Source of the DNA: Pseudomonas wuhanensis | GTDB lineage: Bacteria; Pseudomonadota; Gammaproteobacteria; Pseudomonadales; Pseudomonadaceae | Assembly (NCBI RefSeq): GCF_030687395.1 | Contig: NZ_CP117430.1 | Coordinates: 1,116,001-1,180,000, forward strand | Length of the DNA stretch: 64,000 nt | Direction: 5' to 3' | Shown here: positions 1 to 64,000 of the stretch, one piece after another | Layout of the letters: each line of letters starts with the position of its first letter | Numbering within the stretch: the first letter of the stretch is position 1 | Notes under the pieces: model-generated | Seen by the model: only the letters and a program-made list of their open reading frames with translations | What the model was told of the DNA's origin: nothing | Database searches by the model: none | Made by a program: the position numbers and the translations under genes

Positions 1-2
1 CG

Positions 3-158
3 ATGCCGACCCTCGTGTTGAAGGTGGGCCTGGGCGAGTTGTCATTGTTGCTGCTGGGTGGCCAGAAGGCCATGCCGGCTCGCTTGCTGGAAGCAGGTTT
101 CACTTTCCAGTTCACTGATTTGCGCGCGGCGTTGGACGATCTGTCCAGCCGCCTCTGA
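3..158 (+). CDS. TIGR01777 family NAD-dependent epimerase, C-terminal end (partial)
   Basis: Only the last 51 codons are present; the gene begins before the window. The visible residues ([20 protein letters not shown], then GFTF and an ALDDL ending) match the DUF1731 C-terminal domain that closes the YfcH/SDR39U1 type of short-chain dehydrogenase-like epimerases. The catalytic Rossmann part is not visible, so activity cannot be judged. It ends 13 bp before the ferrochelatase start on the same strand, which suggests co-transcription with hemH. Confidence 0.75.
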
Positions 159-171
159 AATAGGACGTTGC

Positions 172-1197
172 ATGACCGATCACGCGTTGCTTCTGGTCAA
201 CCTGGGTTCACCTGCTTCCACCTCGGTGGCGGATGTGCGCAGCTACCTCAATCAGTTTCTGATGGATCCGTATGTGATCGACCTGCCGTGGCCGGTGCGG
301 CGTTTGCTGGTGTCGTTGATTCTGATCAAACGCCCAGAGCAATCGGCCCACGCTTATGCGTCGATCTGGTGGGCGGACGGTTCGCCACTGGTGGTGCTCG
401 GCCGTCGTCTGCAACGGGCCATGACCGCCCAGTGGACCCACGGCCCGGTGGAGCTGGCGATGCGCTACGGCGAGCCATCCATTGAGTCGACGCTGGTTCG
501 TCTGGCGGCTCAGGGGCACAAAAAAGTCACCCTGGCGCCGCTCTATCCGCAGTTCGCCGACAGCACCGTGACCACGGTAGTCGAGGAAGCCAAACGGGTG
601 GTGCGGGAGAAGAAACTCGACGTGCAGTTCTCGATTCTCCAGCCGTTCTACGATCAGCCGGAATACCTCGATGCCCTGGTGGCCAGCGCTGCGCCATATT
701 TGCAGCAGGACTACGATCACCTGTTGCTGAGCTTTCACGGTTTGCCGGAACGGCACCTGACCAAGATTGACCCCACCGGTCACCATTGCTTTAAAAGCGA
801 TAATTGCTGTCAGAACGCGTCACCGGAAGTATTAGCCACCTGCTACCGGGCCCAATGCTTGCGTACTGCGTCAGAGTTTGCCCGGCTCCTGGGCCTGCCG
901 GACGGCAAGTGGTCGGTGTCGTTCCAGTCGCGTCTGGGGCGGGCCAAGTGGATCGAACCCTACACCGAAGCGCGCCTCGATGAGTTGGCCAAAAGCGGCG
1001 TGAAGAAAGTCCTGGTGATGTGCCCGGCGTTCGTCGCCGATTGCATCGAAACCCTGGAAGAGATCGGTGATCGCGGCAAGGAGCAATTCCGCGAAGCGGG
1101 AGGGGAGGAGTTGGTGCTGGTGCCGTGCCTCAACGATGATCCGCAGTGGGCCAAGGCGTTGAACGCGTTGTGCGAAAGGGCGCCGTTGGCGCTTTAA
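172..1197 (+). CDS. hemH: Ferrochelatase (HemH)
   Basis: Inserts Fe2+ into protoporphyrin IX, the last step of protohaem synthesis, at the cytoplasmic face of the inner membrane. The protein is 341 aa, normal for the family. It shows the N-terminal LLVNLGSP motif and the conserved [12 protein letters not shown] segment with the metal-binding His. A C-terminal segment [15 protein letters not shown] carries the second conserved acidic region. The reading frame is open from base 58, but I chose the ATG at 172: it has AGGA upstream and starts right at the family N terminus ([14 protein letters not shown]). It follows the epimerase gene closely, and a REP pair lies right after the stop. Confidence 0.96.
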
Positions 1198-1199
1198 AA

Positions 1200-1266
1200 G
1201 CATCGCGGGCAAGCCCGCTCCCACAGGTATTGCGCTGACCTTGTGGGAGCGGGCTTGCCCGCGATG
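1200..1266. repeat. REP-type inverted repeat pair
   Basis: Two copies of the Pseudomonas REP core (GCGGGCAAGCCCGCTCCCAC) face each other across a short spacer and sit between the convergent hemH and uraA genes. The paired arms could form a long hairpin and act as a terminator or mRNA stabiliser. The same family recurs elsewhere in this window. Confidence 0.9.
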
Positions 1267-1283
1267 GCGTTCTTGAGACCTGC

Positions 1284-2564
1284 TTAGATCAGCGGCTCAT
1301 CCGCCTTCTTGTGCTTCCAGCTGTCATGGCCCGGCAGCAACAGGTTCAGCGCAATCGCTACCACCGCGCACAGCGCGATGCCTTTGAGGCCGAAATCGTC
1401 CGGGCCGGTGCCGGTGCCGACCAGTACGCCGCCAATCCCGAACACCAGCGTCACCGAGACAATCACCAGATTGCGTGCTTCGCCCAGGTCGATCTTGTGG
1501 CGAATCATTGTGTTCATCCCCACCGCAGCAATCGAACCGAACAACAGGCAGAGAATCCCGCCCATCACCGGCACCGGGATGCTTTGCAGCAGGGCGCCGA
1601 ACTTGCCGATGAACGCCAGGCTGATCGCAAAGATTGCGGCCCAGGTCATGATTTTCGGGTTGTAGTTTTTGGTCAGCATCACCGCGCCAGTCACTTCGGC
1701 ATAGGTGGTGTTGGGCGGGCCGCCGAACAGACCGGCCGCGGTGGTGGCAATGCCATCGCCGAGCAACGTGCGGTGCAGGCCGGGCTTCTTCAAATAATCG
1801 CGACCAGTCACGCTACCCACTGCAATCACGCCGCCGATGTGCTCAATGGCCGGGGCCAAGGCTACCGGAACGATGAACAGAATCGCCTGCCAGTTGAATT
1901 CCGGTGCCGTGAACTGTGGAATCGCGAACCACGGTGCCGCCGCAATCTTCGCGGTGTCAACCACCCCGAAATAGAACGCCATCGCGAAACCCACCAACAC
2001 GCCGGAGATGATCGGCACCAGGCGGAAAATACCTTTGCCGAACACCGCGACGATCAGGGTGGTCAGCAGCGCCGGCATCGAGATCAACATCGCCGTCTGG
2101 TAAGGAATCAGCTCGGTGCCGTCGCCGGCCTTGCCCATCGCCATGTTAGCGGCGATCGGCGCCATGGCCAGACCGATGGAGATGATCACCGGTCCAATTA
2201 CCACCGGCGGTAGCAGGCGGTCGATGAACCCGGTGCCTTTGATCTTCACGGCAAGACCGAGGAAGGTGTAGACGAAACCCGCCGCCATCACACCGCCCAT
2301 GGTCGCCGCCAGGCCGAACTGGCCCTTGGCGAGAATGATCGGCGTGATGAAGGCAAAGCTCGAGGCGAGGAACACCGGCACCTGACGCCCGGTGACGATC
2401 TGGAACAGAATCGTCCCCAAACCTGCGGTGAACAGCGCCACGTTCGGGTCGAGGCCGGTAATCAACGGCATCAACACCAGCGCGCCAAAGGCCACGAACA
2501 GCATCTGCGCACCCGACAGCACTGTGCGCCAGAGCGGATCGTTGAACTCTTGCTGCATGCTCAA
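1284..2564 (-). CDS. uraA: Uracil permease (UraA), NCS2 family
   Basis: Proton-coupled uracil uptake across the inner membrane. The 426-aa protein is highly hydrophobic with about 12-14 membrane segments, the usual NCS2 design. It carries an [12 protein letters not shown] segment with the conserved substrate-binding Glu, and [13 protein letters not shown], the NCS2 signature region. Its start overlaps the upp stop by 4 bases (ATGA), so the two genes are translationally coupled. Together they import uracil and trap it as UMP. Confidence 0.95.
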
Positions 2565-3199
2565 GCGTCCTTCTGCTTGGTGCCGAAGATCTTGTCACCG
2601 GCATCGCCCAAGCCTGGGATGATGTAACCGTGTTCGTTCAGTTTCTGGTCAATGGAGGCGGTGTAGATGGTCACGTCCGGGTGAGCCTTGCCCACCGCGG
2701 CGATGCCTTCAGGGGCGGCCACCAGGACCATCGCGCGGATGTCCTTGCAGCCGGCCTTCTTCAGCAAATCGATGGTGGCGACCATCGAACCGCCGGTGGC
2801 GAGCATCGGGTCGATGATCATCGCCAGGCGCTCGTCGATTTCCGGCACCAGTTTTTCCAGGTAGGTGTGGGCTTCGAGGGTTTCCTCGTTGCGGGCCACG
2901 CCCACGGCGCTGACTTTGGCGCCCGGGATCAGGCTCAGCACGCCTTCGAGCATGCCGATACCGGCGCGCAGGATCGGCACCACGGTAATCTTCTTGCCGG
3001 CGATTTTCTCGACAGACACCGTGCCGCACCAGCCTTCGATGTCGTAGCTTTCCAGCGGCAAGTCTTTGGTGGCTTCATAGGTCAGCAGGGCGCCGACTTC
3101 CTGAGCGAGCTCACGGAAATTCTTCGTGCTGATGTCGGCGCGGCGCATAAGGCCAAGTTTATGACGGATCAGCGGATGGCGGATCTCGAGGATGGGCAT
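2561..3199 (-). CDS. upp: Uracil phosphoribosyltransferase (Upp)
   Basis: Makes UMP from uracil and PRPP, the main pyrimidine salvage step. The length of 212 aa is typical. The PRPP-binding segment [17 protein letters not shown] is clear around residues 128-144, and the uracil-binding C-terminal region [13 protein letters not shown] is present. It is the first gene of an upp-uraA operon and is divergent from hpt. The 178-bp gap between upp and hpt must hold both promoters. Confidence 0.97.
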
Positions 3200-3376
3200 G
3201 GGGAAAGGCTCCGGCGGCGGGCAAAAAAACCGGCCTAGATTAATCTATCCGAGGGTGTTGTCCTATAGACATACAGAACGTTAGTCCACAAACGCTTGAT
3301 CTGGCCTCGCTTGATGCGTACCTTTGCCCGCTTTTCCTAAACTGTCCCTCCCTTCACCATCCCCCTGGAGAGCGCC

Positions 3377-3934
3377 ATGTCCGCTGATCTCGAGCATATC
3401 CGTCAAATCATGCGAGAGGCTGACTGCCTGTACACCGAAGCTGAAGTCGAGGCGGCCATCGCCCGCGTCGGTGCGCACATCAACGAACAACTGGCTGAAA
3501 GCAATCCGGTGGTGTTCTGTGTCATGAACGGCGGCCTGATTTTCGCCGGCAAGCTGCTCACCCACCTGCAATTCCCGCTGGAAGCGTCCTACCTGCACGC
3601 CACCCGTTATCGCAACGAAACCAGCGGCGGCGACCTGTTCTGGAAAGCCAAGCCGGAAGTCTCGTTCATTGACCGTGACGTGCTGATCATCGACGACATC
3701 CTCGATGAAGGTCACACCCTGGGCGCGATTATCGACTTCTGCAAACACGCCGGCGCCCGCAAAGTGCACACCGCCGTGCTGATCGACAAGGACCACGACC
3801 GCAAGGCTCGCCCGGACCTGAAAGCCGATTTCGTCGGCCTGCCGTGCATTGACCGTTACATCTTCGGTTATGGCATGGATTACAAAGGGTACTGGCGTAA
3901 CGCCAACGGGATTTTTGCCGTTAAAGGCATGTAA
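3377..3934 (+). CDS. hpt: Hypoxanthine-guanine phosphoribosyltransferase
   Basis: Salvages hypoxanthine and guanine to IMP and GMP with PRPP. The 185-aa protein has the PRPP motif VLIIDDILDEGHTLGAI and the conserved NGGLIFAGKL loop. The start ATG has GGAGAGCGCC upstream. It is divergent from upp, so purine and pyrimidine salvage genes sit side by side as in other pseudomonads. The C terminus (FGYGMDYKGYWRN) is the usual base-recognition region of this family. Confidence 0.95.
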   Translation: MSADLEHIRQIMREADCLYTEAEVEAAIARVGAHINEQLAESNPVVFCVMNGGLIFAGKLLTHLQFPLEASYLHATRYRNETSGGDLFWKAKPEVSFIDRDVLIIDDILDEGHTLGAIIDFCKHAGARKVHTAVLIDKDHDRKARPDLKADFVGLPCIDRYIFGYGMDYKGYWRNANGIFAVKGM

Positions 3935-4034
3935 GCAGGGGGACTGTCTGGGGGCGGTTTAGCCACCAGACACGTTGATGCTTGAAGGCCGGCCTCCCGC
4001 CCGAATGCGTGCGCAGTTCGCTTGAACTACGCGC

Positions 4035-5756
4035 TCAGTCCTGCATGGCGAGCCAGCGTTCGCTTTTGCGTCGAGCCTGTTCCAGGTTGTTCACGTAAGC
4101 CAACTGACGCTGTTCCCGATGGATGCCCGCGCGCCTGAGTTTCAGGCGCACGCGCGCAGCCGTCCCGACCAGAATCAAGCCGATGCCGTCGGTGCGGTAA
4201 TCCCTGAGGATATTGTCGAAGGCTGCCAACGCCGTCATGTCCAGCATCGACACGGCACTCATCTCGACAATCACCACTTTGACCTCGGGGCTGAATTTGC
4301 GCAGCACGCCCAGGGCTTTTTCCGCCGCGCCGAAAAACAACGGCCCGCGTATCGCATAGCAACGAACATGCTCCGGCATATCCTGTAAGGCTTGATGGAA
4401 CTCTCGAGGCAATTCGGCAGTGTCCGTGAGGTCGCTCATGCGCTTGACGAACAACCCGGCGGCCAGCAACAGCCCAACGGCAACGGCCAGCACCATGTCG
4501 AACAACACTGTCAGGCTCAGACAGGTCAGCAAAACCAACACATCGCTGCGTGGTGCGATGCGCAAGGTGTGCACGACATGCCGGGCCTCGCTCATGTTCC
4601 ACGCCACCATCACGAGCAATGCCGCCAGCGCAGCCATCGGCAAGTAGCTGAACAGCGGAGCCAGGACGAGTATTGCCAGCAGCACCACCGCACTGTGGAT
4701 AATCGCCGCCAATGGCGAAAACGCCCCGCTGCGCACATTGGTGGCGCTGCGAGCGATCGCCGCGGTGGCGGTAATGCCGCCGAACAGCGGTGCGACCAGA
4801 TTGCCGATGCCCTGACCCAAGAGTTCGGCGTTAGGGTCGTGTTTGCTGCCCGTCATGCCATCGGCCACCACTGCACACAGCAACGATTCGATGGCTCCGA
4901 GCATGGCGATGGCGAAGGCCGGCGCCATTAATTGGCGGATCAGGTCGTAAGACAAATGCAGGGGTTGGCCATTGGGGCCCGGCAGATTCCACGGCCAGTC
5001 GAAGCTCGGCAGAAACGGCGGAATGCCGGGGTGGCTGACGCCACCGACGATATAGCTGAAGCGCTCGCCGAGCGTTGCAATCGGTAATCCGCCGCCTTCC
5101 AGCGCCAGCCCCAATAATGCGCCGACGGCCAGTGCCACCAGATGCCCCGGAATCCGTGGAACAAAGCGTGGCCAGACGATCAGAACCGCCAGGCATGTAA
5201 CGCCGATGATCCCGTCCCCCAAGCGGGCGCTGGGCAATGACTGGAGCAGCACGCCTAATTGCTCAACGTAATGTTCGGCATGCTGGGTGGTACTCAGGCC
5301 CAGCAAATCCTTTAGCTGGAGTGTGGCGATGACAATGCCGATCCCGGCGGTAAAGCCCAGGGTCACCGGGTAAGGGATGTACTGAATCAGCCGTCCGGCC
5401 CGAATCAGCCCCAAGGCAATCAGGATTACCCCGGCAAGCAGGGTGCAGAGCAGCAGGCCACCCAGGCCATATTGCTGGGTGATCGGCAGCAGTATCACCA
5501 CGAACGCGGCTGTCGGCCCGCTGACATTGAAGCGCGAGCCTCCCGTCAGGGCGATCAGCGGGGCAGCGATCAGCACCGTATACAAGCCATGCTGGGGCGC
5601 TACCCCCACCGCAATCGCCAGGGCCATGGCCAAGGGGATGGCGATAATCCCTACCGTCACCCCGGCACTGATGTCGCCACGCAATCGCCTGAAGCTATAA
5701 CCTGCGCGCCGGGTCTGACGCCAGGCGGCGAACAATGGGGGCATGGAGAATGACAT
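4035..5756 (-). CDS. SulP/SLC26 family anion transporter with STAS domain
   Basis: Inner-membrane transporter of the SulP family: sulfate, bicarbonate or C4-dicarboxylates, and the substrate cannot be read from the sequence. The 573 aa split into a membrane domain (about residues 1-430; GYSFRRLRGDISAGVTVGIIAIPLAMALA is the classic N-terminal signature, broken here only by description) and a cytoplasmic STAS domain (about 455-560, with VVIVEMSAVSMLDMTALAAF). The STAS part may bind nucleotides or regulators. The gene stands alone on the minus strand, divergent from the small secreted-protein gene at 5907. Confidence 0.9.
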   Translation of the reverse strand: MSFSMPPLFAAWRQTRRAGYSFRRLRGDISAGVTVGIIAIPLAMALAIAVGVAPQHGLYTVLIAAPLIALTGGSRFNVSGPTAAFVVILLPITQQYGLGGLLLCTLLAGVILIALGLIRAGRLIQYIPYPVTLGFTAGIGIVIATLQLKDLLGLSTTQHAEHYVEQLGVLLQSLPSARLGDGIIGVTCLAVLIVWPRFVPRIPGHLVALAVGALLGLALEGGGLPIATLGERFSYIVGGVSHPGIPPFLPSFDWPWNLPGPNGQPLHLSYDLIRQLMAPAFAIAMLGAIESLLCAVVADGMTGSKHDPNAELLGQGIGNLVAPLFGGITATAAIARSATNVRSGAFSPLAAIIHSAVVLLAILVLAPLFSYLPMAALAALLVMVAWNMSEARHVVHTLRIAPRSDVLVLLTCLSLTVLFDMVLAVAVGLLLAAGLFVKRMSDLTDTAELPREFHQALQDMPEHVRCYAIRGPLFFGAAEKALGVLRKFSPEVKVVIVEMSAVSMLDMTALAAFDNILRDYRTDGIGLILVGTAARVRLKLRRAGIHREQRQLAYVNNLEQARRKSERWLAMQD

Positions 5757-5906
5757 GAGGGCTCCACAGTAGACGGCACGCCGTCGAAATAGGGCTGAAG
5801 GCTCTTCAGTATGCCCAGCCTTGTCCTCCAGAGTATTGATCTGGATCGCTTATTTACCTGATTGATCATCGTGCTAGAGTGCTCGGCCTCGCCCCCGGAG
5901 CCTGTC

Positions 5907-6392
5907 ATGAGCCTTTTGACCCGCAGCTGCGCCGCCCTGTTGCTGATCCTCAGCCTGCCCCTGGCTGCCGCCCCGGCGCCGATGCACGGGCAGTTTTTGC
6001 CCCCGGACGACCTGACCCTGCGTGATGCAGAGCCCGAGCAGCAACAACTGTTGCAGGTCACCGAGTATTCGGTGGTCCTCGGCAGCCAGCGTCAGTCCAA
6101 CCAACAACCGATCCCGGTCACCTCACCGCTGCTGATCCGCCTCAAGGGCAAATCCCTGAACAAGGGCGCGACCATCAGCCAAGTGCTGGTCAACTTCGAT
6201 GGCGAAAGCAAAAGCCTGAAAAAGCCGATCTATGACGACAAAAGCAAAACCCTGACCCTCTATTACCCGCTGGCTCAGTACCGGGTGGTGATCGACTTGC
6301 TGCGCAACGACACGGTGTATTGCCAGTTTCTGAGTTACGCCAACGGCCATATCTGGGCCGATCTGCACACCGGCAGCGTTCGTCCGCGTTGA
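5907..6392 (+). CDS. Conserved hypothetical exported protein
   Basis: 161-aa protein with a clear signal peptide (LLTRSCAALLLILSLPLAAA, cleavage likely after AAA). The mature part is probably periplasmic. It has no motif I recognise. The start at 5907 has GGAG nine bases upstream and begins at the signal peptide; the frame stays open 45 bases further upstream but without support. It lies in the conserved Pseudomonas block between hpt and mqo, next to the PA4642-like gene. Function unknown. Confidence 0.8.
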   Translation: MSLLTRSCAALLLILSLPLAAAPAPMHGQFLPPDDLTLRDAEPEQQQLLQVTEYSVVLGSQRQSNQQPIPVTSPLLIRLKGKSLNKGATISQVLVNFDGESKSLKKPIYDDKSKTLTLYYPLAQYRVVIDLLRNDTVYCQFLSYANGHIWADLHTGSVRPR

Positions 6393-6455
6393 GCCCCATG
6401 GCCGTGCGGGGGTAAACTGCCCGCCCTGTGAAATGTCTGCGAGCTGGAGTCGGCA

Positions 6456-6743
6456 ATGCGTAAAGATAAGAAGCAAGTGATTGGTGACGAGATCGGCGAT
6501 GCGCAGATCAAACTGTTCCTCGATTTCGAGCCGGTCGACGCCACTTCACCGTCGCTGCACAAACTGATCAAGGCGTACCGTGGCCTGCGCATCGATGACT
6601 TCGAGCGTTTTCTGACGTTCTTTGTTGAAGCCGGCTACGATCTGGACGGCAAGGACGAGCGCGGCAATGACTTCGTTGCCCTGATTCAGGATCAGCGCAA
6701 CGCCGCCGAGTACATCGAGCTGATCAACAAGGCTCGCGGTTAA
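6456..6743 (+). CDS. PA4642-family conserved hypothetical protein
   Basis: Small acidic 95-aa cytoplasmic protein (MRKDKKQVIGDEIGDAQIKL start). The gene position just upstream of mqo and the sequence match the Pseudomonas PA4642 family, which has no assigned role. The first half is charged; the middle contains KAYRGLRIDDFERFLTFFVE and looks helical. A strong bidirectional terminator separates it from the convergent mqo gene. Confidence 0.8.
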   Translation: MRKDKKQVIGDEIGDAQIKLFLDFEPVDATSPSLHKLIKAYRGLRIDDFERFLTFFVEAGYDLDGKDERGNDFVALIQDQRNAAEYIELINKARG

Positions 6744-6782
6744 GATCAAAAGATCTTTTTCCAAGGCTGGCGAAGATCAATA

Positions 6783-6822
6783 AAAAACGCCCCGCCCTCA
6801 ATGAGGACGGGGCGTTTTTTTA
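6783..6822. terminator. Bidirectional rho-independent terminator
   Basis: GC-rich stem (CGCCCCGCCCTC / GAGGACGGGGCG) flanked by an A run on the left and a T run on the right. It sits between the convergent PA4642-like gene and mqo, so it can serve both. Confidence 0.9.
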
Positions 6823-6832
6823 GGCCACCGAA

Positions 6833-8341
6833 TCAAGCGTAGCTTTCGGTCTCGTTGCTGGCTTCCACCAGTTCCAGCGCGACGTTGTTGTGCGCATTGA
6901 TCTTGCGATACAGCGCAGCGTCGGTTTCCAGAACCTTTTCCCGAGCCGGGAAGATTTCCGCCAGTTTGGCAGCCCATTCACCGGACGCTTTGTTCGGGAA
7001 GCATTTCTCGATCAGCTCAAGCATGATCGAAACAGTCACCGAAGCGCCTGGCGAGGCGCCGAGCAGGGCGGCAAGGGAGCCGTCCTTGGCCGCGACCAGT
7101 TCGGTACCGAACTGCAGAACGCCGCCTTTCTTCGGGTCTTTCTTGATGATCTGCACCCGTTGGCCGGCCACTTCCAGGCGCCAGTCTTCGGCTTTCGCCT
7201 GTGGATAAAAGCGACGCAGGGATTCCAGGCGCTGCTCCATCGACTGCATCACTTCGCTGACCAGGTACTTGGTCAGGTCCATGTTGTTTTTGGCCACGGC
7301 CAGCATCGGGCCGATGTTGCCGGCGCGAACCGACATCGGCAGGTCCATGAACGAACCGTGCTTGAGGAACTTGGTGGTGAAGCCGGCGTAAGGTCCGAAC
7401 AGCAGGGACTTCTTGCCATCGACCACGCGGGTGTCCAGGTGCGGCACGGACATCGGTGGCGAACCCACGGCAGCCTGGCTGTAAACCTTTGCCTGGTGGT
7501 GCTTGACCACTTCCGGGTTGTCGCAACGCAACCACTGGCCGCTGATCGGGAAACCGCCAAAGCCTTTGCTTTCTTCGATGCCCGAGGCTTGCAGCAGCGG
7601 CAGGGCCGCGCCGCCCGCGCCGAGGAAGACGAACTTGGCGTCGACTTCACGGGTGTTGCCGCTGTTGACGTCCTTGATGCTGACGGTCCAGCCGCCATTG
7701 TTACGCTTCAGGCCGGTGACGCGCTTGCAGTACTTGACCTGGGCATCGGGTGCGCTGGTCAGGTGCTGGAGCAATTGGTTGGTCAGGGCGCCGAAGTTGA
7801 CGTCGGTGCCGTTCATCACGCGGGTGGCGGCGAGGACTTCGTCGGCCGCGCGCCCCGGCATCATCAGCGGCATCCACTCGGCCATTTTGGCCTTGTCTTC
7901 GGTGTATTCCATGTCGGCGAAGGCGTGGTGCTTGCTCAGCGTCTTGAAACGTTCCTTGAGGAAGGAGACGCCGTCCTCGCCCTGCACGAAACTCAGGTGC
8001 GGCACCGGGCTGATGAACGATTTGCACGAACCGAAGGTGCCTTTCTTGGTCAGGTACGACCAGAACTGCTTCGACACCTCGAACTGGGTGTTGATGTGCA
8101 CGGCTTTCTTGATGTCGACGGTGCCGTCAGCGGCCTGTGGCGTGTAGTTGAGCTCACACAGCCCGGCGTGACCGGTACCGGCGTTGTTCCACGGATTGGA
8201 ACTCTCCGCGGCACCGGAATCCATCAGCTCGACGACTTCCAGCGTGATCGCGGGGTCGAGCTCTTTAAGCAGTACCGCCAGGGTGGCACTCATGATGCCG
8301 GCCCCAACCAGTACTACGTCGACTGCTTCGTTATGCGCCAT
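6833..8341 (-). CDS. mqo: Malate:quinone oxidoreductase
   Basis: FAD-dependent membrane-associated enzyme that oxidises L-malate to oxaloacetate and passes electrons to the quinone pool; it is the main malate oxidase in pseudomonads. The 502-aa length is standard. The N-terminal [19 protein letters not shown] is the FAD-binding fold. [20 protein letters not shown] and a C-terminal [19 protein letters not shown] are strongly conserved in MQO. The position matches PA4640 (mqoB). It is followed by a bidirectional terminator. Confidence 0.96.
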
Positions 8342-9080
8342 TTAACGCGTCTCCAAAATCTGCAGCACCAAATTGTCGGCATAGCTGCCAGGCGTTCCGG
8401 GGCGTGTCAGTGATGCCCCAGGTACCCATGGCCAGGATCGCCATGTCCGAATCTTCGCAATTTTTTGCAACTTCGACGGATGCATGCGGCCTGGCTTCAA
8501 GAGTCACATGAACTCATTTCGGCACGCGGCTGGCAATTCGACTTATGGTCGAGACATCCGTTTGTGCAACCAAATCCGTAGCGGACAGGCTTCAGGCTCC
8601 GGTGTTCGAGGAATACTCGGTCCTGTGTCGTTGGGCTGTTGTAGACGCTAATGGTGCATGTTCAGACGCAAAACTATTCATTTGCTCGCCACACTCTTGT
8701 GAAGTTGTGAAAACCCGTTTTTTTCACGCTCTTTTGAAGACGTGAACCTCAAAAAAGGGCTGTCCCAGCCTGGCACCGTGCCCGGATGGATTGCCGCCAT
8801 GAGGTACATGACAGGCAAAACGGGCAAACAGCTCAGTAACCGAGCGTAATGACAGCTCTGCAGATTCGCGAGAAGTGGTGTTTTGCTTAGGGAACAGCAA
8901 GCGCGCCAGCTTCACTCGATCTGTGTGGGCGGCTCTCTGTGGGCGGTGCGGGGGTGTCAATACCGAGGTATTAACGATGCTGCGAGGCCCGATCAGGAGA
9001 CGTCCTTATAATCGGGGGGAGATTGTATCTAAGAAACGCAGGGAAATGGTCGTGTTTAATGACTTTTATTAGGCGTCCGC
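8342..9080. other. Intergenic region of about 740 bp, no convincing gene
   Basis: Lies upstream of mqo and downstream (3') of the small minus-strand gene at 9081. Short open frames at 8545-8745 (+) and 8724-8960 (-) have atypical composition, no good ribosome-binding sites and no recognisable family. The mqo promoter must be here. I see no other structured element. Confidence 0.5.
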
Positions 9081-9314
9081 TCAGGTGGTCAACAGTTGTT
9101 GCGCACGCGCACGTGGCTGGCGCTGGCTGACACGGGCGCTGGCGGGCAGGGGATGGTGCAGCCAGTTGAGGCGGATTTCTTCGATTTCGACCCAGCCATC
9201 GCCCATGGGCTGGAGGCTGCACTGTTTGAACGCCTGGCAGCGGCCATCGCGGTCGAGCAGGGCAAAACAGCGATGCAGTGGGCGTGGCGCGAACATTGAG
9301 ATGAGAAAACGCAT
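9081..9314 (-). CDS. Small conserved hypothetical protein (PA4639-like)
   Basis: 77-aa basic protein beginning MRFLISMFAPRPLHRCFALL. It lies one gene beyond mqo, where P. aeruginosa has the hypothetical gene PA4639. Residues DGRCQAFKQC and WVEIEEIRLNWLHHPLP suggest a small compact domain. No catalytic motif, signal peptide or membrane helix is evident. The call rests on position and plausible codon usage. Confidence 0.6.
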   Translation of the reverse strand: MRFLISMFAPRPLHRCFALLDRDGRCQAFKQCSLQPMGDGWVEIEEIRLNWLHHPLPASARVSQRQPRARAQQLLTT

Positions 9315-9519
9315 GGCAAAGTACCTTGTGGGGTGACTGCTGTGAAGGTTGCCAGTGAGCGATGACGTGCATGTGTATGGGCGGTGACAGATGTGTGACA
9401 GGAACCGTGCTGTGCCGGGTTTGTCAGAGATTTCAGTAATCGTTGTGCGAAGCTAGTTCGCCGCAGTGGCGCACCGCTATACTGCGGGCCTGTTTGTGCC
9501 TGATTCTGGAGAGAAGAGC

Positions 9520-10104
9520 ATGTTGCAACGCCTGTTGTTCGGTTTGATCACTGTGACCAGTTTGACCCTCGTCGGCTGCGCCCACAGCCCGCAACAACTG
9601 AACCCGGAACCCAAGTTGACGGCTCAGCTGGCGCCGGTCGGTCGTGGTCAGCCGGTGGTGGTGCGTGTGGTGGATGGTCGTCCATCGCCAACCCTGGGGA
9701 CTCGTGGTGGCCTGTACCCGGAGACCAGTGCGATCACCGTGCAGGGCGCGCAAATTCTGCCGAAGTTGCAGGCTCAGGCTGAAGCGGCCGTGCGCTTGCT
9801 GGGCTTTACCCCGACGGCCAATGCGCTGAATGCACCGCAATTGACGGTGACCCTGGCCGAGCTGAAGTATCAGTCGCCCAAGGAAGGCCTGTATGTGACT
9901 GAGGCAACGATTGGCGCGACGTTCCGTTCGGATGTGCAGAATGCCAACCGTCGTTACAGCGGTCGCTACGGTGCGTCGCTGGATCAGCGTTTTGGCATGG
10001 CGCCGAATCAGGAAACCAATACCAAGCTGGTCAGTGATGTGTTGAGTGATGCGTTGACCCGCTTGTTCAAGGACCCGACGATTGGTCAGGTGCTGGCCGA
10101 GTAA
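9520..10104 (+). CDS. YajG-family lipoprotein
   Basis: 194-aa lipoprotein. The signal peptide ends in a lipobox LVGC at residues 17-20, followed by AHSPQQL. The residue after Cys is Ala, which fits outer-membrane sorting. The body (VVVRVVDGRPSPTLGTRGG and VTLAELKYQSPKEGLYV) matches the YajG family, whose members resemble LPS- or cell-wall-associated lipoproteins of unknown role. The start at 9520 has GGAGAGAAG upstream. A terminator follows. Confidence 0.85.
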   Translation: MLQRLLFGLITVTSLTLVGCAHSPQQLNPEPKLTAQLAPVGRGQPVVVRVVDGRPSPTLGTRGGLYPETSAITVQGAQILPKLQAQAEAAVRLLGFTPTANALNAPQLTVTLAELKYQSPKEGLYVTEATIGATFRSDVQNANRRYSGRYGASLDQRFGMAPNQETNTKLVSDVLSDALTRLFKDPTIGQVLAE

Positions 10105-10126
10105 CGGTTTGCGGCTTGTTTAAAAG

Positions 10127-10159
10127 AACCCGGTGTCAGTGATGGCGCCGGGTTTTTTT
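10127..10159 (+). terminator. Rho-independent terminator after the YajG-like gene
   Basis: AACCCGGTG stem pairs with CGCCGGGTT and is followed by a run of seven T. Confidence 0.85.
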
Positions 10160-10174
10160 GTGCCTGCATATTCA

Positions 10175-10269
10175 TTGTGGGAGCGAGGCTTGCCCGCGAT
10201 GGCTGAGTGTCAGTCAATATCAATGTTGAATGTTAATCCGTCATCGCGGGCAAGCCCGGCTCCCACAGG
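10175..10269. repeat. REP-type inverted repeat pair
   Basis: GTGGGAGCGAGGCTTGCCCGC and its reverse form (GCGGGCAAGCCCGGCTCCCAC, shortened here) face each other across about 45 bp, between two convergent genes. Same family as at 1200. Confidence 0.85.
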
Positions 10270-10271
10270 GA

Positions 10272-10649
10272 TCAGCTGTGTGGCGCAGGTTTTGGCACGC
10301 CCACGTTATCCAGCATCCGATTCACCGCCAGTTCCGCCAGCATGACGATCTGTTGAATCGCCATCGCTGTGTGCCGGTGCGGCCCTTCCAGATACCCCGC
10401 AAAATCACTCGCCATCACGCTGGCCTGAGCCAACGATTCACAGGTGTGGGCCAACAGGTCTTCGTCTTTGATATCCGGCGCAACCATGTACATCGTGCTC
10501 GGCTTGCGGGCCACGGGTGATTTGAGGGCGGCTGGGTTGAGGTAGTGATCGAGCGCGCGGTTAGCGGCGTCGTGGAGTTTTTTTGAATCGAGGGATTCGT
10601 AGGGGGAAACGTTCTCGGTTTCAGGGGGATTCGGTGTTTCTTTGAACAT
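10272..10649 (-). CDS. DUF6124 family protein
   Basis: 125-aa protein of a Pseudomonas-specific family. The start MFKETPNPPE, then SPYESLDSKKLHDAANRALD and the C-terminal MAIQQIVMLAELAVNRMLD are typical of DUF6124. It is helical and cytoplasmic. The ATG at 10649 was chosen because CGGAGCG lies 7-8 bases upstream and it gives the family N terminus; the frame remains open 135 bases further. No known function; paralogues are common in pseudomonads. Confidence 0.85.
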   Translation of the reverse strand: MFKETPNPPETENVSPYESLDSKKLHDAANRALDHYLNPAALKSPVARKPSTMYMVAPDIKDEDLLAHTCESLAQASVMASDFAGYLEGPHRHTAMAIQQIVMLAELAVNRMLDNVGVPKPAPHS

Positions 10650-10977
10650 GGTGACGCTCCGAATGAAAGGTTTAGCTGCCACGATCGCTGCGACGCGATT
10701 GAAGGAGGCAGCTGTACGCGGGGTCGCAGACCGAGCCATTCGGAAACCCGGCATACCCGAAGGTATCCCGCGCACAGCCACCATTAAACCAAACGACGAG
10801 CACCGAAGCGCTCCGGTTTGGGCCGGCGATTATGCACCAAATGAGCTGAACTGAACGGACTGCGACGCCCGGTCGCTGATGTGCAGCGACCCCCAAAGCC
10901 TATCCACCCCATTTCCGAGCGACAACCTTCAAAACCTGTCGGAATCTTCCCTTTCAATCACTGCGTTTGTAGGACGC
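10650..10977. other. Intergenic region, nothing recognised
   Basis: About 330 bp between two minus-strand small genes. It must hold the promoter of the DUF6124 gene. No REP, terminator or plausible small gene was found. Confidence 0.5.
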
Positions 10978-11184
10978 TCAAGCCGCCTCCGAATAAAAGT
11001 CCAGAACACTCACCCCCGTCAGCAAATCCGCTTCCGGCAAATCCGCATGTTGATGCCCACCCAGCGCGCAATACACCAGCCAATGCCGGTCCTGGACGTT
11101 GAAGGCGAGGCTGCCGACTAAGGTTTGTTGTTCGTCGCTTTGGGCAATGAGGTAGAGGCGGTCCTGGTTTTCGGCGTGGAGCAT
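10978..11184 (-). CDS. Small hypothetical protein
   Basis: 68-aa protein from the ATG at 11184 (MLHAENQDRLYLIAQSDEQ); a TTG at 11259 would add 25 residues. It contains TLVGSLAFNVQDRHWLVYCA, predicted to be beta-rich, and ends in LDFYSEAA. The coding pattern looks real, but the start is uncertain because no strong ribosome-binding site is visible. Function unknown. Confidence 0.5.
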   Translation of the reverse strand: MLHAENQDRLYLIAQSDEQQTLVGSLAFNVQDRHWLVYCALGGHQHADLPEADLLTGVSVLDFYSEAA

Positions 11185-11377
11185 GACGGAGTCCGTGTCG
11201 GTTTCGAGGGGCGACAGACTGGCGGATTCAGATGACGGTGCCGTGACACAGGACAGCAATCGGCTAAATGGTTTCGTTATTTGTCGGAAAGCCGGGGCAG
11301 GTCGGAGCGCTTTCGGTAGAATCTGCGCCGTGGTCGTCGGTCCGGCGTCTGCTACACCGGTTTGCCTGAGGTTTGTG

Positions 11378-11656
11378 ATGTCGTTGCAATTGATTTCGCT
11401 CTTTACCGCTCATCCCGCCAAATTGATCAATTTGCTGGCCTTGCTGTTCGCCTGCCCGGGCGGCTGGTTGCTGCACGCCACCCGTCGTCGCGAACAGCGC
11501 GCCCTGGCCAGTATCGAGGCGCAGCGCCAAAGTCGTCCCAGTGAAGAGCCAACGCTGGATTGGGCGACCCTGCGCATGAACCGGTTTTTCTACCGCTTCG
11601 GTTTCGCCTGCCTCGGGATGGCGTTGCTGGTGTCGTGGATCAGCACACGCGTCTGA
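11378..11656 (+). CDS. Small two-helix membrane protein
   Basis: 92-aa protein with two hydrophobic segments (LINLLALLFACPGGWLL near residues 16-32 and FACLGMALLVSWI near the C terminus) separated by a charged cytoplasmic-like stretch (RRREQRALASIEAQRQ). The ATG at 11378 has GAGG nine bases upstream. Upstream extension to 11183 is open but low in coding character. No family recognised. Confidence 0.65.
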   Translation: MSLQLISLFTAHPAKLINLLALLFACPGGWLLHATRRREQRALASIEAQRQSRPSEEPTLDWATLRMNRFFYRFGFACLGMALLVSWISTRV

Positions 11657-11673
11657 AGTTCTAACACCAGACC

Positions 11674-11705
11674 CTGTGGTGAGGGAGCAAGCTCCCTCGC
11701 CACAG
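11674..11705. repeat. Short palindromic REP-like repeat
   Basis: CTGTGGTGAGGGAGC pairs with GCTCCCTCGCCACAG around a 2-nt centre. This is a common short intergenic palindrome of pseudomonads and may also end transcription of the preceding gene. Confidence 0.7.
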
Positions 11706-11740
11706 GTACAGTGCCTGACTGATCTACCGCATCAAGACAA

Positions 11741-11768
11741 ACAAAAACGGCGCCCGAAGGCGCCGCTG
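11741..11768 (-). terminator. Terminator of the acyltransferase gene
   Basis: On the minus strand GCGGCGCC-TTC-GGGCGCCG is followed by TTTTTGT, just after the stop of the gene at 11789. Confidence 0.75.
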
Positions 11769-11788
11769 TCGTATTCAGCCGAAATCGC

Positions 11789-12955
11789 TTAAAGCGGCAA
11801 GCCAGCCTTGACCCGATACTGATTACGCACCGGCATCGCATATTGCAGCACCAGGAACGGACGATGCTCCTCAGGGCAGGCATCCAGCCGGCCCTGCCAT
11901 TCTTCCTGAGCCTTGGCCAGTTCGTCAGCCGCAAACACCTCGGCCGCTTTCGGCACCTGCAGTTGCGGGTCGGCGTCTTTCCACTGCGCATACGCCAGGT
12001 AGTGCGCCGGGAACAACCGGTAACCGCTGAGGATCTGCTTGTCCATTTCGATCGCCAGTTGCTTGGTGTCTTCGAACAGTTCGGTGATCGGCGCGGCGAA
12101 GTTCACGTGGACCCGGCCTTTGTAACCGGTGATGCCTTTGGCGATGCTCACGTCATCCTCGCCCGGCGCCTTGGTGTAGCTGCCGGTGGTGGCGCGGATG
12201 TACAACTCGCGGGCCTTGGCCTGGTCACATGGGTCGTATTCGTAGCTGATCGACACCGGAGTGAGGTTCAGTGAACGGATGACTTCGCCGAACGGCTCGT
12301 CCTTGCGGCTCATGTGGAACATCTTGAGGATCGCCGACTCGGTGCGGTCGTCGCCGTCCTTGGCCCGGCCCTCGGCCTGGGCAATCCAGATCGAGGCGCA
12401 GTCGTTGCGGATCGAGTGGTTGATGTACGCCGACAACAGCTGATACGCCGCCATTTTTTCCCGGCGACCGGTGATCGAACGGTGCACGATGAAACTCTTG
12501 TTCAGGCGCATCAGATCGCTGACAAAAGGTTTTTGCAGCAGGTTGTCACCAATGGCAATGCGCGGGGTCGGCAGGCCGGCGTGGTACACGGCGTAGTTGA
12601 CGAAGGCCGGGTCCATCACGATGTCGCGGTGGTTGGCGATGAACAGATAGGCGCTGCCGGACTTGAATTGCTCCACGCCGGTGTAGGTCACCCCGTCCGT
12701 GGCACGCTCGATGGTGTGGTCGACGTAAAACTCGACTTTGTCCTGCAAAGTGGCCACCGACGTGATGCCGGCGAACTCACGGCGCAGCCGATGCGCTATA
12801 AGAGGTTTGAGCGCCCAGCCTAAAGCGCCGGCAAAACGCGGGAAGCGGAAGTGGGTGAGGATATCTAGAAACGCCTTGTCGCCGAGCAGCCGTGCCAGCA
12901 CCGCTGGGACTTCGCTATCGTCGTAAGGTCGGATGGCATCGAATTCGCCCATCAT
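11789..12955 (-). CDS. PlsC-like glycerolipid acyltransferase
   Basis: 388-aa protein of the lysophospholipid acyltransferase superfamily. The active-site region reads FIANHRDIVMDPAF, an NH...D motif one residue longer than the classic NHX4D. FIVHRS and WIAQAEGRAKDG provide the later substrate-binding blocks (EGR). It probably transfers acyl chains to a glycerol-phosphate-type acceptor at the inner membrane. It has no clear N-terminal membrane helix. The exact substrate cannot be told. A good terminator follows it. Confidence 0.8.
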   Translation of the reverse strand: MMGEFDAIRPYDDSEVPAVLARLLGDKAFLDILTHFRFPRFAGALGWALKPLIAHRLRREFAGITSVATLQDKVEFYVDHTIERATDGVTYTGVEQFKSGSAYLFIANHRDIVMDPAFVNYAVYHAGLPTPRIAIGDNLLQKPFVSDLMRLNKSFIVHRSITGRREKMAAYQLLSAYINHSIRNDCASIWIAQAEGRAKDGDDRTESAILKMFHMSRKDEPFGEVIRSLNLTPVSISYEYDPCDQAKARELYIRATTGSYTKAPGEDDVSIAKGITGYKGRVHVNFAAPITELFEDTKQLAIEMDKQILSGYRLFPAHYLAYAQWKDADPQLQVPKAAEVFAADELAKAQEEWQGRLDACPEEHRPFLVLQYAMPVRNQYRVKAGLPL

Positions 12956-13094
12956 GCTCTCTTGTTAGAAACGGCTAGGGTAAGTAAAGGTTTTGATCGA
13001 AAACCAACGGGGCACGGTCTGAAAAGGTAGCCAGACGAAAATAGCCCTGCAAATAGACCGGCGATTATACGCACAAGTCACCTGGGAGACCGCG

Positions 13095-13277
13095 ATGCTG
13101 GAAACCGAGCGCTATGAATGCCCGTATTGTGGTGAAGAATCCGAGGCCGTTCTGGACTTGTCCGGCGGCGATCAGACCTATATTGAAGATTGTCCCGTGT
13201 GTTGCCGTCCCATTACTTTTGTCTTGCAGACTGACGGTCATGAATGGTTGCTCGAGGTTCACAGCGAAAACGAGTGA
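13095..13277 (+). CDS. CPXCG motif-containing cysteine-rich protein
   Basis: 60-aa protein with C9-P-Y-C12-G and a second pair C33-P-V-C36, forming a probable small zinc ribbon. The family is widespread in gammaproteobacteria with no assigned role. GGGAG precedes the ATG. It is 6 bp ahead of the DUF2007 gene and clearly co-transcribed with it. Confidence 0.88.
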   Translation: MLETERYECPYCGEESEAVLDLSGGDQTYIEDCPVCCRPITFVLQTDGHEWLLEVHSENE

Positions 13278-13283
13278 GGGTCT

Positions 13284-13544
13284 ATGCAGCGTATCTACGA
13301 GCCGGAAAACCTGATGGAAGGCGAATTGTTGCTGAGCATGCTGGCCAGCGAGGGGGTCGAGGCGCATCTGATGGGGCGGGATTTGATCGGCGGCACAGGA
13401 GAGCTGCCGATGTCCGGCCTGCTGGGTTTATCGGTCGATAACGACCAGGCCGAATACGCCCGGGAGCTGATCACCGCGTACAATGCCGCGCTGCCACTGT
13501 CCGGCGATGAACCGGACAGCTTTCCCGGCACGCTGGTCTGTTAG
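13284..13544 (+). CDS. DUF2007 domain protein (putative signal-transducing)
   Basis: 86-aa protein whose start MQRIYEPENLMEGELLLSML is typical of DUF2007, a small ferredoxin-like fold of the PII-like type. It includes GIEAHLMG-like and DLIGGTGELP segments. It is translationally close to the CPXCG gene (6 bp). Function unknown. Confidence 0.85.
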   Translation: MQRIYEPENLMEGELLLSMLASEGVEAHLMGRDLIGGTGELPMSGLLGLSVDNDQAEYARELITAYNAALPLSGDEPDSFPGTLVC

Positions 13545-13579
13545 GCTGACGTTCGTTTGATCAAGAGTCGTATTGCCCC

Positions 13580-14203
13580 ATGTGTGGACGTTATGCCCTG
13601 TTTCGCTGGAACCCCGCCTTCGCGGCCCTGCCCGGATTCCCCGCCGATCAGCAGGCCCAGTGGAATATTTCTCCCAACGATTCGGTGTTGATGCTGCGTG
13701 CCGGTGCAGACGGGCAGCGAGAGTTAGCCCGCGCTCGCTGGGGGCTGACGCCGCCGTGGCTGACCGACCTGTCCCGTACTCCGGCCCATGCCCGCGCTGA
13801 AACCGTTGCCGAACAACCGATGTTTCGCGAAGCCTTGCGCCTGCGTCGTTGCCTGCTGCCGGCCAATGGTTTTTACGAATGGCGGGGCACCACCCGCAAG
13901 CGTCCGTACTGGCTGACCCCGGGGGAGGGCTCGGCGCTGTTCTTCGCGGCGATCTGGGAGGCTTATCCGGTGCAGGAACAGGTGTGGTTGAGTACGGCGG
14001 TGATCACCCAGCCGGCTTCGAGTCAGCGTCGACCGCTGATTCTCGATGCGGCGGGGCAGGAAGCCTGGCTCAACCCCGAAACCCCGTTGCATGCCTTGCA
14101 GGCGTTGCTGGCCAGTGAGCCCGCGGCGTTGCGCGAGCGGGTGCTGGCGAACCTGGTGAATGATCCGAAACTCAATGGGCCGGAGTGTTTGACCCCGGGT
14201 TGA
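13580..14203 (+). CDS. YedK/HMCES-like SOS response-associated peptidase (variant active site)
   Basis: 207-aa SRAP-domain protein. In YedK and HMCES the N-terminal Cys2 forms a thiazolidine crosslink to abasic sites in single-stranded DNA. Here Cys2 is present (MCGRYALF) and so is the Glu in GFYEW (E100). Two other usual residues are changed: the Asn of the NARxET motif is His70 (AHARAET), and the His of HxRMP is Ser148 in SSQRRP. The protein may belong to a Pseudomonas sub-branch with altered chemistry. It sits alone between the DUF2007 gene and a REP-like repeat. Confidence 0.85.
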   Translation: MCGRYALFRWNPAFAALPGFPADQQAQWNISPNDSVLMLRAGADGQRELARARWGLTPPWLTDLSRTPAHARAETVAEQPMFREALRLRRCLLPANGFYEWRGTTRKRPYWLTPGEGSALFFAAIWEAYPVQEQVWLSTAVITQPASSQRRPLILDAAGQEAWLNPETPLHALQALLASEPAALRERVLANLVNDPKLNGPECLTPG

Positions 14204-14209
14204 GCGCGT

Positions 14210-14319
14210 AATGATCGTTCCCACGCTCTGCGTGGGAATGAATCCCGTGACGCTCTGCGTCACAGTGGACGCGGAGCGTCCATGGCTGCATTCCCACGCA
14301 GAGCGTGGGAACGATCATT
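14210..14319. repeat. Inverted repeat pair (GATCGTTCCCACGCTCTGCG type)
   Basis: A second intergenic repeat family of pseudomonads. The left arm (14210-14240) and right arm (14289-14319) are near-perfect inverse copies, and each arm is itself a smaller palindrome around CTCTGCG/CGCAGAG. It separates convergent genes. Confidence 0.85.
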
Positions 14320-14324
14320 GAGCC

Positions 14325-16466
14325 CTAAACCTTGAACTGATTGATCAACCGCCGCTGCTGTTCCGCCAACTTGGTCAGATCCGCACTGGCCGCGCTCGAT
14401 TCATCCGCTCCACCGGCCACTTCATTGGCCACTTGCCCGATGTTGATCACGTTACGGTTGATGTCGTCGGCCACCGCGCTCTGTTCCTCGGCCGCGCTGG
14501 CGATCTGGGTGTTCATGTCGTTGATCACCGACACCGCTTGCGTAATGGTTTCCAGCGCTTCGGCCGCTTTCGCCGCGTGCTGCACGCTTTCATCGGTGCG
14601 GTTCTGACTGTCTTCCATGACCCGCACCACATCGCGGGTGCCTTGTTGCAGTTGCTGGATCATGGTCTGGATTTCTTCCGTGGCCTTCTGGGTTTTCTGC
14701 GCCAGGTTGCGTACTTCATCGGCCACCACCGCAAAACCCCGGCCCTGTTCACCGGCCCGCGCCGCTTCGATGGCCGCATTCAAGGCCAGCAGGTTGGTCT
14801 GCTCGGCGATGCCGCGAATGGCCGTCAGGATCGCATTGATGTTTTCGCTGTCCTTGGCCAGGGTCTGCACCACGCTGACGGCTTTGCCGATTTCGATGGC
14901 CAACACACCAATCGAATTCGACGTATCCCGGACGATTTGCATGCCTTGCGCCGCTGCCTGATCTGCATGGCTGGCGGCTTGCGCGGCCTGGGTCGCATTG
15001 CGCGCGACATCCTGGGCGGTGGCGGTCATTTCGTGCACGGCGGTCGCGACCTGATCGATCTCGGCCATTTGTTTGTGCACACCGATGTTGGTGCGAATGG
15101 CGATGTCGGCGGTGTGTTCCGAGGAATCGCTGACGCTCTGCACCGATGTCACCACTTGGGTAATCATCGCCTGCAACTTGGCGAGGAAGGTGTTGAAACC
15201 TTTGGCGATCGAGCCCAATTCGTCGGCGCGGTCGCTGCTCAGACGACGGGTCAGGTCGCCTTCGCCCTGGGCAATGTCGTCGAGCATCGCGACCATTTGT
15301 TTGAGTGGACGGGCAATGCCGTGGCCTACCAGCCAGATCACCAACAAACCGATACCAGCGATCAACAGGCCGACCATGGCCATGCCAAAGGTGTCGGATT
15401 TGCGCTGTGCGTCCAGATCACCCTGAAGTTTTTGCAGATCGGCCATCACCGCGTTCAGCGGCAATTGCAGCATCAAGGTCCAGCGGGCGTCGGTCTGGCC
15501 GATGCCGAAGGGCAGGTACAACTCGATCCGGCCCTGGGCTTTGTCGACGGTGTAAGTCACTTCGCCGCGCTTGAGATTGGCCATGTTGGCAATTTGTTTG
15601 CTGTCGAGAATGTCGCTGACCTTTTCGCCGAATTTGCTCGGGTCTTTGGTGTAGGCGACGATCCGGCCATTACCGCCGATCAGGGCCATTTCACCGGCGC
15701 CGCTGTACAGTTTCTGATTCGCCCCCAGGAGCATTTCCTGGATGAAGTTCACCGACAGGTCGGCACCGACAATGCCCTGGAACACGCCGTCGAGCATGAT
15801 CGGTTCAATAAAAGAGGCGAGCATGACGATCTTGTCGCCGACCTTGTAGGGCGCCGGATCGATCACGCAGGGTTTTTTGGTTTCTTTCGAGCACAAGTAG
15901 TACTCGCTGGCGCGCACGCCGGTGGACAGGGTTTTCTGGTCGTCGACGTCCACCAGTTTGTCCAGGCCCAGGCTGCCGTCTTCGTTGCGGAACCACCACG
16001 GCAGGAAGCGCCCGTTGCTGGCGTCGATGCCGACTACTGGCGTGTCGACGTAGGCCGCATCGTTATGGTCGAGTGCGTTTTTTTCCCAACCAATGTAGGT
16101 GCCGAGAATTTTCGGGTTCCGGGCGACGTTTTCCTTGATCAGGCTGATCAGTTGCTCACGGCTCAGGCTCAACTGTGGCTGACCATCGGCGCCCGGGGTA
16201 CCAATCAACGCGTTGACCCTAACCAGCCCGCCGGCAATCAGCAGCGGTGCTTCGAGTTCGCGCTGGATCTGGCTGACCTGGGTTTGCGCCAGTGACGTCA
16301 GGCGTTGTTCGATGACTTGCTCGAACTGCGCCTGAGTCCGTTCCTGAACCATGTCTTGGGTCCGGGCGCCGGAAAACAGCGCGTAAAGCACCAAGGCAGC
16401 AACGACGCTGAGCACAATGGCGCCGGCCAGGGCGGCAACGGAAAACTGGATCGACTTGAATTTCAT
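14325..16466 (-). CDS. Methyl-accepting chemotaxis protein with dCache sensor
   Basis: 713-aa transmembrane chemoreceptor. There is an N-terminal membrane helix (about 9-31), a large periplasmic double-Cache-type domain (about 35-360), a second helix (about 360-382), a HAMP domain (about 383-435, [24 protein letters not shown]) and an MCP signalling domain. The hairpin tip reads [20 protein letters not shown] with [15 protein letters not shown] following. The C terminus (NQFKV) lacks the CheR-docking pentapeptide NWETF. The ligand cannot be inferred. It is a single gene flanked by an intergenic repeat. Confidence 0.93.
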
Positions 16467-16740
16467 GGGTGCTCCGCACGCAAGAGGACGTCTGCGGTGC
16501 TGTATCGGCAGGGTGGCGGAGGGTCATGAGCGAGGTGTCACGAATTGGCTGTTTTGGAGTGCTGGATGTCGCAAATGAATCATTGCTGACCGTGATCGGC
16601 CGTGGCGGGCGTTGTTATGTGAATTTTTTCCTATGGTGATGAGGGCTTTTTCTGAAATGTACGTGCTACACGTCCGTTGTATCTGGCGCCGATACAAATC
16701 CCCACCTAGGATACGCGGCATGTTTCCAGGGAGCTTCTTG

Positions 16741-17559
16741 ATGAATAAGACATTGGTTTTGTGTGCATTGAGCGCAGGTCTGCTGCTCGCCGGTTGTCAG
16801 TCGGTCAACACCACTAGCGGTGGGGCCGTGGGCGTTGAGCGCAAGCAATACATGTTCAGCATGTTGTCGACCTCTGACGTCAATCAGATGTACGCCCAGT
16901 CGTATCAAAAGACCGTCGGGGAGGCGAGCAGCAAAGGTGTGCTGGACAAAACCAGTAACGATGCGAAGCGAGTTCAGGCGATCTCCAGTCGACTGATTGC
17001 CCAGGCGCCGGTGTTCCGTCCGGATTCGGCCCAGTGGCAATGGGAAGTGAACCTGATCAAGAGTGACGAACTGAATGCTTCCTGCGGGCCTGGCGGCAAG
17101 ATCATTTTCTACTCGGGGCTGATCGACACCCTGCAACTCACCGACGACGAAATCGCCGCCATCATCGGCCATGAAATTGCCCACGCCTTGCGTGAGCACG
17201 GTCGCGAAGCGATGTCCAAGGCCTACGGTATCGAAATGGCCAAGCAGGGTGCTGGTGCGTTGTTCGGCCTGGGCGAGGGCGGCCTGGCTCTGGCGGACAC
17301 CGTGGCGAAATACGGCATGACCTTGCCCAACAGTCGCGGCAATGAAAACGAAGCAGACTTGATCGGCCTCGAATTGGCGGCCCGCGCCGGGTACAACCCG
17401 AACGCAGCGATCACCCTGTGGAACAAGATGAGCAAAGCCTCGAATGGCGCGCCGCCAGAGTTCTTGAGCACTCACCCGGCGTCGACCAGTCGTATTGCTG
17501 CCTTGCAGGCGGCGATTCCGAAGGTGATGCCGTTGTACGAGAAGGCCAGGAAATCCTGA
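16741..17559 (+). CDS. M48-family metalloprotease lipoprotein
   Basis: 272-aa protein with a lipoprotein signal ending LLAGC (Cys 20), then a zinc protease domain with IIGHEIAHALREH (HEXXH) and the downstream ENEADLIGLELAARAGY segment that supplies the third ligand. This is the YcaL/LoiP/BepA-like family of periplasmic outer-membrane quality-control proteases. It is a single-domain form without BepA's TPR tail. The ATG at 16741 begins the signal peptide; earlier starts would spoil it. Confidence 0.92.
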   Translation: MNKTLVLCALSAGLLLAGCQSVNTTSGGAVGVERKQYMFSMLSTSDVNQMYAQSYQKTVGEASSKGVLDKTSNDAKRVQAISSRLIAQAPVFRPDSAQWQWEVNLIKSDELNASCGPGGKIIFYSGLIDTLQLTDDEIAAIIGHEIAHALREHGREAMSKAYGIEMAKQGAGALFGLGEGGLALADTVAKYGMTLPNSRGNENEADLIGLELAARAGYNPNAAITLWNKMSKASNGAPPEFLSTHPASTSRIAALQAAIPKVMPLYEKARKS

Positions 17560-17585
17560 TCGTCATGCGGTGATATCGCTGACGC

Positions 17586-17694
17586 CATCGCGGGCAAGCC
17601 CGCTCCCACAGGTTTTGGTCGTGCACAAATGATGTAATCGACCGAAAACCTGTGGGAGCGAGCGGTGCGGCGATCCGACTTGCCCGCGAAGAAC
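17586..17694. repeat. REP-type inverted repeats, variant right arm
   Basis: The left arm is the standard GCGGGCAAGCCCGCTCCCAC. The right arm carries an inserted GCGGTGCGGCGATCCGACTT-like variant before CTTGCCCGCGAAG. It lies between the M48 protease gene and the convergent GDT1 gene. Confidence 0.8.
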
Positions 17695-17721
17695 GATGAC
17701 GCGGTCTATCACCCTACGGCG

Positions 17722-18306
17722 TCAAACCCACCCACTGCTCTCCATCGCCTTGTACACCGCAACAATCGCCAGGATCAGGAATGCCGACGCCGCCAGGCGA
17801 CGGATCAGGGTCAAGGGCAGTTTGTCCGCCGCAAAGTTACCTGCCAGTACCACCGGCACGTTGGCAATCAACATCCCGGCGGTGGTGCCGATGATCACCA
17901 GCCACAGGTCCGGGTATTGCGCGGCAAGCATCACAGTTGCGACTTGGGTCTTGTCGCCCATTTCCGCGAGGAAGAACGCAATCAGCGTGGTCAGGAACGG
18001 CCCGAATTTGCGGGCGGTGCTGGCTTCGTCTTCGTCCATTTTGTCCGGCACCAGCGTCCACAGCGCCGTGGCGGCGAAGCTCGCGGCGAGGATCCAGTGC
18101 AACGTCGCATTCGAGAAGAAACTGCCGAACCAGGCGCCTACCGCACCGGCTGCCGCATGGTTGGCCAGGGTCGCGGCGACGATACCGGCGATGATCGGCC
18201 AGGGTTTGCGAAAACGGGCCGCGAGAATGAGTGCGAGCAGTTGCGTCTTGTCGCCGATTTCGGCCAAGGCAACGATTGCGGTGGGAACGAGTAGAGAGTC
18301 CAGCAT
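17722..18306 (-). CDS. TMEM165/GDT1-family Mn2+ exporter
   Basis: 194-aa membrane protein with six hydrophobic segments. It has the duplicated family signature: ALAEIGDKTQLLALILA in the first half and FLAEMGDKTQVATVMLA in the second (E-x-G-D-K-T). Such proteins export Mn2+ (MneA/MntX-like). Two ATGs lie in tandem (18309 and 18306); AGGA sits 8 or 11 bases upstream. A Mn-sensing riboswitch lies in its leader, which strongly supports the manganese role. The frame stays open upstream through the leader, but that part is RNA structure. Confidence 0.92.
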   Translation of the reverse strand: MLDSLLVPTAIVALAEIGDKTQLLALILAARFRKPWPIIAGIVAATLANHAAAGAVGAWFGSFFSNATLHWILAASFAATALWTLVPDKMDEDEASTARKFGPFLTTLIAFFLAEMGDKTQVATVMLAAQYPDLWLVIIGTTAGMLIANVPVVLAGNFAADKLPLTLIRRLAASAFLILAIVAVYKAMESSGWV

Positions 18307-18309
18307 CAT

Positions 18310-18525
18310 CAGGGTTTTCCTAAGGGGCGGGTCGACACGGCTATGACACGTACAGCCTTCCCGCCCCGGGTAAGGTGTTCGTGTCATAGGTCTTGTCAAA
18401 CCCTGCGATCCGTCTGATGCGGACGCTTGGGTCGCATACGCCATGGTCTGAGGACCAAGTATGTTGACGTATGCCGGACGAGCATGGCGCTCGTGGGAGA
18501 CTACTCCCCTAGGACGGAGCGGATT
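18310..18525 (-). promoter_or_regulatory. yybP-ykoY manganese riboswitch leader
   Basis: On the minus strand the leader contains the family hallmarks: GGGGAGTAG (bases 18501-18509), the CATACGTCAACATACT block after it, and the closing TTTGACAAGACCTATGAC block (about 18380-18400). Downstream, GGGGCGGG (18360-18367 on the minus strand) can pair with CCCGCCCC (18324-18331), which directly abuts the TTAGGA ribosome-binding site. This suggests control of translation in which Mn2+ binding frees the site. It precedes a GDT1-type Mn exporter, the usual partner. Confidence 0.88.
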
Positions 18526-18580
18526 CTGCCTAGGCAAATCCGATTGGGCAAGCCCTTAATGCCAATAGTTAGGTTGCAGA

Positions 18581-18676
18581 ACCTGTGGGAGCGTGGCTTG
18601 CCCGCGAAGAACGATGACGCGTAATACCTGAAAAAGCGCGGTGCGTTCTTCGCGGGCAAGCCACGCTCCCACAGAA
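18581..18676. repeat. REP-type inverted repeat pair
   Basis: GTGGGAGCGTGGCTTGCCCG and its inverse flank a spacer of about 50 bp, between the riboswitch leader and the end of rsmC. Confidence 0.85.
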
Positions 18677-18703
18677 TCTTCGTCGCTCTTTGCAAAAGAG
18701 TTT

Positions 18704-19702
18704 TCAGCCGCGCTTGGCCCGGTAGATTCGGAAACCCTGTCCTTCAGCCTTGATCGCACACACGCCCAGATGCTCTTCGATCAGCGGTTGATACTTCAGG
18801 AAGCTGTTCGCTACCAGTCGAAGTTCGCCGCCATTTTTCAGATGTTTAGCCGCTTTTCGCAGCAAGTTCTCGGTGGCGAAGTAGTCGGTGTGTACGCCGA
18901 CATGGAACGGTGGATTGCTCAGAATCGCGCTCAAACCCATGGGCGCGGCATCAATGCCGTCCCCGGTCATCACCTCCGCGTCCAAACCGTTGGCGGCCAG
19001 GGTCAGGCGACTGCTGGCCGCGGCAAACGCATCCACATCGAGCAGGGTGACCTGGTTGTGCGGATAACGCCGCTTGACCGCCGCCCCCAACACACCCGCG
19101 CCGCAACCGAAGTCCAGCAAGTGGCCGCTGGGCAGTTTGTCCAGATGCTCCAGCAACAGGGCGCTGCCGCGATCCAGTCGACCGTGGCTGAACACGCCCG
19201 GCAGGCTGATGACTTTCAATGGGCCTTCGGCCAGTGGCAGTTCATATTCCTGGGCCAGGCTTTCCAGCGATTTGGCTTCTGGTGCATTGGCCACGGTGAC
19301 CTGCCAGAGCTGGCAATGCCGTGCGCTATCGAGCTTGCGGGGTTTGCCGAAGGGGTTCAGCTGCTTGGCCGCGCCTTCGATGCCGCTGCGCTTTTCGCCC
19401 ACCAAATACAACTCGCGGCCGGCCAAACGAGAGGCGAGGGCGTTGAGGATATAGTCGGTCAGGTCTTTGGACTTAGGCAGAAACACCACGGCGCTGTCGA
19501 ATTCGCGCTCCGGCGCATTCACGCCGAAATGGCTGCGTTCGGCGAAACGGGCGTTCAGCGCCGCTTGATCGCCGGCATGCCAGCACCAGCCATGGGCATC
19601 GGGCAGCCGGCCCAGCAAATCATCGGCGGGCAAACCGGCCAGCAGCACCGAACCCTGGAATAACTCGGCCTGACGAAGCAGTACTTCACTGCGCGGATCC
19701 AT
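18704..19702 (-). CDS. rsmC: 16S rRNA guanine(1207)-N2-methyltransferase RsmC
   Basis: 332-aa SAM-dependent methyltransferase that modifies G1207 of 16S rRNA in the 30S subunit. There is a degenerate N-terminal methyltransferase-like half and a catalytic C-terminal half. The SAM site is [15 protein letters not shown] and the catalytic motif is LSNPPFHVG. The ATG at 19702 has CCAGGAGC upstream and gives the usual start [15 protein letters not shown]; a start 36 bases earlier is less likely. It follows the dehydrogenase gene by 32 bp on the same strand. Confidence 0.9.
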
Positions 19703-19734
19703 ACTCTGCTCCTGGAAAAAAGTGCCGCAGTTTA

Positions 19735-20700
19735 TCAACTGACGACCCGCAGCGCTTGACCGCTGAAGTAGCCTTGGGCGTTTTCGGTCAACTGGCCAAC
19801 GATTCTTTGCCGCGCCTCGCGACTGCCCCAGGCGTTGTGCGGGGTGACGATCAGCCGTGGGATGTCCTGGGCCAACAACGGATTGCCCGCGGTAGGTGGT
19901 TCGACGCTCAACACGTCGGTGGCCGCACCGCCCAGGTGACCGTTGCGCAGGGCGTCAGCCAACGCTTGCTCGTCAATCAAGCCACCGCGCGCGGTGTTGA
20001 CCACGAAAGCACCGGGCTTCATCGAGGCCAGTTCACGGGCACCGATGAAGTGTCGGGTGTGTTCGTTGAGCGGGCAATGCAGGGTCAGGGCGTCGATTTG
20101 CGGCAGCAGTTCGTCCAGCGGCAAGCGATCCGGGCGGGCAGGGCGGCCCGGAATCTGCCCCAGCAAGACGCGCATGCCGAACGCTTCTGCCAGCCGCGCG
20201 ACGGCACCGCCCAGTTCACCGTGGCCGAGTAAACCGAGGGTTTTACCTTCGAGTTCGACGATCGGGTAATCCAGCAGGCAGAACTGTTTTGCCTGTTGCC
20301 AGCGACCTTCGGCGACGGCTTTTTGATAGTCGGCCAGGCGCGTCGCCAGATTCAGCAACAACATGATCGTGTGCTGAGCCACCGACGGCGTGCCGTAACC
20401 CTGACAGTTGCAAACGGTGATTGCGTGAGCGCGGGCGGCAGCAAGGTCGACGTTATTGGTGCCGGTGGCAGTGATCAGGATCAGCTTCAACTCGGGGCTG
20501 GCCGCCATGGCCGCTGCATCGATCGGAATTTTGTTGCTGATGGCGACAGTGGCGCCTTTGAGGCGTTCGACCACCTGATCAGGCGTGGTTTGCGCGAACA
20601 GCTGCAACTCGCTGAAGCACTCGTGTAGCGGGCTGAGGTCGAGATCGCCGAGGTCCAGGGACGGATGGTCGAGGAAAACGGCGCGGCGAAAGTTCGTCAT
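19735..20700 (-). CDS. D-2-hydroxyacid dehydrogenase (glycerate/hydroxypyruvate reductase-like)
   Basis: 321-aa NAD(P)-dependent dehydrogenase of the D-isomer-specific family. The cofactor site is [20 protein letters not shown]. The catalytic Arg lies in [13 protein letters not shown], the Glu in DVLSVEPP and the His in VTPHNAWGS. Substrate is likely hydroxypyruvate or glyoxylate but is not certain. The ATG at 20700 has AAAAGG 8 bases upstream; a TTG directly before it is unlikely. Probably co-transcribed with rsmC. Confidence 0.88.
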
Positions 20701-20791
20701 CAACTGTACCTTTTGTGCATTGAACTGAAGGCGTAATCTGCCGAGCCTACCAGATGAAACAAACAGTTACGCTGGCCCAAAAGGAGTCCCC

Positions 20792-21421
20792 ATGTACTGG
20801 ACAGAGTTTTTGACCGTTGCCCTGATTCACCTGCTGGCCGTCGCCAGCCCCGGCCCGGATTTCGCCGTGGTGGTGCGTGAGAGCGTGACCCACGGTCGTC
20901 GTGCCGGGACATGGACGGCGTTGGGCGTCGGCTCGGCGATTTTCCTGCACGTCGGTTATTCGCTGTTGGGTATCGGGCTGATCGTGTCTCAGTCGATCGT
21001 GCTGTTCAACGCCTTGAAATGGGCCGCCGCCGCGTACCTGCTGTACATCGGCTTCAAAGCCCTGCGTGCGCAACCGGCCAAACCGGTGGCTGACGACCTG
21101 CACCAGGAAGCGGGCGAACGCACCGCACGGGGCGCCTTCACTTCGGGGTTCGTGACCAATGGCCTGAACCCGAAAGCCACGCTGTTTTTCCTGTCGCTGT
21201 TCACCGTGGTGATCAACCCGCACACACCCTTGGCGGTACAGGCCGGTTACGGGGTTTATCTGGCCGCGGCGACGGCAGTCTGGTTCTGCCTGGTGGCGAT
21301 GCTGTTCAGCCAGCAACGCGTGCGCGCCGGTTTCGCCCGCATGGGTCACTGGTTCGACCGCACCATGGGCGCGGTGCTGATCGCCATCGGGGTGAAACTC
21401 GCATTCACCGAGATGCACTGA
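20792..21421 (+). CDS. LysE/RhtB family amino-acid exporter
   Basis: 209-aa inner-membrane protein with about six hydrophobic segments. HLLAVASPGPDFAVVVRESV is the LysE/RhtB N-terminal signature, and GFVTNGLNPKATLFFLSLF is the second conserved block. It probably exports homoserine, threonine or a similar amino acid. AAGGAG sits ahead of the ATG. It is divergent from the dehydrogenase gene. Confidence 0.92.
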   Translation: MYWTEFLTVALIHLLAVASPGPDFAVVVRESVTHGRRAGTWTALGVGSAIFLHVGYSLLGIGLIVSQSIVLFNALKWAAAAYLLYIGFKALRAQPAKPVADDLHQEAGERTARGAFTSGFVTNGLNPKATLFFLSLFTVVINPHTPLAVQAGYGVYLAAATAVWFCLVAMLFSQQRVRAGFARMGHWFDRTMGAVLIAIGVKLAFTEMH

Positions 21422-21612
21422 TTTCTCGATATACGCGGTCCCTTGTAGGGTTAAGCTGCACGTTCGTACACACGAATTCCTGCAAATGCTGGCGCAAAGC
21501 TAGCATTTATACGGTTGTGCAAATCATCCCTTTGGCTGATTTGACTGGCGTTCAAGGCCTCTAGAGTGCTTAGCTTTAGCAGCCAAGACTGTGCAGTCAA
21601 AAAGGGACTCTT

Positions 21613-23295
21613 ATGTTGCAGACTCGCGTTATCCCCCCAGCCGAGGGCGCTTACCAGTATCCGCTGTTGATCAAACGGCTGTTGATGTCCGGTGCCCGTT
21701 ACGAAAAAACCCGCGAGATCATCTACCGCGATCAATTGCGCTACAGCTATCCGACCCTGATCGAACGGGTCGCGCGGCTGGCCAACGTGCTGACGGCCGC
21801 TGGCGTGAAGGCCGGGGATACCGTGGCGGTGATGGACTGGGACAGCCATCGCTACCTGGAATGCATGTTTGCCATCCCGATGATCGGCGCGGTAATCCAC
21901 ACCATCAACGTGCGCCTGTCGCCGGAACAGATTCTCTACACCATGAACCACGCCGAGGACCGCTTCGTGCTGGTCAACAGCGAGTTCGTCGGGCTGTACA
22001 AGGCGATTGCCGGGCACCTGACCACCGTGGAGAAAACCCTGCTGCTGACCGACTTGCCGGAAAAAACCGCCGACCTGCCGAACCTTGTCGGCGAGTACGA
22101 GCAATTGCTGGCCGCCGCGAGCCCGCAGTACGACTTTGAAGACTTCGACGAAAACTCGGTCGCCACCACGTTCTACACCACCGGCACCACCGGTAACCCC
22201 AAAGGTGTGTATTTCACCCATCGCCAGTTGGTACTGCACACCATGGGGGTGTCGACCATCATGGGCGCCATCGACAGCGTGCGGCTGCTGGGCACCAACG
22301 ACGTGTACATGCCGATCACCCCGATGTTCCATGTGCATGCCTGGGGCTTGCCGTATGTGGCGACCATGCTCGGGCTCAAGCAGGTCTATCCGGGCCGATA
22401 CGACCCCGAGTACCTGGTGGAACTGTGGCGCAAGGAAAAAGTGAGCTTTTCTCACTGCGTGCCGACCATCCTGCAAATGGTCCTCAATGCCAAAGCGGCG
22501 CAAAACATCGATTTCGGTGGCTGGAAAATCGTCATCGGCGGCAGTGCGCTCAACCGTGCGCTGTATGAAGCGGCCAAGGCCAAGGGCATTCAGTTGACCG
22601 CCGCTTACGGCATGTCGGAAACCGGGCCATTGGTATCGTGCGCACACCTCAACGATGAGCTGATGGCCGGCACCGAAGACGAACGCACCACCTACCGGAT
22701 CAAGGCCGGTGTGCCGGGGCCATTGGTCGAGGCGGCGATCGTCGATACTGACGGCAACTTCCTGCCTGCCGATGGCGAGACCCAGGGCGAACTGGTACTG
22801 CGTGCGCCGTGGCTTACCGAGGGCTATTTCAACGAGCCGCAGAAAGGCGCCGAGCTCTGGGCCGGAGGCTGGTTGCACACCGGAGACGTGGCGACCCTGG
22901 ACAGCATGGGCGTGATCGACATTCGCGACCGGATCAAGGACGTGATCAAGACTGGCGGCGAGTGGATTTCCTCCCTGGACCTGGAAGACCTGATCAGTCG
23001 CCACCCTGCGGTACGCGAAGTAGCGGTGGTGGGCATCGCCGATCCGCAGTGGGGCGAGCGGCCGTTTGCGCTGCTGGTCGTCAGGGAAGGGCATGAGATC
23101 GGAGCCAAGGAACTCAAGGAGCACCTCAAGCCATTCGTTGAGCAGGGGCACCTGAGCAAGTGGGCTATCCCGAGCCAGATCGCCATTGTTACTGAAATTC
23201 CCAAGACCAGTGTCGGTAAGCTCGACAAGAAGCGCATCCGCGTCGACATCACCGAATGGCAGGCCAACAACAGTACCTTCCTCTCGACGCTTTAA
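21613..23295 (+). CDS. Fatty-acid (medium-chain) acyl-CoA ligase
   Basis: 560-aa AMP-forming ligase that activates a carboxylic acid to its CoA thioester. The AMP-binding signature is FYTTGTTGNPKGV at about residue 191. The A5 motif is AAYGMSETGP, the hinge region is WLHTGDVATLDSMGVIDIRD and the C-terminal catalytic Lys is in KTSVGKLDKKRI. It resembles AlkK-type medium-chain enzymes. AAAGGGA precedes the ATG. It lies upstream of DUF1302 and DUF1329 genes and a LuxR regulator, an arrangement conserved in pseudomonads and linked to use of fatty compounds. Confidence 0.9.
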   Translation: MLQTRVIPPAEGAYQYPLLIKRLLMSGARYEKTREIIYRDQLRYSYPTLIERVARLANVLTAAGVKAGDTVAVMDWDSHRYLECMFAIPMIGAVIHTINVRLSPEQILYTMNHAEDRFVLVNSEFVGLYKAIAGHLTTVEKTLLLTDLPEKTADLPNLVGEYEQLLAAASPQYDFEDFDENSVATTFYTTGTTGNPKGVYFTHRQLVLHTMGVSTIMGAIDSVRLLGTNDVYMPITPMFHVHAWGLPYVATMLGLKQVYPGRYDPEYLVELWRKEKVSFSHCVPTILQMVLNAKAAQNIDFGGWKIVIGGSALNRALYEAAKAKGIQLTAAYGMSETGPLVSCAHLNDELMAGTEDERTTYRIKAGVPGPLVEAAIVDTDGNFLPADGETQGELVLRAPWLTEGYFNEPQKGAELWAGGWLHTGDVATLDSMGVIDIRDRIKDVIKTGGEWISSLDLEDLISRHPAVREVAVVGIADPQWGERPFALLVVREGHEIGAKELKEHLKPFVEQGHLSKWAIPSQIAIVTEIPKTSVGKLDKKRIRVDITEWQANNSTFLSTL

Positions 23296-23302
23296 GCGTC
23301 CG

Positions 23303-23328
23303 CTGGCGCGCCGAAAACGGCGCGCCAG
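23303..23328 (+). terminator. Strong hairpin after the acyl-CoA ligase gene
   Basis: A perfect 11-bp stem (CTGGCGCGCCG / CGGCGCGCCAG) with an AAAA loop begins 7 bases after the stop codon. No T run follows, so it may be a weak terminator or an RNA-stabilising hairpin between the ligase and DUF1302 genes. Confidence 0.65.
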
Positions 23329-23333
23329 ACCCA

Positions 23334-23349
23334 CCAAGCAAGCGCTTGG
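23334..23349. promoter_or_regulatory. Candidate operator palindrome upstream of DUF1302
   Basis: CCAAGC-AAGC-GCTTGG is an interrupted palindrome in the 334-bp gap before the DUF1302 gene, with a core CAAGCGCTTG. It resembles operator sites of TetR-type lipid regulators in form only. The rest of the gap (23350-23630) contains no gene. Confidence 0.35.
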
Positions 23350-23630
23350 CTTGTTAAATCCGAATTTTCAGCCATCCTTGCCGTGCCGACATGTGTCGGA
23401 CTGGCGAAAGGACTGTTCCAGAGTGGCCGGCAGCTGCAAATCACACTTTAGAGGGATCAAGCACTACTACCTGCTGGCTATAGTCCGCTCAAGGTTTTTT
23501 AAGAACGGAGCGCACGCACAAAACGGGGCGATGCAACTTTGGAGTGACGTCGGAACCGCTTGGCTTCCGGTCACCCACAACGTTTTTAAAAGTACTCAGC
23601 CATAACAATAATGCACATGGAGTAGCGTCG

Positions 23631-25517
23631 ATGACATCAGTAAACCAGTTCTGGCGCCGGGCAAAACTGCCCCTGGCGGTCAGTCTCGCCTCTTCGCTCG
23701 CCGGGCCAGCATTCGGCGTCAGTTTCAACGTCGGTGAAATCGAAGGTCAATTCGACTCATCCCTGTCGATCGGGGCCAGTTGGTCTACTCAGAGTCCCAA
23801 CAAGAACCTCATCGGCGTCAATAACGGTGGCCACGGCCTGTCCCAGACGTCCGATGACGGTCACAACAACTTCAAGAGCGGCGAAACCTTCTCGAAAATC
23901 TTCAAGGGTATCCACGACCTTGAATTGAAATACGGCGATACCGGTGTCTTTGTCCGGGGCAAATACTGGTACGACTTCGAACTCAAGGATGAAAGCCGCG
24001 AGTTCAAGGACATCAGCGACAGCAATCGCAAGGAAGGCGCCAAATCCGCCGGCGGTCAAATCCTCGACGCCTTCGTCTACCACAACTACGCCATTGCCGA
24101 TCAGCCGGGTTCCGTGCGTCTGGGCAAACAGGTTGTGAGCTGGGGTGAAAGTACTTTCATCGGCGGCGGCATCAACTCGATCAACCCGATCGACGTGTCG
24201 GCGTTCCGTCGTCCTGGCGCCGAGGTCAAGGAAGGTCTGATCCCGGTCAACATGTTCTACGTGTCCCAGAGCCTCACCGACAATCTGTCGGCCGAAGCCT
24301 TCTATCAGCTGGAATGGGACCAGACGGTCGTCGATAACTGCGGCACCTTTTTCTCCCAGCCCGACATCATTGCCGACGGTTGCGACAACAACCTGCGCGT
24401 GCTGAACAAGCGCTCGACCATTCCGGCCGCGGCCCTGCCTACATTGACCAGACTGGGCGTCGACGTAAACGATGAAGGTGTGTTGGTGCGTCGTGGCGCG
24501 GATCGCGATGCACGGGACAGCGGCCAGTGGGGCGCGTCCCTTAAATACATGTTCGAGCCGCTGGACACCGAGTTCGGTGCCTATTTCATGAACTATCACA
24601 GTCGCGCGCCGATCTTCAGCGCTACCGGTGCTCCAGCGGCGACCTTCGCCCGGGCCGCGGCTTTGCCAGCGCCGCTTCGAGCTTTGGCACCCCTGGTGGT
24701 CGCCGGTAATTCCGAGTACTTCGTTGAGTACCCTGAAGACATCCGCCTCTACGGCCTGAGCTTCTCTACCACCTTGCCTACCGGCACGGCGTGGAGCGGC
24801 GAGCTCAGCTACCGTCCGAACGCGCCGGTACAGCTCAATTCCACCGATATCCTGTTCTCTGGCGTTCGCCCATTGGGTGGTGCCCTGGCCAATGCTTCGC
24901 TGCTCCAGGGCACGCCGGGTCAGGACCTGCACGGCTATCGCCGCAAGGAAATCACCCAGTTCCAGACCACCCTGACGCACTTCTTCGATCAGGTCATGGG
25001 CGCCAGCCGTCTGACCCTGGTGGGCGAAGTGGGCGTGACCCATGTCGGCGGCCTGGAAAGTACCTCCGATGTCCGTTATGGCCGCGACCCGGTCTACGGC
25101 CCGGGTGAGTTGCCCGCCACCGGTGGCGCGAACACCTGCGTAGCGCTCAACACCAGCACCATCAACGGTGCCGGCCCAGGTACCGCGACCAACAATCGCA
25201 GCCGCAATTGCAACGACGAAGGCTTCACGACGTCCACTTCGTGGGGTTATCGCGGTCGTGCCATCTGGGATTACAACGACGTGTTCGCCGGTGTGAACCT
25301 CAAGCCGAACGTGGCCTGGTCCCACGACGTGAGCGGTTACTCGCCTGGCCCTGGCGGTAACTTCGAGGAAGGTCGTAAAGCGGTGAGCCTGGGTGTCGAT
25401 GCCGAATACCAGAACACCTATACCGCGAGCCTGGCGTACACCAACTTCTTCGACGGCAAGTACACCACCGTGGATGATCGCGACTTCGTTGCGCTCAGCT
25501 TCGGCGTGAACTTCTAA
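23631..25517 (+). CDS. DUF1302 family outer-membrane protein
   Basis: 628-aa exported protein. The signal peptide ends around LAGPAFG (residues 20-30). The mature part is rich in beta-strand-like alternation with a terminal DFVALSFGVNF (final Phe), typical of outer-membrane barrels. SVRLGKQVVSWGESTFIGGG is a conserved DUF1302 block. The ATG at 23631 has GGAG upstream; an upstream in-frame start is not supported. It is 28 bp ahead of the DUF1329 gene. The pair is thought to move or handle hydrophobic substrates, but this is inference. Confidence 0.88.
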   Translation: MTSVNQFWRRAKLPLAVSLASSLAGPAFGVSFNVGEIEGQFDSSLSIGASWSTQSPNKNLIGVNNGGHGLSQTSDDGHNNFKSGETFSKIFKGIHDLELKYGDTGVFVRGKYWYDFELKDESREFKDISDSNRKEGAKSAGGQILDAFVYHNYAIADQPGSVRLGKQVVSWGESTFIGGGINSINPIDVSAFRRPGAEVKEGLIPVNMFYVSQSLTDNLSAEAFYQLEWDQTVVDNCGTFFSQPDIIADGCDNNLRVLNKRSTIPAAALPTLTRLGVDVNDEGVLVRRGADRDARDSGQWGASLKYMFEPLDTEFGAYFMNYHSRAPIFSATGAPAATFARAAALPAPLRALAPLVVAGNSEYFVEYPEDIRLYGLSFSTTLPTGTAWSGELSYRPNAPVQLNSTDILFSGVRPLGGALANASLLQGTPGQDLHGYRRKEITQFQTTLTHFFDQVMGASRLTLVGEVGVTHVGGLESTSDVRYGRDPVYGPGELPATGGANTCVALNTSTINGAGPGTATNNRSRNCNDEGFTTSTSWGYRGRAIWDYNDVFAGVNLKPNVAWSHDVSGYSPGPGGNFEEGRKAVSLGVDAEYQNTYTASLAYTNFFDGKYTTVDDRDFVALSFGVNF

Positions 25518-25545
25518 GCACTGTATTTTCAGGACGAACACATTT

Positions 25546-26910
25546 ATGAAAATAACAAAGAGTCTGTTCCACGTTGGCGTTCTGGGGCTGTCGCTGCTGG
25601 CAACCGGTGTCATGGCGGCGGTCCCTGCGGCCGAAGCGGACAAGCTGGGCAAGAGCCTGACCCCGATGGGCGCCGAGATGGCGGGCAACGCCGATGGTTC
25701 GATCCCGGCCTGGAAACCCATGCCGAAAAACGCCGGTAGTGTGGACAGCAAGGGTTTTCTGTCTGATCCGTTCTCGAGTGAAAAACCGCAATTCACCATC
25801 ACCGCGCAGAACGTCGACCAGTACAAGGACAAGCTCGCGCCGGGCCAGTACGCAATGTTCAAGCGCTACCCGGAAACCTTCAAGATGCCGGTCTACCCGT
25901 CCCATCGCGGTGCCACCGTGCCGGATGAGGTGTTTGCCTCGATCAAGAAGAACGCCACCAACACTAACCTGGTGTCCGGCGGCAACGGTCTGGAAAACTT
26001 CGAAACCGCGATCCCGTTCCCGATTCCGAAAAGCGGCGTTGAAGTCATCTGGAACCATATCACCCGTTATCGCGGCGGCAGTGTGACCCGTCTGATAACC
26101 CAGGCCACGCCGCAGCCGAACGGCTCGTTCAGCCTGGTGTACTTCGAGGACCAGTTCGTGTTCCGCGACAAGATGAAGGATTACGACCCGAAAAATCCGG
26201 GCAACATCCTGTTCTACTTCAAGCAGAAAGTGACCGCGCCGGCACGTCTGGCCGGTGGTGTGCTGCTGGTGCACGAAACCCTCGACCAGGTAAAAGAGCC
26301 GCGTTCGGCGTGGGTCTACAACGCCGGGCAGCGCCGTGTGCGTCGTGCGCCGCAAGTGTCCTATGACGGGCCGGGTACCGCGGCCGATGGCCTGCGTACC
26401 TCCGACAACCTGGACATGTACAACGGTGCGCCGGATCGTTATGACTGGAAGCTCGAAGGCAAAAAAGAGATGTACATCGCCTCCGACAGCTACAAGCTCG
26501 ATTCGCCACAACTGAAGTACGCAGACATCATCAAGGCCGGCCACATCAACCAGGACCTGGCTCGCTATGAACTGCGTCGGGTCTGGCATGTGGTTGCGAC
26601 CCTGAAGGAAGGTCAGCGTCACATCTACGCCAAACGTGACTTCTACATCGACGAAGACACCTGGCAGGCGGCGGTGGTCGACCACTACGACGGTCGCGGG
26701 CAACTGTGGCGCGTCGCCGAGGCTCACTCCCAGAACTACTACGACAAGCAAGTGCCGTGGTACACCCTCGAAACCTTGTACGACCTGCAATCGGGCCGCT
26801 ACCTGGCCCTGGGCATGAAGAACGAAGAGAAGTCGGCATATAACTTCGGCTTCACTGCCACCACCGCAGACTTCACGCCGGCAGCTTTGCGTCAGGAAGG
26901 CGTTCGCTAA
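25546..26910 (+). CDS. DUF1329 family exported protein
   Basis: 454-aa protein with a signal peptide (LFHVGVLGLSLLATGVMA, cleaved near AAVPAAEA). Conserved blocks include LGKSLTPMGAEMAGNADGSI near the N terminus and QRRVRRAPQVSYDGPG in the middle. It resembles the LolB/LolA-like fold reported for this family, so a periplasmic lipid-carrier role is possible. DUF1329 and DUF1302 genes nearly always occur together. A strong terminator follows. Confidence 0.88.
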   Translation: MKITKSLFHVGVLGLSLLATGVMAAVPAAEADKLGKSLTPMGAEMAGNADGSIPAWKPMPKNAGSVDSKGFLSDPFSSEKPQFTITAQNVDQYKDKLAPGQYAMFKRYPETFKMPVYPSHRGATVPDEVFASIKKNATNTNLVSGGNGLENFETAIPFPIPKSGVEVIWNHITRYRGGSVTRLITQATPQPNGSFSLVYFEDQFVFRDKMKDYDPKNPGNILFYFKQKVTAPARLAGGVLLVHETLDQVKEPRSAWVYNAGQRRVRRAPQVSYDGPGTAADGLRTSDNLDMYNGAPDRYDWKLEGKKEMYIASDSYKLDSPQLKYADIIKAGHINQDLARYELRRVWHVVATLKEGQRHIYAKRDFYIDEDTWQAAVVDHYDGRGQLWRVAEAHSQNYYDKQVPWYTLETLYDLQSGRYLALGMKNEEKSAYNFGFTATTADFTPAALRQEGVR

Positions 26911-26937
26911 TACGTTGTAAACCGAGGCCGCATCCTC

Positions 26938-26973
26938 GAAAAACGCCCCGACCGGTTCGGGGCGTTTTTTTTT
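26938..26973 (+). terminator. Rho-independent terminator after DUF1329
   Basis: AAACGCCCCGA / TCGGGGCGTTT stem followed by a run of T at 28 bp beyond the stop codon. Confidence 0.9.
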
Positions 26974-26993
26974 GGAAGTTCATAAATATCGTT

Positions 26994-27024
26994 GTAGCAG
27001 CCTCGCAGGCTCGACAGCTGCTAC
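26994..27024. repeat. Short intergenic inverted repeat (GTAGCAGC type)
   Basis: GTAGCAGC and GCTGCTAC flank a 15-nt centre. This belongs to a small repeat family often seen between Pseudomonas genes. It lies upstream of the LuxR gene. Confidence 0.6.
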
Positions 27025-27173
27025 GAGGCCGGTGTGGCTATCCGGTTTACCGACACTTTTGTTCGTAGTCTTTTTGTAGCCATTTGTAGCAATAACCTTC
27101 AATAGCTCTTCGTTTACCGCTAGGCTGCGGACATCTGTAACGCCGCCATCAGCCTTTCAAACAAGAGCCGGCC

Positions 27174-29912
27174 ATGACTGATCTGTCCCCACTTCCGGGC
27201 CCTGCAAGCGTTGCCGTCGTCACATTGGACGGGCGCTTTTTCCGGCCTCCGCTGCCCGACGGCCATGTGCTGCGGCCGCGTTTGTGCGAGCGCCTGAGCG
27301 CCGGCCTCGGTGGCAGGCTGTTGCTGGTCAGTGCGCCGGCGGGGTTCGGCAAGAGTTCATTGGCGGTGGAGTTTTGCCAGGGGTTGCCGGATCACTGGCA
27401 AAGCCTGTGGCTGGGGTTAAGTCCTCGGGACAGTGATCCTGGTCGTTTTCTTGAGCGATTGCTCGAAGGTCTTCAGGAGTATTTTCCGCAACTGGGCAGC
27501 CAGGCGCTGGGGTTGCTGAAAATGCGCCAGCGTCATCAGCCGTTCGCCTTCGAAGAATGGCTGGACGGTTTGCTCGATGAGCTGGCTGTGCACCTTTCAC
27601 CCAGCACACCGCTGCTGCTGGTGCTCGATGACTATCATCTGGCCCAGGGCCCGGTGCTTGATCGTTGCCTGCAATTTTTTCTCAATCATCTACCCGATGG
27701 TCTGCTGGTCATGGTCACCAGTCGGCAACGTCCCGACTGGCATCTGGCACGCCTGCGACTGTCGCGGCAACTGCTCGAGTTGCATGAGCAGGATCTTCGA
27801 CTGACCCACGATGAAGCCCTGACCCTGCTTGATCGGCACAGCATTTCATTGCGTGGCGAGGCGCTGGAGAGTTTGATCCAGCGCAGCGAAGGCTGGGTGG
27901 CCGGGCTGCGTTTCTGGCTGCTGGCGGCCTCCGAGGCGGGCAGCGAGGGCGCATTACCCCAATCGCTGTACGGTGGGGAAGGGCTGATTCGCGATTACCT
28001 GCTCGAGGAAGTCATCGATAGCCTGCCCGCCGAAGTGCAGTCATTCCTGTACGACACCGCACCTCAAGAGCGCTTTTGCAGCGAGCTGTGCGACGCCGTG
28101 CGCGAAGCCCATGACAGCGCCGAGATCCTGCGTTTCCTGCTGGCGCATCAGGTGTTTCTGGTGCCGCTGGATGAACATGGTCACTGGTATCGCTATCACC
28201 ACCTGTTTTCCGACTTGCTGCGCAGCCGGCCCACCGCCCAGGCGATGGTGCCGACGGCCAGCCTGCATCTGCGTGCCTGCCGCTGGTTCAATGCCCAAGG
28301 GTTACTCGATGAAGCGGTAGAGCAGGCGTTGCGTGCCGGGCATCTGGACGTTGCAGCAAATTTGGTACAAAACCTCTCTGAAGAACAGCTGCTGGCCGAG
28401 CAGAACGTCGGCATGCTGTTGCGCTGGAAAATGGACTTGCCCGACAGCCTGCTGATCAGCACACCACGGCTGATCGTGCTCTACAGCTGGGCGTTGGGGC
28501 TGGCCTGCCAACTGGACGCCGCCGAGGAACTGGCCAGCCATTTGAGCCGCTTCCTGCCGGCCCCTTCGGCCACTGCGCAAAAATCCATGCTGGCGCAATG
28601 GCTGGCCTTGAGCGGCATCATTGCCCGGGGGCGAGGCAACCGCGAGCTGACGTTGCTCTATTGCACCGAAGCGCTGGAGAGCCTGCCGGCCAAACGCTAT
28701 GGGCAGCGCCTGATGTGCCTCTCGACATTGTCCAACCTGGCCATTGCCGACAGCGACCTCTGGCGGGCACGGGGGCTGAACCGTGAATCCCTTGAGCTGG
28801 CGCAACGGGTCGGCAATCCGCTGTTCGAGGCGCTGGCCCATTACGACCGCGCTCGTGTGCTGCAAGCGCGCGGGGAGATTCTTCGCTCACTGGATGAAGT
28901 CCGCCAAGGGCTGCAACGCCTGCAAGGCTTATCCCCGCAACGGCTGTATGCGGTGCGCGCGCGCCTGACCTTATACGAGGGTTTTTTGCTGGCGCTGCGC
29001 TTGCAACCCCAGGCCGCGCGAGCACGTTTGCTCGCGGGCCTGGGCGAAGCGCGGGCCTGTCGCGACATCAGCGTGCTGATCGGCCACTGCGTGATTGCCC
29101 GTCTGGAGGGCAGCAGCGGCGAATTCGCCAAAGCCTTCGCCGAACTCGCCGAGGCCGAGCGCCTGATGCACATTTGGGACGTCCCGCCGATTTACTACCT
29201 GGCGATGATCACCCTGGTCAAATGTGAACTCTGGCTGGCCCAGGGCCGCACCGACCTCGCCGAAGCCTGGCTCGCTCGATTGGGCCAGACCTACAACGGC
29301 GAGCACCCGGCGGCCCCCCCGGAGTTCCATCCGCAACTGCCACTGCACATTGAACTGCAACAGGCGGTGCTGGACGTGATGAAAGGCCAGCCCATGCTCG
29401 CCGAAGGGCGCTTGAACGCATTGCATGAACACGGTCAGCACAGCGGCCGGCAGATGCTCAGCGTGATGGCGCTGAGTCAGAAAATCATGCTGTTGCTGGC
29501 GGGCGGGCGCGAACCCGAGGCCCGCAAGGCGCTGGCCCGGGCTTTGGAAGCGGCCGCCGGGGGTGTCCTGCAACCGTTTGACCCATTGTTGGCCGAACAC
29601 CCGGACTGGCTGCGCGGGCAACTTCAACTCTGTGCGCCGACGGCCGTTTCGCAGAGTCTCTCGGAAAAACTTCCGGCCATGACCTCCCGGCCGATGGTGG
29701 AGTCATCGCCTGCTGCCGAACAACTCAGTACGCGTGAACTGGCCGTTCTGCGACTGATCGCCCAAGGGTGTTCGAACCAGGAAATCAGTGATCAGTTGTT
29801 TATTTCGCTGCACACGGTGAAAACCCATGCCAGTCATATCAACAGTAAGCTGGGGGTTGAACGGCGCACGCAGGCAGTGGCTCGGGCGAAGGAGTTGGGG
29901 GTGTTGTCTTAG
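27174..29912 (+). CDS. MalT-like LuxR-family (LAL) transcriptional regulator
   Basis: 912-aa large ATP-binding LuxR regulator. The Walker A is SAPAGFGKSSLAVE (about residues 51-64) and LLLVLDDYHLA is the Walker B (about 145). A long helical TPR-like region (about 340-800) probably senses the inducer. The C-terminal helix-turn-helix (about 845-905) reads LSTRELAVLRLIAQGCSNQE then VKTHASHINSKLGV. It directly follows the DUF1302-DUF1329 operon, so it is the likely activator of that operon and the acyl-CoA ligase gene. A terminator follows. Confidence 0.9.
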   Translation: MTDLSPLPGPASVAVVTLDGRFFRPPLPDGHVLRPRLCERLSAGLGGRLLLVSAPAGFGKSSLAVEFCQGLPDHWQSLWLGLSPRDSDPGRFLERLLEGLQEYFPQLGSQALGLLKMRQRHQPFAFEEWLDGLLDELAVHLSPSTPLLLVLDDYHLAQGPVLDRCLQFFLNHLPDGLLVMVTSRQRPDWHLARLRLSRQLLELHEQDLRLTHDEALTLLDRHSISLRGEALESLIQRSEGWVAGLRFWLLAASEAGSEGALPQSLYGGEGLIRDYLLEEVIDSLPAEVQSFLYDTAPQERFCSELCDAVREAHDSAEILRFLLAHQVFLVPLDEHGHWYRYHHLFSDLLRSRPTAQAMVPTASLHLRACRWFNAQGLLDEAVEQALRAGHLDVAANLVQNLSEEQLLAEQNVGMLLRWKMDLPDSLLISTPRLIVLYSWALGLACQLDAAEELASHLSRFLPAPSATAQKSMLAQWLALSGIIARGRGNRELTLLYCTEALESLPAKRYGQRLMCLSTLSNLAIADSDLWRARGLNRESLELAQRVGNPLFEALAHYDRARVLQARGEILRSLDEVRQGLQRLQGLSPQRLYAVRARLTLYEGFLLALRLQPQAARARLLAGLGEARACRDISVLIGHCVIARLEGSSGEFAKAFAELAEAERLMHIWDVPPIYYLAMITLVKCELWLAQGRTDLAEAWLARLGQTYNGEHPAAPPEFHPQLPLHIELQQAVLDVMKGQPMLAEGRLNALHEHGQHSGRQMLSVMALSQKIMLLLAGGREPEARKALARALEAAAGGVLQPFDPLLAEHPDWLRGQLQLCAPTAVSQSLSEKLPAMTSRPMVESSPAAEQLSTRELAVLRLIAQGCSNQEISDQLFISLHTVKTHASHINSKLGVERRTQAVARAKELGVLS

Positions 29913-29938
29913 CTGAGGGACAACTGCATCTCTTAAAG

Positions 29939-29970
29939 CAAAACGCCTCGAACAAGTCGAGGCGTTTTTC
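29939..29970 (+). terminator. Bidirectional terminator between luxR-like and RTX genes
   Basis: AAAACGCCTCGA / TCGAGGCGTTTTT stem with A run and T run on opposite sides, between convergent genes. Confidence 0.88.
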
Positions 29971-29985
29971 ATTGTATTGCCGTTG

Positions 29986-32877
29986 TCACGCCACCAGATC
30001 GTTGGCACTAAAGGTGTCCACGCCTACCAGCTGGATTTCGAAGTCTGCACCCAGCGTGCCGTTGACGTTGCCGTACAGCACATGATCTTCGAAGCGCAGT
30101 TGTCCTGCTCCTGTGAATGCATTCGAGTCAATGAAAGTGAAGGCGTTGAACGCGGTGGTGAGGATATTGGCATCGAGTTTCGACAGGTCGATCTTGTCGC
30201 CCTGCAGGCTGCTGAAGTCGGTGATGACGTCACTGTCTGCCCTTTTGCCCAGCTCGCTTAGCAAATTGAAAACAAACCGGTCGGCACCAGAGCCGCCCGT
30301 GAGGGTGTCTACGCCCAGACCTCCCACCAGTAGGTCATTGCCCGCACCACCGTCGAGCAGGTCGTTGCCCGCTCCGCCATTGAGCAGGTTATTGCCGCTA
30401 TTGCCGGTCAGCACGTTATTCAGGGTGTTGCCGACACCGTTGAGGTTATTGCTGCCGGTGAGGGTGAGGTTTTCCAGGTTGGTACCCAGGGTCCAGCTCA
30501 CCGAGGAGCGCACGGTGTCGATTTCGCTCGCCAGGGTGCTGCTCTCGGTGACCACGTCCTTGAGGTTGTCGACGATGTAGGTGTCATTGCCGCTGCCGCC
30601 GCTCATCAAGTCGGTGCCGGTTCCGCCATCCAGAACGTTGTTGCCTGAGTTGCCGATCAGACGGTTGCCCAAGGCGTTGCCGGTAGCATCGAGGTGGTCA
30701 GTGTCGGTGAGGGTCAGGTTCTCGAGGTTGCTGCCCAGGGTGTAGCTGATCGACGACAGCACCGTGTCGATCTCGGCCAGCGAGGTGCCGCGTTCGATCA
30801 CCGTGTCGCCGAGGTTGTCGACGAGGTAGGTGTCGTTGCCGGCACCGCCGTCCAGAGTGTCGGCCCCGGCCTTGCCGTCGAGGATGTTGGCAGCGGCGTT
30901 GCCGGTGAGGCTGTTGTCGAGCTCATTACCCGTGAGGTTCAACGCGGCGGCGCCGAGCAGCACGCTGTCTTCGACGTTGGCCGACAGGGTGTAGCTCACC
31001 ATTGTACGGATCAGGTCGCGGCCTTCGTCCGCCAACTCGATGACATTAGTGGCGTTATCAGTAATGACATAGGTGTCATCACCACTGCCGCCGCTGAGGA
31101 TGTCAGCGCCCACGCCGCCATCCAGCCAGTCGTTGCCGCCCCCGCCTTGCAGGGTGTTGACGGAGGCGTTGCCGAGCAGGGTGTTGTTCAGGTCGTTGCC
31201 GATCACGGTGAAGCCACCGAGGCCGGTGAGGGTGACGTTTTCGACGTTTTGCAGGCTGGTTTGGCTGAGGTCGACGGTGCTGGTGGTCGAGGTCGAGGCG
31301 TAGCTGATGTTCAGCAGGTCGCGGCCCTGGTCGGCCGTTTCCTGCAACAGTGCCAGTTCGCCGAATTGGTCGAGGACGTAGGTGTCGTCGCCGGCGCCGC
31401 CGCTCAGTGTGTCCAGCCCCGCACCACCGTTGAGCACATTGTTACCGCCGTTGCCGGTCAGCATGTTGTCCAGAGCGTTTCCGACACCGTTGAGGTTATT
31501 GATCCCGGTAAGTATGAGGTTTTCCAGGTTGGCACTCAGGGTCCAGTTGACCGAGGAGCGCACGGTGTCGATTTCACTCGCCAAGGTGTTGGTCTCGGTA
31601 ATCAGGTCCTTCAGGTTGTCGACGATATAGGTGTCGTTGCCGGAGCCGCCGATCATCAGGTCTGCGCCGAGGCCGCCGTCCAGGGTGTCTGCGCCGGCCT
31701 TGCCGTCGAGAATGTTGGCCGCGGCGTTGCCGGTGAGGCTGTTGTCGAGCTCATTACCCGTGAGGCTCAACGCGGCGACGCCGAGCAGCACGCCGTCTTC
31801 GACGTTGGCCGAGAGGGTGTAGCTCACCGCCGTCCTGATCAGGTCACGACCTTCGTCAGTGTTTTCAAAAACCTTGTCGACGGCATTGTCGATGACATAG
31901 GTGTCGTCACCACTGCCGCCGCTGAGGATGTCAGCGCCCAAGCCGCCATCCAGCCAGTCGTTGCCGGCCCCGCCTTGCAGGGTGTTGACGGAGGCGTTGC
32001 CGAGCAAGGTGTTGTTCAGGTCGTTGCCGATCACGGTGAAGGCACCGAGGCCGGTGAGGGTGACGTTTTCGACGTTTTGCAGGCTGGTTTGGCTGAGGTC
32101 GACGGTGCTGGTGGTCGAGGTCGAGGCGTAGCTGATGTTCAGCAGGTCGCGGCCCTGATCGGCCGTTTCCTGCAGCAGCGCCAGTTCGCCGAATTGGTCG
32201 AGGACGTAGGTGTCGTCGCCGGTGCCGCCGCTCAGTGTGTCCAGCCCCGTGCCACCGTTGAGCACGTTGTTGCCGCTGTTGCCAATGATTGCGTTGTTCA
32301 GGGTGTTGCCGATACCGGTGAGGTTGTCGCTGCCCGTGAGAGTGAGGTTTTCCAGGTTGGCACCCAGGGTCCAGCTCACCGAGGAACGCACGGTGTCGAT
32401 TTCGCTCGCCAGGATGTTGGTCTCGGTGACCGCGTCCTTGAGGTTGTCGACGATGTAGGTGTCATTGCCGCTGCCACCGATCATCACGTCGGCGCCGAGG
32501 CTGCCGTCCAATGTGTTATTGCCGTTGTTACCCACGAGGCGGTTGCTCAGGGCATTGCCGGTACCGTCCAGATTGTCGCTGCCGGTGAGGGTCAGGTTCT
32601 CGAGGTTGCTGCCCAGGGTGTAGCTGATCGACGACAGCACCGTGTCGATCTCGGCCAGCGAGGTGCCGCGTTCGATCACTGTGTCGCCGAGGTTGTCGAC
32701 GAGGTAGGTGTCGTTACCCGCACCGCCGTCCAGGGTGTCGGCGCCAGCCTTGCCATCGAGAATGTTGGCCGCGGCGTTGCCGGTGAGGCTGTTGTCGAGC
32801 TCATTACCCGTGAGGCTCAACGCGGCGACGCCGAGCAGCACGCCGTCTTCGACGTTGGCCGAGAGGGTGTAGCTCAC
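29986..32877 (-). CDS. RTX protease, C-terminal part (same gene as 32953-38955)
   Basis: 963 codons of RTX repeats plus a secretion signal. The glycine-rich nonapeptides (GGSGNDTYIVDN, GGAGNDLLDGG types) bind Ca2+. The end of the protein has a serralysin-like closing domain (GSGADRFVFNLLSELG, DVITDFSSLQGDKIDLSKLD) and a C-terminal signal ending VDTFSANDLVA, expected to direct type I secretion. It has no start codon context of its own: it continues the protein of 32953-38955, from which it is separated by about 75 bases carrying several small deletions totalling 6 bases relative to the neighbouring copy. Restoring them would give one protein of about 2,990 aa. Confidence 0.85.
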   Translation of the reverse strand: MSYTLSANVEDGVLLGVAALSLTGNELDNSLTGNAAANILDGKAGADTLDGGAGNDTYLVDNLGDTVIERGTSLAEIDTVLSSISYTLGSNLENLTLTGSDNLDGTGNALSNRLVGNNGNNTLDGSLGADVMIGGSGNDTYIVDNLKDAVTETNILASEIDTVRSSVSWTLGANLENLTLTGSDNLTGIGNTLNNAIIGNSGNNVLNGGTGLDTLSGGTGDDTYVLDQFGELALLQETADQGRDLLNISYASTSTTSTVDLSQTSLQNVENVTLTGLGAFTVIGNDLNNTLLGNASVNTLQGGAGNDWLDGGLGADILSGGSGDDTYVIDNAVDKVFENTDEGRDLIRTAVSYTLSANVEDGVLLGVAALSLTGNELDNSLTGNAAANILDGKAGADTLDGGLGADLMIGGSGNDTYIVDNLKDLITETNTLASEIDTVRSSVNWTLSANLENLILTGINNLNGVGNALDNMLTGNGGNNVLNGGAGLDTLSGGAGDDTYVLDQFGELALLQETADQGRDLLNISYASTSTTSTVDLSQTSLQNVENVTLTGLGGFTVIGNDLNNTLLGNASVNTLQGGGGNDWLDGGVGADILSGGSGDDTYVITDNATNVIELADEGRDLIRTMVSYTLSANVEDSVLLGAAALNLTGNELDNSLTGNAAANILDGKAGADTLDGGAGNDTYLVDNLGDTVIERGTSLAEIDTVLSSISYTLGSNLENLTLTDTDHLDATGNALGNRLIGNSGNNVLDGGTGTDLMSGGSGNDTYIVDNLKDVVTESSTLASEIDTVRSSVSWTLGTNLENLTLTGSNNLNGVGNTLNNVLTGNSGNNLLNGGAGNDLLDGGAGNDLLVGGLGVDTLTGGSGADRFVFNLLSELGKRADSDVITDFSSLQGDKIDLSKLDANILTTAFNAFTFIDSNAFTGAGQLRFEDHVLYGNVNGTLGADFEIQLVGVDTFSANDLVA

Positions 32878-35800
32878 CGCCGTCCTGATCAGGTCACGAC
32901 CTTCGTCAGTGTTTCAAACTTGTCGACGGCATTGTCGATGACATAGGTGTCGTCACCATGCCGCCGCTGAGGATGTCAGCGCCCAGCCGCCATCCAGCCA
33001 GTCGTTGCCGGCCCCGCCTTGCAGGGTGTTGACGGAGGCGTTGCCGAGCAAGGTGTTGTTCAGGTCGTTGCCGATCACGGTGAAGGCACCGAGGCCGGTG
33101 AGGGTGACGTTTTCGACGTTTTGCAGGCTGGTTTGGCTGAGGTCGACGGTGCTGGTGGTCGAGGTCGAGGCGTAGCTGATGTTCAGCAGGTCGCGGCCCT
33201 GATCGGCCGTTTCCTGCAGCAGCGCCAGTTCGCCGAATTGGTCGAGGACGTAGGTGTCGTCGCCGGTGCCGCCGCTCAGTGTGTCCAGCCCCGTGCCACC
33301 GTTGAGCACGTTGTTGCCGCTGTTGCCAATGATTGCGTTGTTCAGGGTGTTGCCGATACCGGTGAGGTTGTCGCTGCCCGTGAGAGTGAGGTTTTCCAGG
33401 TTGGCACCCAGGGTCCAGCTCACCGAGGAACGCACGGTGTCGATTTCGCTCGCCAGGATGCTGGTCTCGGTGACCGCGTCCTTGAGGTTGTCGACGATGT
33501 AGGTGTCATTGCCGCTGCCGCCGATCATCACGTCGGCGCCGAGGCTGCCGTCCAATGTGTTATTGCCGTTGTTACCCACGAGGCGGTTGCTCAGGGCATT
33601 GCCGGTACCGTCCAGATTGTCGCTGCCGGTGAGGGTCAGGTTCTCGAGGTTGCTGCCCAGGGTGTAGCTGATCGACGACAGCACCGTGTCGATCTCCGCC
33701 AGCGAGGTGCCGCGTTCGATCACTGTGTCGCCGAGGTTGTCGACGAGGTAGGTGTCGTTACCCGCACCGCCGTCCAGGGTGTCGGCGCCAGCCTTGCCAT
33801 CGAGAATGTTGGCGGCGGCGTTGCCGGTGAGGCTGTTGTCGAGCTCATTACCCGTGAGGTTCAACGCGGCGACGCCGAGCAGCACGCCGTCTTCGACGTT
33901 GGCCGACAGGGTGTAGCTCACCGCCGTCCTGATCAGGTCACGACCTTCGTCGGCCAGTTCAAGGACTTTGTCGACGGCATTGTCGATGACGTAGGTGTCA
34001 TCGCCGCTGCCGCCGCTGAGGATGTCGGCGCCCACGCCGCCATCCAGCCAGTCGTTGCCGGCCCCGCCTTGCAGGGTGTTGACGGAGGCGTTGCCGAGCA
34101 AGGTGTTGTTCAGGTCGTTGCCGATCACGGTGAAGGCACCGAGGCCGGTGAGGGTGACGTTTTCGACGTTTTGCAGGCTGGTTTGGCTGAGGTCGACGGT
34201 GCTGGTGGTCAACGTCGAGGCGTAGCTGATGTTCAGCAGGTCGCGGCCCTGATCGGCCGTTTCCTGCAGCAGCGCCAGTTCGCCGAATTGGTCGAGGACG
34301 TAGGTGTCGTCGCCGGCGCCGCCGCTCAGTGTGTCCAGCCCCGTGCCACCGTTGAGCACGTTGTTGCCGCTGTTGCCAATGATTGCGTTGTTCAGGGTGT
34401 TGCCGATACCGGTGAGGTTGTCGCTGCCCGTGAGAGTGAGGTTTTCCAGGTTGGCACCCAGGGTCCAGTTCACCGAGGAACGCACGGTGTCGATTTCGCT
34501 CGCCAGGATGCTGGTCTCGGTGACCGCGTCCTTGAGGTTGTCGACGATGTAGGTGTCATTGCCGGAGCCGCCAATCATCACATCGGCGCCGAGGCTGCCG
34601 TCCAATGTGTTATTGCCGTTGTTACCCACGAGGCGGTTGCTCAGGGCATTGCCGGTACCGTCCAGATTGTCGCTGCCGGTGAGGGTCAGGTTCTCGAGGT
34701 TGCTGCCCAGGGTGTAGCTGATCGACGACAGCACCGTGTCGATCTCCGCCAGCGAGGTGCCGCGTTCGATCACTGTGTCGCCGAGGTTGTCGACGAGGTA
34801 GGTGTCGTTACCCGCACCGCCGTCCAGGGTGTCGGCGCCAGCCTTGCCATCGAGAATGTTGGCGGCGGCGTTGCCGGTGAGGCTGTTGTCGAGCTCATTA
34901 CCCGTGAGGTTCAACGCGGCGACGCCGAGCAGCACGCCGTCTTCGACGTTGGCCGAGAGGGTGTAGCTCACCGCCGTCCTGATCAGGTCACGACCTTCGT
35001 CGGCCAGTTCAAGGACTTTGTCGGCGGCATTGTCGATGACGTAGGTGTCATCGCCGCTGCCGCCGCTGAGGATGTCGGCGCCCACGCCGCCATCCAGCCA
35101 GTCGTTGCCGGCCCCGCCTTGCAGGGTGTTGACGGAGGCGTTGCCGAGCAAGGTGTTGTTCAGGTCGTTGCCGATCACGGTGAAGGCACCGAGGCCGGTG
35201 AGGGTGACGTTTTCGACGTTTTGCAGGCTGGTTTGGCTGAGGTCGACGGTGCTGGTGGTCAACGTCGAGGCGTAGCTGATGTTCAGCAGGTCGCGGCCCT
35301 GATCGGCCGTTTCCTGCAGCAGCGCCAGTTCGCCGAATTGGTCGAGGACGTAGGTGTCGCCGGCGCCGCCGCTCAGTGTGTCCAGCCCCGTGCCACCGTT
35401 GAGCACGTTGTTGCCGCTGTTGCCAATGATTGCGTTGTTCAGGGTGTTGCCGATACCGGTGAGGTTGTCGCTGCCCGTGAGAGTGAGGTTTTCCAGGTTG
35501 GCACCCAGGGTCCAGTTCACCGAGGAACGCACGGTGTCGATTTCGCTCGCCAGGATGCTGGTCTCGGTGACCGCGTCCTTGAGGTTGTCGACGATGTAGG
35601 TGTCATTGCCGGAGCCGCCAATCATCACATCGGCGCCGAGGCTGCCGTCCAATGTGTTATTGCCGTTGTTACCCACGAGGCGGTTGCTCAGGGCATTGCC
35701 GGTACCGTCCAGATTGTCGCTGCCGGTGAGGGTCAGGTTCTCGAGGTTGCTGCCCAGGGTGTAGCTGATCGACGACAGCACCGTGTCGATCTCCGCCAGC

Positions 35801-37950
35801 GAGGTGCCGCGTTCGATCACTGTGTCGCCGAGGTTGTCGACGAGGTAGGTGTCGTTACCCGCACCGCCGTCCAGGGTGTCGGCGCCAGCCTTGCCATCGA
35901 GAATGTTGGCGGCGGCGTTGCCGGTGAGGCTGTTGTCGAGCTCATTACCCGTGAGGTTCAACGCGGCGACGCCGAGCAGCACGCCGTCTTCGACGTTGGC
36001 CGAGAGGGTGTAGCTCACCGCCGTGATCAGGTCACGACCTTCGTCGGCCAGTTCAAGGACTTTGTCGGCGGCATTGTCGATGACGTAGGTGTCATCGCCG
36101 CTGCCGCCGCTGAGGATGTCGGCGCCCACGCCGCCATCCAGCCAGTCGTTGCCGACCCCGCCTTGCAGGGTGTTGACGGAGGCGTTGCCGAGCAAGGTGT
36201 TGTTCAGGTCGTTGCCGATCACGGTGAAGGCACCGAGGCCGGTGAGGGTGACGTTTTCGACGTTTTGCAGGCTGGTTTGGCTGAGGTCGACGGTGCTGGT
36301 GGTCGAGGTCGAGGCGTAGCTGATGTTCAGCAGGTCGCGGCCCTGATCGGCCGTTTCCTGCAGCAGCGCCAGTTCGCCGAATTGGTCGAGGACGTAGGTG
36401 TCGTCGCCGGCTCCGCCGCTCAGCGTGTCCAGGCCCGCCGCGCCGTTGAGGGTGTTGTTGCCGCTGTTGCCGGTCAGAACGTTACGCAGGGTGTTGCCGA
36501 CGCCGTTGAGGTTATCGCTGCCCGTGAGAGTGAGGTTTTCCAGGTTGGCACCCAGGGTCCAGCTCACCGAGGAGCGCACGGTGTCGATATCCCACAGCCA
36601 GAAGCCGGTCTCAATGACCACGTCCTTGAGGTTGTCGACGATGTAGGTGTCGCTGCCGCTGTCGTCGATCATGACGTCGACGCCAAGGCCGCCGTCCAGG
36701 GTGTTGTCGCCGCGGTTACCGACAAGACGGTTATTCAGGGCATTACCGGTAGCATTCAGGTCGTCGAAGTCGATAAGGGTCAGGTTCTCGAGGTTGCTGC
36801 CCAGGGTGTAGCTGATCGACGATGCGACCGTGTCGATTTCGCTCAGCGAGGTGCCGCGTTCGATCACCGTGTCGCCGAGGTTGTCAACGTAGTAGGTATC
36901 GTTACCCGCACCGCCGTCCAGGGTGTCGGCCCCGCCCCGGCCGTCGAGGATGTTGGCGGCGGTGTTGCCGGTCAGGCTGTTGTCGAGTTCGTTGCCTGTG
37001 AGGCTCAGCGCTGCAGAACCGAGCAGCACGCCATCCTCGACATTGTCTTCCAAATAATAGCTAACCGCCGTCAGGATCAGGTCGTGGCCTTCGTCAGCCA
37101 GTTCGGTGACTTGTACACCATTATTGTAGATGACATAAATGTCGTCGCCGCTGCCGCCACTGAGCTTGTCAGCCCCGGCCCAGCCATCCAGCCAGTCGTT
37201 GCCGGCCCCGCCCAGCAGGGTATTGTCGTAGCTGTTGCCGGTCAGGATGTTGTCCAGATCGTTGCCGATCACGGTGAAGTTGCCGAGGCCGGTGACGGTG
37301 ACATTTTCGACGTTTTGCAGGTTGCTTTGAGTGAGATCGACGGTGCTGGCGGCCAGGGTCGAGGTGTAGTTGATGTACAGCAGGTCGCTACCTTGATCAA
37401 CGTCATCCTGCAGCAACGCCAGTTCGCCGGCCTGGTCGAGGACGTAGATGTCGTCGCCGGCGCCGCCGCTCAGCGTGTCCAGGCCCGCTGCGCCGTTGAG
37501 CACGTTGTTGCCGGCGTTGCCGAGCAGGGTGTTGTTCAGGGTGTTGCCGACACCGGTGAGGTTGTCGCTACCAGTGAGGGTGAGGTTTTCCAGGTTGGCA
37601 CCCAGGGTCCAGCTCACCGAGGAACGCACGGTGTCGATTTCAGATATCAGGGTGCTGGTTTCGGTGACTACGTCCTTGAGGTTGTCGACGATGTAGGTGT
37701 CGTTACCGGAGCCGCCAATCATCACGTCGGCGCCGAGGCTGCCGTCCAATGTGTTATTGCCGTTGTTACCCACGAGGCGGTTGCTCAGGGCATTGCCGGT
37801 ACCGTCCAGATTATCGCCGCCGCTGAGGATCAGGTACTCCAGATTGCTACTGCTGCCCAGGGCGTAGCTGATGGACGACATGACCGTGTCGATTTCGCTC
37901 AGCGAGGTGCTGGTTTCCACCACTACGTCATCAACGTTATCCACAACATA
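30860..37950. repeat. About seven tandem ~1,050-bp units in the RTX gene
   Basis: The same landmark (GCCGCCGCTCAGTGTGTCC or close variant) appears near 31388, 32216, 33260, 34310, 35357, 36404 and 37454. The spacings are about 828, 1044, 1050, 1047, 1047 and 1050. Units between about 33,000 and 36,300 are almost identical in DNA. The 828-bp unit lacks one 74-aa sub-repeat (the NDTYLVDNLGD type). Single codons are missing at about 35,357 (one Asp) and about 36,025 (one Arg). Confidence 0.9.
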
Positions 37951-38955
37951 AACGTCGTTGCCTGCACCGCCAATCATGATGTCTTGGCCTGCACCGCCAT
38001 CGAGAACGTTATTCAGTGCATTGCCGATCAGCTCATCGTCAAAGGCCGAACCGGTAGCATTTTCGATTTTGGCGCCAAAGGCGATCGCCAGCCCGTCATT
38101 GATCAGTTCCAGGTTCGCAATGTCGACGAATGCCTTGCCGATATTGCTGAATTCGCCCTCATTGAGGTTCAGTCTGACGGCCGCCAGCTGGTTGCTGGCA
38201 TCGATCGTATCGTTGCCGCCGGCATCCCAGATAGTTTCGAACACTGATTGGTCCGGTGCCCAGCGATAGACGTTGTTGCCGGTTTGCCAAAGCATGTTGG
38301 CGCCGTAAAGCTTCTGGATAGCGAGAATATCCAGCAGCATCGGTGTCGTCGGCTGATAGGAATACGCATTGTTGTAGCTCATGAGCGTGTAATGCGTATC
38401 GTCGAGCAGGGGCGAGATCAGCGTGCTGTTGGATTGGCTCGACTCGAATGGATGCTTGAGACCCAGGGCATGACCTATTTCATGCACGAACGTCATGAAG
38501 TCGTAGGTGCCTTTGACGGGGGCGGAGTTGTTCGTGTCCGGGCTGATCCAGACATCCCCGCCCGACGGTGTCCGGTCGGGGAGGTAGGCCCAGGCAGCGG
38601 CATCGTCGTCCATGCCCCAATAGCCGCCGAATCGCAAGTCGCCCACGGTGTTGAGGTTGTCACTGACCAGAGTGAACTTGACATTAGCCACCGCGCTCCA
38701 GGCGCCAAGCGCAGCGGTTACGGCGTTTTGTTGGGCCGATGTCAGGGAGAAACTGTTCAGGAATTCATTTTCAATGCTGTACTTGGTAGCGAAGTACGAT
38801 TGGGGGTTGAGGAAACTATAGGTCAGCCGTGTCGCGAAGATGTCTGCGCCAAAGTCCGGGCTCAGCCAGGAAGTGCCGTAGATCAGGCTGTCGACTTGTT
38901 GGTTACCGGTCAGAACAGATGGCTTTGTTAAAACGTAACCAAGAGGAGACGACAT
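32953..38955 (-). CDS. Giant RTX protein with N-terminal serralysin (M10B) protease domain
   Basis: 2,000 codons here. The N terminus is a metzincin: HEIGHALGLKH at residues 158-168 is the full HEXXHXXGXXH zinc site, and LMSYN (Met192) is the Met-turn. The protease domain runs to about residue 300, then Ca2+-binding RTX repeats begin. These form near-identical units of about 350 aa, each with four sub-repeats (NDTYIVDNLKD, DDTYVLDQFGE, DDTYVIDNA, NDTYLVDNLGD). The start at 38955 has AGGA 8 bases upstream. The frame breaks near 32,990 (LDGGWALTSS...), and the rest lies in 29986-32877. No type I secretion genes are in the window. Likely a secreted protease or adhesin-like protein. Confidence 0.9.
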   Translation of the reverse strand: MSSPLGYVLTKPSVLTGNQQVDSLIYGTSWLSPDFGADIFATRLTYSFLNPQSYFATKYSIENEFLNSFSLTSAQQNAVTAALGAWSAVANVKFTLVSDNLNTVGDLRFGGYWGMDDDAAAWAYLPDRTPSGGDVWISPDTNNSAPVKGTYDFMTFVHEIGHALGLKHPFESSQSNSTLISPLLDDTHYTLMSYNNAYSYQPTTPMLLDILAIQKLYGANMLWQTGNNVYRWAPDQSVFETIWDAGGNDTIDASNQLAAVRLNLNEGEFSNIGKAFVDIANLELINDGLAIAFGAKIENATGSAFDDELIGNALNNVLDGGAGQDIMIGGAGNDVYVVDNVDDVVVETSTSLSEIDTVMSSISYALGSSSNLEYLILSGGDNLDGTGNALSNRLVGNNGNNTLDGSLGADVMIGGSGNDTYIVDNLKDVVTETSTLISEIDTVRSSVSWTLGANLENLTLTGSDNLTGVGNTLNNTLLGNAGNNVLNGAAGLDTLSGGAGDDIYVLDQAGELALLQDDVDQGSDLLYINYTSTLAASTVDLTQSNLQNVENVTVTGLGNFTVIGNDLDNILTGNSYDNTLLGGAGNDWLDGWAGADKLSGGSGDDIYVIYNNGVQVTELADEGHDLILTAVSYYLEDNVEDGVLLGSAALSLTGNELDNSLTGNTAANILDGRGGADTLDGGAGNDTYYVDNLGDTVIERGTSLSEIDTVASSISYTLGSNLENLTLIDFDDLNATGNALNNRLVGNRGDNTLDGGLGVDVMIDDSGSDTYIVDNLKDVVIETGFWLWDIDTVRSSVSWTLGANLENLTLTGSDNLNGVGNTLRNVLTGNSGNNTLNGAAGLDTLSGGAGDDTYVLDQFGELALLQETADQGRDLLNISYASTSTTSTVDLSQTSLQNVENVTLTGLGAFTVIGNDLNNTLLGNASVNTLQGGVGNDWLDGGVGADILSGGSGDDTYVIDNAADKVLELADEGRDLITAVSYTLSANVEDGVLLGVAALNLTGNELDNSLTGNAAANILDGKAGADTLDGGAGNDTYLVDNLGDTVIERGTSLAEIDTVLSSISYTLGSNLENLTLTGSDNLDGTGNALSNRLVGNNGNNTLDGSLGADVMIGGSGNDTYIVDNLKDAVTETSILASEIDTVRSSVNWTLGANLENLTLTGSDNLTGIGNTLNNAIIGNSGNNVLNGGTGLDTLSGGAGDTYVLDQFGELALLQETADQGRDLLNISYASTLTTSTVDLSQTSLQNVENVTLTGLGAFTVIGNDLNNTLLGNASVNTLQGGAGNDWLDGGVGADILSGGSGDDTYVIDNAADKVLELADEGRDLIRTAVSYTLSANVEDGVLLGVAALNLTGNELDNSLTGNAAANILDGKAGADTLDGGAGNDTYLVDNLGDTVIERGTSLAEIDTVLSSISYTLGSNLENLTLTGSDNLDGTGNALSNRLVGNNGNNTLDGSLGADVMIGGSGNDTYIVDNLKDAVTETSILASEIDTVRSSVNWTLGANLENLTLTGSDNLTGIGNTLNNAIIGNSGNNVLNGGTGLDTLSGGAGDDTYVLDQFGELALLQETADQGRDLLNISYASTLTTSTVDLSQTSLQNVENVTLTGLGAFTVIGNDLNNTLLGNASVNTLQGGAGNDWLDGGVGADILSGGSGDDTYVIDNAVDKVLELADEGRDLIRTAVSYTLSANVEDGVLLGVAALNLTGNELDNSLTGNAAANILDGKAGADTLDGGAGNDTYLVDNLGDTVIERGTSLAEIDTVLSSISYTLGSNLENLTLTGSDNLDGTGNALSNRLVGNNGNNTLDGSLGADVMIGGSGNDTYIVDNLKDAVTETSILASEIDTVRSSVSWTLGANLENLTLTGSDNLTGIGNTLNNAIIGNSGNNVLNGGTGLDTLSGGTGDDTYVLDQFGELALLQETADQGRDLLNISYASTSTTSTVDLSQTSLQNVENVTLTGLGAFTVIGNDLNNTLLGNASVNTLQGGAGNDWLDGGWALTSSAAAW

Positions 38956-39169
38956 TTTAAAGATCCTGAGAGGGCTGCGACCGTCCTGTATTGGCCGCTA
39001 CAAGAAAGCGATTTTGCACCAGAGTCAGCGTCAATTGATATCACGTGGCCACTATTTTTTTATTGATGACGTCAAAAAACTGGCTGGTAAATCTGTGTCG
39101 GCATGCGCAAGTGAGTCTTGAGGAATGCGCGCTGGTATCCTGTTCGAAATTGACTAATCAGGACCTCCC

Positions 39170-39814
39170 ATGAACGTTCCGACCCCAGCGCTCATCCGCG
39201 AAACCTTTCCCGTCGGGCCGTTGCAGTGCAACTGCACAATCATCGGCGACCCGATCACCAAAAAAGCCATCGTCGTCGACCCGGGCGGCAATCACGAACT
39301 TATCCTCGCGCGACTCGACGCCTTGGGCCTGAAGGTGGTCAGCATCATTCACACCCACGCGCACCTCGATCACTTCCTGGCTTCCGGGCAGCTCAAGGAG
39401 AAAACCGGCGCGACGCTGCACCTGCATAAAGAAGATCAATTCCTCTGGGACAACCTGGAAATGCAGTGCCAGATGTTCGGTGTGCCTTACACCCCCGTGC
39501 CATCGCCAGATCGCTGGTTGGCCGACGATGAAGAGCTGGCTTGCGGGTGTGGTGTGGCGTTGCACACGCCGGGTCATACACCAGGTTCCATGAGCTTCTG
39601 GTTTTCAGAGGCTAAGCTGCTGATAGCCGGTGATACGCTGTTCAGGCGCGGGGTAGGGCGCACGGATTTATGGGGAGGCGATCAGGCGACTCTCGTGCGT
39701 TCGATCAAGCAACGGTTGTATACCCTCGATGAAGAGGCGACGGTGGTGACCGGTCATGGTCCAGACACCTGTCTGGGCGATGAAATGCGCGGTAACCCCT
39801 TTGTACGAGCCTGA
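39170..39814 (+). CDS. MBL-fold metallo-hydrolase (YcbL-like glyoxalase II family)
   Basis: 214-aa metallo-beta-lactamase-fold hydrolase with the metal motif HTHAHLDH at about residues 63-70, then TPGHTPGSMSFWF and a final VTGHGPDT. This short form lacks glyoxalase II's C-terminal substrate domain and fits YcbL/GloC-type hydrolases that act on S-lactoylglutathione or similar thioesters. AGGA precedes the ATG. It stands alone between the RTX gene and the OmpA-like gene. Confidence 0.9.
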   Translation: MNVPTPALIRETFPVGPLQCNCTIIGDPITKKAIVVDPGGNHELILARLDALGLKVVSIIHTHAHLDHFLASGQLKEKTGATLHLHKEDQFLWDNLEMQCQMFGVPYTPVPSPDRWLADDEELACGCGVALHTPGHTPGSMSFWFSEAKLLIAGDTLFRRGVGRTDLWGGDQATLVRSIKQRLYTLDEEATVVTGHGPDTCLGDEMRGNPFVRA

Positions 39815-39930
39815 AGATGCAGTTGTGAAAGGCACGACGGAATTTTTGGCGTTGGCCATGATCCAACGCCCGCAAAGGTTCATTGCTTAAGTCCGCTGCA
39901 CCACAGAATGCAAAAAAGTAGGAGCTCTCC

Positions 39931-40653
39931 ATGTTCACCTCGCGTCGTTTGATTATTGTCGCTACTGCTGTGGCTTTGTTGTCCGGTTGCGCATCGCAGA
40001 ACCCTTATGACAACCAGGGTCAGGCTGATGGCGGCTCCACGGGCATGAGCAAAACCGCCAAATACGGTGGCCTCGGCGCCTTGGCCGGTGCGCTGGCCGG
40101 TGCAGCCATCGGTCACGATAACCGTGGCAAGGGCGCGCTGATTGGCGCCGCCGTGGTGGGGGCTTCCGCCGCCGGTTACGGTTACTACGCCGACCAGCAG
40201 GAGAAAAAGTTGCGGGCCAGCATGGCCAACACTGGGGTTGAAGTGCAGCGCCAAGGCGATCAGATCAAGCTGATCATGCCGGGCAACATCACGTTTGCCA
40301 CCGATTCGGCGAACATCGCGTCGAGCTTCTACCAGCCGCTGAACAACCTGGCGGGCTCGCTCAAGGAGTTCAACCAGAACCAGATCGAGATCGTCGGCTA
40401 CACCGACAGCACCGGCAGTCGTCAGCACAACATGGACCTGTCCCAGCGTCGTGCGCAGAGCGTAGCGACTTACCTGACCTCTCAGGGTGTCAGCGGCGCC
40501 AACCTGTCGGCACGTGGTGCTGGGCCGGATAACCCGATTGCAAGCAATGGTGATGTGAATGGCCGGGCTCAGAACCGTCGCGTCGAGGTCAACCTGAAGC
40601 CGATTCCGGGTCAGGAATATCAGCAGCAGGGTCAACCAGTTCAGCAGTACTAA
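39931..40653 (+). CDS. OmpA-family lipoprotein (YiaD/YfiB-like)
   Basis: 240-aa lipoprotein. The lipobox LLSGC gives Cys21. A glycine-zipper segment (about 48-85, GGLGALAGALAGAAIGHDN) precedes a C-terminal OmpA/MotB peptidoglycan-binding domain (about 108-222). The latter has EIVGYTDSTGSRQHNMDLSQ and NRRVEVNL, including the Asp and Arg that bind diaminopimelate. It anchors the outer membrane to the cell wall. TAGGAG precedes the ATG and a strong terminator follows. Confidence 0.92.
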   Translation: MFTSRRLIIVATAVALLSGCASQNPYDNQGQADGGSTGMSKTAKYGGLGALAGALAGAAIGHDNRGKGALIGAAVVGASAAGYGYYADQQEKKLRASMANTGVEVQRQGDQIKLIMPGNITFATDSANIASSFYQPLNNLAGSLKEFNQNQIEIVGYTDSTGSRQHNMDLSQRRAQSVATYLTSQGVSGANLSARGAGPDNPIASNGDVNGRAQNRRVEVNLKPIPGQEYQQQGQPVQQY

Positions 40654-40682
40654 AACCCGTCTGACTGAACCCCAGGCGTTAA

Positions 40683-40721
40683 AGGCCCGCCCGATCCTCA
40701 ACAGGTCGGGCGGGTTTTTTG
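40683..40721 (+). terminator. Terminator of the OmpA-like gene
   Basis: GGCCCGCCCGA / TCGGGCGGGTTTTTT stem with T run. Confidence 0.9.
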
Positions 40722-40739
40722 TGTCGTCTGCTCAGGCCT

Positions 40740-40836
40740 CTTCGCGAGCAAGCCCGCTCCCACAGGATTTGTGTTTGACCACTATTTTGTGATCGACGAA
40801 GAACACTGTGGGAGCGGGCTTGCTCGCGAAGAGGCC
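40740..40836. repeat. REP-type inverted repeat pair
   Basis: TCTTCGCGAGCAAGCCCGCT and its inverse flank about 50 bp. This is the GCGAGCAAGC variant of the REP family. Confidence 0.85.
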
Positions 40837-40867
40837 CTGACAGGCACCAGAGATATCGATCAGAAAC

Positions 40868-40910
40868 AAAAAAAGCCCTCGGACGATCACTCATCCGAGG
40901 GCTTTTTCAT
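40868..40910. terminator. Bidirectional terminator
   Basis: AAAAAGCCCTCGGA / TCCGAGGGCTTTTT stem between convergent transcription units. It probably serves yhcB on the minus strand. Confidence 0.9.
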
Positions 40911-40926
40911 GTCGCGCGAAACCTGA

Positions 40927-41361
40927 TTACTTCTTCAGGCCGTAATGCTCATCGAGCATGCCCGGCGCGTTCGGGGCTTTGGGGGCGTAGTCGCGAGGCG
41001 GTTCCTGATCGCGCGGTGGCGTCAGGCGTTCCCGTGGAGCCTGCGCCGCGTCGGCGTGCAGGGCAGCCAGCAAGCGTTGGCGAGTCTGCTCGTCCAGGGC
41101 CAGGCGGTTGGCGCCCTCGGCGAGATGATCCTGCACTTCCTGATAGCTCTGAGTCAGCTTCTTGACCAGGGTTGCAGTGCTGTTGAAGTGGGTGACCACT
41201 TCGTTCTGATACTTGTCAAAACGTTCCTGAATGTCATCCAGCTGACGTTGCGTGCGGTTAGGCGCGGCATTCGGCACCAGGCGAGCGATCAGGAATCCAA
41301 TGGCGACACCCACAACCAGGGCAAGAGTCGGCAACAACCAAACTAAGAGCGAGTGTTCCAC
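40927..41361 (-). CDS. zapG: YhcB/ZapG family inner-membrane protein (DUF1043)
   Basis: 144-aa protein with one N-terminal membrane helix (about 6-27, VWLLPTLALVVGVAIGFLIA), a coiled-coil region (about 35-75, RTQRQLDDIQERFDKYQNEV) and a Pro/Arg-rich tail ending GLKK. In E. coli the homologue affects division and envelope growth. It lies next to trpS and zapE, as in other pseudomonads. Confidence 0.9.
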   Translation of the reverse strand: MEHSLLVWLLPTLALVVGVAIGFLIARLVPNAAPNRTQRQLDDIQERFDKYQNEVVTHFNSTATLVKKLTQSYQEVQDHLAEGANRLALDEQTRQRLLAALHADAAQAPRERLTPPRDQEPPRDYAPKAPNAPGMLDEHYGLKK

Positions 41362-41505
41362 GAGTCCTTCCTCTATAAACGGCTTTGCTTTACGTTAACG
41401 GCTCGAACCTGCGCTGTATACCGCGATTCACTCGCAATAGATTGGCACAGACAATTGGCTAGACGAGTCGACCCGATTCGAGGTCACGGAGTTCCTTCCT
41501 TGCTT

Positions 41506-42135
41506 ATGCGCGAAACCCCTGTAGTAATTGATGGCCCGGTCGGCCAGCTAGAAGCCCTTTACCTGAATAATGACCAGCCCCGTGGCCTGGCGCTGATTTG
41601 CCACCCAAACCCGGTGCAGGGCGGCACCATGCTCAATAAAGTCGTCTCGACCTTGCAGCGCACCGCGCGCGACGCCGGTTTGATTACTTTGCGTTTCAAC
41701 TACCGTGGCGTCGGCACCAGTGACGGCACGCACGACATGGGCACTGGCGAAGTCGACGATGCCCAGGCGGCAGCCGAGTGGCTGCGGGGCAAACATCCTG
41801 AAATACCTTTGACCCTGTTCGGTTTCTCCTTCGGCGGTTTTGTTGCAGCAAGTCTCGGCGGTCGCCTGGAAGCCAAGGGCGAGCAGCTCAAGCATTTGTT
41901 CATGGTCGCGCCCGCCGTCATGCGTTTGGGCGACCAGGATCAACTGCCGCAACAAGGCACATTGACCCTGATCCAGCCGGAAACCGACGAAGTGATCGAT
42001 CCGCAACTGGTTTACGATTGGTCCGACACACTCGATCGCCCCCATGAGCTGCTGAAAGTGGCAGAATGCGGACACTTTTTTCATGGCAAGCTGACCGATC
42101 TCAAGGATCTGATCCTGCCGCGTCTTTCGAATTGA
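41506..42135 (+). CDS. Alpha/beta hydrolase
   Basis: 209-aa small alpha/beta hydrolase of the family often listed as a predicted alpha/beta superfamily hydrolase. The nucleophile elbow is GFSFGGFVAA (Ser in G-F-S-F-G), the oxyanion region is ICHPNPVQGGTM and the catalytic His is in AECGHFFHGKL. Substrate unknown. I chose the ATG at 41506 because it gives the family N terminus (MRETPVVIDGPVG), though the GGAG is about 15 bases away. It is 24 bp ahead of trpS and likely in its operon. Confidence 0.85.
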   Translation: MRETPVVIDGPVGQLEALYLNNDQPRGLALICHPNPVQGGTMLNKVVSTLQRTARDAGLITLRFNYRGVGTSDGTHDMGTGEVDDAQAAAEWLRGKHPEIPLTLFGFSFGGFVAASLGGRLEAKGEQLKHLFMVAPAVMRLGDQDQLPQQGTLTLIQPETDEVIDPQLVYDWSDTLDRPHELLKVAECGHFFHGKLTDLKDLILPRLSN

Positions 42136-42159
42136 TTGCAGTCTGACAAGCGATTACCC

Positions 42160-43515
42160 ATGACGACTCGTACCCGTATCCTCACCGGCATCACCACTAC
42201 TGGCACGCCGCACCTGGGCAACTACGCCGGCGCCATTCGCCCGGCGATCCTGGCCAGCCGTGACAGCAATGCCGATTCGTTCTACTTCCTGGCCGACTAC
42301 CACGCCCTGATCAAATGCGATGACCCGCTGCGCATCCAGCGCTCGCGTCTGGAAATCGCCGCGACCTGGCTGGCTGGTGGCCTGGACGTGGACCGCGTGA
42401 CTTTCTATCGCCAGTCCGACATCCCGGAAATCCCTGAACTGACCTGGCTGCTGACCTGCGTGGCCGCCAAGGGCCTGCTCAACCGCGCCCATGCCTACAA
42501 GGCCTCGGTGGACAAGAACGTCGAGACCGGTGAAGACCCGGACGCCGGCATCACCATGGGCTTGTACAGCTACCCGGTGCTGATGGCTGCGGACATTCTG
42601 ATGTTCAACGCCCACAAAGTGCCGGTCGGTCGTGACCAGATCCAGCACGTGGAAATGGCCCGGGACATCGGCCAGCGCTTCAACCACTTGTTCGGCCAGG
42701 GCAAAGAGTTCTTCACCATGCCTGAAGCGTTGATCGAGGAAAGCGTCGCCACCTTGCCAGGGCTCGACGGTCGCAAGATGTCGAAGAGCTACGACAACAC
42801 CATTCCGTTGTTCAGCAGCGCCAAAGAGATGAAGGACGCGATTTCGCGGATCGTTACTGACTCCCGTGCCCCGGGCGAAGCCAAAGATCCGGACAATTCG
42901 CACCTGTTCACCCTGTTCCAGGCCTTCGCTACGCCGGCACAATCCGACGAATTCCGCAGCGAATTGCTCCAGGGCCTGGGTTGGGGCGAGGCGAAGAATC
43001 GTCTGTTCCAACTGCTCGACAGCGAATTGGGCGAGTCCCGCGAGCGTTATCACCAGCTGATCGAACGCCCGGCGGATCTGGAAGACATGCTGCAGATCGG
43101 TGCCAAAAAGGCCCGCTCGGTTGCGACGCCGTTCCTCCACGAACTGCGTGAAGCGGTTGGCCTGCGTTCTTTCGTCGCCCAGACCCAAGTCGCAGCGACC
43201 ACCAAGAAGAAAGCCGCGAAAACCGCGCGCTTCGTCAGCTTCCGCGAAGACGACGGCAGTTTCCGCTTCCGTCTGCTGGCGGCCGATGGCGAGCAACTGT
43301 TGTTGTCGCGCAACTTCGCCGACGGTAAAACCGCAGGGCAAGTGACGAAGCAACTGCAATCTGGTCAGCCATTGGACGTACGCAGTGAAGACCTGAGCTT
43401 CAGCGTCTGGCTGGAAGGCGAGTGCATTGCCGACAGTCCGGCCTTCGCTGACAGCGCTGCTCGCGATGCTGCCATCGGTGCTTTGCGCATTGCCCTGACA
43501 CCGGTTCAGGAATAA
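42160..43515 (+). CDS. trpS: Tryptophan--tRNA ligase
   Basis: 451-aa class I aminoacyl-tRNA synthetase charging tRNA-Trp. The HIGH-type motif is TGTPHLGNYAGA near residue 15 and the KMSKS loop is GRKMSKSYDN. It is longer than the roughly 330-aa E. coli form because of a C-terminal extension of about 100 residues (from TKKKAAKTARFVSF on), as is usual in pseudomonads. The ATG at 42160 gives MTTRTRILTG. Confidence 0.95.
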   Translation: MTTRTRILTGITTTGTPHLGNYAGAIRPAILASRDSNADSFYFLADYHALIKCDDPLRIQRSRLEIAATWLAGGLDVDRVTFYRQSDIPEIPELTWLLTCVAAKGLLNRAHAYKASVDKNVETGEDPDAGITMGLYSYPVLMAADILMFNAHKVPVGRDQIQHVEMARDIGQRFNHLFGQGKEFFTMPEALIEESVATLPGLDGRKMSKSYDNTIPLFSSAKEMKDAISRIVTDSRAPGEAKDPDNSHLFTLFQAFATPAQSDEFRSELLQGLGWGEAKNRLFQLLDSELGESRERYHQLIERPADLEDMLQIGAKKARSVATPFLHELREAVGLRSFVAQTQVAATTKKKAAKTARFVSFREDDGSFRFRLLAADGEQLLLSRNFADGKTAGQVTKQLQSGQPLDVRSEDLSFSVWLEGECIADSPAFADSAARDAAIGALRIALTPVQE

Positions 43516-43605
43516 TCAACGGCTCGGTCCGACCAAGGGCCGATTGCCATTCCCACGGGCCGTCGCTACAGTGACGGCCCGTTTTTGTTGCCTTGCTAAC
43601 GAATT

Positions 43606-44700
43606 ATGACGCCCCTAGAACGATATCAAGCTGATCTGAAACGCCCGGAATTCTTCCACGATGCTGCCCAGGAAACGGCGGTGCGTCATTTGCAGCGCCT
43701 GTACGACGATCTGGTCGCGGCCTCGCAGAACAAACCGAGCCTGCTCGGCAAACTGTTTGGCAAGAAAGACCAGGTGCCGGTCAAGGGCCTGTACTTCTGG
43801 GGCGGCGTGGGTCGCGGCAAGACTTATCTGGTCGACACCTTCTTCGAAGCGCTGCCGTTCAAGGAAAAGACTCGCACTCACTTCCACCGCTTCATGAAGC
43901 GCGTGCATGAAGAGATGAAGACCCTGGGTGGCGAGAAAAACCCGCTGACCACCATCGCCAAGCGCTTCTCCGATGAGTCGCGAGTAATTTGTTTCGATGA
44001 GTTTTTCGTCTCCGACATCACCGACGCGATGATCCTTGGCACGTTGATGGAAGAGTTGTTCAAGAACGGCGTGACCCTGGTCGCGACGTCGAACATCGTG
44101 CCGGATGGCCTGTACAAGGACGGTCTGCAGCGTGCGCGTTTCCTGCCGGCCATTGCGCTGATCAAGCAGAACACCGAGATCGTCAACGTCGATAGCGGCG
44201 TCGATTACCGTTTGCGTCACCTCGAGCAAGCGGAGCTGTTCCACTTTCCGCTGGATGACGCTGCCCAGGAAAGCCTGCGCAAGAGCTTCCGGGCCTTGAC
44301 GCCAGAATGCACGGCAGCCATCGAGAACGACGTACTGGTGATCGAGAACCGTGAAATCCGTGCCGTGCGCACTTGCGATGACGTGGCCTGGTTCGACTTC
44401 CGCGAACTCTGCGACGGCCCGCGCAGCCAGAATGATTACATCGAACTGGGCAAGATTTTCCACGCCGTGTTGCTCAGCGATGTCGAGCAGATGAGCGTCA
44501 CCACCGACGACATCGCCCGACGCTTTATCAACATGGTCGATGAGTTTTACGACCGCAACGTGAAGCTGATCATTTCTGCCGAAGTCGAGCTTAAAGACCT
44601 CTATACCGGTGGTCGCCTGAACTTCGAGTTCCAGCGCACGCTTAGCCGTTTGCTGGAGATGCAATCCCACGAGTTCCTGTCCCGGGCGCATAAGCCATAA
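43606..44700 (+). CDS. zapE: Cell division protein ZapE (AFG1-family ATPase)
   Basis: 364-aa AAA-like ATPase that affects Z-ring constriction. The Walker A is GGVGRGKTYLVD (about residues 65-76) and the Walker B is VICFDEFFVSD. The fold also includes the sensor region LVATSNIVPDGLY. In E. coli it binds FtsZ, while mitochondrial Afg1/LACE1 is the related quality-control factor. The accessory island begins only 32 bp after its stop, so its coding sequence is intact. Confidence 0.94.
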   Translation: MTPLERYQADLKRPEFFHDAAQETAVRHLQRLYDDLVAASQNKPSLLGKLFGKKDQVPVKGLYFWGGVGRGKTYLVDTFFEALPFKEKTRTHFHRFMKRVHEEMKTLGGEKNPLTTIAKRFSDESRVICFDEFFVSDITDAMILGTLMEELFKNGVTLVATSNIVPDGLYKDGLQRARFLPAIALIKQNTEIVNVDSGVDYRLRHLEQAELFHFPLDDAAQESLRKSFRALTPECTAAIENDVLVIENREIRAVRTCDDVAWFDFRELCDGPRSQNDYIELGKIFHAVLLSDVEQMSVTTDDIARRFINMVDEFYDRNVKLIISAEVELKDLYTGGRLNFEFQRTLSRLLEMQSHEFLSRAHKP

Positions 44701-44732
44701 GCGTCTCAAAACAGTAGAATGGTTCGGAAACT

Positions 44733-44750
44733 AAAAAGGCCTGCAATGCC
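44733..44750 (+). repeat. Left terminal inverted repeat of the island
   Basis: AAAAAGGCCTGCAATGC, 32 bp after the zapE stop. It matches the reverse complement of 56407-56424 with one mismatch. Confidence 0.6.
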
Positions 44751-44837
44751 ACTTATACCCTAAACATACATATCTCTTGTTTAGAGTAGGGAGAAGTGGC
44801 CAACAGACCTTAGTAACCGGGGCTTCAGTCCGCCAAA

Positions 44838-44867
44838 GCATTACGATGTATGAATACATCGTAATGC
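44838..44867. repeat. Perfect 30-bp palindrome downstream of gmtX
   Basis: GCATTACGATGTAT and ATACATCGTAATGC are perfect 14-bp inverse arms around GA. It lies between the island left end and the gmtX stop codon. With no T run it is a poor terminator; it may be a recombination or regulatory site of the trio. Confidence 0.7.
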
Positions 44868-44890
44868 ATCGAAACATGAATCCGTCGACT

Positions 44891-45553
44891 TCAGACACCA
44901 AGAACTTTTCGGATTGCTCGGGCAAAACCCACCTCGAACATTGTTCGGCCGCGCTCATTGACGATTTCCCCGTGACTACCCTCTTGAAAACCTCGCTCCT
45001 CAAGGTAGTTAGGTGATACCGCCTTTTCTAAGGCTTCGCGCTCCGTCGGAGTCAGTTGAGCCGATGGGGCGAGTACAGCCAGTGGGTGTTCGCCAGGCGC
45101 CGCCACGATAGTTGCGCCCAGCGGGCGCCGGTCCACTGTTACCTGCGTGCTGGACTTCAAGACGTTGAGTTGCGCCTTGAGCTTATCCCGCTCAGAGATG
45201 ATGGCCTGCATGATGGAGCGGATGGCTGGTTCTTCGATACGCATCAGGTACTCATGGCTCGCTAGCAACTTTTGCGGCTTGGGCATGGGAGGCCCAGCGT
45301 ATGCAGCCCATGCTTCAATGAGCGCCTTGTAATCTGCCGATTGCGCGTTGTAGAGCGCGCGGCCCTTCAAGATGCCCTCGGCTTCGGCCAAACGACCGAT
45401 GACCGGCAATGAGAAGTCGCGGGAGCCAACTTCATGCTGCTTGCGACAAAGCTCGTGCATTTTCGCCAAGTTAGACCGCCGGTTTGAGCGCCCGCCTTTG
45501 GCGAGCAGAGACTCAAGGACTGCGTCTGGGTGGATGTCCATCTTTCGATTCAT
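44891..45553 (-). CDS. gmtX: GmtX-like protein (third gene of the mobile trio)
   Basis: 220-aa protein with an N-terminal segment AVLESLLAKGGRSNRRSNL followed by a region with DFSLPVIGRLAEAEGILKG that looks like a helix-turn-helix. Next come ADYKALIEAWAAYAGPP and a coiled-coil stretch near SIMQAIISERDKLKAQLNVL. These features and the position after two tyrosine-recombinase-like genes fit GmtX. The start overlaps the preceding gene's stop (ATGA), so translation is coupled. Molecular role unknown; a DNA-binding accessory factor is my inference. Confidence 0.7.
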   Translation of the reverse strand: MNRKMDIHPDAVLESLLAKGGRSNRRSNLAKMHELCRKQHEVGSRDFSLPVIGRLAEAEGILKGRALYNAQSADYKALIEAWAAYAGPPMPKPQKLLASHEYLMRIEEPAIRSIMQAIISERDKLKAQLNVLKSSTQVTVDRRPLGATIVAAPGEHPLAVLAPSAQLTPTEREALEKAVSPNYLEERGFQEGSHGEIVNERGRTMFEVGFARAIRKVLGV

Positions 45554-48150
45554 GCGTCATTTACCATGAGGATATCGTGCTCAGCAGGGAACGCCTGGCC
45601 CCTATTTTTTGTGGGCAACAGCATGGCAAGATCCATGTCGAATTGCTGGCTGAGGCTCTCGCCTGCATCTATCAATCGAATTACTTCCCGCTGACCAAGA
45701 ACGGGGTTCGCTGGATTCATCTGCTGCCCAAGGCGGAGCAGGAAGGCGTTGCCGGCAATTAGTTGCTCCTGTTCGTTCAACAGCATGAACATGGGCGGTA
45801 GGTCTTGTCGGTAGAGAACTGAATCCAGCAACTGGCTACGGCGAAACACTGCCTTGCCGGATTCAAGGTCGGGGTAGAGTGCGATGTTTTCACAGACGCC
45901 AGCGAGCTGGAGCAATTCCGACTCAGTCTCCTGAAAGGCAATGTGCAAGTCCCCAATTCCACCAGCGGCCACCAATTGGTTGCCGTGACCCTGCGGGGCT
46001 TCAAGCGCCATCTTGCAGCGTTCAATAAGACGCCAGCAGGCTACAAGATCCTCTGCTAGGTCACTAAAACGCTTCATTGTGCTCTCCCAGACACGCTCTG
46101 CTTGCCGGTGGGCACCCATATACGCAAACGGCTGACCAGCGTCTTCCGCTTCAGCTTTCTGCTTCTTCAAGCCTTGGAGTTCATTCTCACGAGTGAGGCA
46201 AAGGTTGCGCGCCTCATCAAAGTGATAAGCGAGTGTATTGAAGTGGGCAACAAGCGCTGGCATGTAATGCGGTTCGGTCACAAACCAGCGACAGCGCACA
46301 CAGTTACGGCTGCCACCCGGAACGGGCCCGTGCTTCGGATTTGAAGCTGAGCCGAAATTAGGGCCACCGTTGTAGCAACCGCCAACTACGCCGTTATCCT
46401 CGATTTCGCTGGTGTTGCCACCAGCCAGGCACAGGCCGTGATGCATCGGCATCCAGCCCACTAAATTGCGCGCAGCTGGATGCTGCGGGATGGCGGCAGC
46501 GAGACTAGGAACATTGTTGCAGATGGCCTTTTGAAGGAGTTCGTCGTACTCGGTGTCGAGCAAGAAGTTCTGGATACTCGCCTCTTTATTCGCATTCAGC
46601 CGCTCTGCCGCATCGAGCAGCATGTCGTGGATGCGGGTTGCGCCTGGCTTTGTGTAATACAAAGTCATTATCAGGCGGCTGTGGCCGACGAGCTTTTGCA
46701 GTACCGCGAACGGAACCTGACCTTCGAGTGCCAGCGCGGTGATGAGAGAGACGCGGAGGCTGTGTAATGGAAAGAGGGTTGTCAATCCGTTGTTCTGTTC
46801 TTCCTGCGGTGGTAGGAATCGAATCGGCGTACCGTTGCTATGGGTTTCTTCCCGGTCGGCAAGCCGCTGTTCGAGTGCTTCGAGTAGGCGGAACCAGGCT
46901 GGGGACAACGTAGTTTCCTTTAACGGAAGTTGACGCTCGTAAATACCAGACTCAGGCAGACGAAAGAGAAAGCAGGAGTCGGGGTAGGCCGCCAGTTGCA
47001 CACGGCTCTTCGCACTGATGTGGCGGCCGTCTAACTCCGTCCATGCCGTGCGTCGAGGGATGGGGTTGTAATGCTCCTGCCAGTTGCGCAGCTTTTCCAG
47101 CCAGTAGAAGACGTCCTGATGCTCTAGCCCGCCGAAGAACCATGGCAACACGTAACCCTTCTCCGGGCCGGACTTGGCGATGTCGGCGGTCTTATTGGTA
47201 TTGATGTAGAGCATGGCCGAGACCGCTTCGCCATCGGCCAAAGGTTGACTGCGGCGGAATACGCCCTGTTGCAGTGGCCGGCGTTCGTTGCCCTGCGCAA
47301 GCCGGCTATGATTTAACGTCCAGTTTCCTGCCGCGTAGCGCCAGGTGTCTGCTTCGCCCGAGTCGAGCATCCGGACTTGAAATGTGCGCAACGGCACGAT
47401 GAGCTTCGCGATCAATGCCACCCAGCGGACTGGGCTCCACATTTCTAGACGAGTGCCGTTCTTCATCGGGATCTCGCGCCACACGCAGTCCGGATCGTTC
47501 CGGTCAATCTGCTCTTCGGTCACCTCAAACCAGTCGGGACCAGAACGCACGCGTTGACCAGTTTCAACACCGAGTGCACTTTGCGCCCAATGCCAGTCAC
47601 GGAAATGCGGTCCTGCGGCGAGCATCTGCCGCAGTTCGTCGATGTAGCCATAGGGCAGAGGCGAATGAACGCTCTCATCCCGCCTCATCCGCACCTCGGA
47701 GTCAGAAAGACGTGGCACCGGGTTGTGAAAAGCAGGAGACACAACTGGTTCGCCATAGTCGTTGGCTTCGCTGAGTTCATGCAGTAGCACAAAGTGCAGG
47801 AAGGCGTGGATGACATTATTGTACTGGATGCCTTCTTCTGAATTCGGACAGGCCGTACGGTAGAAATCGGGCAGGAGGGTGGTGCGCGCTAGGAGCACCG
47901 CGGGATCAAGCGGCAGCCTCTGCTGGACAAGGTAGCGCTCAAAGAAGGACACAAAGGCTCTCAGCCTTTTGGCGATGCCAGTTGTTTCACCTTCTAACCA
48001 CAGCACCGCCAAGTCACGCCAGGTGGCGAGTTGAGGGTAATCCCGCCCGACCCAGCTGAGGGTTATATCCGTATTACGCTTAACCCCTTTTACCTTGGAG
48101 GTCGGTTGGGCGGATGCTCCCTGATCTGTCACATTTTCGTTCTCATCCAT
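45550..48150 (-). CDS. gmtZ: GmtZ-like tyrosine-recombinase-type protein
   Basis: 866-aa protein. A catalytic-like tyrosine-recombinase domain spans about residues 240-510: Arg in VPLRTFQVR (R255), H463-S-L-R466, then GH490 and Tyr498/499 in MTLYYTK. The N-terminal 130 residues resemble a core-binding domain. The C-terminal third contains Cys pairs (C-V-R-C near residue 627) and a coiled coil, perhaps a zinc-binding DNA-contact module. It starts 8 bp after gmtY. The large size and partner genes fit GmtZ of gamma-mobile-trio elements. Confidence 0.75.
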   Translation of the reverse strand: MDENENVTDQGASAQPTSKVKGVKRNTDITLSWVGRDYPQLATWRDLAVLWLEGETTGIAKRLRAFVSFFERYLVQQRLPLDPAVLLARTTLLPDFYRTACPNSEEGIQYNNVIHAFLHFVLLHELSEANDYGEPVVSPAFHNPVPRLSDSEVRMRRDESVHSPLPYGYIDELRQMLAAGPHFRDWHWAQSALGVETGQRVRSGPDWFEVTEEQIDRNDPDCVWREIPMKNGTRLEMWSPVRWVALIAKLIVPLRTFQVRMLDSGEADTWRYAAGNWTLNHSRLAQGNERRPLQQGVFRRSQPLADGEAVSAMLYINTNKTADIAKSGPEKGYVLPWFFGGLEHQDVFYWLEKLRNWQEHYNPIPRRTAWTELDGRHISAKSRVQLAAYPDSCFLFRLPESGIYERQLPLKETTLSPAWFRLLEALEQRLADREETHSNGTPIRFLPPQEEQNNGLTTLFPLHSLRVSLITALALEGQVPFAVLQKLVGHSRLIMTLYYTKPGATRIHDMLLDAAERLNANKEASIQNFLLDTEYDELLQKAICNNVPSLAAAIPQHPAARNLVGWMPMHHGLCLAGGNTSEIEDNGVVGGCYNGGPNFGSASNPKHGPVPGGSRNCVRCRWFVTEPHYMPALVAHFNTLAYHFDEARNLCLTRENELQGLKKQKAEAEDAGQPFAYMGAHRQAERVWESTMKRFSDLAEDLVACWRLIERCKMALEAPQGHGNQLVAAGGIGDLHIAFQETESELLQLAGVCENIALYPDLESGKAVFRRSQLLDSVLYRQDLPPMFMLLNEQEQLIAGNAFLLRLGQQMNPANPVLGQREVIRLIDAGESLSQQFDMDLAMLLPTKNRGQAFPAEHDILMVNDA

Positions 48151-48158
48151 GAAGGTTC

Positions 48159-49556
48159 TCAGTTGTTCAGTTCGATATCAGCCAGCAATAGGTCGGACTT
48201 GGAGAGTGGCCCGGGATACTTGTCCCGCAATCGCTGCGCGGCCGACTCTAGTGCCGCGAAGGCTTCGCGGGTGTTCGCCCGCGTATACACTTCCTGGCTT
48301 TCCAGCGAGGCATGATGCATGAAGCGGCGGATGAGCGCCTTGTCGACGTCGGCGTTGCGCAGGCGGCGACCGTAAGCATGACGGTGGCCGTGTGGTGTCG
48401 TGCCCAGAGCCTTGCTAACTGTGAGTCCAATGCGCTTGCAGGCGGCGGCATGAGCCTTATTGTATTGAGCCAGCGTGTACATGGCTCCAACAGGCTCTCG
48501 GTTCAGGTTGACAAAGGCAAATGGGTGGTCGCGCTCAATACATGCGATCTGTTCGAGGTAGCGTTGCCAAAGCTGCTGGAACCATTCCCCATACTCGGGC
48601 AGGAACCAGTACGCCTGTTTGTAATAAGGCCCATCGTGCGTACCACCCTTCCAGCCGGCGTGGCGGCGATCAAGCACGTCAGTGCGTGGCACGAGACCAT
48701 ACTGATGGGCAAGGTATTCTGCTCGTGTACCTTTACGCGGTTTTCCTCTTTCATCGCGCCATTCAGCAGGCCCAGCCCCATAACTCGGGTGGTGAACTAG
48801 AACGTTAGCCTGGTCAGGGTTCGAGGGGGTCGGGAAAACGTCCTGAATGTAGAGGTGAAATGGCTCAGATTCCCGAAAGCCTGCGCCGTGTAGCAGCAAT
48901 GTAATCAGCATGCCGCGATAATCGCGGCGCCCGCCTGCGTTAAAACCGTTTAACAGTAGTTCCTCGAAGCACTCTTCAGGGAAAGCCGGCGGCTCGCCCT
49001 TTTCCACATTGGGCAAGCGTCGACTACGCATCCGATGTCCGGTCTCGGGGGGCGCATTCTGCGCCCAGGTATGACCAAGGAATGCCTTGTTACGCCGGTA
49101 TTGGTAGGCAGCCGCATCGATCTGACGGTCAAAGGCGCCGCCCTCATAGCGGGGATTCACCTTTGTGGCTTCAGGGAGCATGTTGCCCAGCCAATCGAAG
49201 AAGTCGGTGAGGTGGGTGATGATTTGCGCGACATCTTTCGGCGATCGTGGAGCCCAACACAATCCGCTACTGTCAAGACCCGTGCTGCGGTCAAATGTCC
49301 CTGTGTATAGGCGTTGAGCGAAGTTCTGGAACAGTTGATAGGTGTCGCGCTCCGCTGTATTAACTTGCAGATATTCGAGGAACATCCGCAATGAGCGAGT
49401 TACCTTGATCATCCACATGAGGCTGCGGTCGTGGCTGCGATGGAGAAAGTAATCAAGCAACGGTTCGAGCACGCCAGCAGGCGTCATTAACGCTGGAAGC
49501 TCCGTATAAACGCCAGTCGCGTCGGTGTAAACACGAGCCTTGACTGTCACAAACAC
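48159..49556 (-). CDS. gmtY: GmtY-like site-specific tyrosine recombinase
   Basis: 465-aa integrase. The catalytic set can be read: R228 in GAGFRESE, H389-G-H-R392 in TPHGHRHAYG, His414/415 and nucleophile Tyr424 in HHASLESQEVYTR. The first 200 residues hold the core-binding region. It starts with GTG at 49556, with a GGGAAGG-like site upstream. It lies 30 bp after a 65-aa gene and 8 bp before gmtZ, so four genes form one operon reading toward the island's left end. Confidence 0.78.
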   Translation of the reverse strand: MFVTVKARVYTDATGVYTELPALMTPAGVLEPLLDYFLHRSHDRSLMWMIKVTRSLRMFLEYLQVNTAERDTYQLFQNFAQRLYTGTFDRSTGLDSSGLCWAPRSPKDVAQIITHLTDFFDWLGNMLPEATKVNPRYEGGAFDRQIDAAAYQYRRNKAFLGHTWAQNAPPETGHRMRSRRLPNVEKGEPPAFPEECFEELLLNGFNAGGRRDYRGMLITLLLHGAGFRESEPFHLYIQDVFPTPSNPDQANVLVHHPSYGAGPAEWRDERGKPRKGTRAEYLAHQYGLVPRTDVLDRRHAGWKGGTHDGPYYKQAYWFLPEYGEWFQQLWQRYLEQIACIERDHPFAFVNLNREPVGAMYTLAQYNKAHAAACKRIGLTVSKALGTTPHGHRHAYGRRLRNADVDKALIRRFMHHASLESQEVYTRANTREAFAALESAAQRLRDKYPGPLSKSDLLLADIELNN

Positions 49557-49586
49557 TAGGCCTTCCCTATCTACGCGATGTGCAGG

Positions 49587-49784
49587 TCAAATCGCCCATT
49601 CGTGACCTTCTTCAACAACCTGATGCGTCTCGCTGACCACGATGAGCGCCTTACCCCTATGCACCAAGCAGAAACTAGATACGAGGTCAGCGTCGACACC
49701 TGCTGCGGACGTTGTGTCGCCAAGCGTGCCAATCCAGACATAACGGTGGGTTTCGAGGCACGCCAGGTAGTAGCTGGTAGGCAT
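49587..49784 (-). CDS. Small hypothetical protein leading the recombinase operon
   Basis: 65-aa protein starting MPTSYYLACLETHRYVWIGTLGD and ending in EEGHEWAI. GGAG lies 6 bases ahead of the ATG at 49784, which supports this start over upstream ones. It is in line with gmtY, 30 bp upstream. The sequence predicts a small mixed alpha/beta fold; no family is recognised with confidence. Because of its position it may be a regulator or accessory protein of the trio, or a cargo gene. Confidence 0.6.
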   Translation of the reverse strand: MPTSYYLACLETHRYVWIGTLGDTTSAAGVDADLVSSFCLVHRGKALIVVSETHQVVEEGHEWAI

Positions 49785-49978
49785 TGCGTTGCTCCAATCG
49801 ATGACGTTGCGAGGCGCCAAGCTGGCTAACGTTACAAGACGCACGAAGGCGAAGCAATGAAGTGAAACGTCGAGAGCTCTCTCGCCGACACAGCTCAGGA
49901 AGATGAAGGGAGTAGTGGAAGGCAATCAGGTATTGAGCCAAATGATGGTGATGAGAGTAGCCGGGCTCGCATTAGCTG

Positions 49979-50070
49979 TGCGTAATTGCATCGCACATGA
50001 CCACCAGGTTGCATTTCCACTGACCAGGAATTTGCATTGGTGCTGACCATTGTTTGCATCCGGCTGACCA
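49979..50070 (-). repeat. Left end of an IS21-like multi-repeat terminus
   Basis: Begins TGCGTAATTGCATCG and holds four copies of TGACCA alternating with four of TTGCAT (spacing about 22-24 bp). Read inward it aligns base by base with the reverse complement of 56042-56134 (TGCATAATTGCACGG...). Terminal 5'-TG...CA-3' and several internal repeats per end are typical of IS21-family elements. No istA/istB is present between the ends. Confidence 0.65.
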
Positions 50071-50278
50071 ATGCACGCAAAAGAGACGACAGGAAGAGAA
50101 CGGCGGCCAATAAAGCTGCTGGCATGCTGGCATGCTGGCTGCGTTGTTTGATTTGCCGCCTATACTGATCTACCCGCGTGGCTTGTCATTCGTGTCGTTT
50201 TTCTCTTCAAATAGCGTCGCGTTCGCCGTGGCCACCCTTAGGAAAACAAGGGCTTACAGGGTGTCAAGGAACTCTATA

Positions 50279-50316
50279 CGACATTATTGTCGCGTTTAAA
50301 TGCGACAGTAATGTCG
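50279..50316. repeat. 38-bp inverted repeat before the integron cassette
   Basis: CGACATTATTGTCGC and GCGACAGTAATGTCG (one mismatch) flank GTTTAAAT. It ends 10 bp before the GTTGGGC cassette boundary. It could be a resolution or recombinase-binding site left by a transposon. Not identified further. Confidence 0.55.
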
Positions 50317-50326
50317 CCTAATAGTA

Positions 50327-51013
50327 GTTGGGCGTCACAAGGAAGTACTCATGGACATCGCACCACTTCTTGAGCGCCTGCGGATGGTGTCGAATGACCA
50401 TCTACGCGCTAGCCTTCTCACACAGAATCTGAGCATTGATAACGCAAAGTTCCAAACAGCGTTCCAATGCGTAGCTGCAAGTCATGATCTGAGCAACCCA
50501 GATATTGATTTCCGAGGGCCTCCGGATATTCCTGCCCAAGTGATTCGAGGTGGTCGCCTCAGAGCATCGGCAGTCTTTATGGTCTTTTCTACCCTCTGTT
50601 ACATGAGGAACGAGCATCTTGAACGGGGCTTGGACGATGTTCCAGAAAGCTCCCCACTTCGGGCGTTCCGAGATATCTATCGCGCCGGTAGCATTAAACG
50701 TGGCGAGGATACCTTGGTCCAACACGTCCGCAACTCGCTTACCCATGGCTCATTTCAATTAGGGAAATCCCCAGTGATAACTTTTATCGACAGGGAGTGG
50801 CAAGAAACGCTGGCCCTTGATCAAATCTTGGAGCTCTGCGAACACGTCCACCGCCTATACCATGAGGCATTCTCGGGCGGTGTTCCACGACCATCCCATT
50901 GGTCCAGGTACGGGCAGGAGAAGTCGTGAAGGTGACGCCCAACAAGGCGCTTAAATCGCTCACTTCGTTCGCTGGGACGGGCTAAAGCCCGCCCCCTTAG
51001 CTTAATCGTTAGG
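50327..51013 (+). mobile_element. Integron-type gene cassette carrying the HEPN-like gene
   Basis: The left boundary is GTTGGGC at 50327-50333 (consensus GTTRRRY). The gene follows 24 bases later, and the attC recombination site begins 8 bases after its stop. The cassette's own R'' box GCCCAAC (50937-50943) is the exact reverse complement of the left-boundary GTTGGGC, as expected of a cassette that once closed into a circle. No integron integrase is in the window, so it may have been captured at a secondary site or brought in with a transposon. Confidence 0.65.
50351..50929 (+). CDS. HEPN-like protein (RX4H motif), cassette-borne
   Basis: 192-aa helical protein. The motif R127-N-S-L-T-H132-G matches the HEPN RX4-6H ribonuclease motif, with the polar Asn after Arg that the family prefers. 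The protein has no signal peptide or membrane helix. HEPN proteins of this size often act as RNases in toxin-antitoxin or abortive-infection systems; no obvious antitoxin partner is adjacent. It is the only gene of an integron cassette. The specific function is inference. Confidence 0.65.
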   Translation: MDIAPLLERLRMVSNDHLRASLLTQNLSIDNAKFQTAFQCVAASHDLSNPDIDFRGPPDIPAQVIRGGRLRASAVFMVFSTLCYMRNEHLERGLDDVPESSPLRAFRDIYRAGSIKRGEDTLVQHVRNSLTHGSFQLGKSPVITFIDREWQETLALDQILELCEHVHRLYHEAFSGGVPRPSHWSRYGQEKS

Positions 51014-51014
51014 T
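50937..51014 (+). other. attC recombination site (59-base element)
   Basis: R'' is GCCCAAC (50937-50943) and R' is GTTAGGT (51008-51014). Inside them GCTTAA pairs with TTAGC with one extra base, as in attC L boxes with an extrahelical base. The centre holds the GACGGGC-TAAA-GCCCGCC hairpin. Length 78 bp. It starts 8 bases after the stop codon of the cassette gene. Confidence 0.7.
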
Positions 51015-51065
51015 GGTCGCAGTTCACCGCTGCTTAATCCGCATCCTCACAACGGAAAAATCGCA

Positions 51066-51593
51066 ATGGCTTTGGCTTCCGTAGCACCTTACGCTTTCAG
51101 TCCAAACGAATTATGGACCCTTGGAATTGCTGCCTATGCAGCCGTGGTTTCTACTTTCGTTCTAGGATGGGACGCATACAAGTGGCTAGCTTCTGGAGCA
51201 AAGATCGATTTATCCGCATCAACTGGGATGAAGGTCTTGGGTGGTCCAATTCAAGATCCGAAAACATACATATCCATAACAGCATGGAATGTCGGTGACC
51301 AACCCACCACCATCACAAACTTGGGAGGTATGTACTTTGATTCGTGGTGGCGCGCATACGTCACCCGACGGAAACCCTCCGAGGCTTTCATCATCACTGA
51401 ACCATCGCAAGCCCAACGCATTCCATATCGTTTTGAAATCGGAGATCAATGGGTCGGCTTAGTTGATCAGGCTGATGACATCGTGCAGAAGGCAAAGAAT
51501 GGGTATTTGTTTCTCATCCTCTACACGGCCAGAGGTGGGCGTGGTCATAGAATTCGCGTGAAAATTCGAGAGAAGGAGTCCGCTGAACCATGA
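51066..51593 (+). CDS. Hypothetical protein with one N-terminal membrane helix
   Basis: 175-aa protein. A hydrophobic helix (about 14-36, LWTLGIAAYAAVVSTFVLG) is followed by a beta-rich C-terminal region (ISITAWNVGDQPTTITNLGG), reminiscent of an immunoglobulin-like or stress-sensor domain. It starts 52 bp after the attC R' box, so it could be the gene of a second cassette, although no complete attC follows. Function unknown; similar small membrane proteins often occur as defence-island cargo. Confidence 0.65.
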   Translation: MALASVAPYAFSPNELWTLGIAAYAAVVSTFVLGWDAYKWLASGAKIDLSASTGMKVLGGPIQDPKTYISITAWNVGDQPTTITNLGGMYFDSWWRAYVTRRKPSEAFIITEPSQAQRIPYRFEIGDQWVGLVDQADDIVQKAKNGYLFLILYTARGGRGHRIRVKIREKESAEP

Positions 51594-51694
51594 TATTTGT
51601 CGGTTGGCTGGGGGCATGCCTTATCCCGGCATGACCTTATTTATACGTCGGACAAAGTAAGCTTTCTATGAAACCGACCTCAGGAAGAAGATGT

Positions 51695-52417
51695 ATGGAT
51701 CCGACCGAACAGCATGTTAATGAATACCTAAGGGCGATCGGCTATACCAGCGTCGTGTTTGAGCCTGACGGAAATAATCCACCCGACTTTAGCGTGAACG
51801 GGGTGATTGGTGTTGAAGTGCGTCGCCTCAATCAAGAAAACAACTTCGGAAATGCCCCCCCAGAGGGGTTAGAGGACAAGGAATACTCGCTATATGACGG
51901 AATGCTGAATCTCGCTGGCAGCTTTGGCCCTCCGACAAACGGAAAGAGCTGGTTCCTGAGATATATGTTCTCTCGTCCAATTGGGCGATGGAAGCAGTTG
52001 CAGCCGAAAGTCAAAGATGCGTTGGATAATTTTCTGCTAGCACCGACCAATGAAAGGACTATGCTTCTCAGTTTGCCTAATTTTAGAGTTTACATCTCCC
52101 CAGCGAGTGCGGTCGGCAACTCTAAACTCGTTGTTGGTGGGTACGTCGACCTTCAAGCGGGAGGTTTCGTTATTTCGGAGATGGAACGTAACATCCGAAA
52201 ATTCATCATCGAGAAATCCTGCAAGGTCGATCCTGTGCGCCATACACATAATGAATGGTGGTTGGTTCTAGTCAATCATATCGCTCATGCAGTCGATAGC
52301 TCTGAGCAGTCTGCTATCAGGGAGTTGCTGAGAATTGAGAAACTTAAGGCCGAGTATTTTTGGGACCGAATTTTCGTCATTGACAATGTCGACTTCAATC
52401 AATGGTTTGAGCTCTAG
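51695..52417 (+). CDS. Hypothetical protein, PD-(D/E)XK nuclease-like
   Basis: 240-aa protein. P30-D31-F...G39-V-E41-V-R43-R resembles the PD-(D/E)XK nuclease core with Arg in place of Lys; an upstream helix (HVNEYLRAIGY) would supply the conserved Glu. The rest is not recognised. I chose the ATG at 51695 because AGGAAG lies 7 bases upstream; one at 51668 would add nine residues. The sequence GCCCAAC occurs 16 bases after the stop and may be a decayed attC start. The nuclease assignment is inference. Confidence 0.6.
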   Translation: MDPTEQHVNEYLRAIGYTSVVFEPDGNNPPDFSVNGVIGVEVRRLNQENNFGNAPPEGLEDKEYSLYDGMLNLAGSFGPPTNGKSWFLRYMFSRPIGRWKQLQPKVKDALDNFLLAPTNERTMLLSLPNFRVYISPASAVGNSKLVVGGYVDLQAGGFVISEMERNIRKFIIEKSCKVDPVRHTHNEWWLVLVNHIAHAVDSSEQSAIRELLRIEKLKAEYFWDRIFVIDNVDFNQWFEL

Positions 52418-52519
52418 CGGACATCTGAAGAAGCCCAACCTCTACGAAGTCGCAGGTCTGGAAACCATTCGACCTTAGCGCAGGACTCGCTTTACCCCAA
52501 GAATGGGATATGCCATTGG

Positions 52520-53167
52520 CTAACTCCTAACTTCACGCGCTACCGACGGCCGTCGTATGGAAGGTAGTGTCAGGGCGCACTTTGCGAACTCCTCTACCCG
52601 TTTTGCCAAATGGTAGAGAAGCTGAACAATACCGAGCTTGCGCTGCTGCGCTTCAAAGAGTCTTGCTAGCTCTTCCAGTTGATTATCTGAGTATGTGCCC
52701 GCTGACTCGAGCCTGCGAAGCTCGGCAGCACTAACGTTCACTGTAATGAAACTTCGGTAAACCGCTGGCTCTCCCGCCAGTGCTACGACTGTGTGCCCCT
52801 CATCAAGCTGGCTTGATGCAATGTGAACCTGATAGTTGCGCAGCAGCTTGACGACGTGAAGAGATGGATCTCTACTCGTTTTGAATGACAACTGTTGGCC
52901 AAGCAACTTAGTGACATCTTCAACTCGGCAAAGCTCGGTTAGTGATGCGCGAAAGTAAGCCCCTCTGACTTGGTCTGGGCGGAACGAAGTTGGGGAATCG
53001 TCGATTAGCTCAATCTGGCTCGCCATGTGTATCGCCGACTCGATGCAATGCTTTACCGAGTGAAATTGTCGAGGCCAACCCTTTGGTTTGGGTGGCAGCA
53101 CGAAACCATGCGACACATCGACAAACCGATTTGCCTCAAAATTCGGAACCTTCGTCTTATGCGCCAT
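52520..53167 (-). CDS. Hypothetical cytoplasmic protein
   Basis: 215-aa basic, mostly helical protein starting MAHKTKVPNFEANRFVDVSH. AAGGA sits 6 bases ahead of the ATG at 53167. Contains HVVKLLRNYQVHIASSQLDE and a C-terminal helix pair (QLLYHLAKRVEEFAKC). No family recognised; the pattern RNYQVH is R-x4-H spaced but lies in a different context from the two HEPN candidates, so I do not call it HEPN. It is the only cargo gene here on this strand besides that at 55431. Confidence 0.6.
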   Translation of the reverse strand: MAHKTKVPNFEANRFVDVSHGFVLPPKPKGWPRQFHSVKHCIESAIHMASQIELIDDSPTSFRPDQVRGAYFRASLTELCRVEDVTKLLGQQLSFKTSRDPSLHVVKLLRNYQVHIASSQLDEGHTVVALAGEPAVYRSFITVNVSAAELRRLESAGTYSDNQLEELARLFEAQQRKLGIVQLLYHLAKRVEEFAKCALTLPSIRRPSVAREVRS

Positions 53168-53640
53168 GAGCGTCCTTACATTAAGCAAACGACAAAAGTG
53201 GCGTAAGGCTTTTCGCCATTTGTATCTGATCATGCCCCATGCTCACCCGCAACTCTATGGTTTGGGTGTCGAATCGGAAATACGAAAGAGGGGCTGCGAG
53301 AAGAGCGACATGATTTGCACGCACGTTACTGCTCGCTGCGAAGCATCTCCATGGTTCGCTTTTGGCCGAACTGGACCGTGCATGCCGGTATCTCACGACG
53401 TCTGCTTACAAGGCATAAGAGGTCACTCCCAGCCGAGCACTCAAGGCACAGTCAGTATTGGGGAGCCTACAGAATTCGGAAATAATCGTACGCTAAGGTT
53501 TCAGACTCTAGCGGCGGGCCAGATCCAGAGTTCACCCACCTCCATCCGCCTGGCTCCCGAAGGCCCACGGGCTGTGGCCTATACTGAATCGGTCAATGTG
53601 TTCGCAACCAACGTGTAGTACTGAAAGGAATCCCCACGAC
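53168..53640. other. Gene-free stretch holding a Tn3-type inverted repeat
   Basis: 470 bp with no plausible gene. It holds the promoter of the minus-strand gene ending at 52520, a small inverted repeat near 53195-53222 (AAGTGGCG / CGCCATTT), and the 38-bp Tn3-like terminal repeat at 53460-53497. Confidence 0.5.
53460..53497 (+). repeat. Left 38-bp Tn3-type inverted repeat
   Basis: Outer end GGGG at 53460, inner end CGCTAAG at 53497; inverse partner at 56152-56189 with one mismatch. Confidence 0.8.
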
Positions 53641-53883
53641 ATGGCCGATATCGAGAACCCCTCCGAACAGCTAGAAGCGCGTTTTACCGAGTTGAAAGCG
53701 CAGTATCAGCGGTTGCAGGACGATTACGACGATGAAGTTCTTTTGTGCACGGGTCTGCTACGCGCCCTGGCCAATGCAGACTATGGCTTTTGTGAGACGC
53801 TGGTGAAGCACGCCGACTGCTCGGCTGAGCGCAAGGCCGACGCACTTCAATACATCGCCGATGCGCGTGCTGGGTATGATTGA
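53641..53883 (+). CDS. Small coiled-coil hypothetical protein
   Basis: 80-aa acidic protein starting MADIENPSEQLEARFTELKA, with a predicted coiled coil over residues 8-35 and a helical tail with DALQYIADARAGYD. GGA lies upstream of the ATG. No family recognised. It sits just inside the left Tn3-type repeat. A resemblance to small proteins carried near Tn3 or phage-type genes is possible but cannot be shown. Confidence 0.55.
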   Translation: MADIENPSEQLEARFTELKAQYQRLQDDYDDEVLLCTGLLRALANADYGFCETLVKHADCSAERKADALQYIADARAGYD

Positions 53884-53893
53884 GCGGACTAGC

Positions 53894-54329
53894 GGTTATG
53901 CCGAGATAAAGGAAATTTAGGACATTGGCGCTGTATGTAATTGTTTTAGAGTCGTTTTCTTCGTGTCATCCGCTACGATCCTCACGTGTGTGCCACAGGC
54001 GCAGCAGGTAGATATTTGAGCAGCAGCGCTACCGGGCCAGCGGCCTCAACCTGGTAACAGCTGCTATCGTACTGTGGGGCACGGTCTACCTGGAACGGGC
54101 CACCCAGGGGCTGGCTGACACCGGAAAGCCGGTGAATACCGACCTGTATCAGTACCTGTCGCCGCTGGGCTGGGAGCACATCAATCTGACTGGCGATTAC
54201 GTCTGGCGGCAGAGTCGCCGGCTGGAAGACGGGAAATACCGACCACTGCGAAAGCTATAAGTAATAACTACGCTAAAAACAGCTAGTTACGAACCAAATG
54301 AGTGAATTTTTCCTTTATCTCGGCATGGC
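53894..54329. mobile_element. Deleted Tn3-family transposon remnant (Tn4651/Tn5041-like ends)
   Basis: GGTTATGCCGAGATAAAGG at 53894-53912 faces an inverse copy at 54309-54329 (18 identical bases, ATGCCGAGATAAAGGAAA). The motif looks like the terminal repeats of the Tn4651/Tn5041 branch. Between them is only the 3' end of a Tn3-type tnpA. The remnant is about 435 bp and differs in end sequence from the 38-bp repeats around it, so two different Tn3-type elements are nested. Confidence 0.65.
54012..54260 (+). pseudogene. tnpA 3' fragment, Tn3-family transposase
   Basis: The last 82 codons of a Tn3-type transposase: [20 protein letters not shown], then [18 protein letters not shown] and a final PLRKL stop. 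This matches the conserved C-terminal block of DDE Tn3 transposases. An in-frame stop lies just upstream (54009-54011), and the catalytic region is gone. It ends about 50 bp from the right remnant repeat, the normal distance for tnpA. Confidence 0.85.
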
Positions 54330-54360
54330 TTCGTCATAGATCAACAGCAGGGGTGTCAAA

Positions 54361-55317
54361 ATGTCGAAAGGAGATCGCCTTTTCCGAGGGCCGGAAAGTC
54401 ACGCGGCGGAAAAGTTATCCAGAGATGCACTCGCACCATTCCTGAACGATCGAGGCTACGTTGTCATTGACGACGAGCGAAAACGAACGGGCGTGGCCAT
54501 TCAGCAGTTCATCAGTCTCCGCACTCCCGATGGCCAGGTACTGAGCATGCGCGTCCGACTGTGCTGGCGGCGCGATGGACGAAATCCCAACGAGAAGAAA
54601 TACGCAGCGGCTCAGTTGGCGGCGCATCTGCGGAAAGGTGGATGGGATGCGACGCTGGAGCACATCACAACGAGAGATACGAAGCGCGGGCTCACTCACA
54701 ATTTGCTCGTGCAGCGTGACGAAGGCGCCATTATCTTTGCCGCGCTCATTCCTATCGAAAGCCTCCATGCCATCTGGAGCCGCCAGCGCGAAGTCAGCGA
54801 TGACCTGCAACGCCGTGAGTTGAAGGGACGAGCCAAGAAGAATCATGCTCAGAACGGCACCAGCCCGACTCTGTGGTTACAGGATGACCGGACACCTGAC
54901 GGACACGAGGTGGCCGACGCACTGTGGCAGTGGCCGGGTGTGATCGATTTAGCCAAGCTCACTCCCCATGTAGTGGTCGACGATACCTACGACGACTGCC
55001 CGGCGCCGTACTATTCGTCTTTGGGTCGAGATGAAGGCGAGCGCGTGCCCGTGCTTCGCTCGGAGGTTCGTCGCGATCCGCATGTACGTCGAGCTGTACT
55101 CGAAAGGGCTGGGTTTGCGTGCGAGCGTGAGGATTGTGGCAAGCGCCGGGAATTCCCTGGCTTCCTGGATGTTCATCACATCTTAGGGGCCGAGAAATCA
55201 GACCGTGTATACAACTGCGTGGCCCTGTGCCCGTGCTGTCACCGCGAAGCGCACTATGCGCCAGATGCGGATGAACTCAACAAGCAGCTACTTACATATG
55301 CCAAGAGGTTCGGCTGA
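54361..55317 (+). CDS. HNH endonuclease domain protein (possible restriction/defence nuclease)
   Basis: 318-aa protein. The C-terminal HNH domain (about 240-300) has Cys254/Cys259, H272-H273-I, Asn285 and C290-P-C-C-H294-REAH298, so both the metal-binding Cys set and the His-Asn-His set are intact. The first 200 residues form a separate domain of unknown type (RDALAPFLNDRGYVVIDDER..., GVIDLAKLTPHVVVDDTYDD), possibly a DNA- or modification-recognition module. AGGGG precedes the ATG. It is inside the Tn3-type unit, next to a HEPN-like gene. A defence role is inference. Confidence 0.75.
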   Translation: MSKGDRLFRGPESHAAEKLSRDALAPFLNDRGYVVIDDERKRTGVAIQQFISLRTPDGQVLSMRVRLCWRRDGRNPNEKKYAAAQLAAHLRKGGWDATLEHITTRDTKRGLTHNLLVQRDEGAIIFAALIPIESLHAIWSRQREVSDDLQRRELKGRAKKNHAQNGTSPTLWLQDDRTPDGHEVADALWQWPGVIDLAKLTPHVVVDDTYDDCPAPYYSSLGRDEGERVPVLRSEVRRDPHVRRAVLERAGFACEREDCGKRREFPGFLDVHHILGAEKSDRVYNCVALCPCCHREAHYAPDADELNKQLLTYAKRFG

Positions 55318-55430
55318 ACCACTTTGCAGTGGGAGGCCCCTATCGTGCTCGGCGATTACGTCTCGTGGCAGGGCCGCTGCGTAATTGCACAGACTTGACC
55401 ACCCATTTCCGCCTCTTTCAGGTGAGCCAC

Positions 55431-55943
55431 CTAGAGGGGCCAGTGTGTTCGTAGCCTGGCTAGCTCTCGCTCTAATGCACACAACTCTTTGTTGAACACG
55501 GCCAATTCCTCAAGGCTGTATTCAATGCATTGCTGCGCACCGGAGGGAAGTCCAATGACATTGACGATCTTGTGACGGTGCGCCTCGACGCCCCATCGAC
55601 CGTGGGCCATCTGATTGCGCCGCACCCGAGCGGCATGCATATGCTCAATCCATCGTTCATAGGCCGCACGGCGTTTGGAGCCGGCGGGTAACCTCTCTGC
55701 AACTTGGGTCGAAAGCGTTTCGAGCTTCGTATGGATGTTCTGCCCTTCGATCGATTTCGATAAAGTTTCCAACTTTGTGCCGTTGTCCAACCACGCCAAG
55801 CAGAGCCCTAAATTCACATCGATGTATGAGAACGCGAAGAGCATCTGTCCGAGTAACAATGCAGCCTCAGCTTGCATCGCCTCTTGACGTGCCATCAGTT
55901 GTCCAGCTGTTTCGATCGGGTCAGGCGTTGAATTAGGTTCCAA
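55431..55943 (-). CDS. HEPN-like protein (RX4H motif)
   Basis: 170-aa helical protein. R109-N-Q-M-A-H114-G matches the HEPN RX4-6H motif with Asn after Arg, followed by RW. The protein includes LLGQMLFAFSYIDVNLGLCL (helical, hydrophobic but amphipathic) and a long C-terminal helix (SLEELAVFNKELCALERELA). It is convergent with the HNH gene (113 bp apart) and 98 bp from the right IS21-like end. RNase or toxin activity is inferred from the motif only. Confidence 0.62.
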   Translation of the reverse strand: MEPNSTPDPIETAGQLMARQEAMQAEAALLLGQMLFAFSYIDVNLGLCLAWLDNGTKLETLSKSIEGQNIHTKLETLSTQVAERLPAGSKRRAAYERWIEHMHAARVRRNQMAHGRWGVEAHRHKIVNVIGLPSGAQQCIEYSLEELAVFNKELCALERELARLRTHWPL

Positions 55944-56041
55944 GGCTTTCTCGCATTCGTAGTCTGGGTGATGCAGAGTTCAGCACATTATTCCGTAGGT
56001 CTGCTCCTGGCCGTTCTCTGCCGGTCGTCACTACCACATGC

Positions 56042-56134
56042 TGGTCAAGTCGAATGCAAACGGTTGGTCAGCGCGAATGCAATTGACTGGTCAACGGCAA
56101 TGCAAATGGGTGGTCAAGTCCGTGCAATTATGCA
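56042..56134 (+). repeat. Right end of the IS21-like multi-repeat terminus
   Basis: Four copies of TGGTCA alternate with four TGCAA boxes at about 23-bp spacing, and the end reads GTGCAATTATGCA. The reverse complement aligns over its full length with 49979-50070. It lies 17 bp inside the right Tn3-type repeat. The 6.16-kb interval between the two ends carries cargo instead of istA/istB. Confidence 0.65.
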
Positions 56135-56151
56135 GCCGCTGCCTGAAAAAC

Positions 56152-56189
56152 CTTAGCGTACGATTTTTTCCGAATTCTGTAGGCTCCCC
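56152..56189 (-). repeat. Right 38-bp Tn3-type inverted repeat
   Basis: Inverse copy of 53460-53497 with one mismatch; outer end CCCC at 56186-56189, followed by TATTG. Confidence 0.8.
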
Positions 56190-56322
56190 TATTGATTCGT
56201 ACATACGGATAACTGCGCCGGAACCTGCAGACTTTGCTGTGGAGCACAACGTGACCATGCATAGGACTAAATCTCGCCTACATACCATGCCGAATCATGG
56301 TATAGCTTTCACATTTGCGGAT

Positions 56323-56350
56323 AAAAAAATACCCCTCAAAGAGGGGTACT
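56323..56350 (-). terminator. Strong hairpin terminator near the island right end
   Basis: On the minus strand TACCCCTC-TTT-GAGGGGTA is followed by TTTTTTT. It would stop transcripts running leftward from the asparaginase operon into the island. Confidence 0.8.
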
Positions 56351-56406
56351 GATGCAGTAACTGCCTGAAAAAGCCCTAACTATGTATTCCCCGGTGGGGG
56401 GAATAA

Positions 56407-56424
56407 GCAATGCAGGCCTTTTTT
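56407..56424 (-). repeat. Right terminal inverted repeat of the island
   Basis: GCAATGCAGGCCTTTTTT, the near-inverse of 44733-44749. It begins 8 bp beyond the asparaginase stop codon, next to an inverted TATTCCCC/GGGGAATA element at about 56385-56405. Confidence 0.6.
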
Positions 56425-56431
56425 GTGTACG

Positions 56432-57427
56432 TCAATTTTGAAATCGAATGTCCTCTTTGAGGTAGCGCGCCAGCTCAGCTTGTCGCTGGCAGCCCATGAG
56501 CAGCCAAAGCAGAATCCTGGCTTTGCGCGGGCAGAGAAAGCCAGCCATCGATGCACCTTTACGGATCAGATCCATTTCGCTACCCATAAAACCGTATGAA
56601 GATTGTGCGGTGGAGCCAGAACCGGTCCGGGTCGCGATGATGACGGGGATTCTTTCTGCGATTTTTTCCACGATGTCAGCCCAACTCTTTGAGAGGTGTC
56701 CTGCGCCGAAAGCGGAGATCACCAGCCCGTCGTAGCCCAGCTCAAGGATGTTTTCCAATAACAGGGTGTCAGCAGAAAGCGTCGCTTGCAGCAGAGCAAT
56801 TTTCTGAGTGGTTTTTTTTGGCAAGGGTAAGACCCTCCGTTGGGCCGGTTGGCGTAGATAACGGACGGTTTCTTCTACCAGCATGCCTGCCGGACCAAAG
56901 ATGGGAGAGGAAAACGCCTGCAGCGCCAAAGAATCGGTTTTGCGGACGACGCTCGCTTGGTGAATTTGTCCGTTCATGACCACTTGGACGCCTCGCCGAC
57001 GGCTGTTTTCAGCCAATGCGACTCGGCAAGCATCCAACAGATTCGCCGGGCCCTCGGCTCCCGTCTGGGCAGCCGAACGCATGGCACCAGTCAGCACCAG
57101 CGGTTCGTCGTGGTCCCACAAGTGGTCGAAAAATGTTGCTGTTTCTTCAAGGGTGTCAGTTCCCTGAGTGATGACAACACCCACTGCGCCTTGCTTGATT
57201 TGGAAATTTGCCCAGGAAAGGACGCTCAGCAAGAATTCGAAATCCAGTGAAGCACTTGGCAGCAGCCCGAGAGTCTCAACGGTGACCCGTGCCAATGTCA
57301 TTATTTGCGGTGCGGAGGTCAGCAGGGTTTCGCCGCTGATGGTCGGGAAAACACCTTCTTCGGCGTTCCTGGCTTGCATGCTCACTGTACCGCCGAGCGC
57401 CGCGATGGCCAGTTTGGGCTGGTCCAT
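56432..57427 (-). CDS. L-asparaginase (type I/II family)
   Basis: 331-aa amidohydrolase producing aspartate and ammonia from asparagine. The first catalytic Thr lies in ALGGTVSM, an unusual spelling of the TGGTI motif, and the second Thr-Asp pair in VVITQGTDTLEETA. The later Lys region is LTGAMRSAAQTGAEGPAN, where Arg replaces the more usual Lys or Met-Arg-Pro block. No signal peptide, so cytoplasmic. The ATG at 57427 has GAGG 6 bases upstream. It is last in a minus-strand set with a transporter-like protein and a nitrilase, so its true amide substrate may be other than asparagine. Confidence 0.85.
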   Translation of the reverse strand: MDQPKLAIAALGGTVSMQARNAEEGVFPTISGETLLTSAPQIMTLARVTVETLGLLPSASLDFEFLLSVLSWANFQIKQGAVGVVITQGTDTLEETATFFDHLWDHDEPLVLTGAMRSAAQTGAEGPANLLDACRVALAENSRRRGVQVVMNGQIHQASVVRKTDSLALQAFSSPIFGPAGMLVEETVRYLRQPAQRRVLPLPKKTTQKIALLQATLSADTLLLENILELGYDGLVISAFGAGHLSKSWADIVEKIAERIPVIIATRTGSGSTAQSSYGFMGSEMDLIRKGASMAGFLCPRKARILLWLLMGCQRQAELARYLKEDIRFQN

Positions 57428-57506
57428 GTGATACCTCACTTGCTTGTGATGAGAAGTCGGCTGTATCCGGAGCTGAGTCCGTGATACAGCCCGATGGCGG
57501 CATTTG

Positions 57507-58715
57507 TCAGTCGGCTATCAGCAGTCCGATAAACGGAATGATGAGCAGAGTACTGATGGCCATAGACAGGACATTACCGATGAAGGGATGCATGTCGGCC
57601 GGCAACCGCTTGGCGATTGCGCACGCCAGTGGTGGCGCAATCAGTGCCCCCAGCAATGCGCTTGAGGCGATGACCTGCCAACTGCCGCCGTACGTCAGAA
57701 CGGCTGCCGGCACGACTGACACCAGCGGAACGTAAGTGGGATACCAGCCGCGCAACATCCATTGCCGACGCCAGATCACCACCCCTAACGCCGAGGTCAA
57801 CGCCTGCGCGGCGATCAGTTGTGGCAGCAAGCCCGTGCCGTACACCGGGCTCGTCGGGTTCAAGGTGTAAGCCAGCAAGGCCCCCACGATCAAGCCGAGG
57901 CTGGCCCATTCATTGCCAAAGAATGGCGCTTCCGAAAAGTCCGCCAAAATCCGGCGCAGACTCCAGAAGACGCCGTAGTCAGGTGTCTTGGTGATGGCGG
58001 ATGCGGACGGCGACTCCGATGGCTTCTCGGGTGAGTCGGACTTCACCAGGCTCGGCAGGTAACGGCAGAGCAGAAACGCGCCGACGCTGGCGATTGCCAT
58101 ACCCGAGACATTGCCAATTACGGCTGGCAAGCCCATTGGATTGCAGACGTAGTTGACGATCAGCAAACACATTGGGGTGACTAACACGGCGCCCATGATT
58201 GCGCCATTGATCGTGACCTTCCAGCCGCCGCCAAACATCAGCACCATCGCCGCCGGCAACGAAACGAAGGCTGCAAACGTGGGTTGCCAACTCGTGGCCG
58301 TGACCGTCCATCCCCACAGCAAATTACTCAGCAACAATCCAAGCAACGAGCTGGTGATGAGCCATAGCCATAATCCGCTGCCATAGCAAATGGTAAAGCC
58401 TTGCCAGGTTTTCCCCGTTCGATTCGCCCAGTAGGCCAGATAGGCTCCAGCCAGAAGCCCGACCGAAGCGAACTCGTGTTTGTAAAACGCAACCTCGCTG
58501 ATGTCCCCCAGCACCCAGCGCAACCAGGCACTTGGCTCCGGGAGGCTCGATACCATGTGACTGTAGTCTGGCCAATGGGCTGACCAGGATGAGCGGTAGG
58601 TGAATGAAAGCCAGATGATCAGCAATGCCGTGCCGAGCATCAGCCAGATAACCGCAATATCCAACGGTGACCTGGCAGCAAGCCGGTTTGCTGATTTTTC
58701 GTTTGTGGTATCCAT
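57507..58715 (-). CDS. Polytopic membrane protein with two homologous halves
   Basis: 402-aa inner-membrane protein with about ten hydrophobic segments. Each half repeats the same layout: D(I/F)SE...(E)(F/W)ASVGLLAGAYLAY, then a W-x-PT(F/Y) block, then FGGGWKV or YGGSWQV and a G-x3-G-A segment, and finally (V/F)IGN(V)(S/L)SMA. The halves join at a charged loop (SDSPEKPSESPSASAITKTP). No family recognised. Its place between nitrilase and asparaginase genes suggests transport of their substrate. It starts 16 bp after the nitrilase stop. Confidence 0.7.
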   Translation of the reverse strand: MDTTNEKSANRLAARSPLDIAVIWLMLGTALLIIWLSFTYRSSWSAHWPDYSHMVSSLPEPSAWLRWVLGDISEVAFYKHEFASVGLLAGAYLAYWANRTGKTWQGFTICYGSGLWLWLITSSLLGLLLSNLLWGWTVTATSWQPTFAAFVSLPAAMVLMFGGGWKVTINGAIMGAVLVTPMCLLIVNYVCNPMGLPAVIGNVSGMAIASVGAFLLCRYLPSLVKSDSPEKPSESPSASAITKTPDYGVFWSLRRILADFSEAPFFGNEWASLGLIVGALLAYTLNPTSPVYGTGLLPQLIAAQALTSALGVVIWRRQWMLRGWYPTYVPLVSVVPAAVLTYGGSWQVIASSALLGALIAPPLACAIAKRLPADMHPFIGNVLSMAISTLLIIPFIGLLIAD

Positions 58716-58731
58716 CAGTCATGCCCCCTGA

Positions 58732-59619
58732 TCAGCGCGGCAGACTAGGATGCTGGGTATAACCGAGCATTTGATCGTAGAGATCGGCTCGACGATCGCG
58801 ATGCAAATCGTTCAGGTTGTTCCAGATGGGCGCGCTGCGCGAGCTGGTGAGGTCGACATCGGCAAACAGGATTTCCTGCTTGTCTGCTGAAGCCACTGCG
58901 CCAATCGGCCAGCCATTGGTGCCCGCGATCAACGAGCAGCCCAGATAGCGTGCACCTCGCTCTTCACCAATCCGACTCGCCGCAGCAATAAACACGTTGT
59001 TAACGTGAGCTGCCGTCATCGTCAGGTACGAAGCCATGCACTTGCCGGCGTCATCGAACAGAGGTGGCGGGGTCCAGACCCAGTTGTTCAGGCTGCAAAT
59101 GATGTCCGCGCCTTGTTGACTCAGGATGCGCGGTACTTCTGGAAACCAGATATCCCAGCAGATCAACAAGCCTATACGGCCTATCGGGGTGTCGAAAACC
59201 GGGAAGCCCAGATCGCCCGGCGTGAACCATAATTTCTCCAGATTCCATAAATGAGCTTTTCGATACTTGCCGATAAAACCGTCAGGCCCGACCAGAACGC
59301 CAGTGTTGAACAGGCGCATGCCGTCGCGTTCTGTCAAACCAGCGACCAGATAGACCTGGTGCTGGTGGGCGAAGTCCATCCAGCTTTGCACGCTCGACCC
59401 GCCGGGAACCGACTCCGAATGCTCGAACGCATCCTGCCGATTACTGAAGAAATAACCTGTACTTGAAAGCTCGGGCAGAACGATGAGATTCGCTCCGCCG
59501 TTCACCGCCTCCAGGGCGAGTTCCAGGCTGCGACGCAGATTGTTTTCACGATTCTCCATGCCGACTTGTGGATCGAATTGCACGACTGCTACACGAACAG
59601 GGCTTGTTGGCTCGTTCAT
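58732..59619 (-). CDS. Carbon-nitrogen hydrolase (nitrilase superfamily amidase)
   Basis: 295-aa amidase. The catalytic triad can be read: Glu in LIVLPELSSTG, Lys in GKYRKAHLW and Cys in LLICWDIWFPE. It probably hydrolyses a carboxamide to acid and ammonia in the cytoplasm. The ATG at 59619 has GAGG 9 bases upstream and begins MNEPTSPVRVAV; a longer start at 59706 is unlikely. It follows an IaaM/DavB-like monooxygenase gene, whose product would be an amide, as DavA follows DavB in lysine breakdown. The substrate is inferred. Confidence 0.87.
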   Translation of the reverse strand: MNEPTSPVRVAVVQFDPQVGMENRENNLRRSLELALEAVNGGANLIVLPELSSTGYFFSNRQDAFEHSESVPGGSSVQSWMDFAHQHQVYLVAGLTERDGMRLFNTGVLVGPDGFIGKYRKAHLWNLEKLWFTPGDLGFPVFDTPIGRIGLLICWDIWFPEVPRILSQQGADIICSLNNWVWTPPPLFDDAGKCMASYLTMTAAHVNNVFIAAASRIGEERGARYLGCSLIAGTNGWPIGAVASADKQEILFADVDLTSSRSAPIWNNLNDLHRDRRADLYDQMLGYTQHPSLPR

Positions 59620-59819
59620 TCCCGAAAACCTCTTTTTATTGTTATTCACGCGGTTAAATTGCGTGTTCATAAGAGGTGAAACAGGGGCAGGAGGTAAGTC
59701 AGCCACTTCCGTTTAGGTTGTAGTCCATATCCCAAGATGAATGGGCGAGGCGCTTGGTGGGCGGGGACGCAGGTAGAGCCAGTGCATGTCGCACATGGCT
59801 CTTGGGCAGGGGATGGTGA

Positions 59820-61766
59820 TCAAGTTCCGACTTTATAGTGCGGATAGTCGCTCATGGAAAAACCGCCATTGAAGGCCGCAGCGGTTTTGTTGCAAATATG
59901 AATGACCGCATCGACGGCGCCCCGAAAGCAAGGCTCCGTCCAGCCGGCGTCGACCGAAAACGACTCGCCGGAAAAATACAGACCTGAAACATGCGCGAAG
60001 TCCCGGTTGTACTTCATCAGGCCGACGGCATCGTAGTAGGTGCCAGGCCGGTATAACTTTGCACAACCCAGCGCATTTTTATCGGTTATCCAGCGTTGGA
60101 CCACGGCTTGATCAAGGCTGATATAGGGAGAAATCTTCTCCTGAATATTGGTGGAGTTCATAAGGATCCGGTCCAGCTCTTTAGCGCATTTGCGTACCAG
60201 TTCCTTGTCGGTGAATGAGGCGAGTTTGGTGGCGTCATCCTCCCATGTGTAACTTAAAAGGATGCAGTCATAGCTGTAGTTGTCGTTGTAGCGGTAGGTG
60301 TAGACGTCGTGGATAAAACTGTCAGTGACGATGGCTTGCGGGATTTTGCTGTTTTTCGAAAGGAAGGATTTTTTTAACGGTGCGAAGACCTTGCAACTGG
60401 TTTCCCAGTGCGCCGTTTTATAGGCATTGATTGTCTCGAAAGGCAGCATCTGCGGTGTGAAGTTTTCCAGCTTGATGCGAGTTTCAATCAGCCAGGAGGG
60501 CAGGGTCATGATGACCGAGTCGAAGTCATCGAAGTGCTCCTGGGTTTGCTCGGGATGGCTGTGTTTCCAGTTGAAATAGACGCGTGTTTTCTGGTTGGTC
60601 AGTTTTTTAAGTTTTGTAACGGATGAGTCCGTGAGCAAACCGTTGTTTCTTTCCCGGCAGTGTTCGTAGAAGGACTTTCCGGTCTCGTCGGTTTTCATGA
60701 ACAGCAGGCATTCGTCCAATGCTGCAAGACCGATGTAGCGGGGCTTGTCGAAACTCAGCCCCATCGAGTCAAAAACGGCTTCGCTTTGCAGGTAGGGTGA
60801 ATCTAGCGGATCGCCCAATGAGTCCACCCGACCTTGGATCAGTTGCAGCTGGCTGCTGAACCCAAAAATGGCCGTGCGCAGCGGGTAGAGAGAGCACACA
60901 TCGTAAAAGGCTCCCCAGCTACCGTCGCCGATGCCAATGGCATAGAAGATCGCGGACTCTTCTGCGGACATTCCCATTCCGCCAAAGTCCCCTGGCGAGC
61001 GTTCATCCCAGGCTTGCACGGCGGGCATGCTGACCAGGTCGCGAAACGAAATACTCTCGTATTTTTCGACGATGGCGGCCCACATGACTTCCCATTCCGG
61101 ACTGGCATAAACCTCTGCGACGTGCAGGGTCATACGATCGGCAAAGGCTTTCCACTTGGCATAAACCTTTTGCAGTTCCTCGCCCGGAGGGGGGGTCTGG
61201 CCGTCGTCATTTTTCCAGATGAGCATCTGCGGAGTCGGTGCGCCGCCCATGCTGCCTTCTCGCAGATAGATGCCTGTCGAGGTGACCCATTGGCTTCCGG
61301 GATTGGCAAAATCTGAAAACGCCAAATCAAACGCCTTGGCGTAGTAGGCCATCAGCGACCGGCCCTCTGTCGGAGGCTCGTCCGTCCGGTTGAAGAAGGG
61401 CATGCGCATGGCTCCCATTTCAAACGGTGTATGGCTCATCGGCGAATGCGGGCTTCCAGGAATGGTCAAGTGCCTGCCGCCAATACGTCTGGATTGTTCT
61501 ATGAGGGTGATATGGGTGAACCCGCAACGATAAAGTTCTCTGGCGGCAGTCAGTCCGGTGACACCGGCGCCAATAATGCAGATTTTATGTTGCGGGTCAG
61601 TTGCCTTGGCGATGCCGTTTTCCTGTTCAGCCAGTGCCCGATAATCGAAGCACAAGTCTGGTGGATTTGGAAAGCGAGCCGCCCATTTGCTTTTAGCCGA
61701 GCGCTTGGTTCGAGCAGCTTCCCTGGCTACGAATGACGGGTAGTTGTAGCTTGATCCGATCGTCAC
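59820..61766 (-). CDS. Flavin amino-acid 2-monooxygenase/oxidase (IaaM/DavB-like)
   Basis: 648-aa FAD amine oxidase from a GTG start at 61766, chosen for the AGGGAAG 7 bases upstream; an ATG at 61889 would add 41 odd residues with weak support. The dinucleotide site is ICIIGAGVTGLTAARELYRC, followed by RIGGRHLTIPG. The FEMGAMRMP segment and the late LLSYTWEDDATKL block match tryptophan 2-monooxygenase and phenylalanine 2-monooxygenase, which turn amino acids into amides. The C-terminal FAD-contact GLYFSGESFSVDAGWTEP is intact. It heads the set that includes the nitrilase and asparaginase. Confidence 0.83.
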   Translation of the reverse strand: MTIGSSYNYPSFVAREAARTKRSAKSKWAARFPNPPDLCFDYRALAEQENGIAKATDPQHKICIIGAGVTGLTAARELYRCGFTHITLIEQSRRIGGRHLTIPGSPHSPMSHTPFEMGAMRMPFFNRTDEPPTEGRSLMAYYAKAFDLAFSDFANPGSQWVTSTGIYLREGSMGGAPTPQMLIWKNDDGQTPPPGEELQKVYAKWKAFADRMTLHVAEVYASPEWEVMWAAIVEKYESISFRDLVSMPAVQAWDERSPGDFGGMGMSAEESAIFYAIGIGDGSWGAFYDVCSLYPLRTAIFGFSSQLQLIQGRVDSLGDPLDSPYLQSEAVFDSMGLSFDKPRYIGLAALDECLLFMKTDETGKSFYEHCRERNNGLLTDSSVTKLKKLTNQKTRVYFNWKHSHPEQTQEHFDDFDSVIMTLPSWLIETRIKLENFTPQMLPFETINAYKTAHWETSCKVFAPLKKSFLSKNSKIPQAIVTDSFIHDVYTYRYNDNYSYDCILLSYTWEDDATKLASFTDKELVRKCAKELDRILMNSTNIQEKISPYISLDQAVVQRWITDKNALGCAKLYRPGTYYDAVGLMKYNRDFAHVSGLYFSGESFSVDAGWTEPCFRGAVDAVIHICNKTAAAFNGGFSMSDYPHYKVGT

Positions 61767-61918
61767 TGTTGATCTTCCCTGATGTTGTTTTTCAGGGAAC
61801 GATGTTGAAGCTTTTAAGGGGCGGAGTATGTGAGCAGAATCGAGTGCTCCGGCGCTCTGTATTCCGCTTTTTGCGTAGGAAAAATGCATTGCGAAAAACC
61901 TGCGCGCGCAAAACTTAG

Positions 61919-62010
61919 TGTGGGGGCGGGCTTGCTCGCGAAAGCGGTGTGTCAGTCGTCATCAAGTTTGAATGTCAGACCGCTTTCGCGAGCAAGCCCG
62001 CTCCCACAGT
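61919..62010. repeat. REP-type inverted repeat pair
   Basis: GGGGCGGGCTTGCTCGCGAAAG and its inverse flank about 45 bp, downstream of the AraC-type gene. Confidence 0.85.
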
Positions 62011-62032
62011 TGATTTGTGTTGTTCTCCAGAG

Positions 62033-63028
62033 CTACGCCGCCTGCTGGAACTGCTGCCGATACTGGTTCGGCGACAACTCCGTGTGCTGGCGGAACAGCC
62101 GGGCGAAGAAGCTTGCATCGTCGTAACCAACTTCATAGCTGATGGTCTTTATGCTCTTGCGGCTGCCGGACAACAAGCCCTTGGCCGTCTCGATGCGCAG
62201 TCGCTGCAGGTAATGCAGCGGTTTGTCGCCGGTGGCGGTCTGGAAGCGGCGCATGAAGTTGCGGATGCTCATGCCGTGTTCGCGGGCCACGTCTTCGAAG
62301 CGGAACTTATCGGCGAAGTGTTCTTCGAGCCAATGCTGGATCTGCAGGATGATCACGTCCTGGTGCAATTTCTGCCCGCCGAAACCGATCCGCCCCGGCG
62401 CATAGCTGCGCTGCACTTCGTAAAGAATGTCGCGGGCCACGGCCTGGGCCACGTTGGCGCCGCAAAAGCGCTCGATCAGGTAGATGTAGAGATCGCAGGC
62501 CGAGGTAGTGCCGCCGGCGCAATACAGGTTGTCGGCGTCGGTCAGGTGTTTATCCTGATTGAGCTGAACCTGCGGGAAGCGCTCGGCAAACGCATTGAAG
62601 AAACGCCAGTAGGTCGTCGCTTCCTTGCCATCGAGCAACCCGGCCTCGGCCAGCCAGAACACGCCGGTGGCCTCGCCACACAACACGGCACCGCGTGCAT
62701 GCTGCTGACGCAGCCACGGCAGGACCTGTGGATAACGTTTGCAGAGGGTATCGAAATCGTCCCAGAAGGCGGGAAGGATGATGACGTCGGCATTTTCCAG
62801 GCCGCCGTCCACCGGCATGATTACGTCGCTGAAGCTGTTCACCGGTTTGCCGTCGGGGCTGACCAGCCGGGTTTCAAACGCCGGTGTCAGGCCGTGGCCC
62901 AGTTGTTTGCCATAGCGCAGGCTGGCCAGATGGAAGAAATCCTTGGCTTGCATGAGGGTGGAAGCGAAAACCCGGTCGATAGCCAGGATGCTGACGCGCC
63001 GCAAGGGCGTGGAGACTTTGTTAGACAT
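62033..63028 (-). CDS. GlxA-type AraC-family transcriptional regulator
   Basis: 331-aa regulator. The N-terminal half is a DJ-1/PfpI-like (class I glutamine amidotransferase-like) domain with GAVLCGEATGVFWLAEAG around the usual Cys elbow. The C-terminal AraC domain has two helix-turn-helices: FEDVAREHGMSIRNFMRRFQ, then TISYEVGYDDASFFARLFRQ. Such regulators control amine, choline or amino-acid use in pseudomonads. It is divergent from an acyl-CoA dehydrogenase gene (145 bp), its most likely target, and not far from the monooxygenase. Confidence 0.9.
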   Translation of the reverse strand: MSNKVSTPLRRVSILAIDRVFASTLMQAKDFFHLASLRYGKQLGHGLTPAFETRLVSPDGKPVNSFSDVIMPVDGGLENADVIILPAFWDDFDTLCKRYPQVLPWLRQQHARGAVLCGEATGVFWLAEAGLLDGKEATTYWRFFNAFAERFPQVQLNQDKHLTDADNLYCAGGTTSACDLYIYLIERFCGANVAQAVARDILYEVQRSYAPGRIGFGGQKLHQDVIILQIQHWLEEHFADKFRFEDVAREHGMSIRNFMRRFQTATGDKPLHYLQRLRIETAKGLLSGSRKSIKTISYEVGYDDASFFARLFRQHTELSPNQYRQQFQQAA

Positions 63029-63173
63029 AATTCAACTTTATTCTTATAGGGGAAAGTGGTCACCAGACGGCTGGATCGTCTTATTTTTTGTCGGATGTGT
63101 CCAGTGTCCTGTATCGGAAGCGAGGCTTAGTCTCTAAAGGTCAATTCCGCCTAACAATAACGACAGGTGCCGC

Positions 63174-64000
63174 ATGATCCCCAGAACCTTGTTCAGCTCC
63201 GAGCACGAACTTTTTCGCGACAGCGTGCGAACGTTCCTCGAAAAAGAGGCCGTGCCGTTCCATGGGCAATGGGAAAAACAAGGCTATATCGACCGTGAAC
63301 TCTGGAACAAGGCGGGGGAGGCGGGGATGCTCTGTTCGCATCTACCGGAAGAATACGGCGGGCTGGGGGCAGACTTTCTCTACAGTGCGGTGGTGATCGA
63401 GGAGGTCGGCCGTCTGGGGCTGACTGGCATCGGCTTTTCTCTTCATTCGGACATTGTTGCGCCTTACATCCTGCATTACGGCAGTGAAGCGCTGAAACAC
63501 AAATACCTGCCCAAATTGGTGTCTGGCGAGATGGTCACCGCGATTGCCATGACCGAGCCGGGTGCCGGTTCCGACCTGCAAGGGGTGAAAACCACCGCGG
63601 TGCTGGAGGGTGACGAATACGTGATCAACGGTTCGAAGACCTTCATCACCAATGGCTTCCTGGCGGACCTGGTGATCGTTGTGGCCAAGACCGATCCGAA
63701 GGCGGGGGCGAAGGGCACCAGTCTGTTTCTGGTAGAAGCCAATACGCCGGGCTTCGCCAAGGGCAAGCGTCTGGAAAAAGTCGGCATGAAAGCTCAGGAC
63801 ACCTCGGAGCTGTTCTTCCAGGACGTTCGGGTGCCCAAGGAAAACCTGCTGGGTCAGGCCGGGATGGGCTTCGCTTACCTGATGCAGGAATTGCCGCAGG
63901 AGCGTCTGACGGTGGCGGTGGGCGGCTTGGCGTCAGCCGAAGCGGCGTTGCAATGGACGCTGGATTACACCCGTGAGCGCAAGGCGTTCGGCAAGGCCAT
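63174..64000 (+). CDS. Acyl-CoA dehydrogenase (partial, runs past window end)
   Basis: 275 codons visible, no stop before the window edge. FAD-dependent alpha-beta dehydrogenation of an acyl-CoA. MTEPGAGSDLQGVKTTAV is signature 1, and the FITNGFLADLVIVVAKTD and SLFLVEANTPGF blocks follow. The visible end QERLTVAVGGLASAEAA and DYTRERKAFGKA is the start of the C-terminal helical domain. The ATG at 63174 has ACAGG upstream. Probably long- or branched-chain specific, but the substrate cannot be read. Confidence 0.93.
   Translation, partial: MIPRTLFSSEHELFRDSVRTFLEKEAVPFHGQWEKQGYIDRELWNKAGEAGMLCSHLPEEYGGLGADFLYSAVVIEEVGRLGLTGIGFSLHSDIVAPYILHYGSEALKHKYLPKLVSGEMVTAIAMTEPGAGSDLQGVKTTAVLEGDEYVINGSKTFITNGFLADLVIVVAKTDPKAGAKGTSLFLVEANTPGFAKGKRLEKVGMKAQDTSELFFQDVRVPKENLLGQAGMGFAYLMQELPQERLTVAVGGLASAEAALQWTLDYTRERKAFGKA

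Follow-up and report, generated by a model that had tools for sequence, protein, structure and literature searches.

Gamma-Mobile-Trio (GMT) islands, for which Mahata et al. 2024 is said to be the primary paper, have GmtY, GmtZ and GmtX in the same order as the locus in our window (the whole 64,000-nt stretch of DNA that was analysed), and their cargo and location vary. Tn554 has one main target. Like GMT islands, it encodes two tyrosine recombinases and a small third protein (TnpA, TnpB and TnpC) and leaves a 6-bp footprint, but its hosts are Staphylococcus and Enterococcus (passages of PMC10214605). The strand-biased integrative elements (SEs) SE-6283 and SE-6945 have four core genes, intA, tfp, intB and srap, compared with three in the GMT trio, and a T-rich centre has been reported for their attB sites (passages of PMC9345347 and PMC10214605). 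The word "terminator" is absent from the main text of both papers, but attL sequences are shown with a "putative transcription termination motif" according to a supplementary legend of PMC9345347, so that SEs too may meet terminators. GInts are likewise tyrosine-recombinase genomic islands with an operon of recombination genes and also occur in Pseudomonas, but they carry GinA-D and use sites at the ends of genes such as ssb (passages of PMC5385486); "terminator", "hairpin" and "palindrom" have no occurrence in the main text of that paper. GMT islands themselves are described as carrying antiphage systems in passages of PMC12039261.

Our main reading, to which we give a probability of roughly 0.85, is that the window holds a GMT island in the zapE terminator loop, with an inverted repeat centred on 6 nt as its kind of target, a recombinase route like that of SEs and Tn554, and a cargo that probably serves defence. 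Through GMT islands, defence and resistance cargo passes between plasmids and chromosomes, and the ends of these islands are hard to call because they lack a single fixed target gene. A rule of the form arm, six bases, island, six bases, arm, often at a terminator, would allow exact marking of ends, prediction of free sites and a test for tracing donors, and it ties GMT islands to the mechanism of Tn554 and SEs.

The trio genes and their distribution

Three adjoining minus-strand ORFs, from which an earlier note made on the sequence alone had proposed a GMT-like operon and a profile search, all scored above NCBI's curated NCBIfam cut-offs. gmtY (48159-49556, 465 aa) encodes a tyrosine recombinase (NF040693, 519.6 bits, cut-off 340; Pfam Phage_integrase), gmtZ (45550-48150, 866 aa) a large tyrosine recombinase (NF047926, 993.4 bits, cut-off 600; Pfam Integrase_2, 3.4e-120), and gmtX (44891-45553, 220 aa) a protein that is likely an accessory factor (NF040692, 232.4 bits, cut-off 40). 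The stretch is thus a genuine GMT island. The recombinase residues that the same note had pointed out are legible in the translations, read without alignment, as GFRESE, HGHR, MHHAS and EVYTR in GmtY and as HSLR, GHS and YYTK in GmtZ, which we take to be the recombinase motif positions. The start codon of gmtX (45553) overlaps the stop codon of gmtZ (ending at 45550), which makes the suggested coupled translation plausible. The ORF coordinates show the order Y-Z-X with tight spacing, and this order is also seen in annotated plasmid regions of other GMT copies; one further region shows Z and X only. Assignment of the island to the SEs was rejected, as it has three genes and only 142 bp between gmtX and the element end.

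Among 298 genomes of the genus, 21 (G000 being one of them) have a GmtZ above the cut-off. The clade of the window differs from the described GMT islands in that it also occurs in Betaproteobacteria, with GmtZ identities of 63-76% in Cupriavidus, Delftia, Caballeronia, Burkholderia and Paraburkholderia and a GmtX identity of 83% in Vogesella.

Cargo between the trio and the asparaginase gene

Nuclease-like features had been noted between the trio and the asparaginase gene, and a 318-aa HNH protein (54361-55317, plus strand) does lie there. It resembles EcoKMcrA (6ghc) in the HNH domain, with a match (E 3.2e-12) limited to residues 220-312 at its C-terminus, and it gave the only PADLOC match on the island (mREase_IV, 6.9e-12); its Pfam HNH match fell below the gathering score, and its N-terminal part, considered as a possible modified-base reader domain of a type IV (McrA-like) restriction enzyme, had no convincing PDB or Pfam match. 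Also in the cargo set are a PD-(D/E)xK-like protein and small proteins, two or three in number, that bear an RNxxxH motif. The former (51668-52417, plus strand, 249 aa) shows PPDF...E-x-R and has 217 homologues (120 of them listed); P39, D40, E50 and R52 are invariant in 24 aligned sequences (the window and 23 others), D40/E50/R52 forming an ExR variant of PD-(D/E)xK. Its start may lie 9 codons downstream (P0001, 240 aa), and no PDB profile matched it.

HEPN domains carry the motif R-x4-6-H, which is conserved in the 22 aligned sequences (the window and 21 of 91 homologues) of a HEPN-like 192-aa protein (50351-50929, plus strand), where R127, N128 and H132 of its RNxxxH are invariant. Its model has a pLDDT of 90 and finds HEPN chains among weak fold matches, none being significant in Foldseek. 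The 237-aa protein (52520-53233, minus strand) carries a HEPN-like LRNYQVH, with LRNxxxH in 13 of its 14 homologues and no PDB match better than E 0.19, and the weakest case is the 170-aa protein (55431-55943, minus strand), with a HEPN-like RRNQMAH and no convincing family in profile searches. A 175-aa protein (51066-51593, plus strand), which has an N-terminal hydrophobic stretch by eye, matched no family in profile searches.

The gene of the 192-aa protein lies in a probable lone captured integron cassette (50327-51014, plus strand), with a GTTGGGC core and an attC-like site at 50937-51014; the region 50934-51015 has blastn matches on four other plasmids. The R''/R' boxes, scanned with the attC box consensus, are complementary at 5 of 7 positions, with one further match inside gmtY and none in a 40 kb control. 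The top-strand DNA fold of 50925-51025 was no better than shuffles (z 0.11), the bottom-strand fold reached -31.7 kcal/mol, a value taken without a shuffle control, and no integrase intI was recognised among the island proteins scanned by profile. Two IS-end-like repeats, which presumably resemble IS21-family ends, lie at 49979-50104 and 56009-56135 (plus strand); they are partly inverted to each other (inverted pairs I3 and I5) and have copies elsewhere in the genome, at 86% to G000:C1:4959406-4959531 and 88% to G000:C1:5748564-5748691, respectively. A transposase C-terminal remnant (53898-54326, plus strand), by eye the C-terminus of a Tn3 TnpA, is flanked by an 18-bp perfect inverted repeat (I7).

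The transposase and IS-end remnants and the lone cassette indicate piecemeal gain, and together with the single PADLOC match and the weak fold match of the 192-aa protein they lend some weight to the idea of a cargo made up mainly of passenger or selfish DNA (toxin-antitoxin-like genes, cassette debris). We hold this to be a serious but less probable explanation, as the McrA-like HNH match, the nuclease-like invariant residues and the RNxxxH motifs fit defence cargo, in line with the described role of GMT islands as antiphage-system carriers (passages of PMC12039261). Judged from these motifs, phage defence by an HNH/McrA-like restriction enzyme, a PD-(D/E)xK-like protein and HEPN-like RNases is probably the function of the cargo.

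Island ends and the six-base footprint

The element spans 44750-56406 (11,657 bp), with ends set by motifs common to other GMT elements, and sits between the two arms of the terminator of the left-flank gene (43606-44700, plus strand; an AFG1-like ATPase), which, following the earlier note, we take to be zapE and whose 3' end is matched in relatives. On the plus strand, the left arm ACTAAAAAGGCCTG (44730-44743) is followed by the gmtX-side 6-nt spacer CAATGC (44744-44749), called a footprint by analogy with SEs and with a role suggested by comparing five other GMT elements with their empty sites, and by the element end CACTTATACCCTAAACATACATATC (44750-44774), similar to other GMT ends. The gmtY-side end, reading inward on the minus strand as TTATTCCCCCCACCGGGGAATACATAG (56380-56406), has a motif shared with other GMT elements and is followed on the plus strand by the spacer GCAATG (56407-56412), by the rule the target's own loop bases, and the right arm CAGGCCTTTTTTGT (56413-56426). 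Beyond it lies what is presumably an asparaginase gene (56432-57439, minus strand), named in the same way. The matching ends reported earlier do exist as an 84% inverted repeat between 44725-44749 and 56407-56431, but they are mainly host terminator arms and spacers, outside the element itself. No tRNA was found within the window.

Of 38 genomes, 35 (G000 among them) gave a match to the zapE flank, and the site is polymorphic for the presence of the island. No GMT end was seen in the 200 bases after zapE in the 24 same-genus genomes other than G000, so that the trio is not fixed core genome. In one of these 24, G002 (locus L012), zapE, terminator and asparaginase gene (its C-terminus matched by eye) follow each other uninterrupted, which is the junction that the comparison with island-free relatives had been expected to reveal; within the species itself, no empty site of the island was found. 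Intact hairpins stand at the corresponding place in L012, L010 and L008 (-26.3, -25.4 and -29.4 kcal/mol), and none of 139 sampled windows per locus matched their stability.

The two spacers of the window are near-identical, and a rule of foreign bases is therefore not demonstrable from the window itself. In all five GMT relatives whose empty site is available as sequence, the junction on the gmtY side has the six bases of the target and that on the gmtX side six foreign bases (target/foreign: AAGTAT/CTTTGT, AACTTT/GGAGAT, CAGCAG/CTTTCG, CTTCGG/TGCCGG and CATAAG/CTTCGG); for the plasmids of Delftia and MAO6, no such site was found. This arrangement, with the target six on the integrase side and the foreign six opposite, is that of the SE/Tn554 class, for which passages of PMC10214605 describe a 6-nt rule in SEs and cite it for Tn554; we infer a similar mechanism for GMT islands. 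Each recombinase core site would consist of arm, 6 nt and arm, strand exchange would take place at the 6-nt centre without a need for homology there, and the foreign six, which the data suggest derive from the donor, would be donor-site bases carried on a circular intermediate. By analogy, the element may move by the copy-out route proposed for SEs and Tn554.

Tn916 moves by cut and paste as a double-stranded circle, and its 6-nt coupling sequences behave as a foreign spacer at one end, which would fit the GMT junctions as well. An unbiased heteroduplex should yield both arrangements, whereas in all five cases the target six lies next to gmtY and the foreign six next to gmtX, in the order reported for SEs in passages of PMC10214605; we therefore regard a Tn916-like route as unlikely and prefer the SE/Tn554-like one.

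The footprint of the IncHI1B copy, CTTCGG, is identical to the loop targeted in pKAZ1, and in P. caffeinitolerans the footprint CTTTGG of one copy equals the target loop of the other copy if the flanks are cross-paired. The six-base mark may thus record where an island came from. We lean, with reservations, towards a general form of this proposal, in which GMT islands as a class would be terminator-loop integrators whose attachment site is a hairpin with a four-base loop and whose footprint is copied from the previous host site. If so, sequence alone would reveal how defence islands have travelled between plasmids and chromosomes. Integron integrases read attC as an extruded hairpin, and the question is raised whether the GMT palindrome is read in this way or as duplex DNA.

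Targets of 18 GMT insertions

The target rule is an addition beyond the earlier note. It was derived from 18 GMT insertions with both ends, comprising the window, Pseudomonas and Betaproteobacteria genomes, and plasmids, whose flanks were compared as hairpin arms with a fixed 6-nt spacer and a threshold of at least 9 of 12 bases, the gmtX-side register offset having been picked after inspection of the first sites. A nineteenth insertion, L138, was excluded on account of a doubtful end on the gmtY side; taken as it stands, it would be a miss. The threshold was reached by 12 of 18 sites, or 14 of 18 with the two P. caffeinitolerans copies cross-paired, compared with 0.087% of 567,991 background positions and 0.18% (103/57,524) of ORF-free ones. 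Re-pairing of flanks gave a mean sum of 84.3 and a maximum of 139 in 200,000 permutations, against an observed 157. An A- or T-tract was present at 12 of 18 sites (9.5% of sampled positions), and good arms and a tract occurred together, in the windows used, at only 7 of 18.

Six sites fell below the threshold as assembled. L100 scored 5/12 and shows, by eye, a register shift of one base; L108 and L109 (8 and 7 of 12) have swapped flanks; and L123, L130 and L137 scored 4/12, 5/12 and 7/12, respectively. L111 and L113 pass the arm test yet resemble coding sequence with imperfect arms, and the fold of the IncHI1B empty site is weak (-7.6 kcal/mol), with 302 of 527 windows equally stable. At terminator targets the 6-nt centre comprises the four-base loop and its closing pair. 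In these sequence comparisons the target is usually an inverted repeat centred on 6 nt and often a rho-independent terminator hairpin, which suggests that GMT islands usually enter the loop of a gene-ending hairpin. Since terminators are inverted repeats that occur naturally outside genes, this choice would permit entry to many genomes with little damage. That the island just prefers intergenic DNA downstream of genes, with incidental terminators and an ordinary six-base target-site duplication, is very improbable, for although L111, L113, L123 and L130 are non-terminator sites and the spacers of the window nearly match, the fixed-register arm match is far above that of ORF-free positions and the six bases differ between ends in all five empty-site pairs.

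GMT ends have short inverted core motifs, TTATNCCC in the clade of the window and TTATATA/GAGTATA in the Vibrio-enterobacterial clade. In the latter clade, a VPA1267-family gene is often next after gmtX.

Identity and ends of the element

All three proteins encoded at 44891-49556 on the minus strand scored well above the cut-offs of the NCBI curated profiles, with 232 bits for gmtX (cut-off 40), 993 for gmtZ (600) and 520 for gmtY (340), and the earlier note was thus correct in recognizing a Gamma-Mobile-Trio (GMT) here. Pfam matched GmtZ to Integrase_2 and GmtY to a phage-integrase domain, and the trio is flanked by zapE and an asparaginase gene. The island (44750-56406, 11,657 bp) is a further member of GMT, an already known kind of element. 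A class-wide GmtX search was positive in 4 of 369 genomes, including that of the window; loci from this search were excluded from the site analysis. Directly past gmtX lies a perfect 14-bp inverted repeat with a 2-nt centre (44838-44867), possibly the trio's own terminator or regulator site, and Pseudomonas genome G005 has a shorter counterpart, also after gmtX. In six loci of the Vibrio-enterobacterial clade (L126, L128, L129, L130, L137 and L138), a VPA1267-family gene was located directly 3′ of gmtX, a possible fourth gene absent from the window's clade.

Read inward, the gmtX-side end (on the left in the window) is ACTTATACCCTAANNNNACATA, of which variants occur; the gmtY-side end is TTATTCCCCCC...ATACATAG. 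Matching ends were present in Pseudomonas genomes G005, G102 and G289, and in loci from Vogesella, Acidovorax, Cupriavidus, Paraburkholderia, Caballeronia, Rhodocyclus and others. Vibrio-enterobacterial plasmids, with a GmtZ identity of about 36%, had TTATATATAG and GAGTATACAG, or close variants, as ends. Motif scans tolerated mismatches, and scattered off-place matches were discarded by position and orientation. No end of the window's clade was found at the divergent Pseudomonas GMT-like loci of G068, G095, G210 and G217, nor in G252 and G256, for which the search covered the first set of motifs only; G068 and G252 each gave a single match, taken as chance, and the other divergent Pseudomonas loci were examined as short loci only. 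One 5,358-base contig of Paraburkholderia madseniana (L101) has limits that nearly coincide with the GMT ends, which a collapsed multicopy or circular element would be expected to show.

Insertion in the zapE terminator

The 3′ end of zapE was matched in 35 of 38 genomes searched, that of the window included. By eye, six of 24 same-genus loci (L008-L012 and L017) showed, shortly past zapE, an A-rich stretch, an arm GGCCTGC (or GGGCCTGC), a short loop, a second arm and a T-tract, while the sequence at this place differed in the remaining 18, some of which had other hairpins. Folding energies of the 48-nt terminator pieces were -26.3 (L012), -25.4 (L010) and -29.4 kcal/mol (L008), and in each of these loci none of 139 sampled windows was as stable. 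In the window, 11.7 kb separates the left arm of this terminator (ACTAAAAAGGCCTG, 44730-44743) from its right arm (CAGGCCTTTTTTGT, 56413-56426), and the zapE terminator is therefore split at the loop by the island. The inverted repeat of 25 bp found at the ends was rejected as a transposon terminal repeat, being mainly the split host terminator.

The asparaginase gene is the next neighbour of zapE in L012, as in the window, and this adjacency was seen in L012 only among the 24 same-genus relatives. In many of them, by eye, what follows zapE is the C-terminal end of the regulator gene that lies at 62033 in the window, and the whole stretch 56432-63028 therefore looks like a variable spot.

Target arms and the six-base footprint

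Five empty sites could be paired with island-bearing counterparts. The IncHI2 site, GGCCAGC[AAGTAT]GCTGGC (L131), was compared with L127, with flanks of 4,710 bp at 100% and 3,001 bp at 99.6%; the Vibrio plasmid site, AGAGCTTGC[AACTTT]GTAAGCTCT (L133), with L126; the IncC site downstream of traG, AAGGGGGC[CAGCAG]GCCCCCTT (L140), with pKAZ2; the IncC site downstream of a gene annotated as phosphoadenosine phosphosulfate reductase, AAAAAGCCCTC[CTTCGG]GAGGGCTTTTT (L141), with pKAZ1; and the IncHI1B site, CAAGCCCTC[CATAAG]GCGGGATTTTTTT (L142), with L137. In all five pairs both arms were intact at the occupied site and the target's bracketed six bases were retained at the gmtY-side junction, whereas the gmtX-side junction carried a different six (CTTTGT, GGAGAT, CTTTCG, TGCCGG and CTTCGG for IncHI2, Vibrio, pKAZ2, pKAZ1 and IncHI1B, respectively). 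An ordinary target duplication is disfavoured by these five sites, because the six bases differ at the two junctions. For four of the empty sites, the predicted fold is a hairpin with a loop of four bases (-14.4 to -22.1 kcal/mol), with equally stable sampled windows numbering 4/307, 15/418, 1/175 and 5/167; the IncHI1B site folds weakly (-7.6 kcal/mol), 302 of 527 sampled windows being as stable. Empty sites for the Delftia and MAO6 plasmids were looked for and not found.

The same layout was assessed over 18 GMT sites with both ends, aligned in a single register. Arm identity was at least 9/12 in 12 of the 18 as assembled, compared to 0.087% of positions in the same loci (n = 567,991) and 0.18% (103/57,524) of positions clear of ORFs of at least 100 codons. 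Summed arm identity reached 157, whereas 200,000 re-pairings averaged 84.3 and never exceeded 139; the gmtX-side offset had been fixed after inspection of the first sites, and the permutation holds this register for all re-pairings. An A- or T-tract accompanied 12 of 18 sites and 9.5% (7,672/81,149) of sampled positions, and arms of at least 9/12 together with a tract occurred at 7 of 18 sites versus 0.05% of ORF-free positions.

Sites missing 9/12 were L100 (a one-base shift), L108, L109, L123, L130 and L137. L138, omitted for its doubtful gmtY-side end, would be a further miss if counted. Loci with one usable end or none (G289/L105, L101, L102, L103, L110, L112, L114-L118, L120-L122, L124, L125, L128, L135 and L139), duplicates of counted sites (L104 of G102, L129 of L126, L132 of L127) and the divergent Pseudomonas loci were also left out. 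By eye, the one-ended G289, L102, L114 and L128 and the gmtX side of L138 had the look of a half-terminator, and the one-ended L110, L117 and L118 did not. L108 and L109 are two identical 5,403-bp elements on one Paraburkholderia caffeinitolerans contig (NZ_CADIKL010000005.1), whose outer flanks pair crosswise at 12/12 and 11/12, which indicates rearrangement by recombination between the copies, or misassembly. L111 (Paraburkholderia mimosarum) and L113 (Caballeronia hypogeia) lie, by eye, in what looks like one and the same coding target; their orientations are opposite, and the arms are imperfect (9/12).

PMC10214605 reports that strand-biased integrative elements (SEs) keep the target six at the integrase-side end and carry the donor six to the other end, and cites the same rule for Tn554. 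Tn554, like GMT, combines a pair of tyrosine recombinases with a third, small protein. For GMT, the recombinase core site would be a 6-nt centre between two inverted arms, strand exchange would take place at that centre and need no homology, and the donor's six would be carried by a circular intermediate; by analogy only, the route may be copy-out. The terminator-loop rule and the six-base footprint of GMT were not found in the literature searched (titles and abstract starts, the primary GMT paper lying outside this set), and neither is described where PMC12039261 and PMC12715929 deal with GMT. In a supplementary legend of PMC9345347, the attL of an SE is annotated with a putative transcription termination motif, possibly a related finding.

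If the foreign six come from the donor, the footprint is a record of the previous site. The footprint CTTCGG on the IncHI1B copy (L137, a K. pneumoniae plasmid) is identical to the loop targeted by the related island in pKAZ1, as though the IncHI1B copy had come from a terminator of that kind; UUCG loops are common in terminators, however, so this coincidence is weak evidence. The footprint CTTTGG connects the two P. caffeinitolerans copies, if their flanks are cross-paired. The window's spacers, GCAATG and CAATGC, overlap, and the origin of its island is therefore not readable from the footprint.

Cargo and repeats within the island

Profiles of both cargo families, that of the HEPN-like 192-aa protein (50351-50929, plus strand) and that of the PD-(D/E)xK-like 249-aa protein (51668-52417, plus strand), matched no convincing solved structure, and Foldseek with the 192-aa model returned nothing significant. 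A lone attC-like site lies inside the island at 50937-51014, in a part that also has blastn matches on plasmids of Enterobacter, Vibrio and Pseudomonas. A second integron cassette was rejected, as the box scan gave only this site after the 192-aa gene and a match internal to gmtY at 49252, taken as chance.

A repeat of about 126 bases, presumably resembling IS21-type ends, occurs at 49979-50104 and 56009-56135, and also near 3855834, 4959406 and 5748564 of the genome (G000:C1). No istA or istB was recognized by eye in loci L001-L003. Similar repeats are single or irregularly spaced elsewhere in the genome, so they look like debris, and the cargo between 49979 and 56009 was rejected as one composite transposon. 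A 45-base inverted repeat, 96% complementary, was also observed at 53457-53501 and 56148-56192, 2.6 kb apart, and again near G000:C1:4227148.
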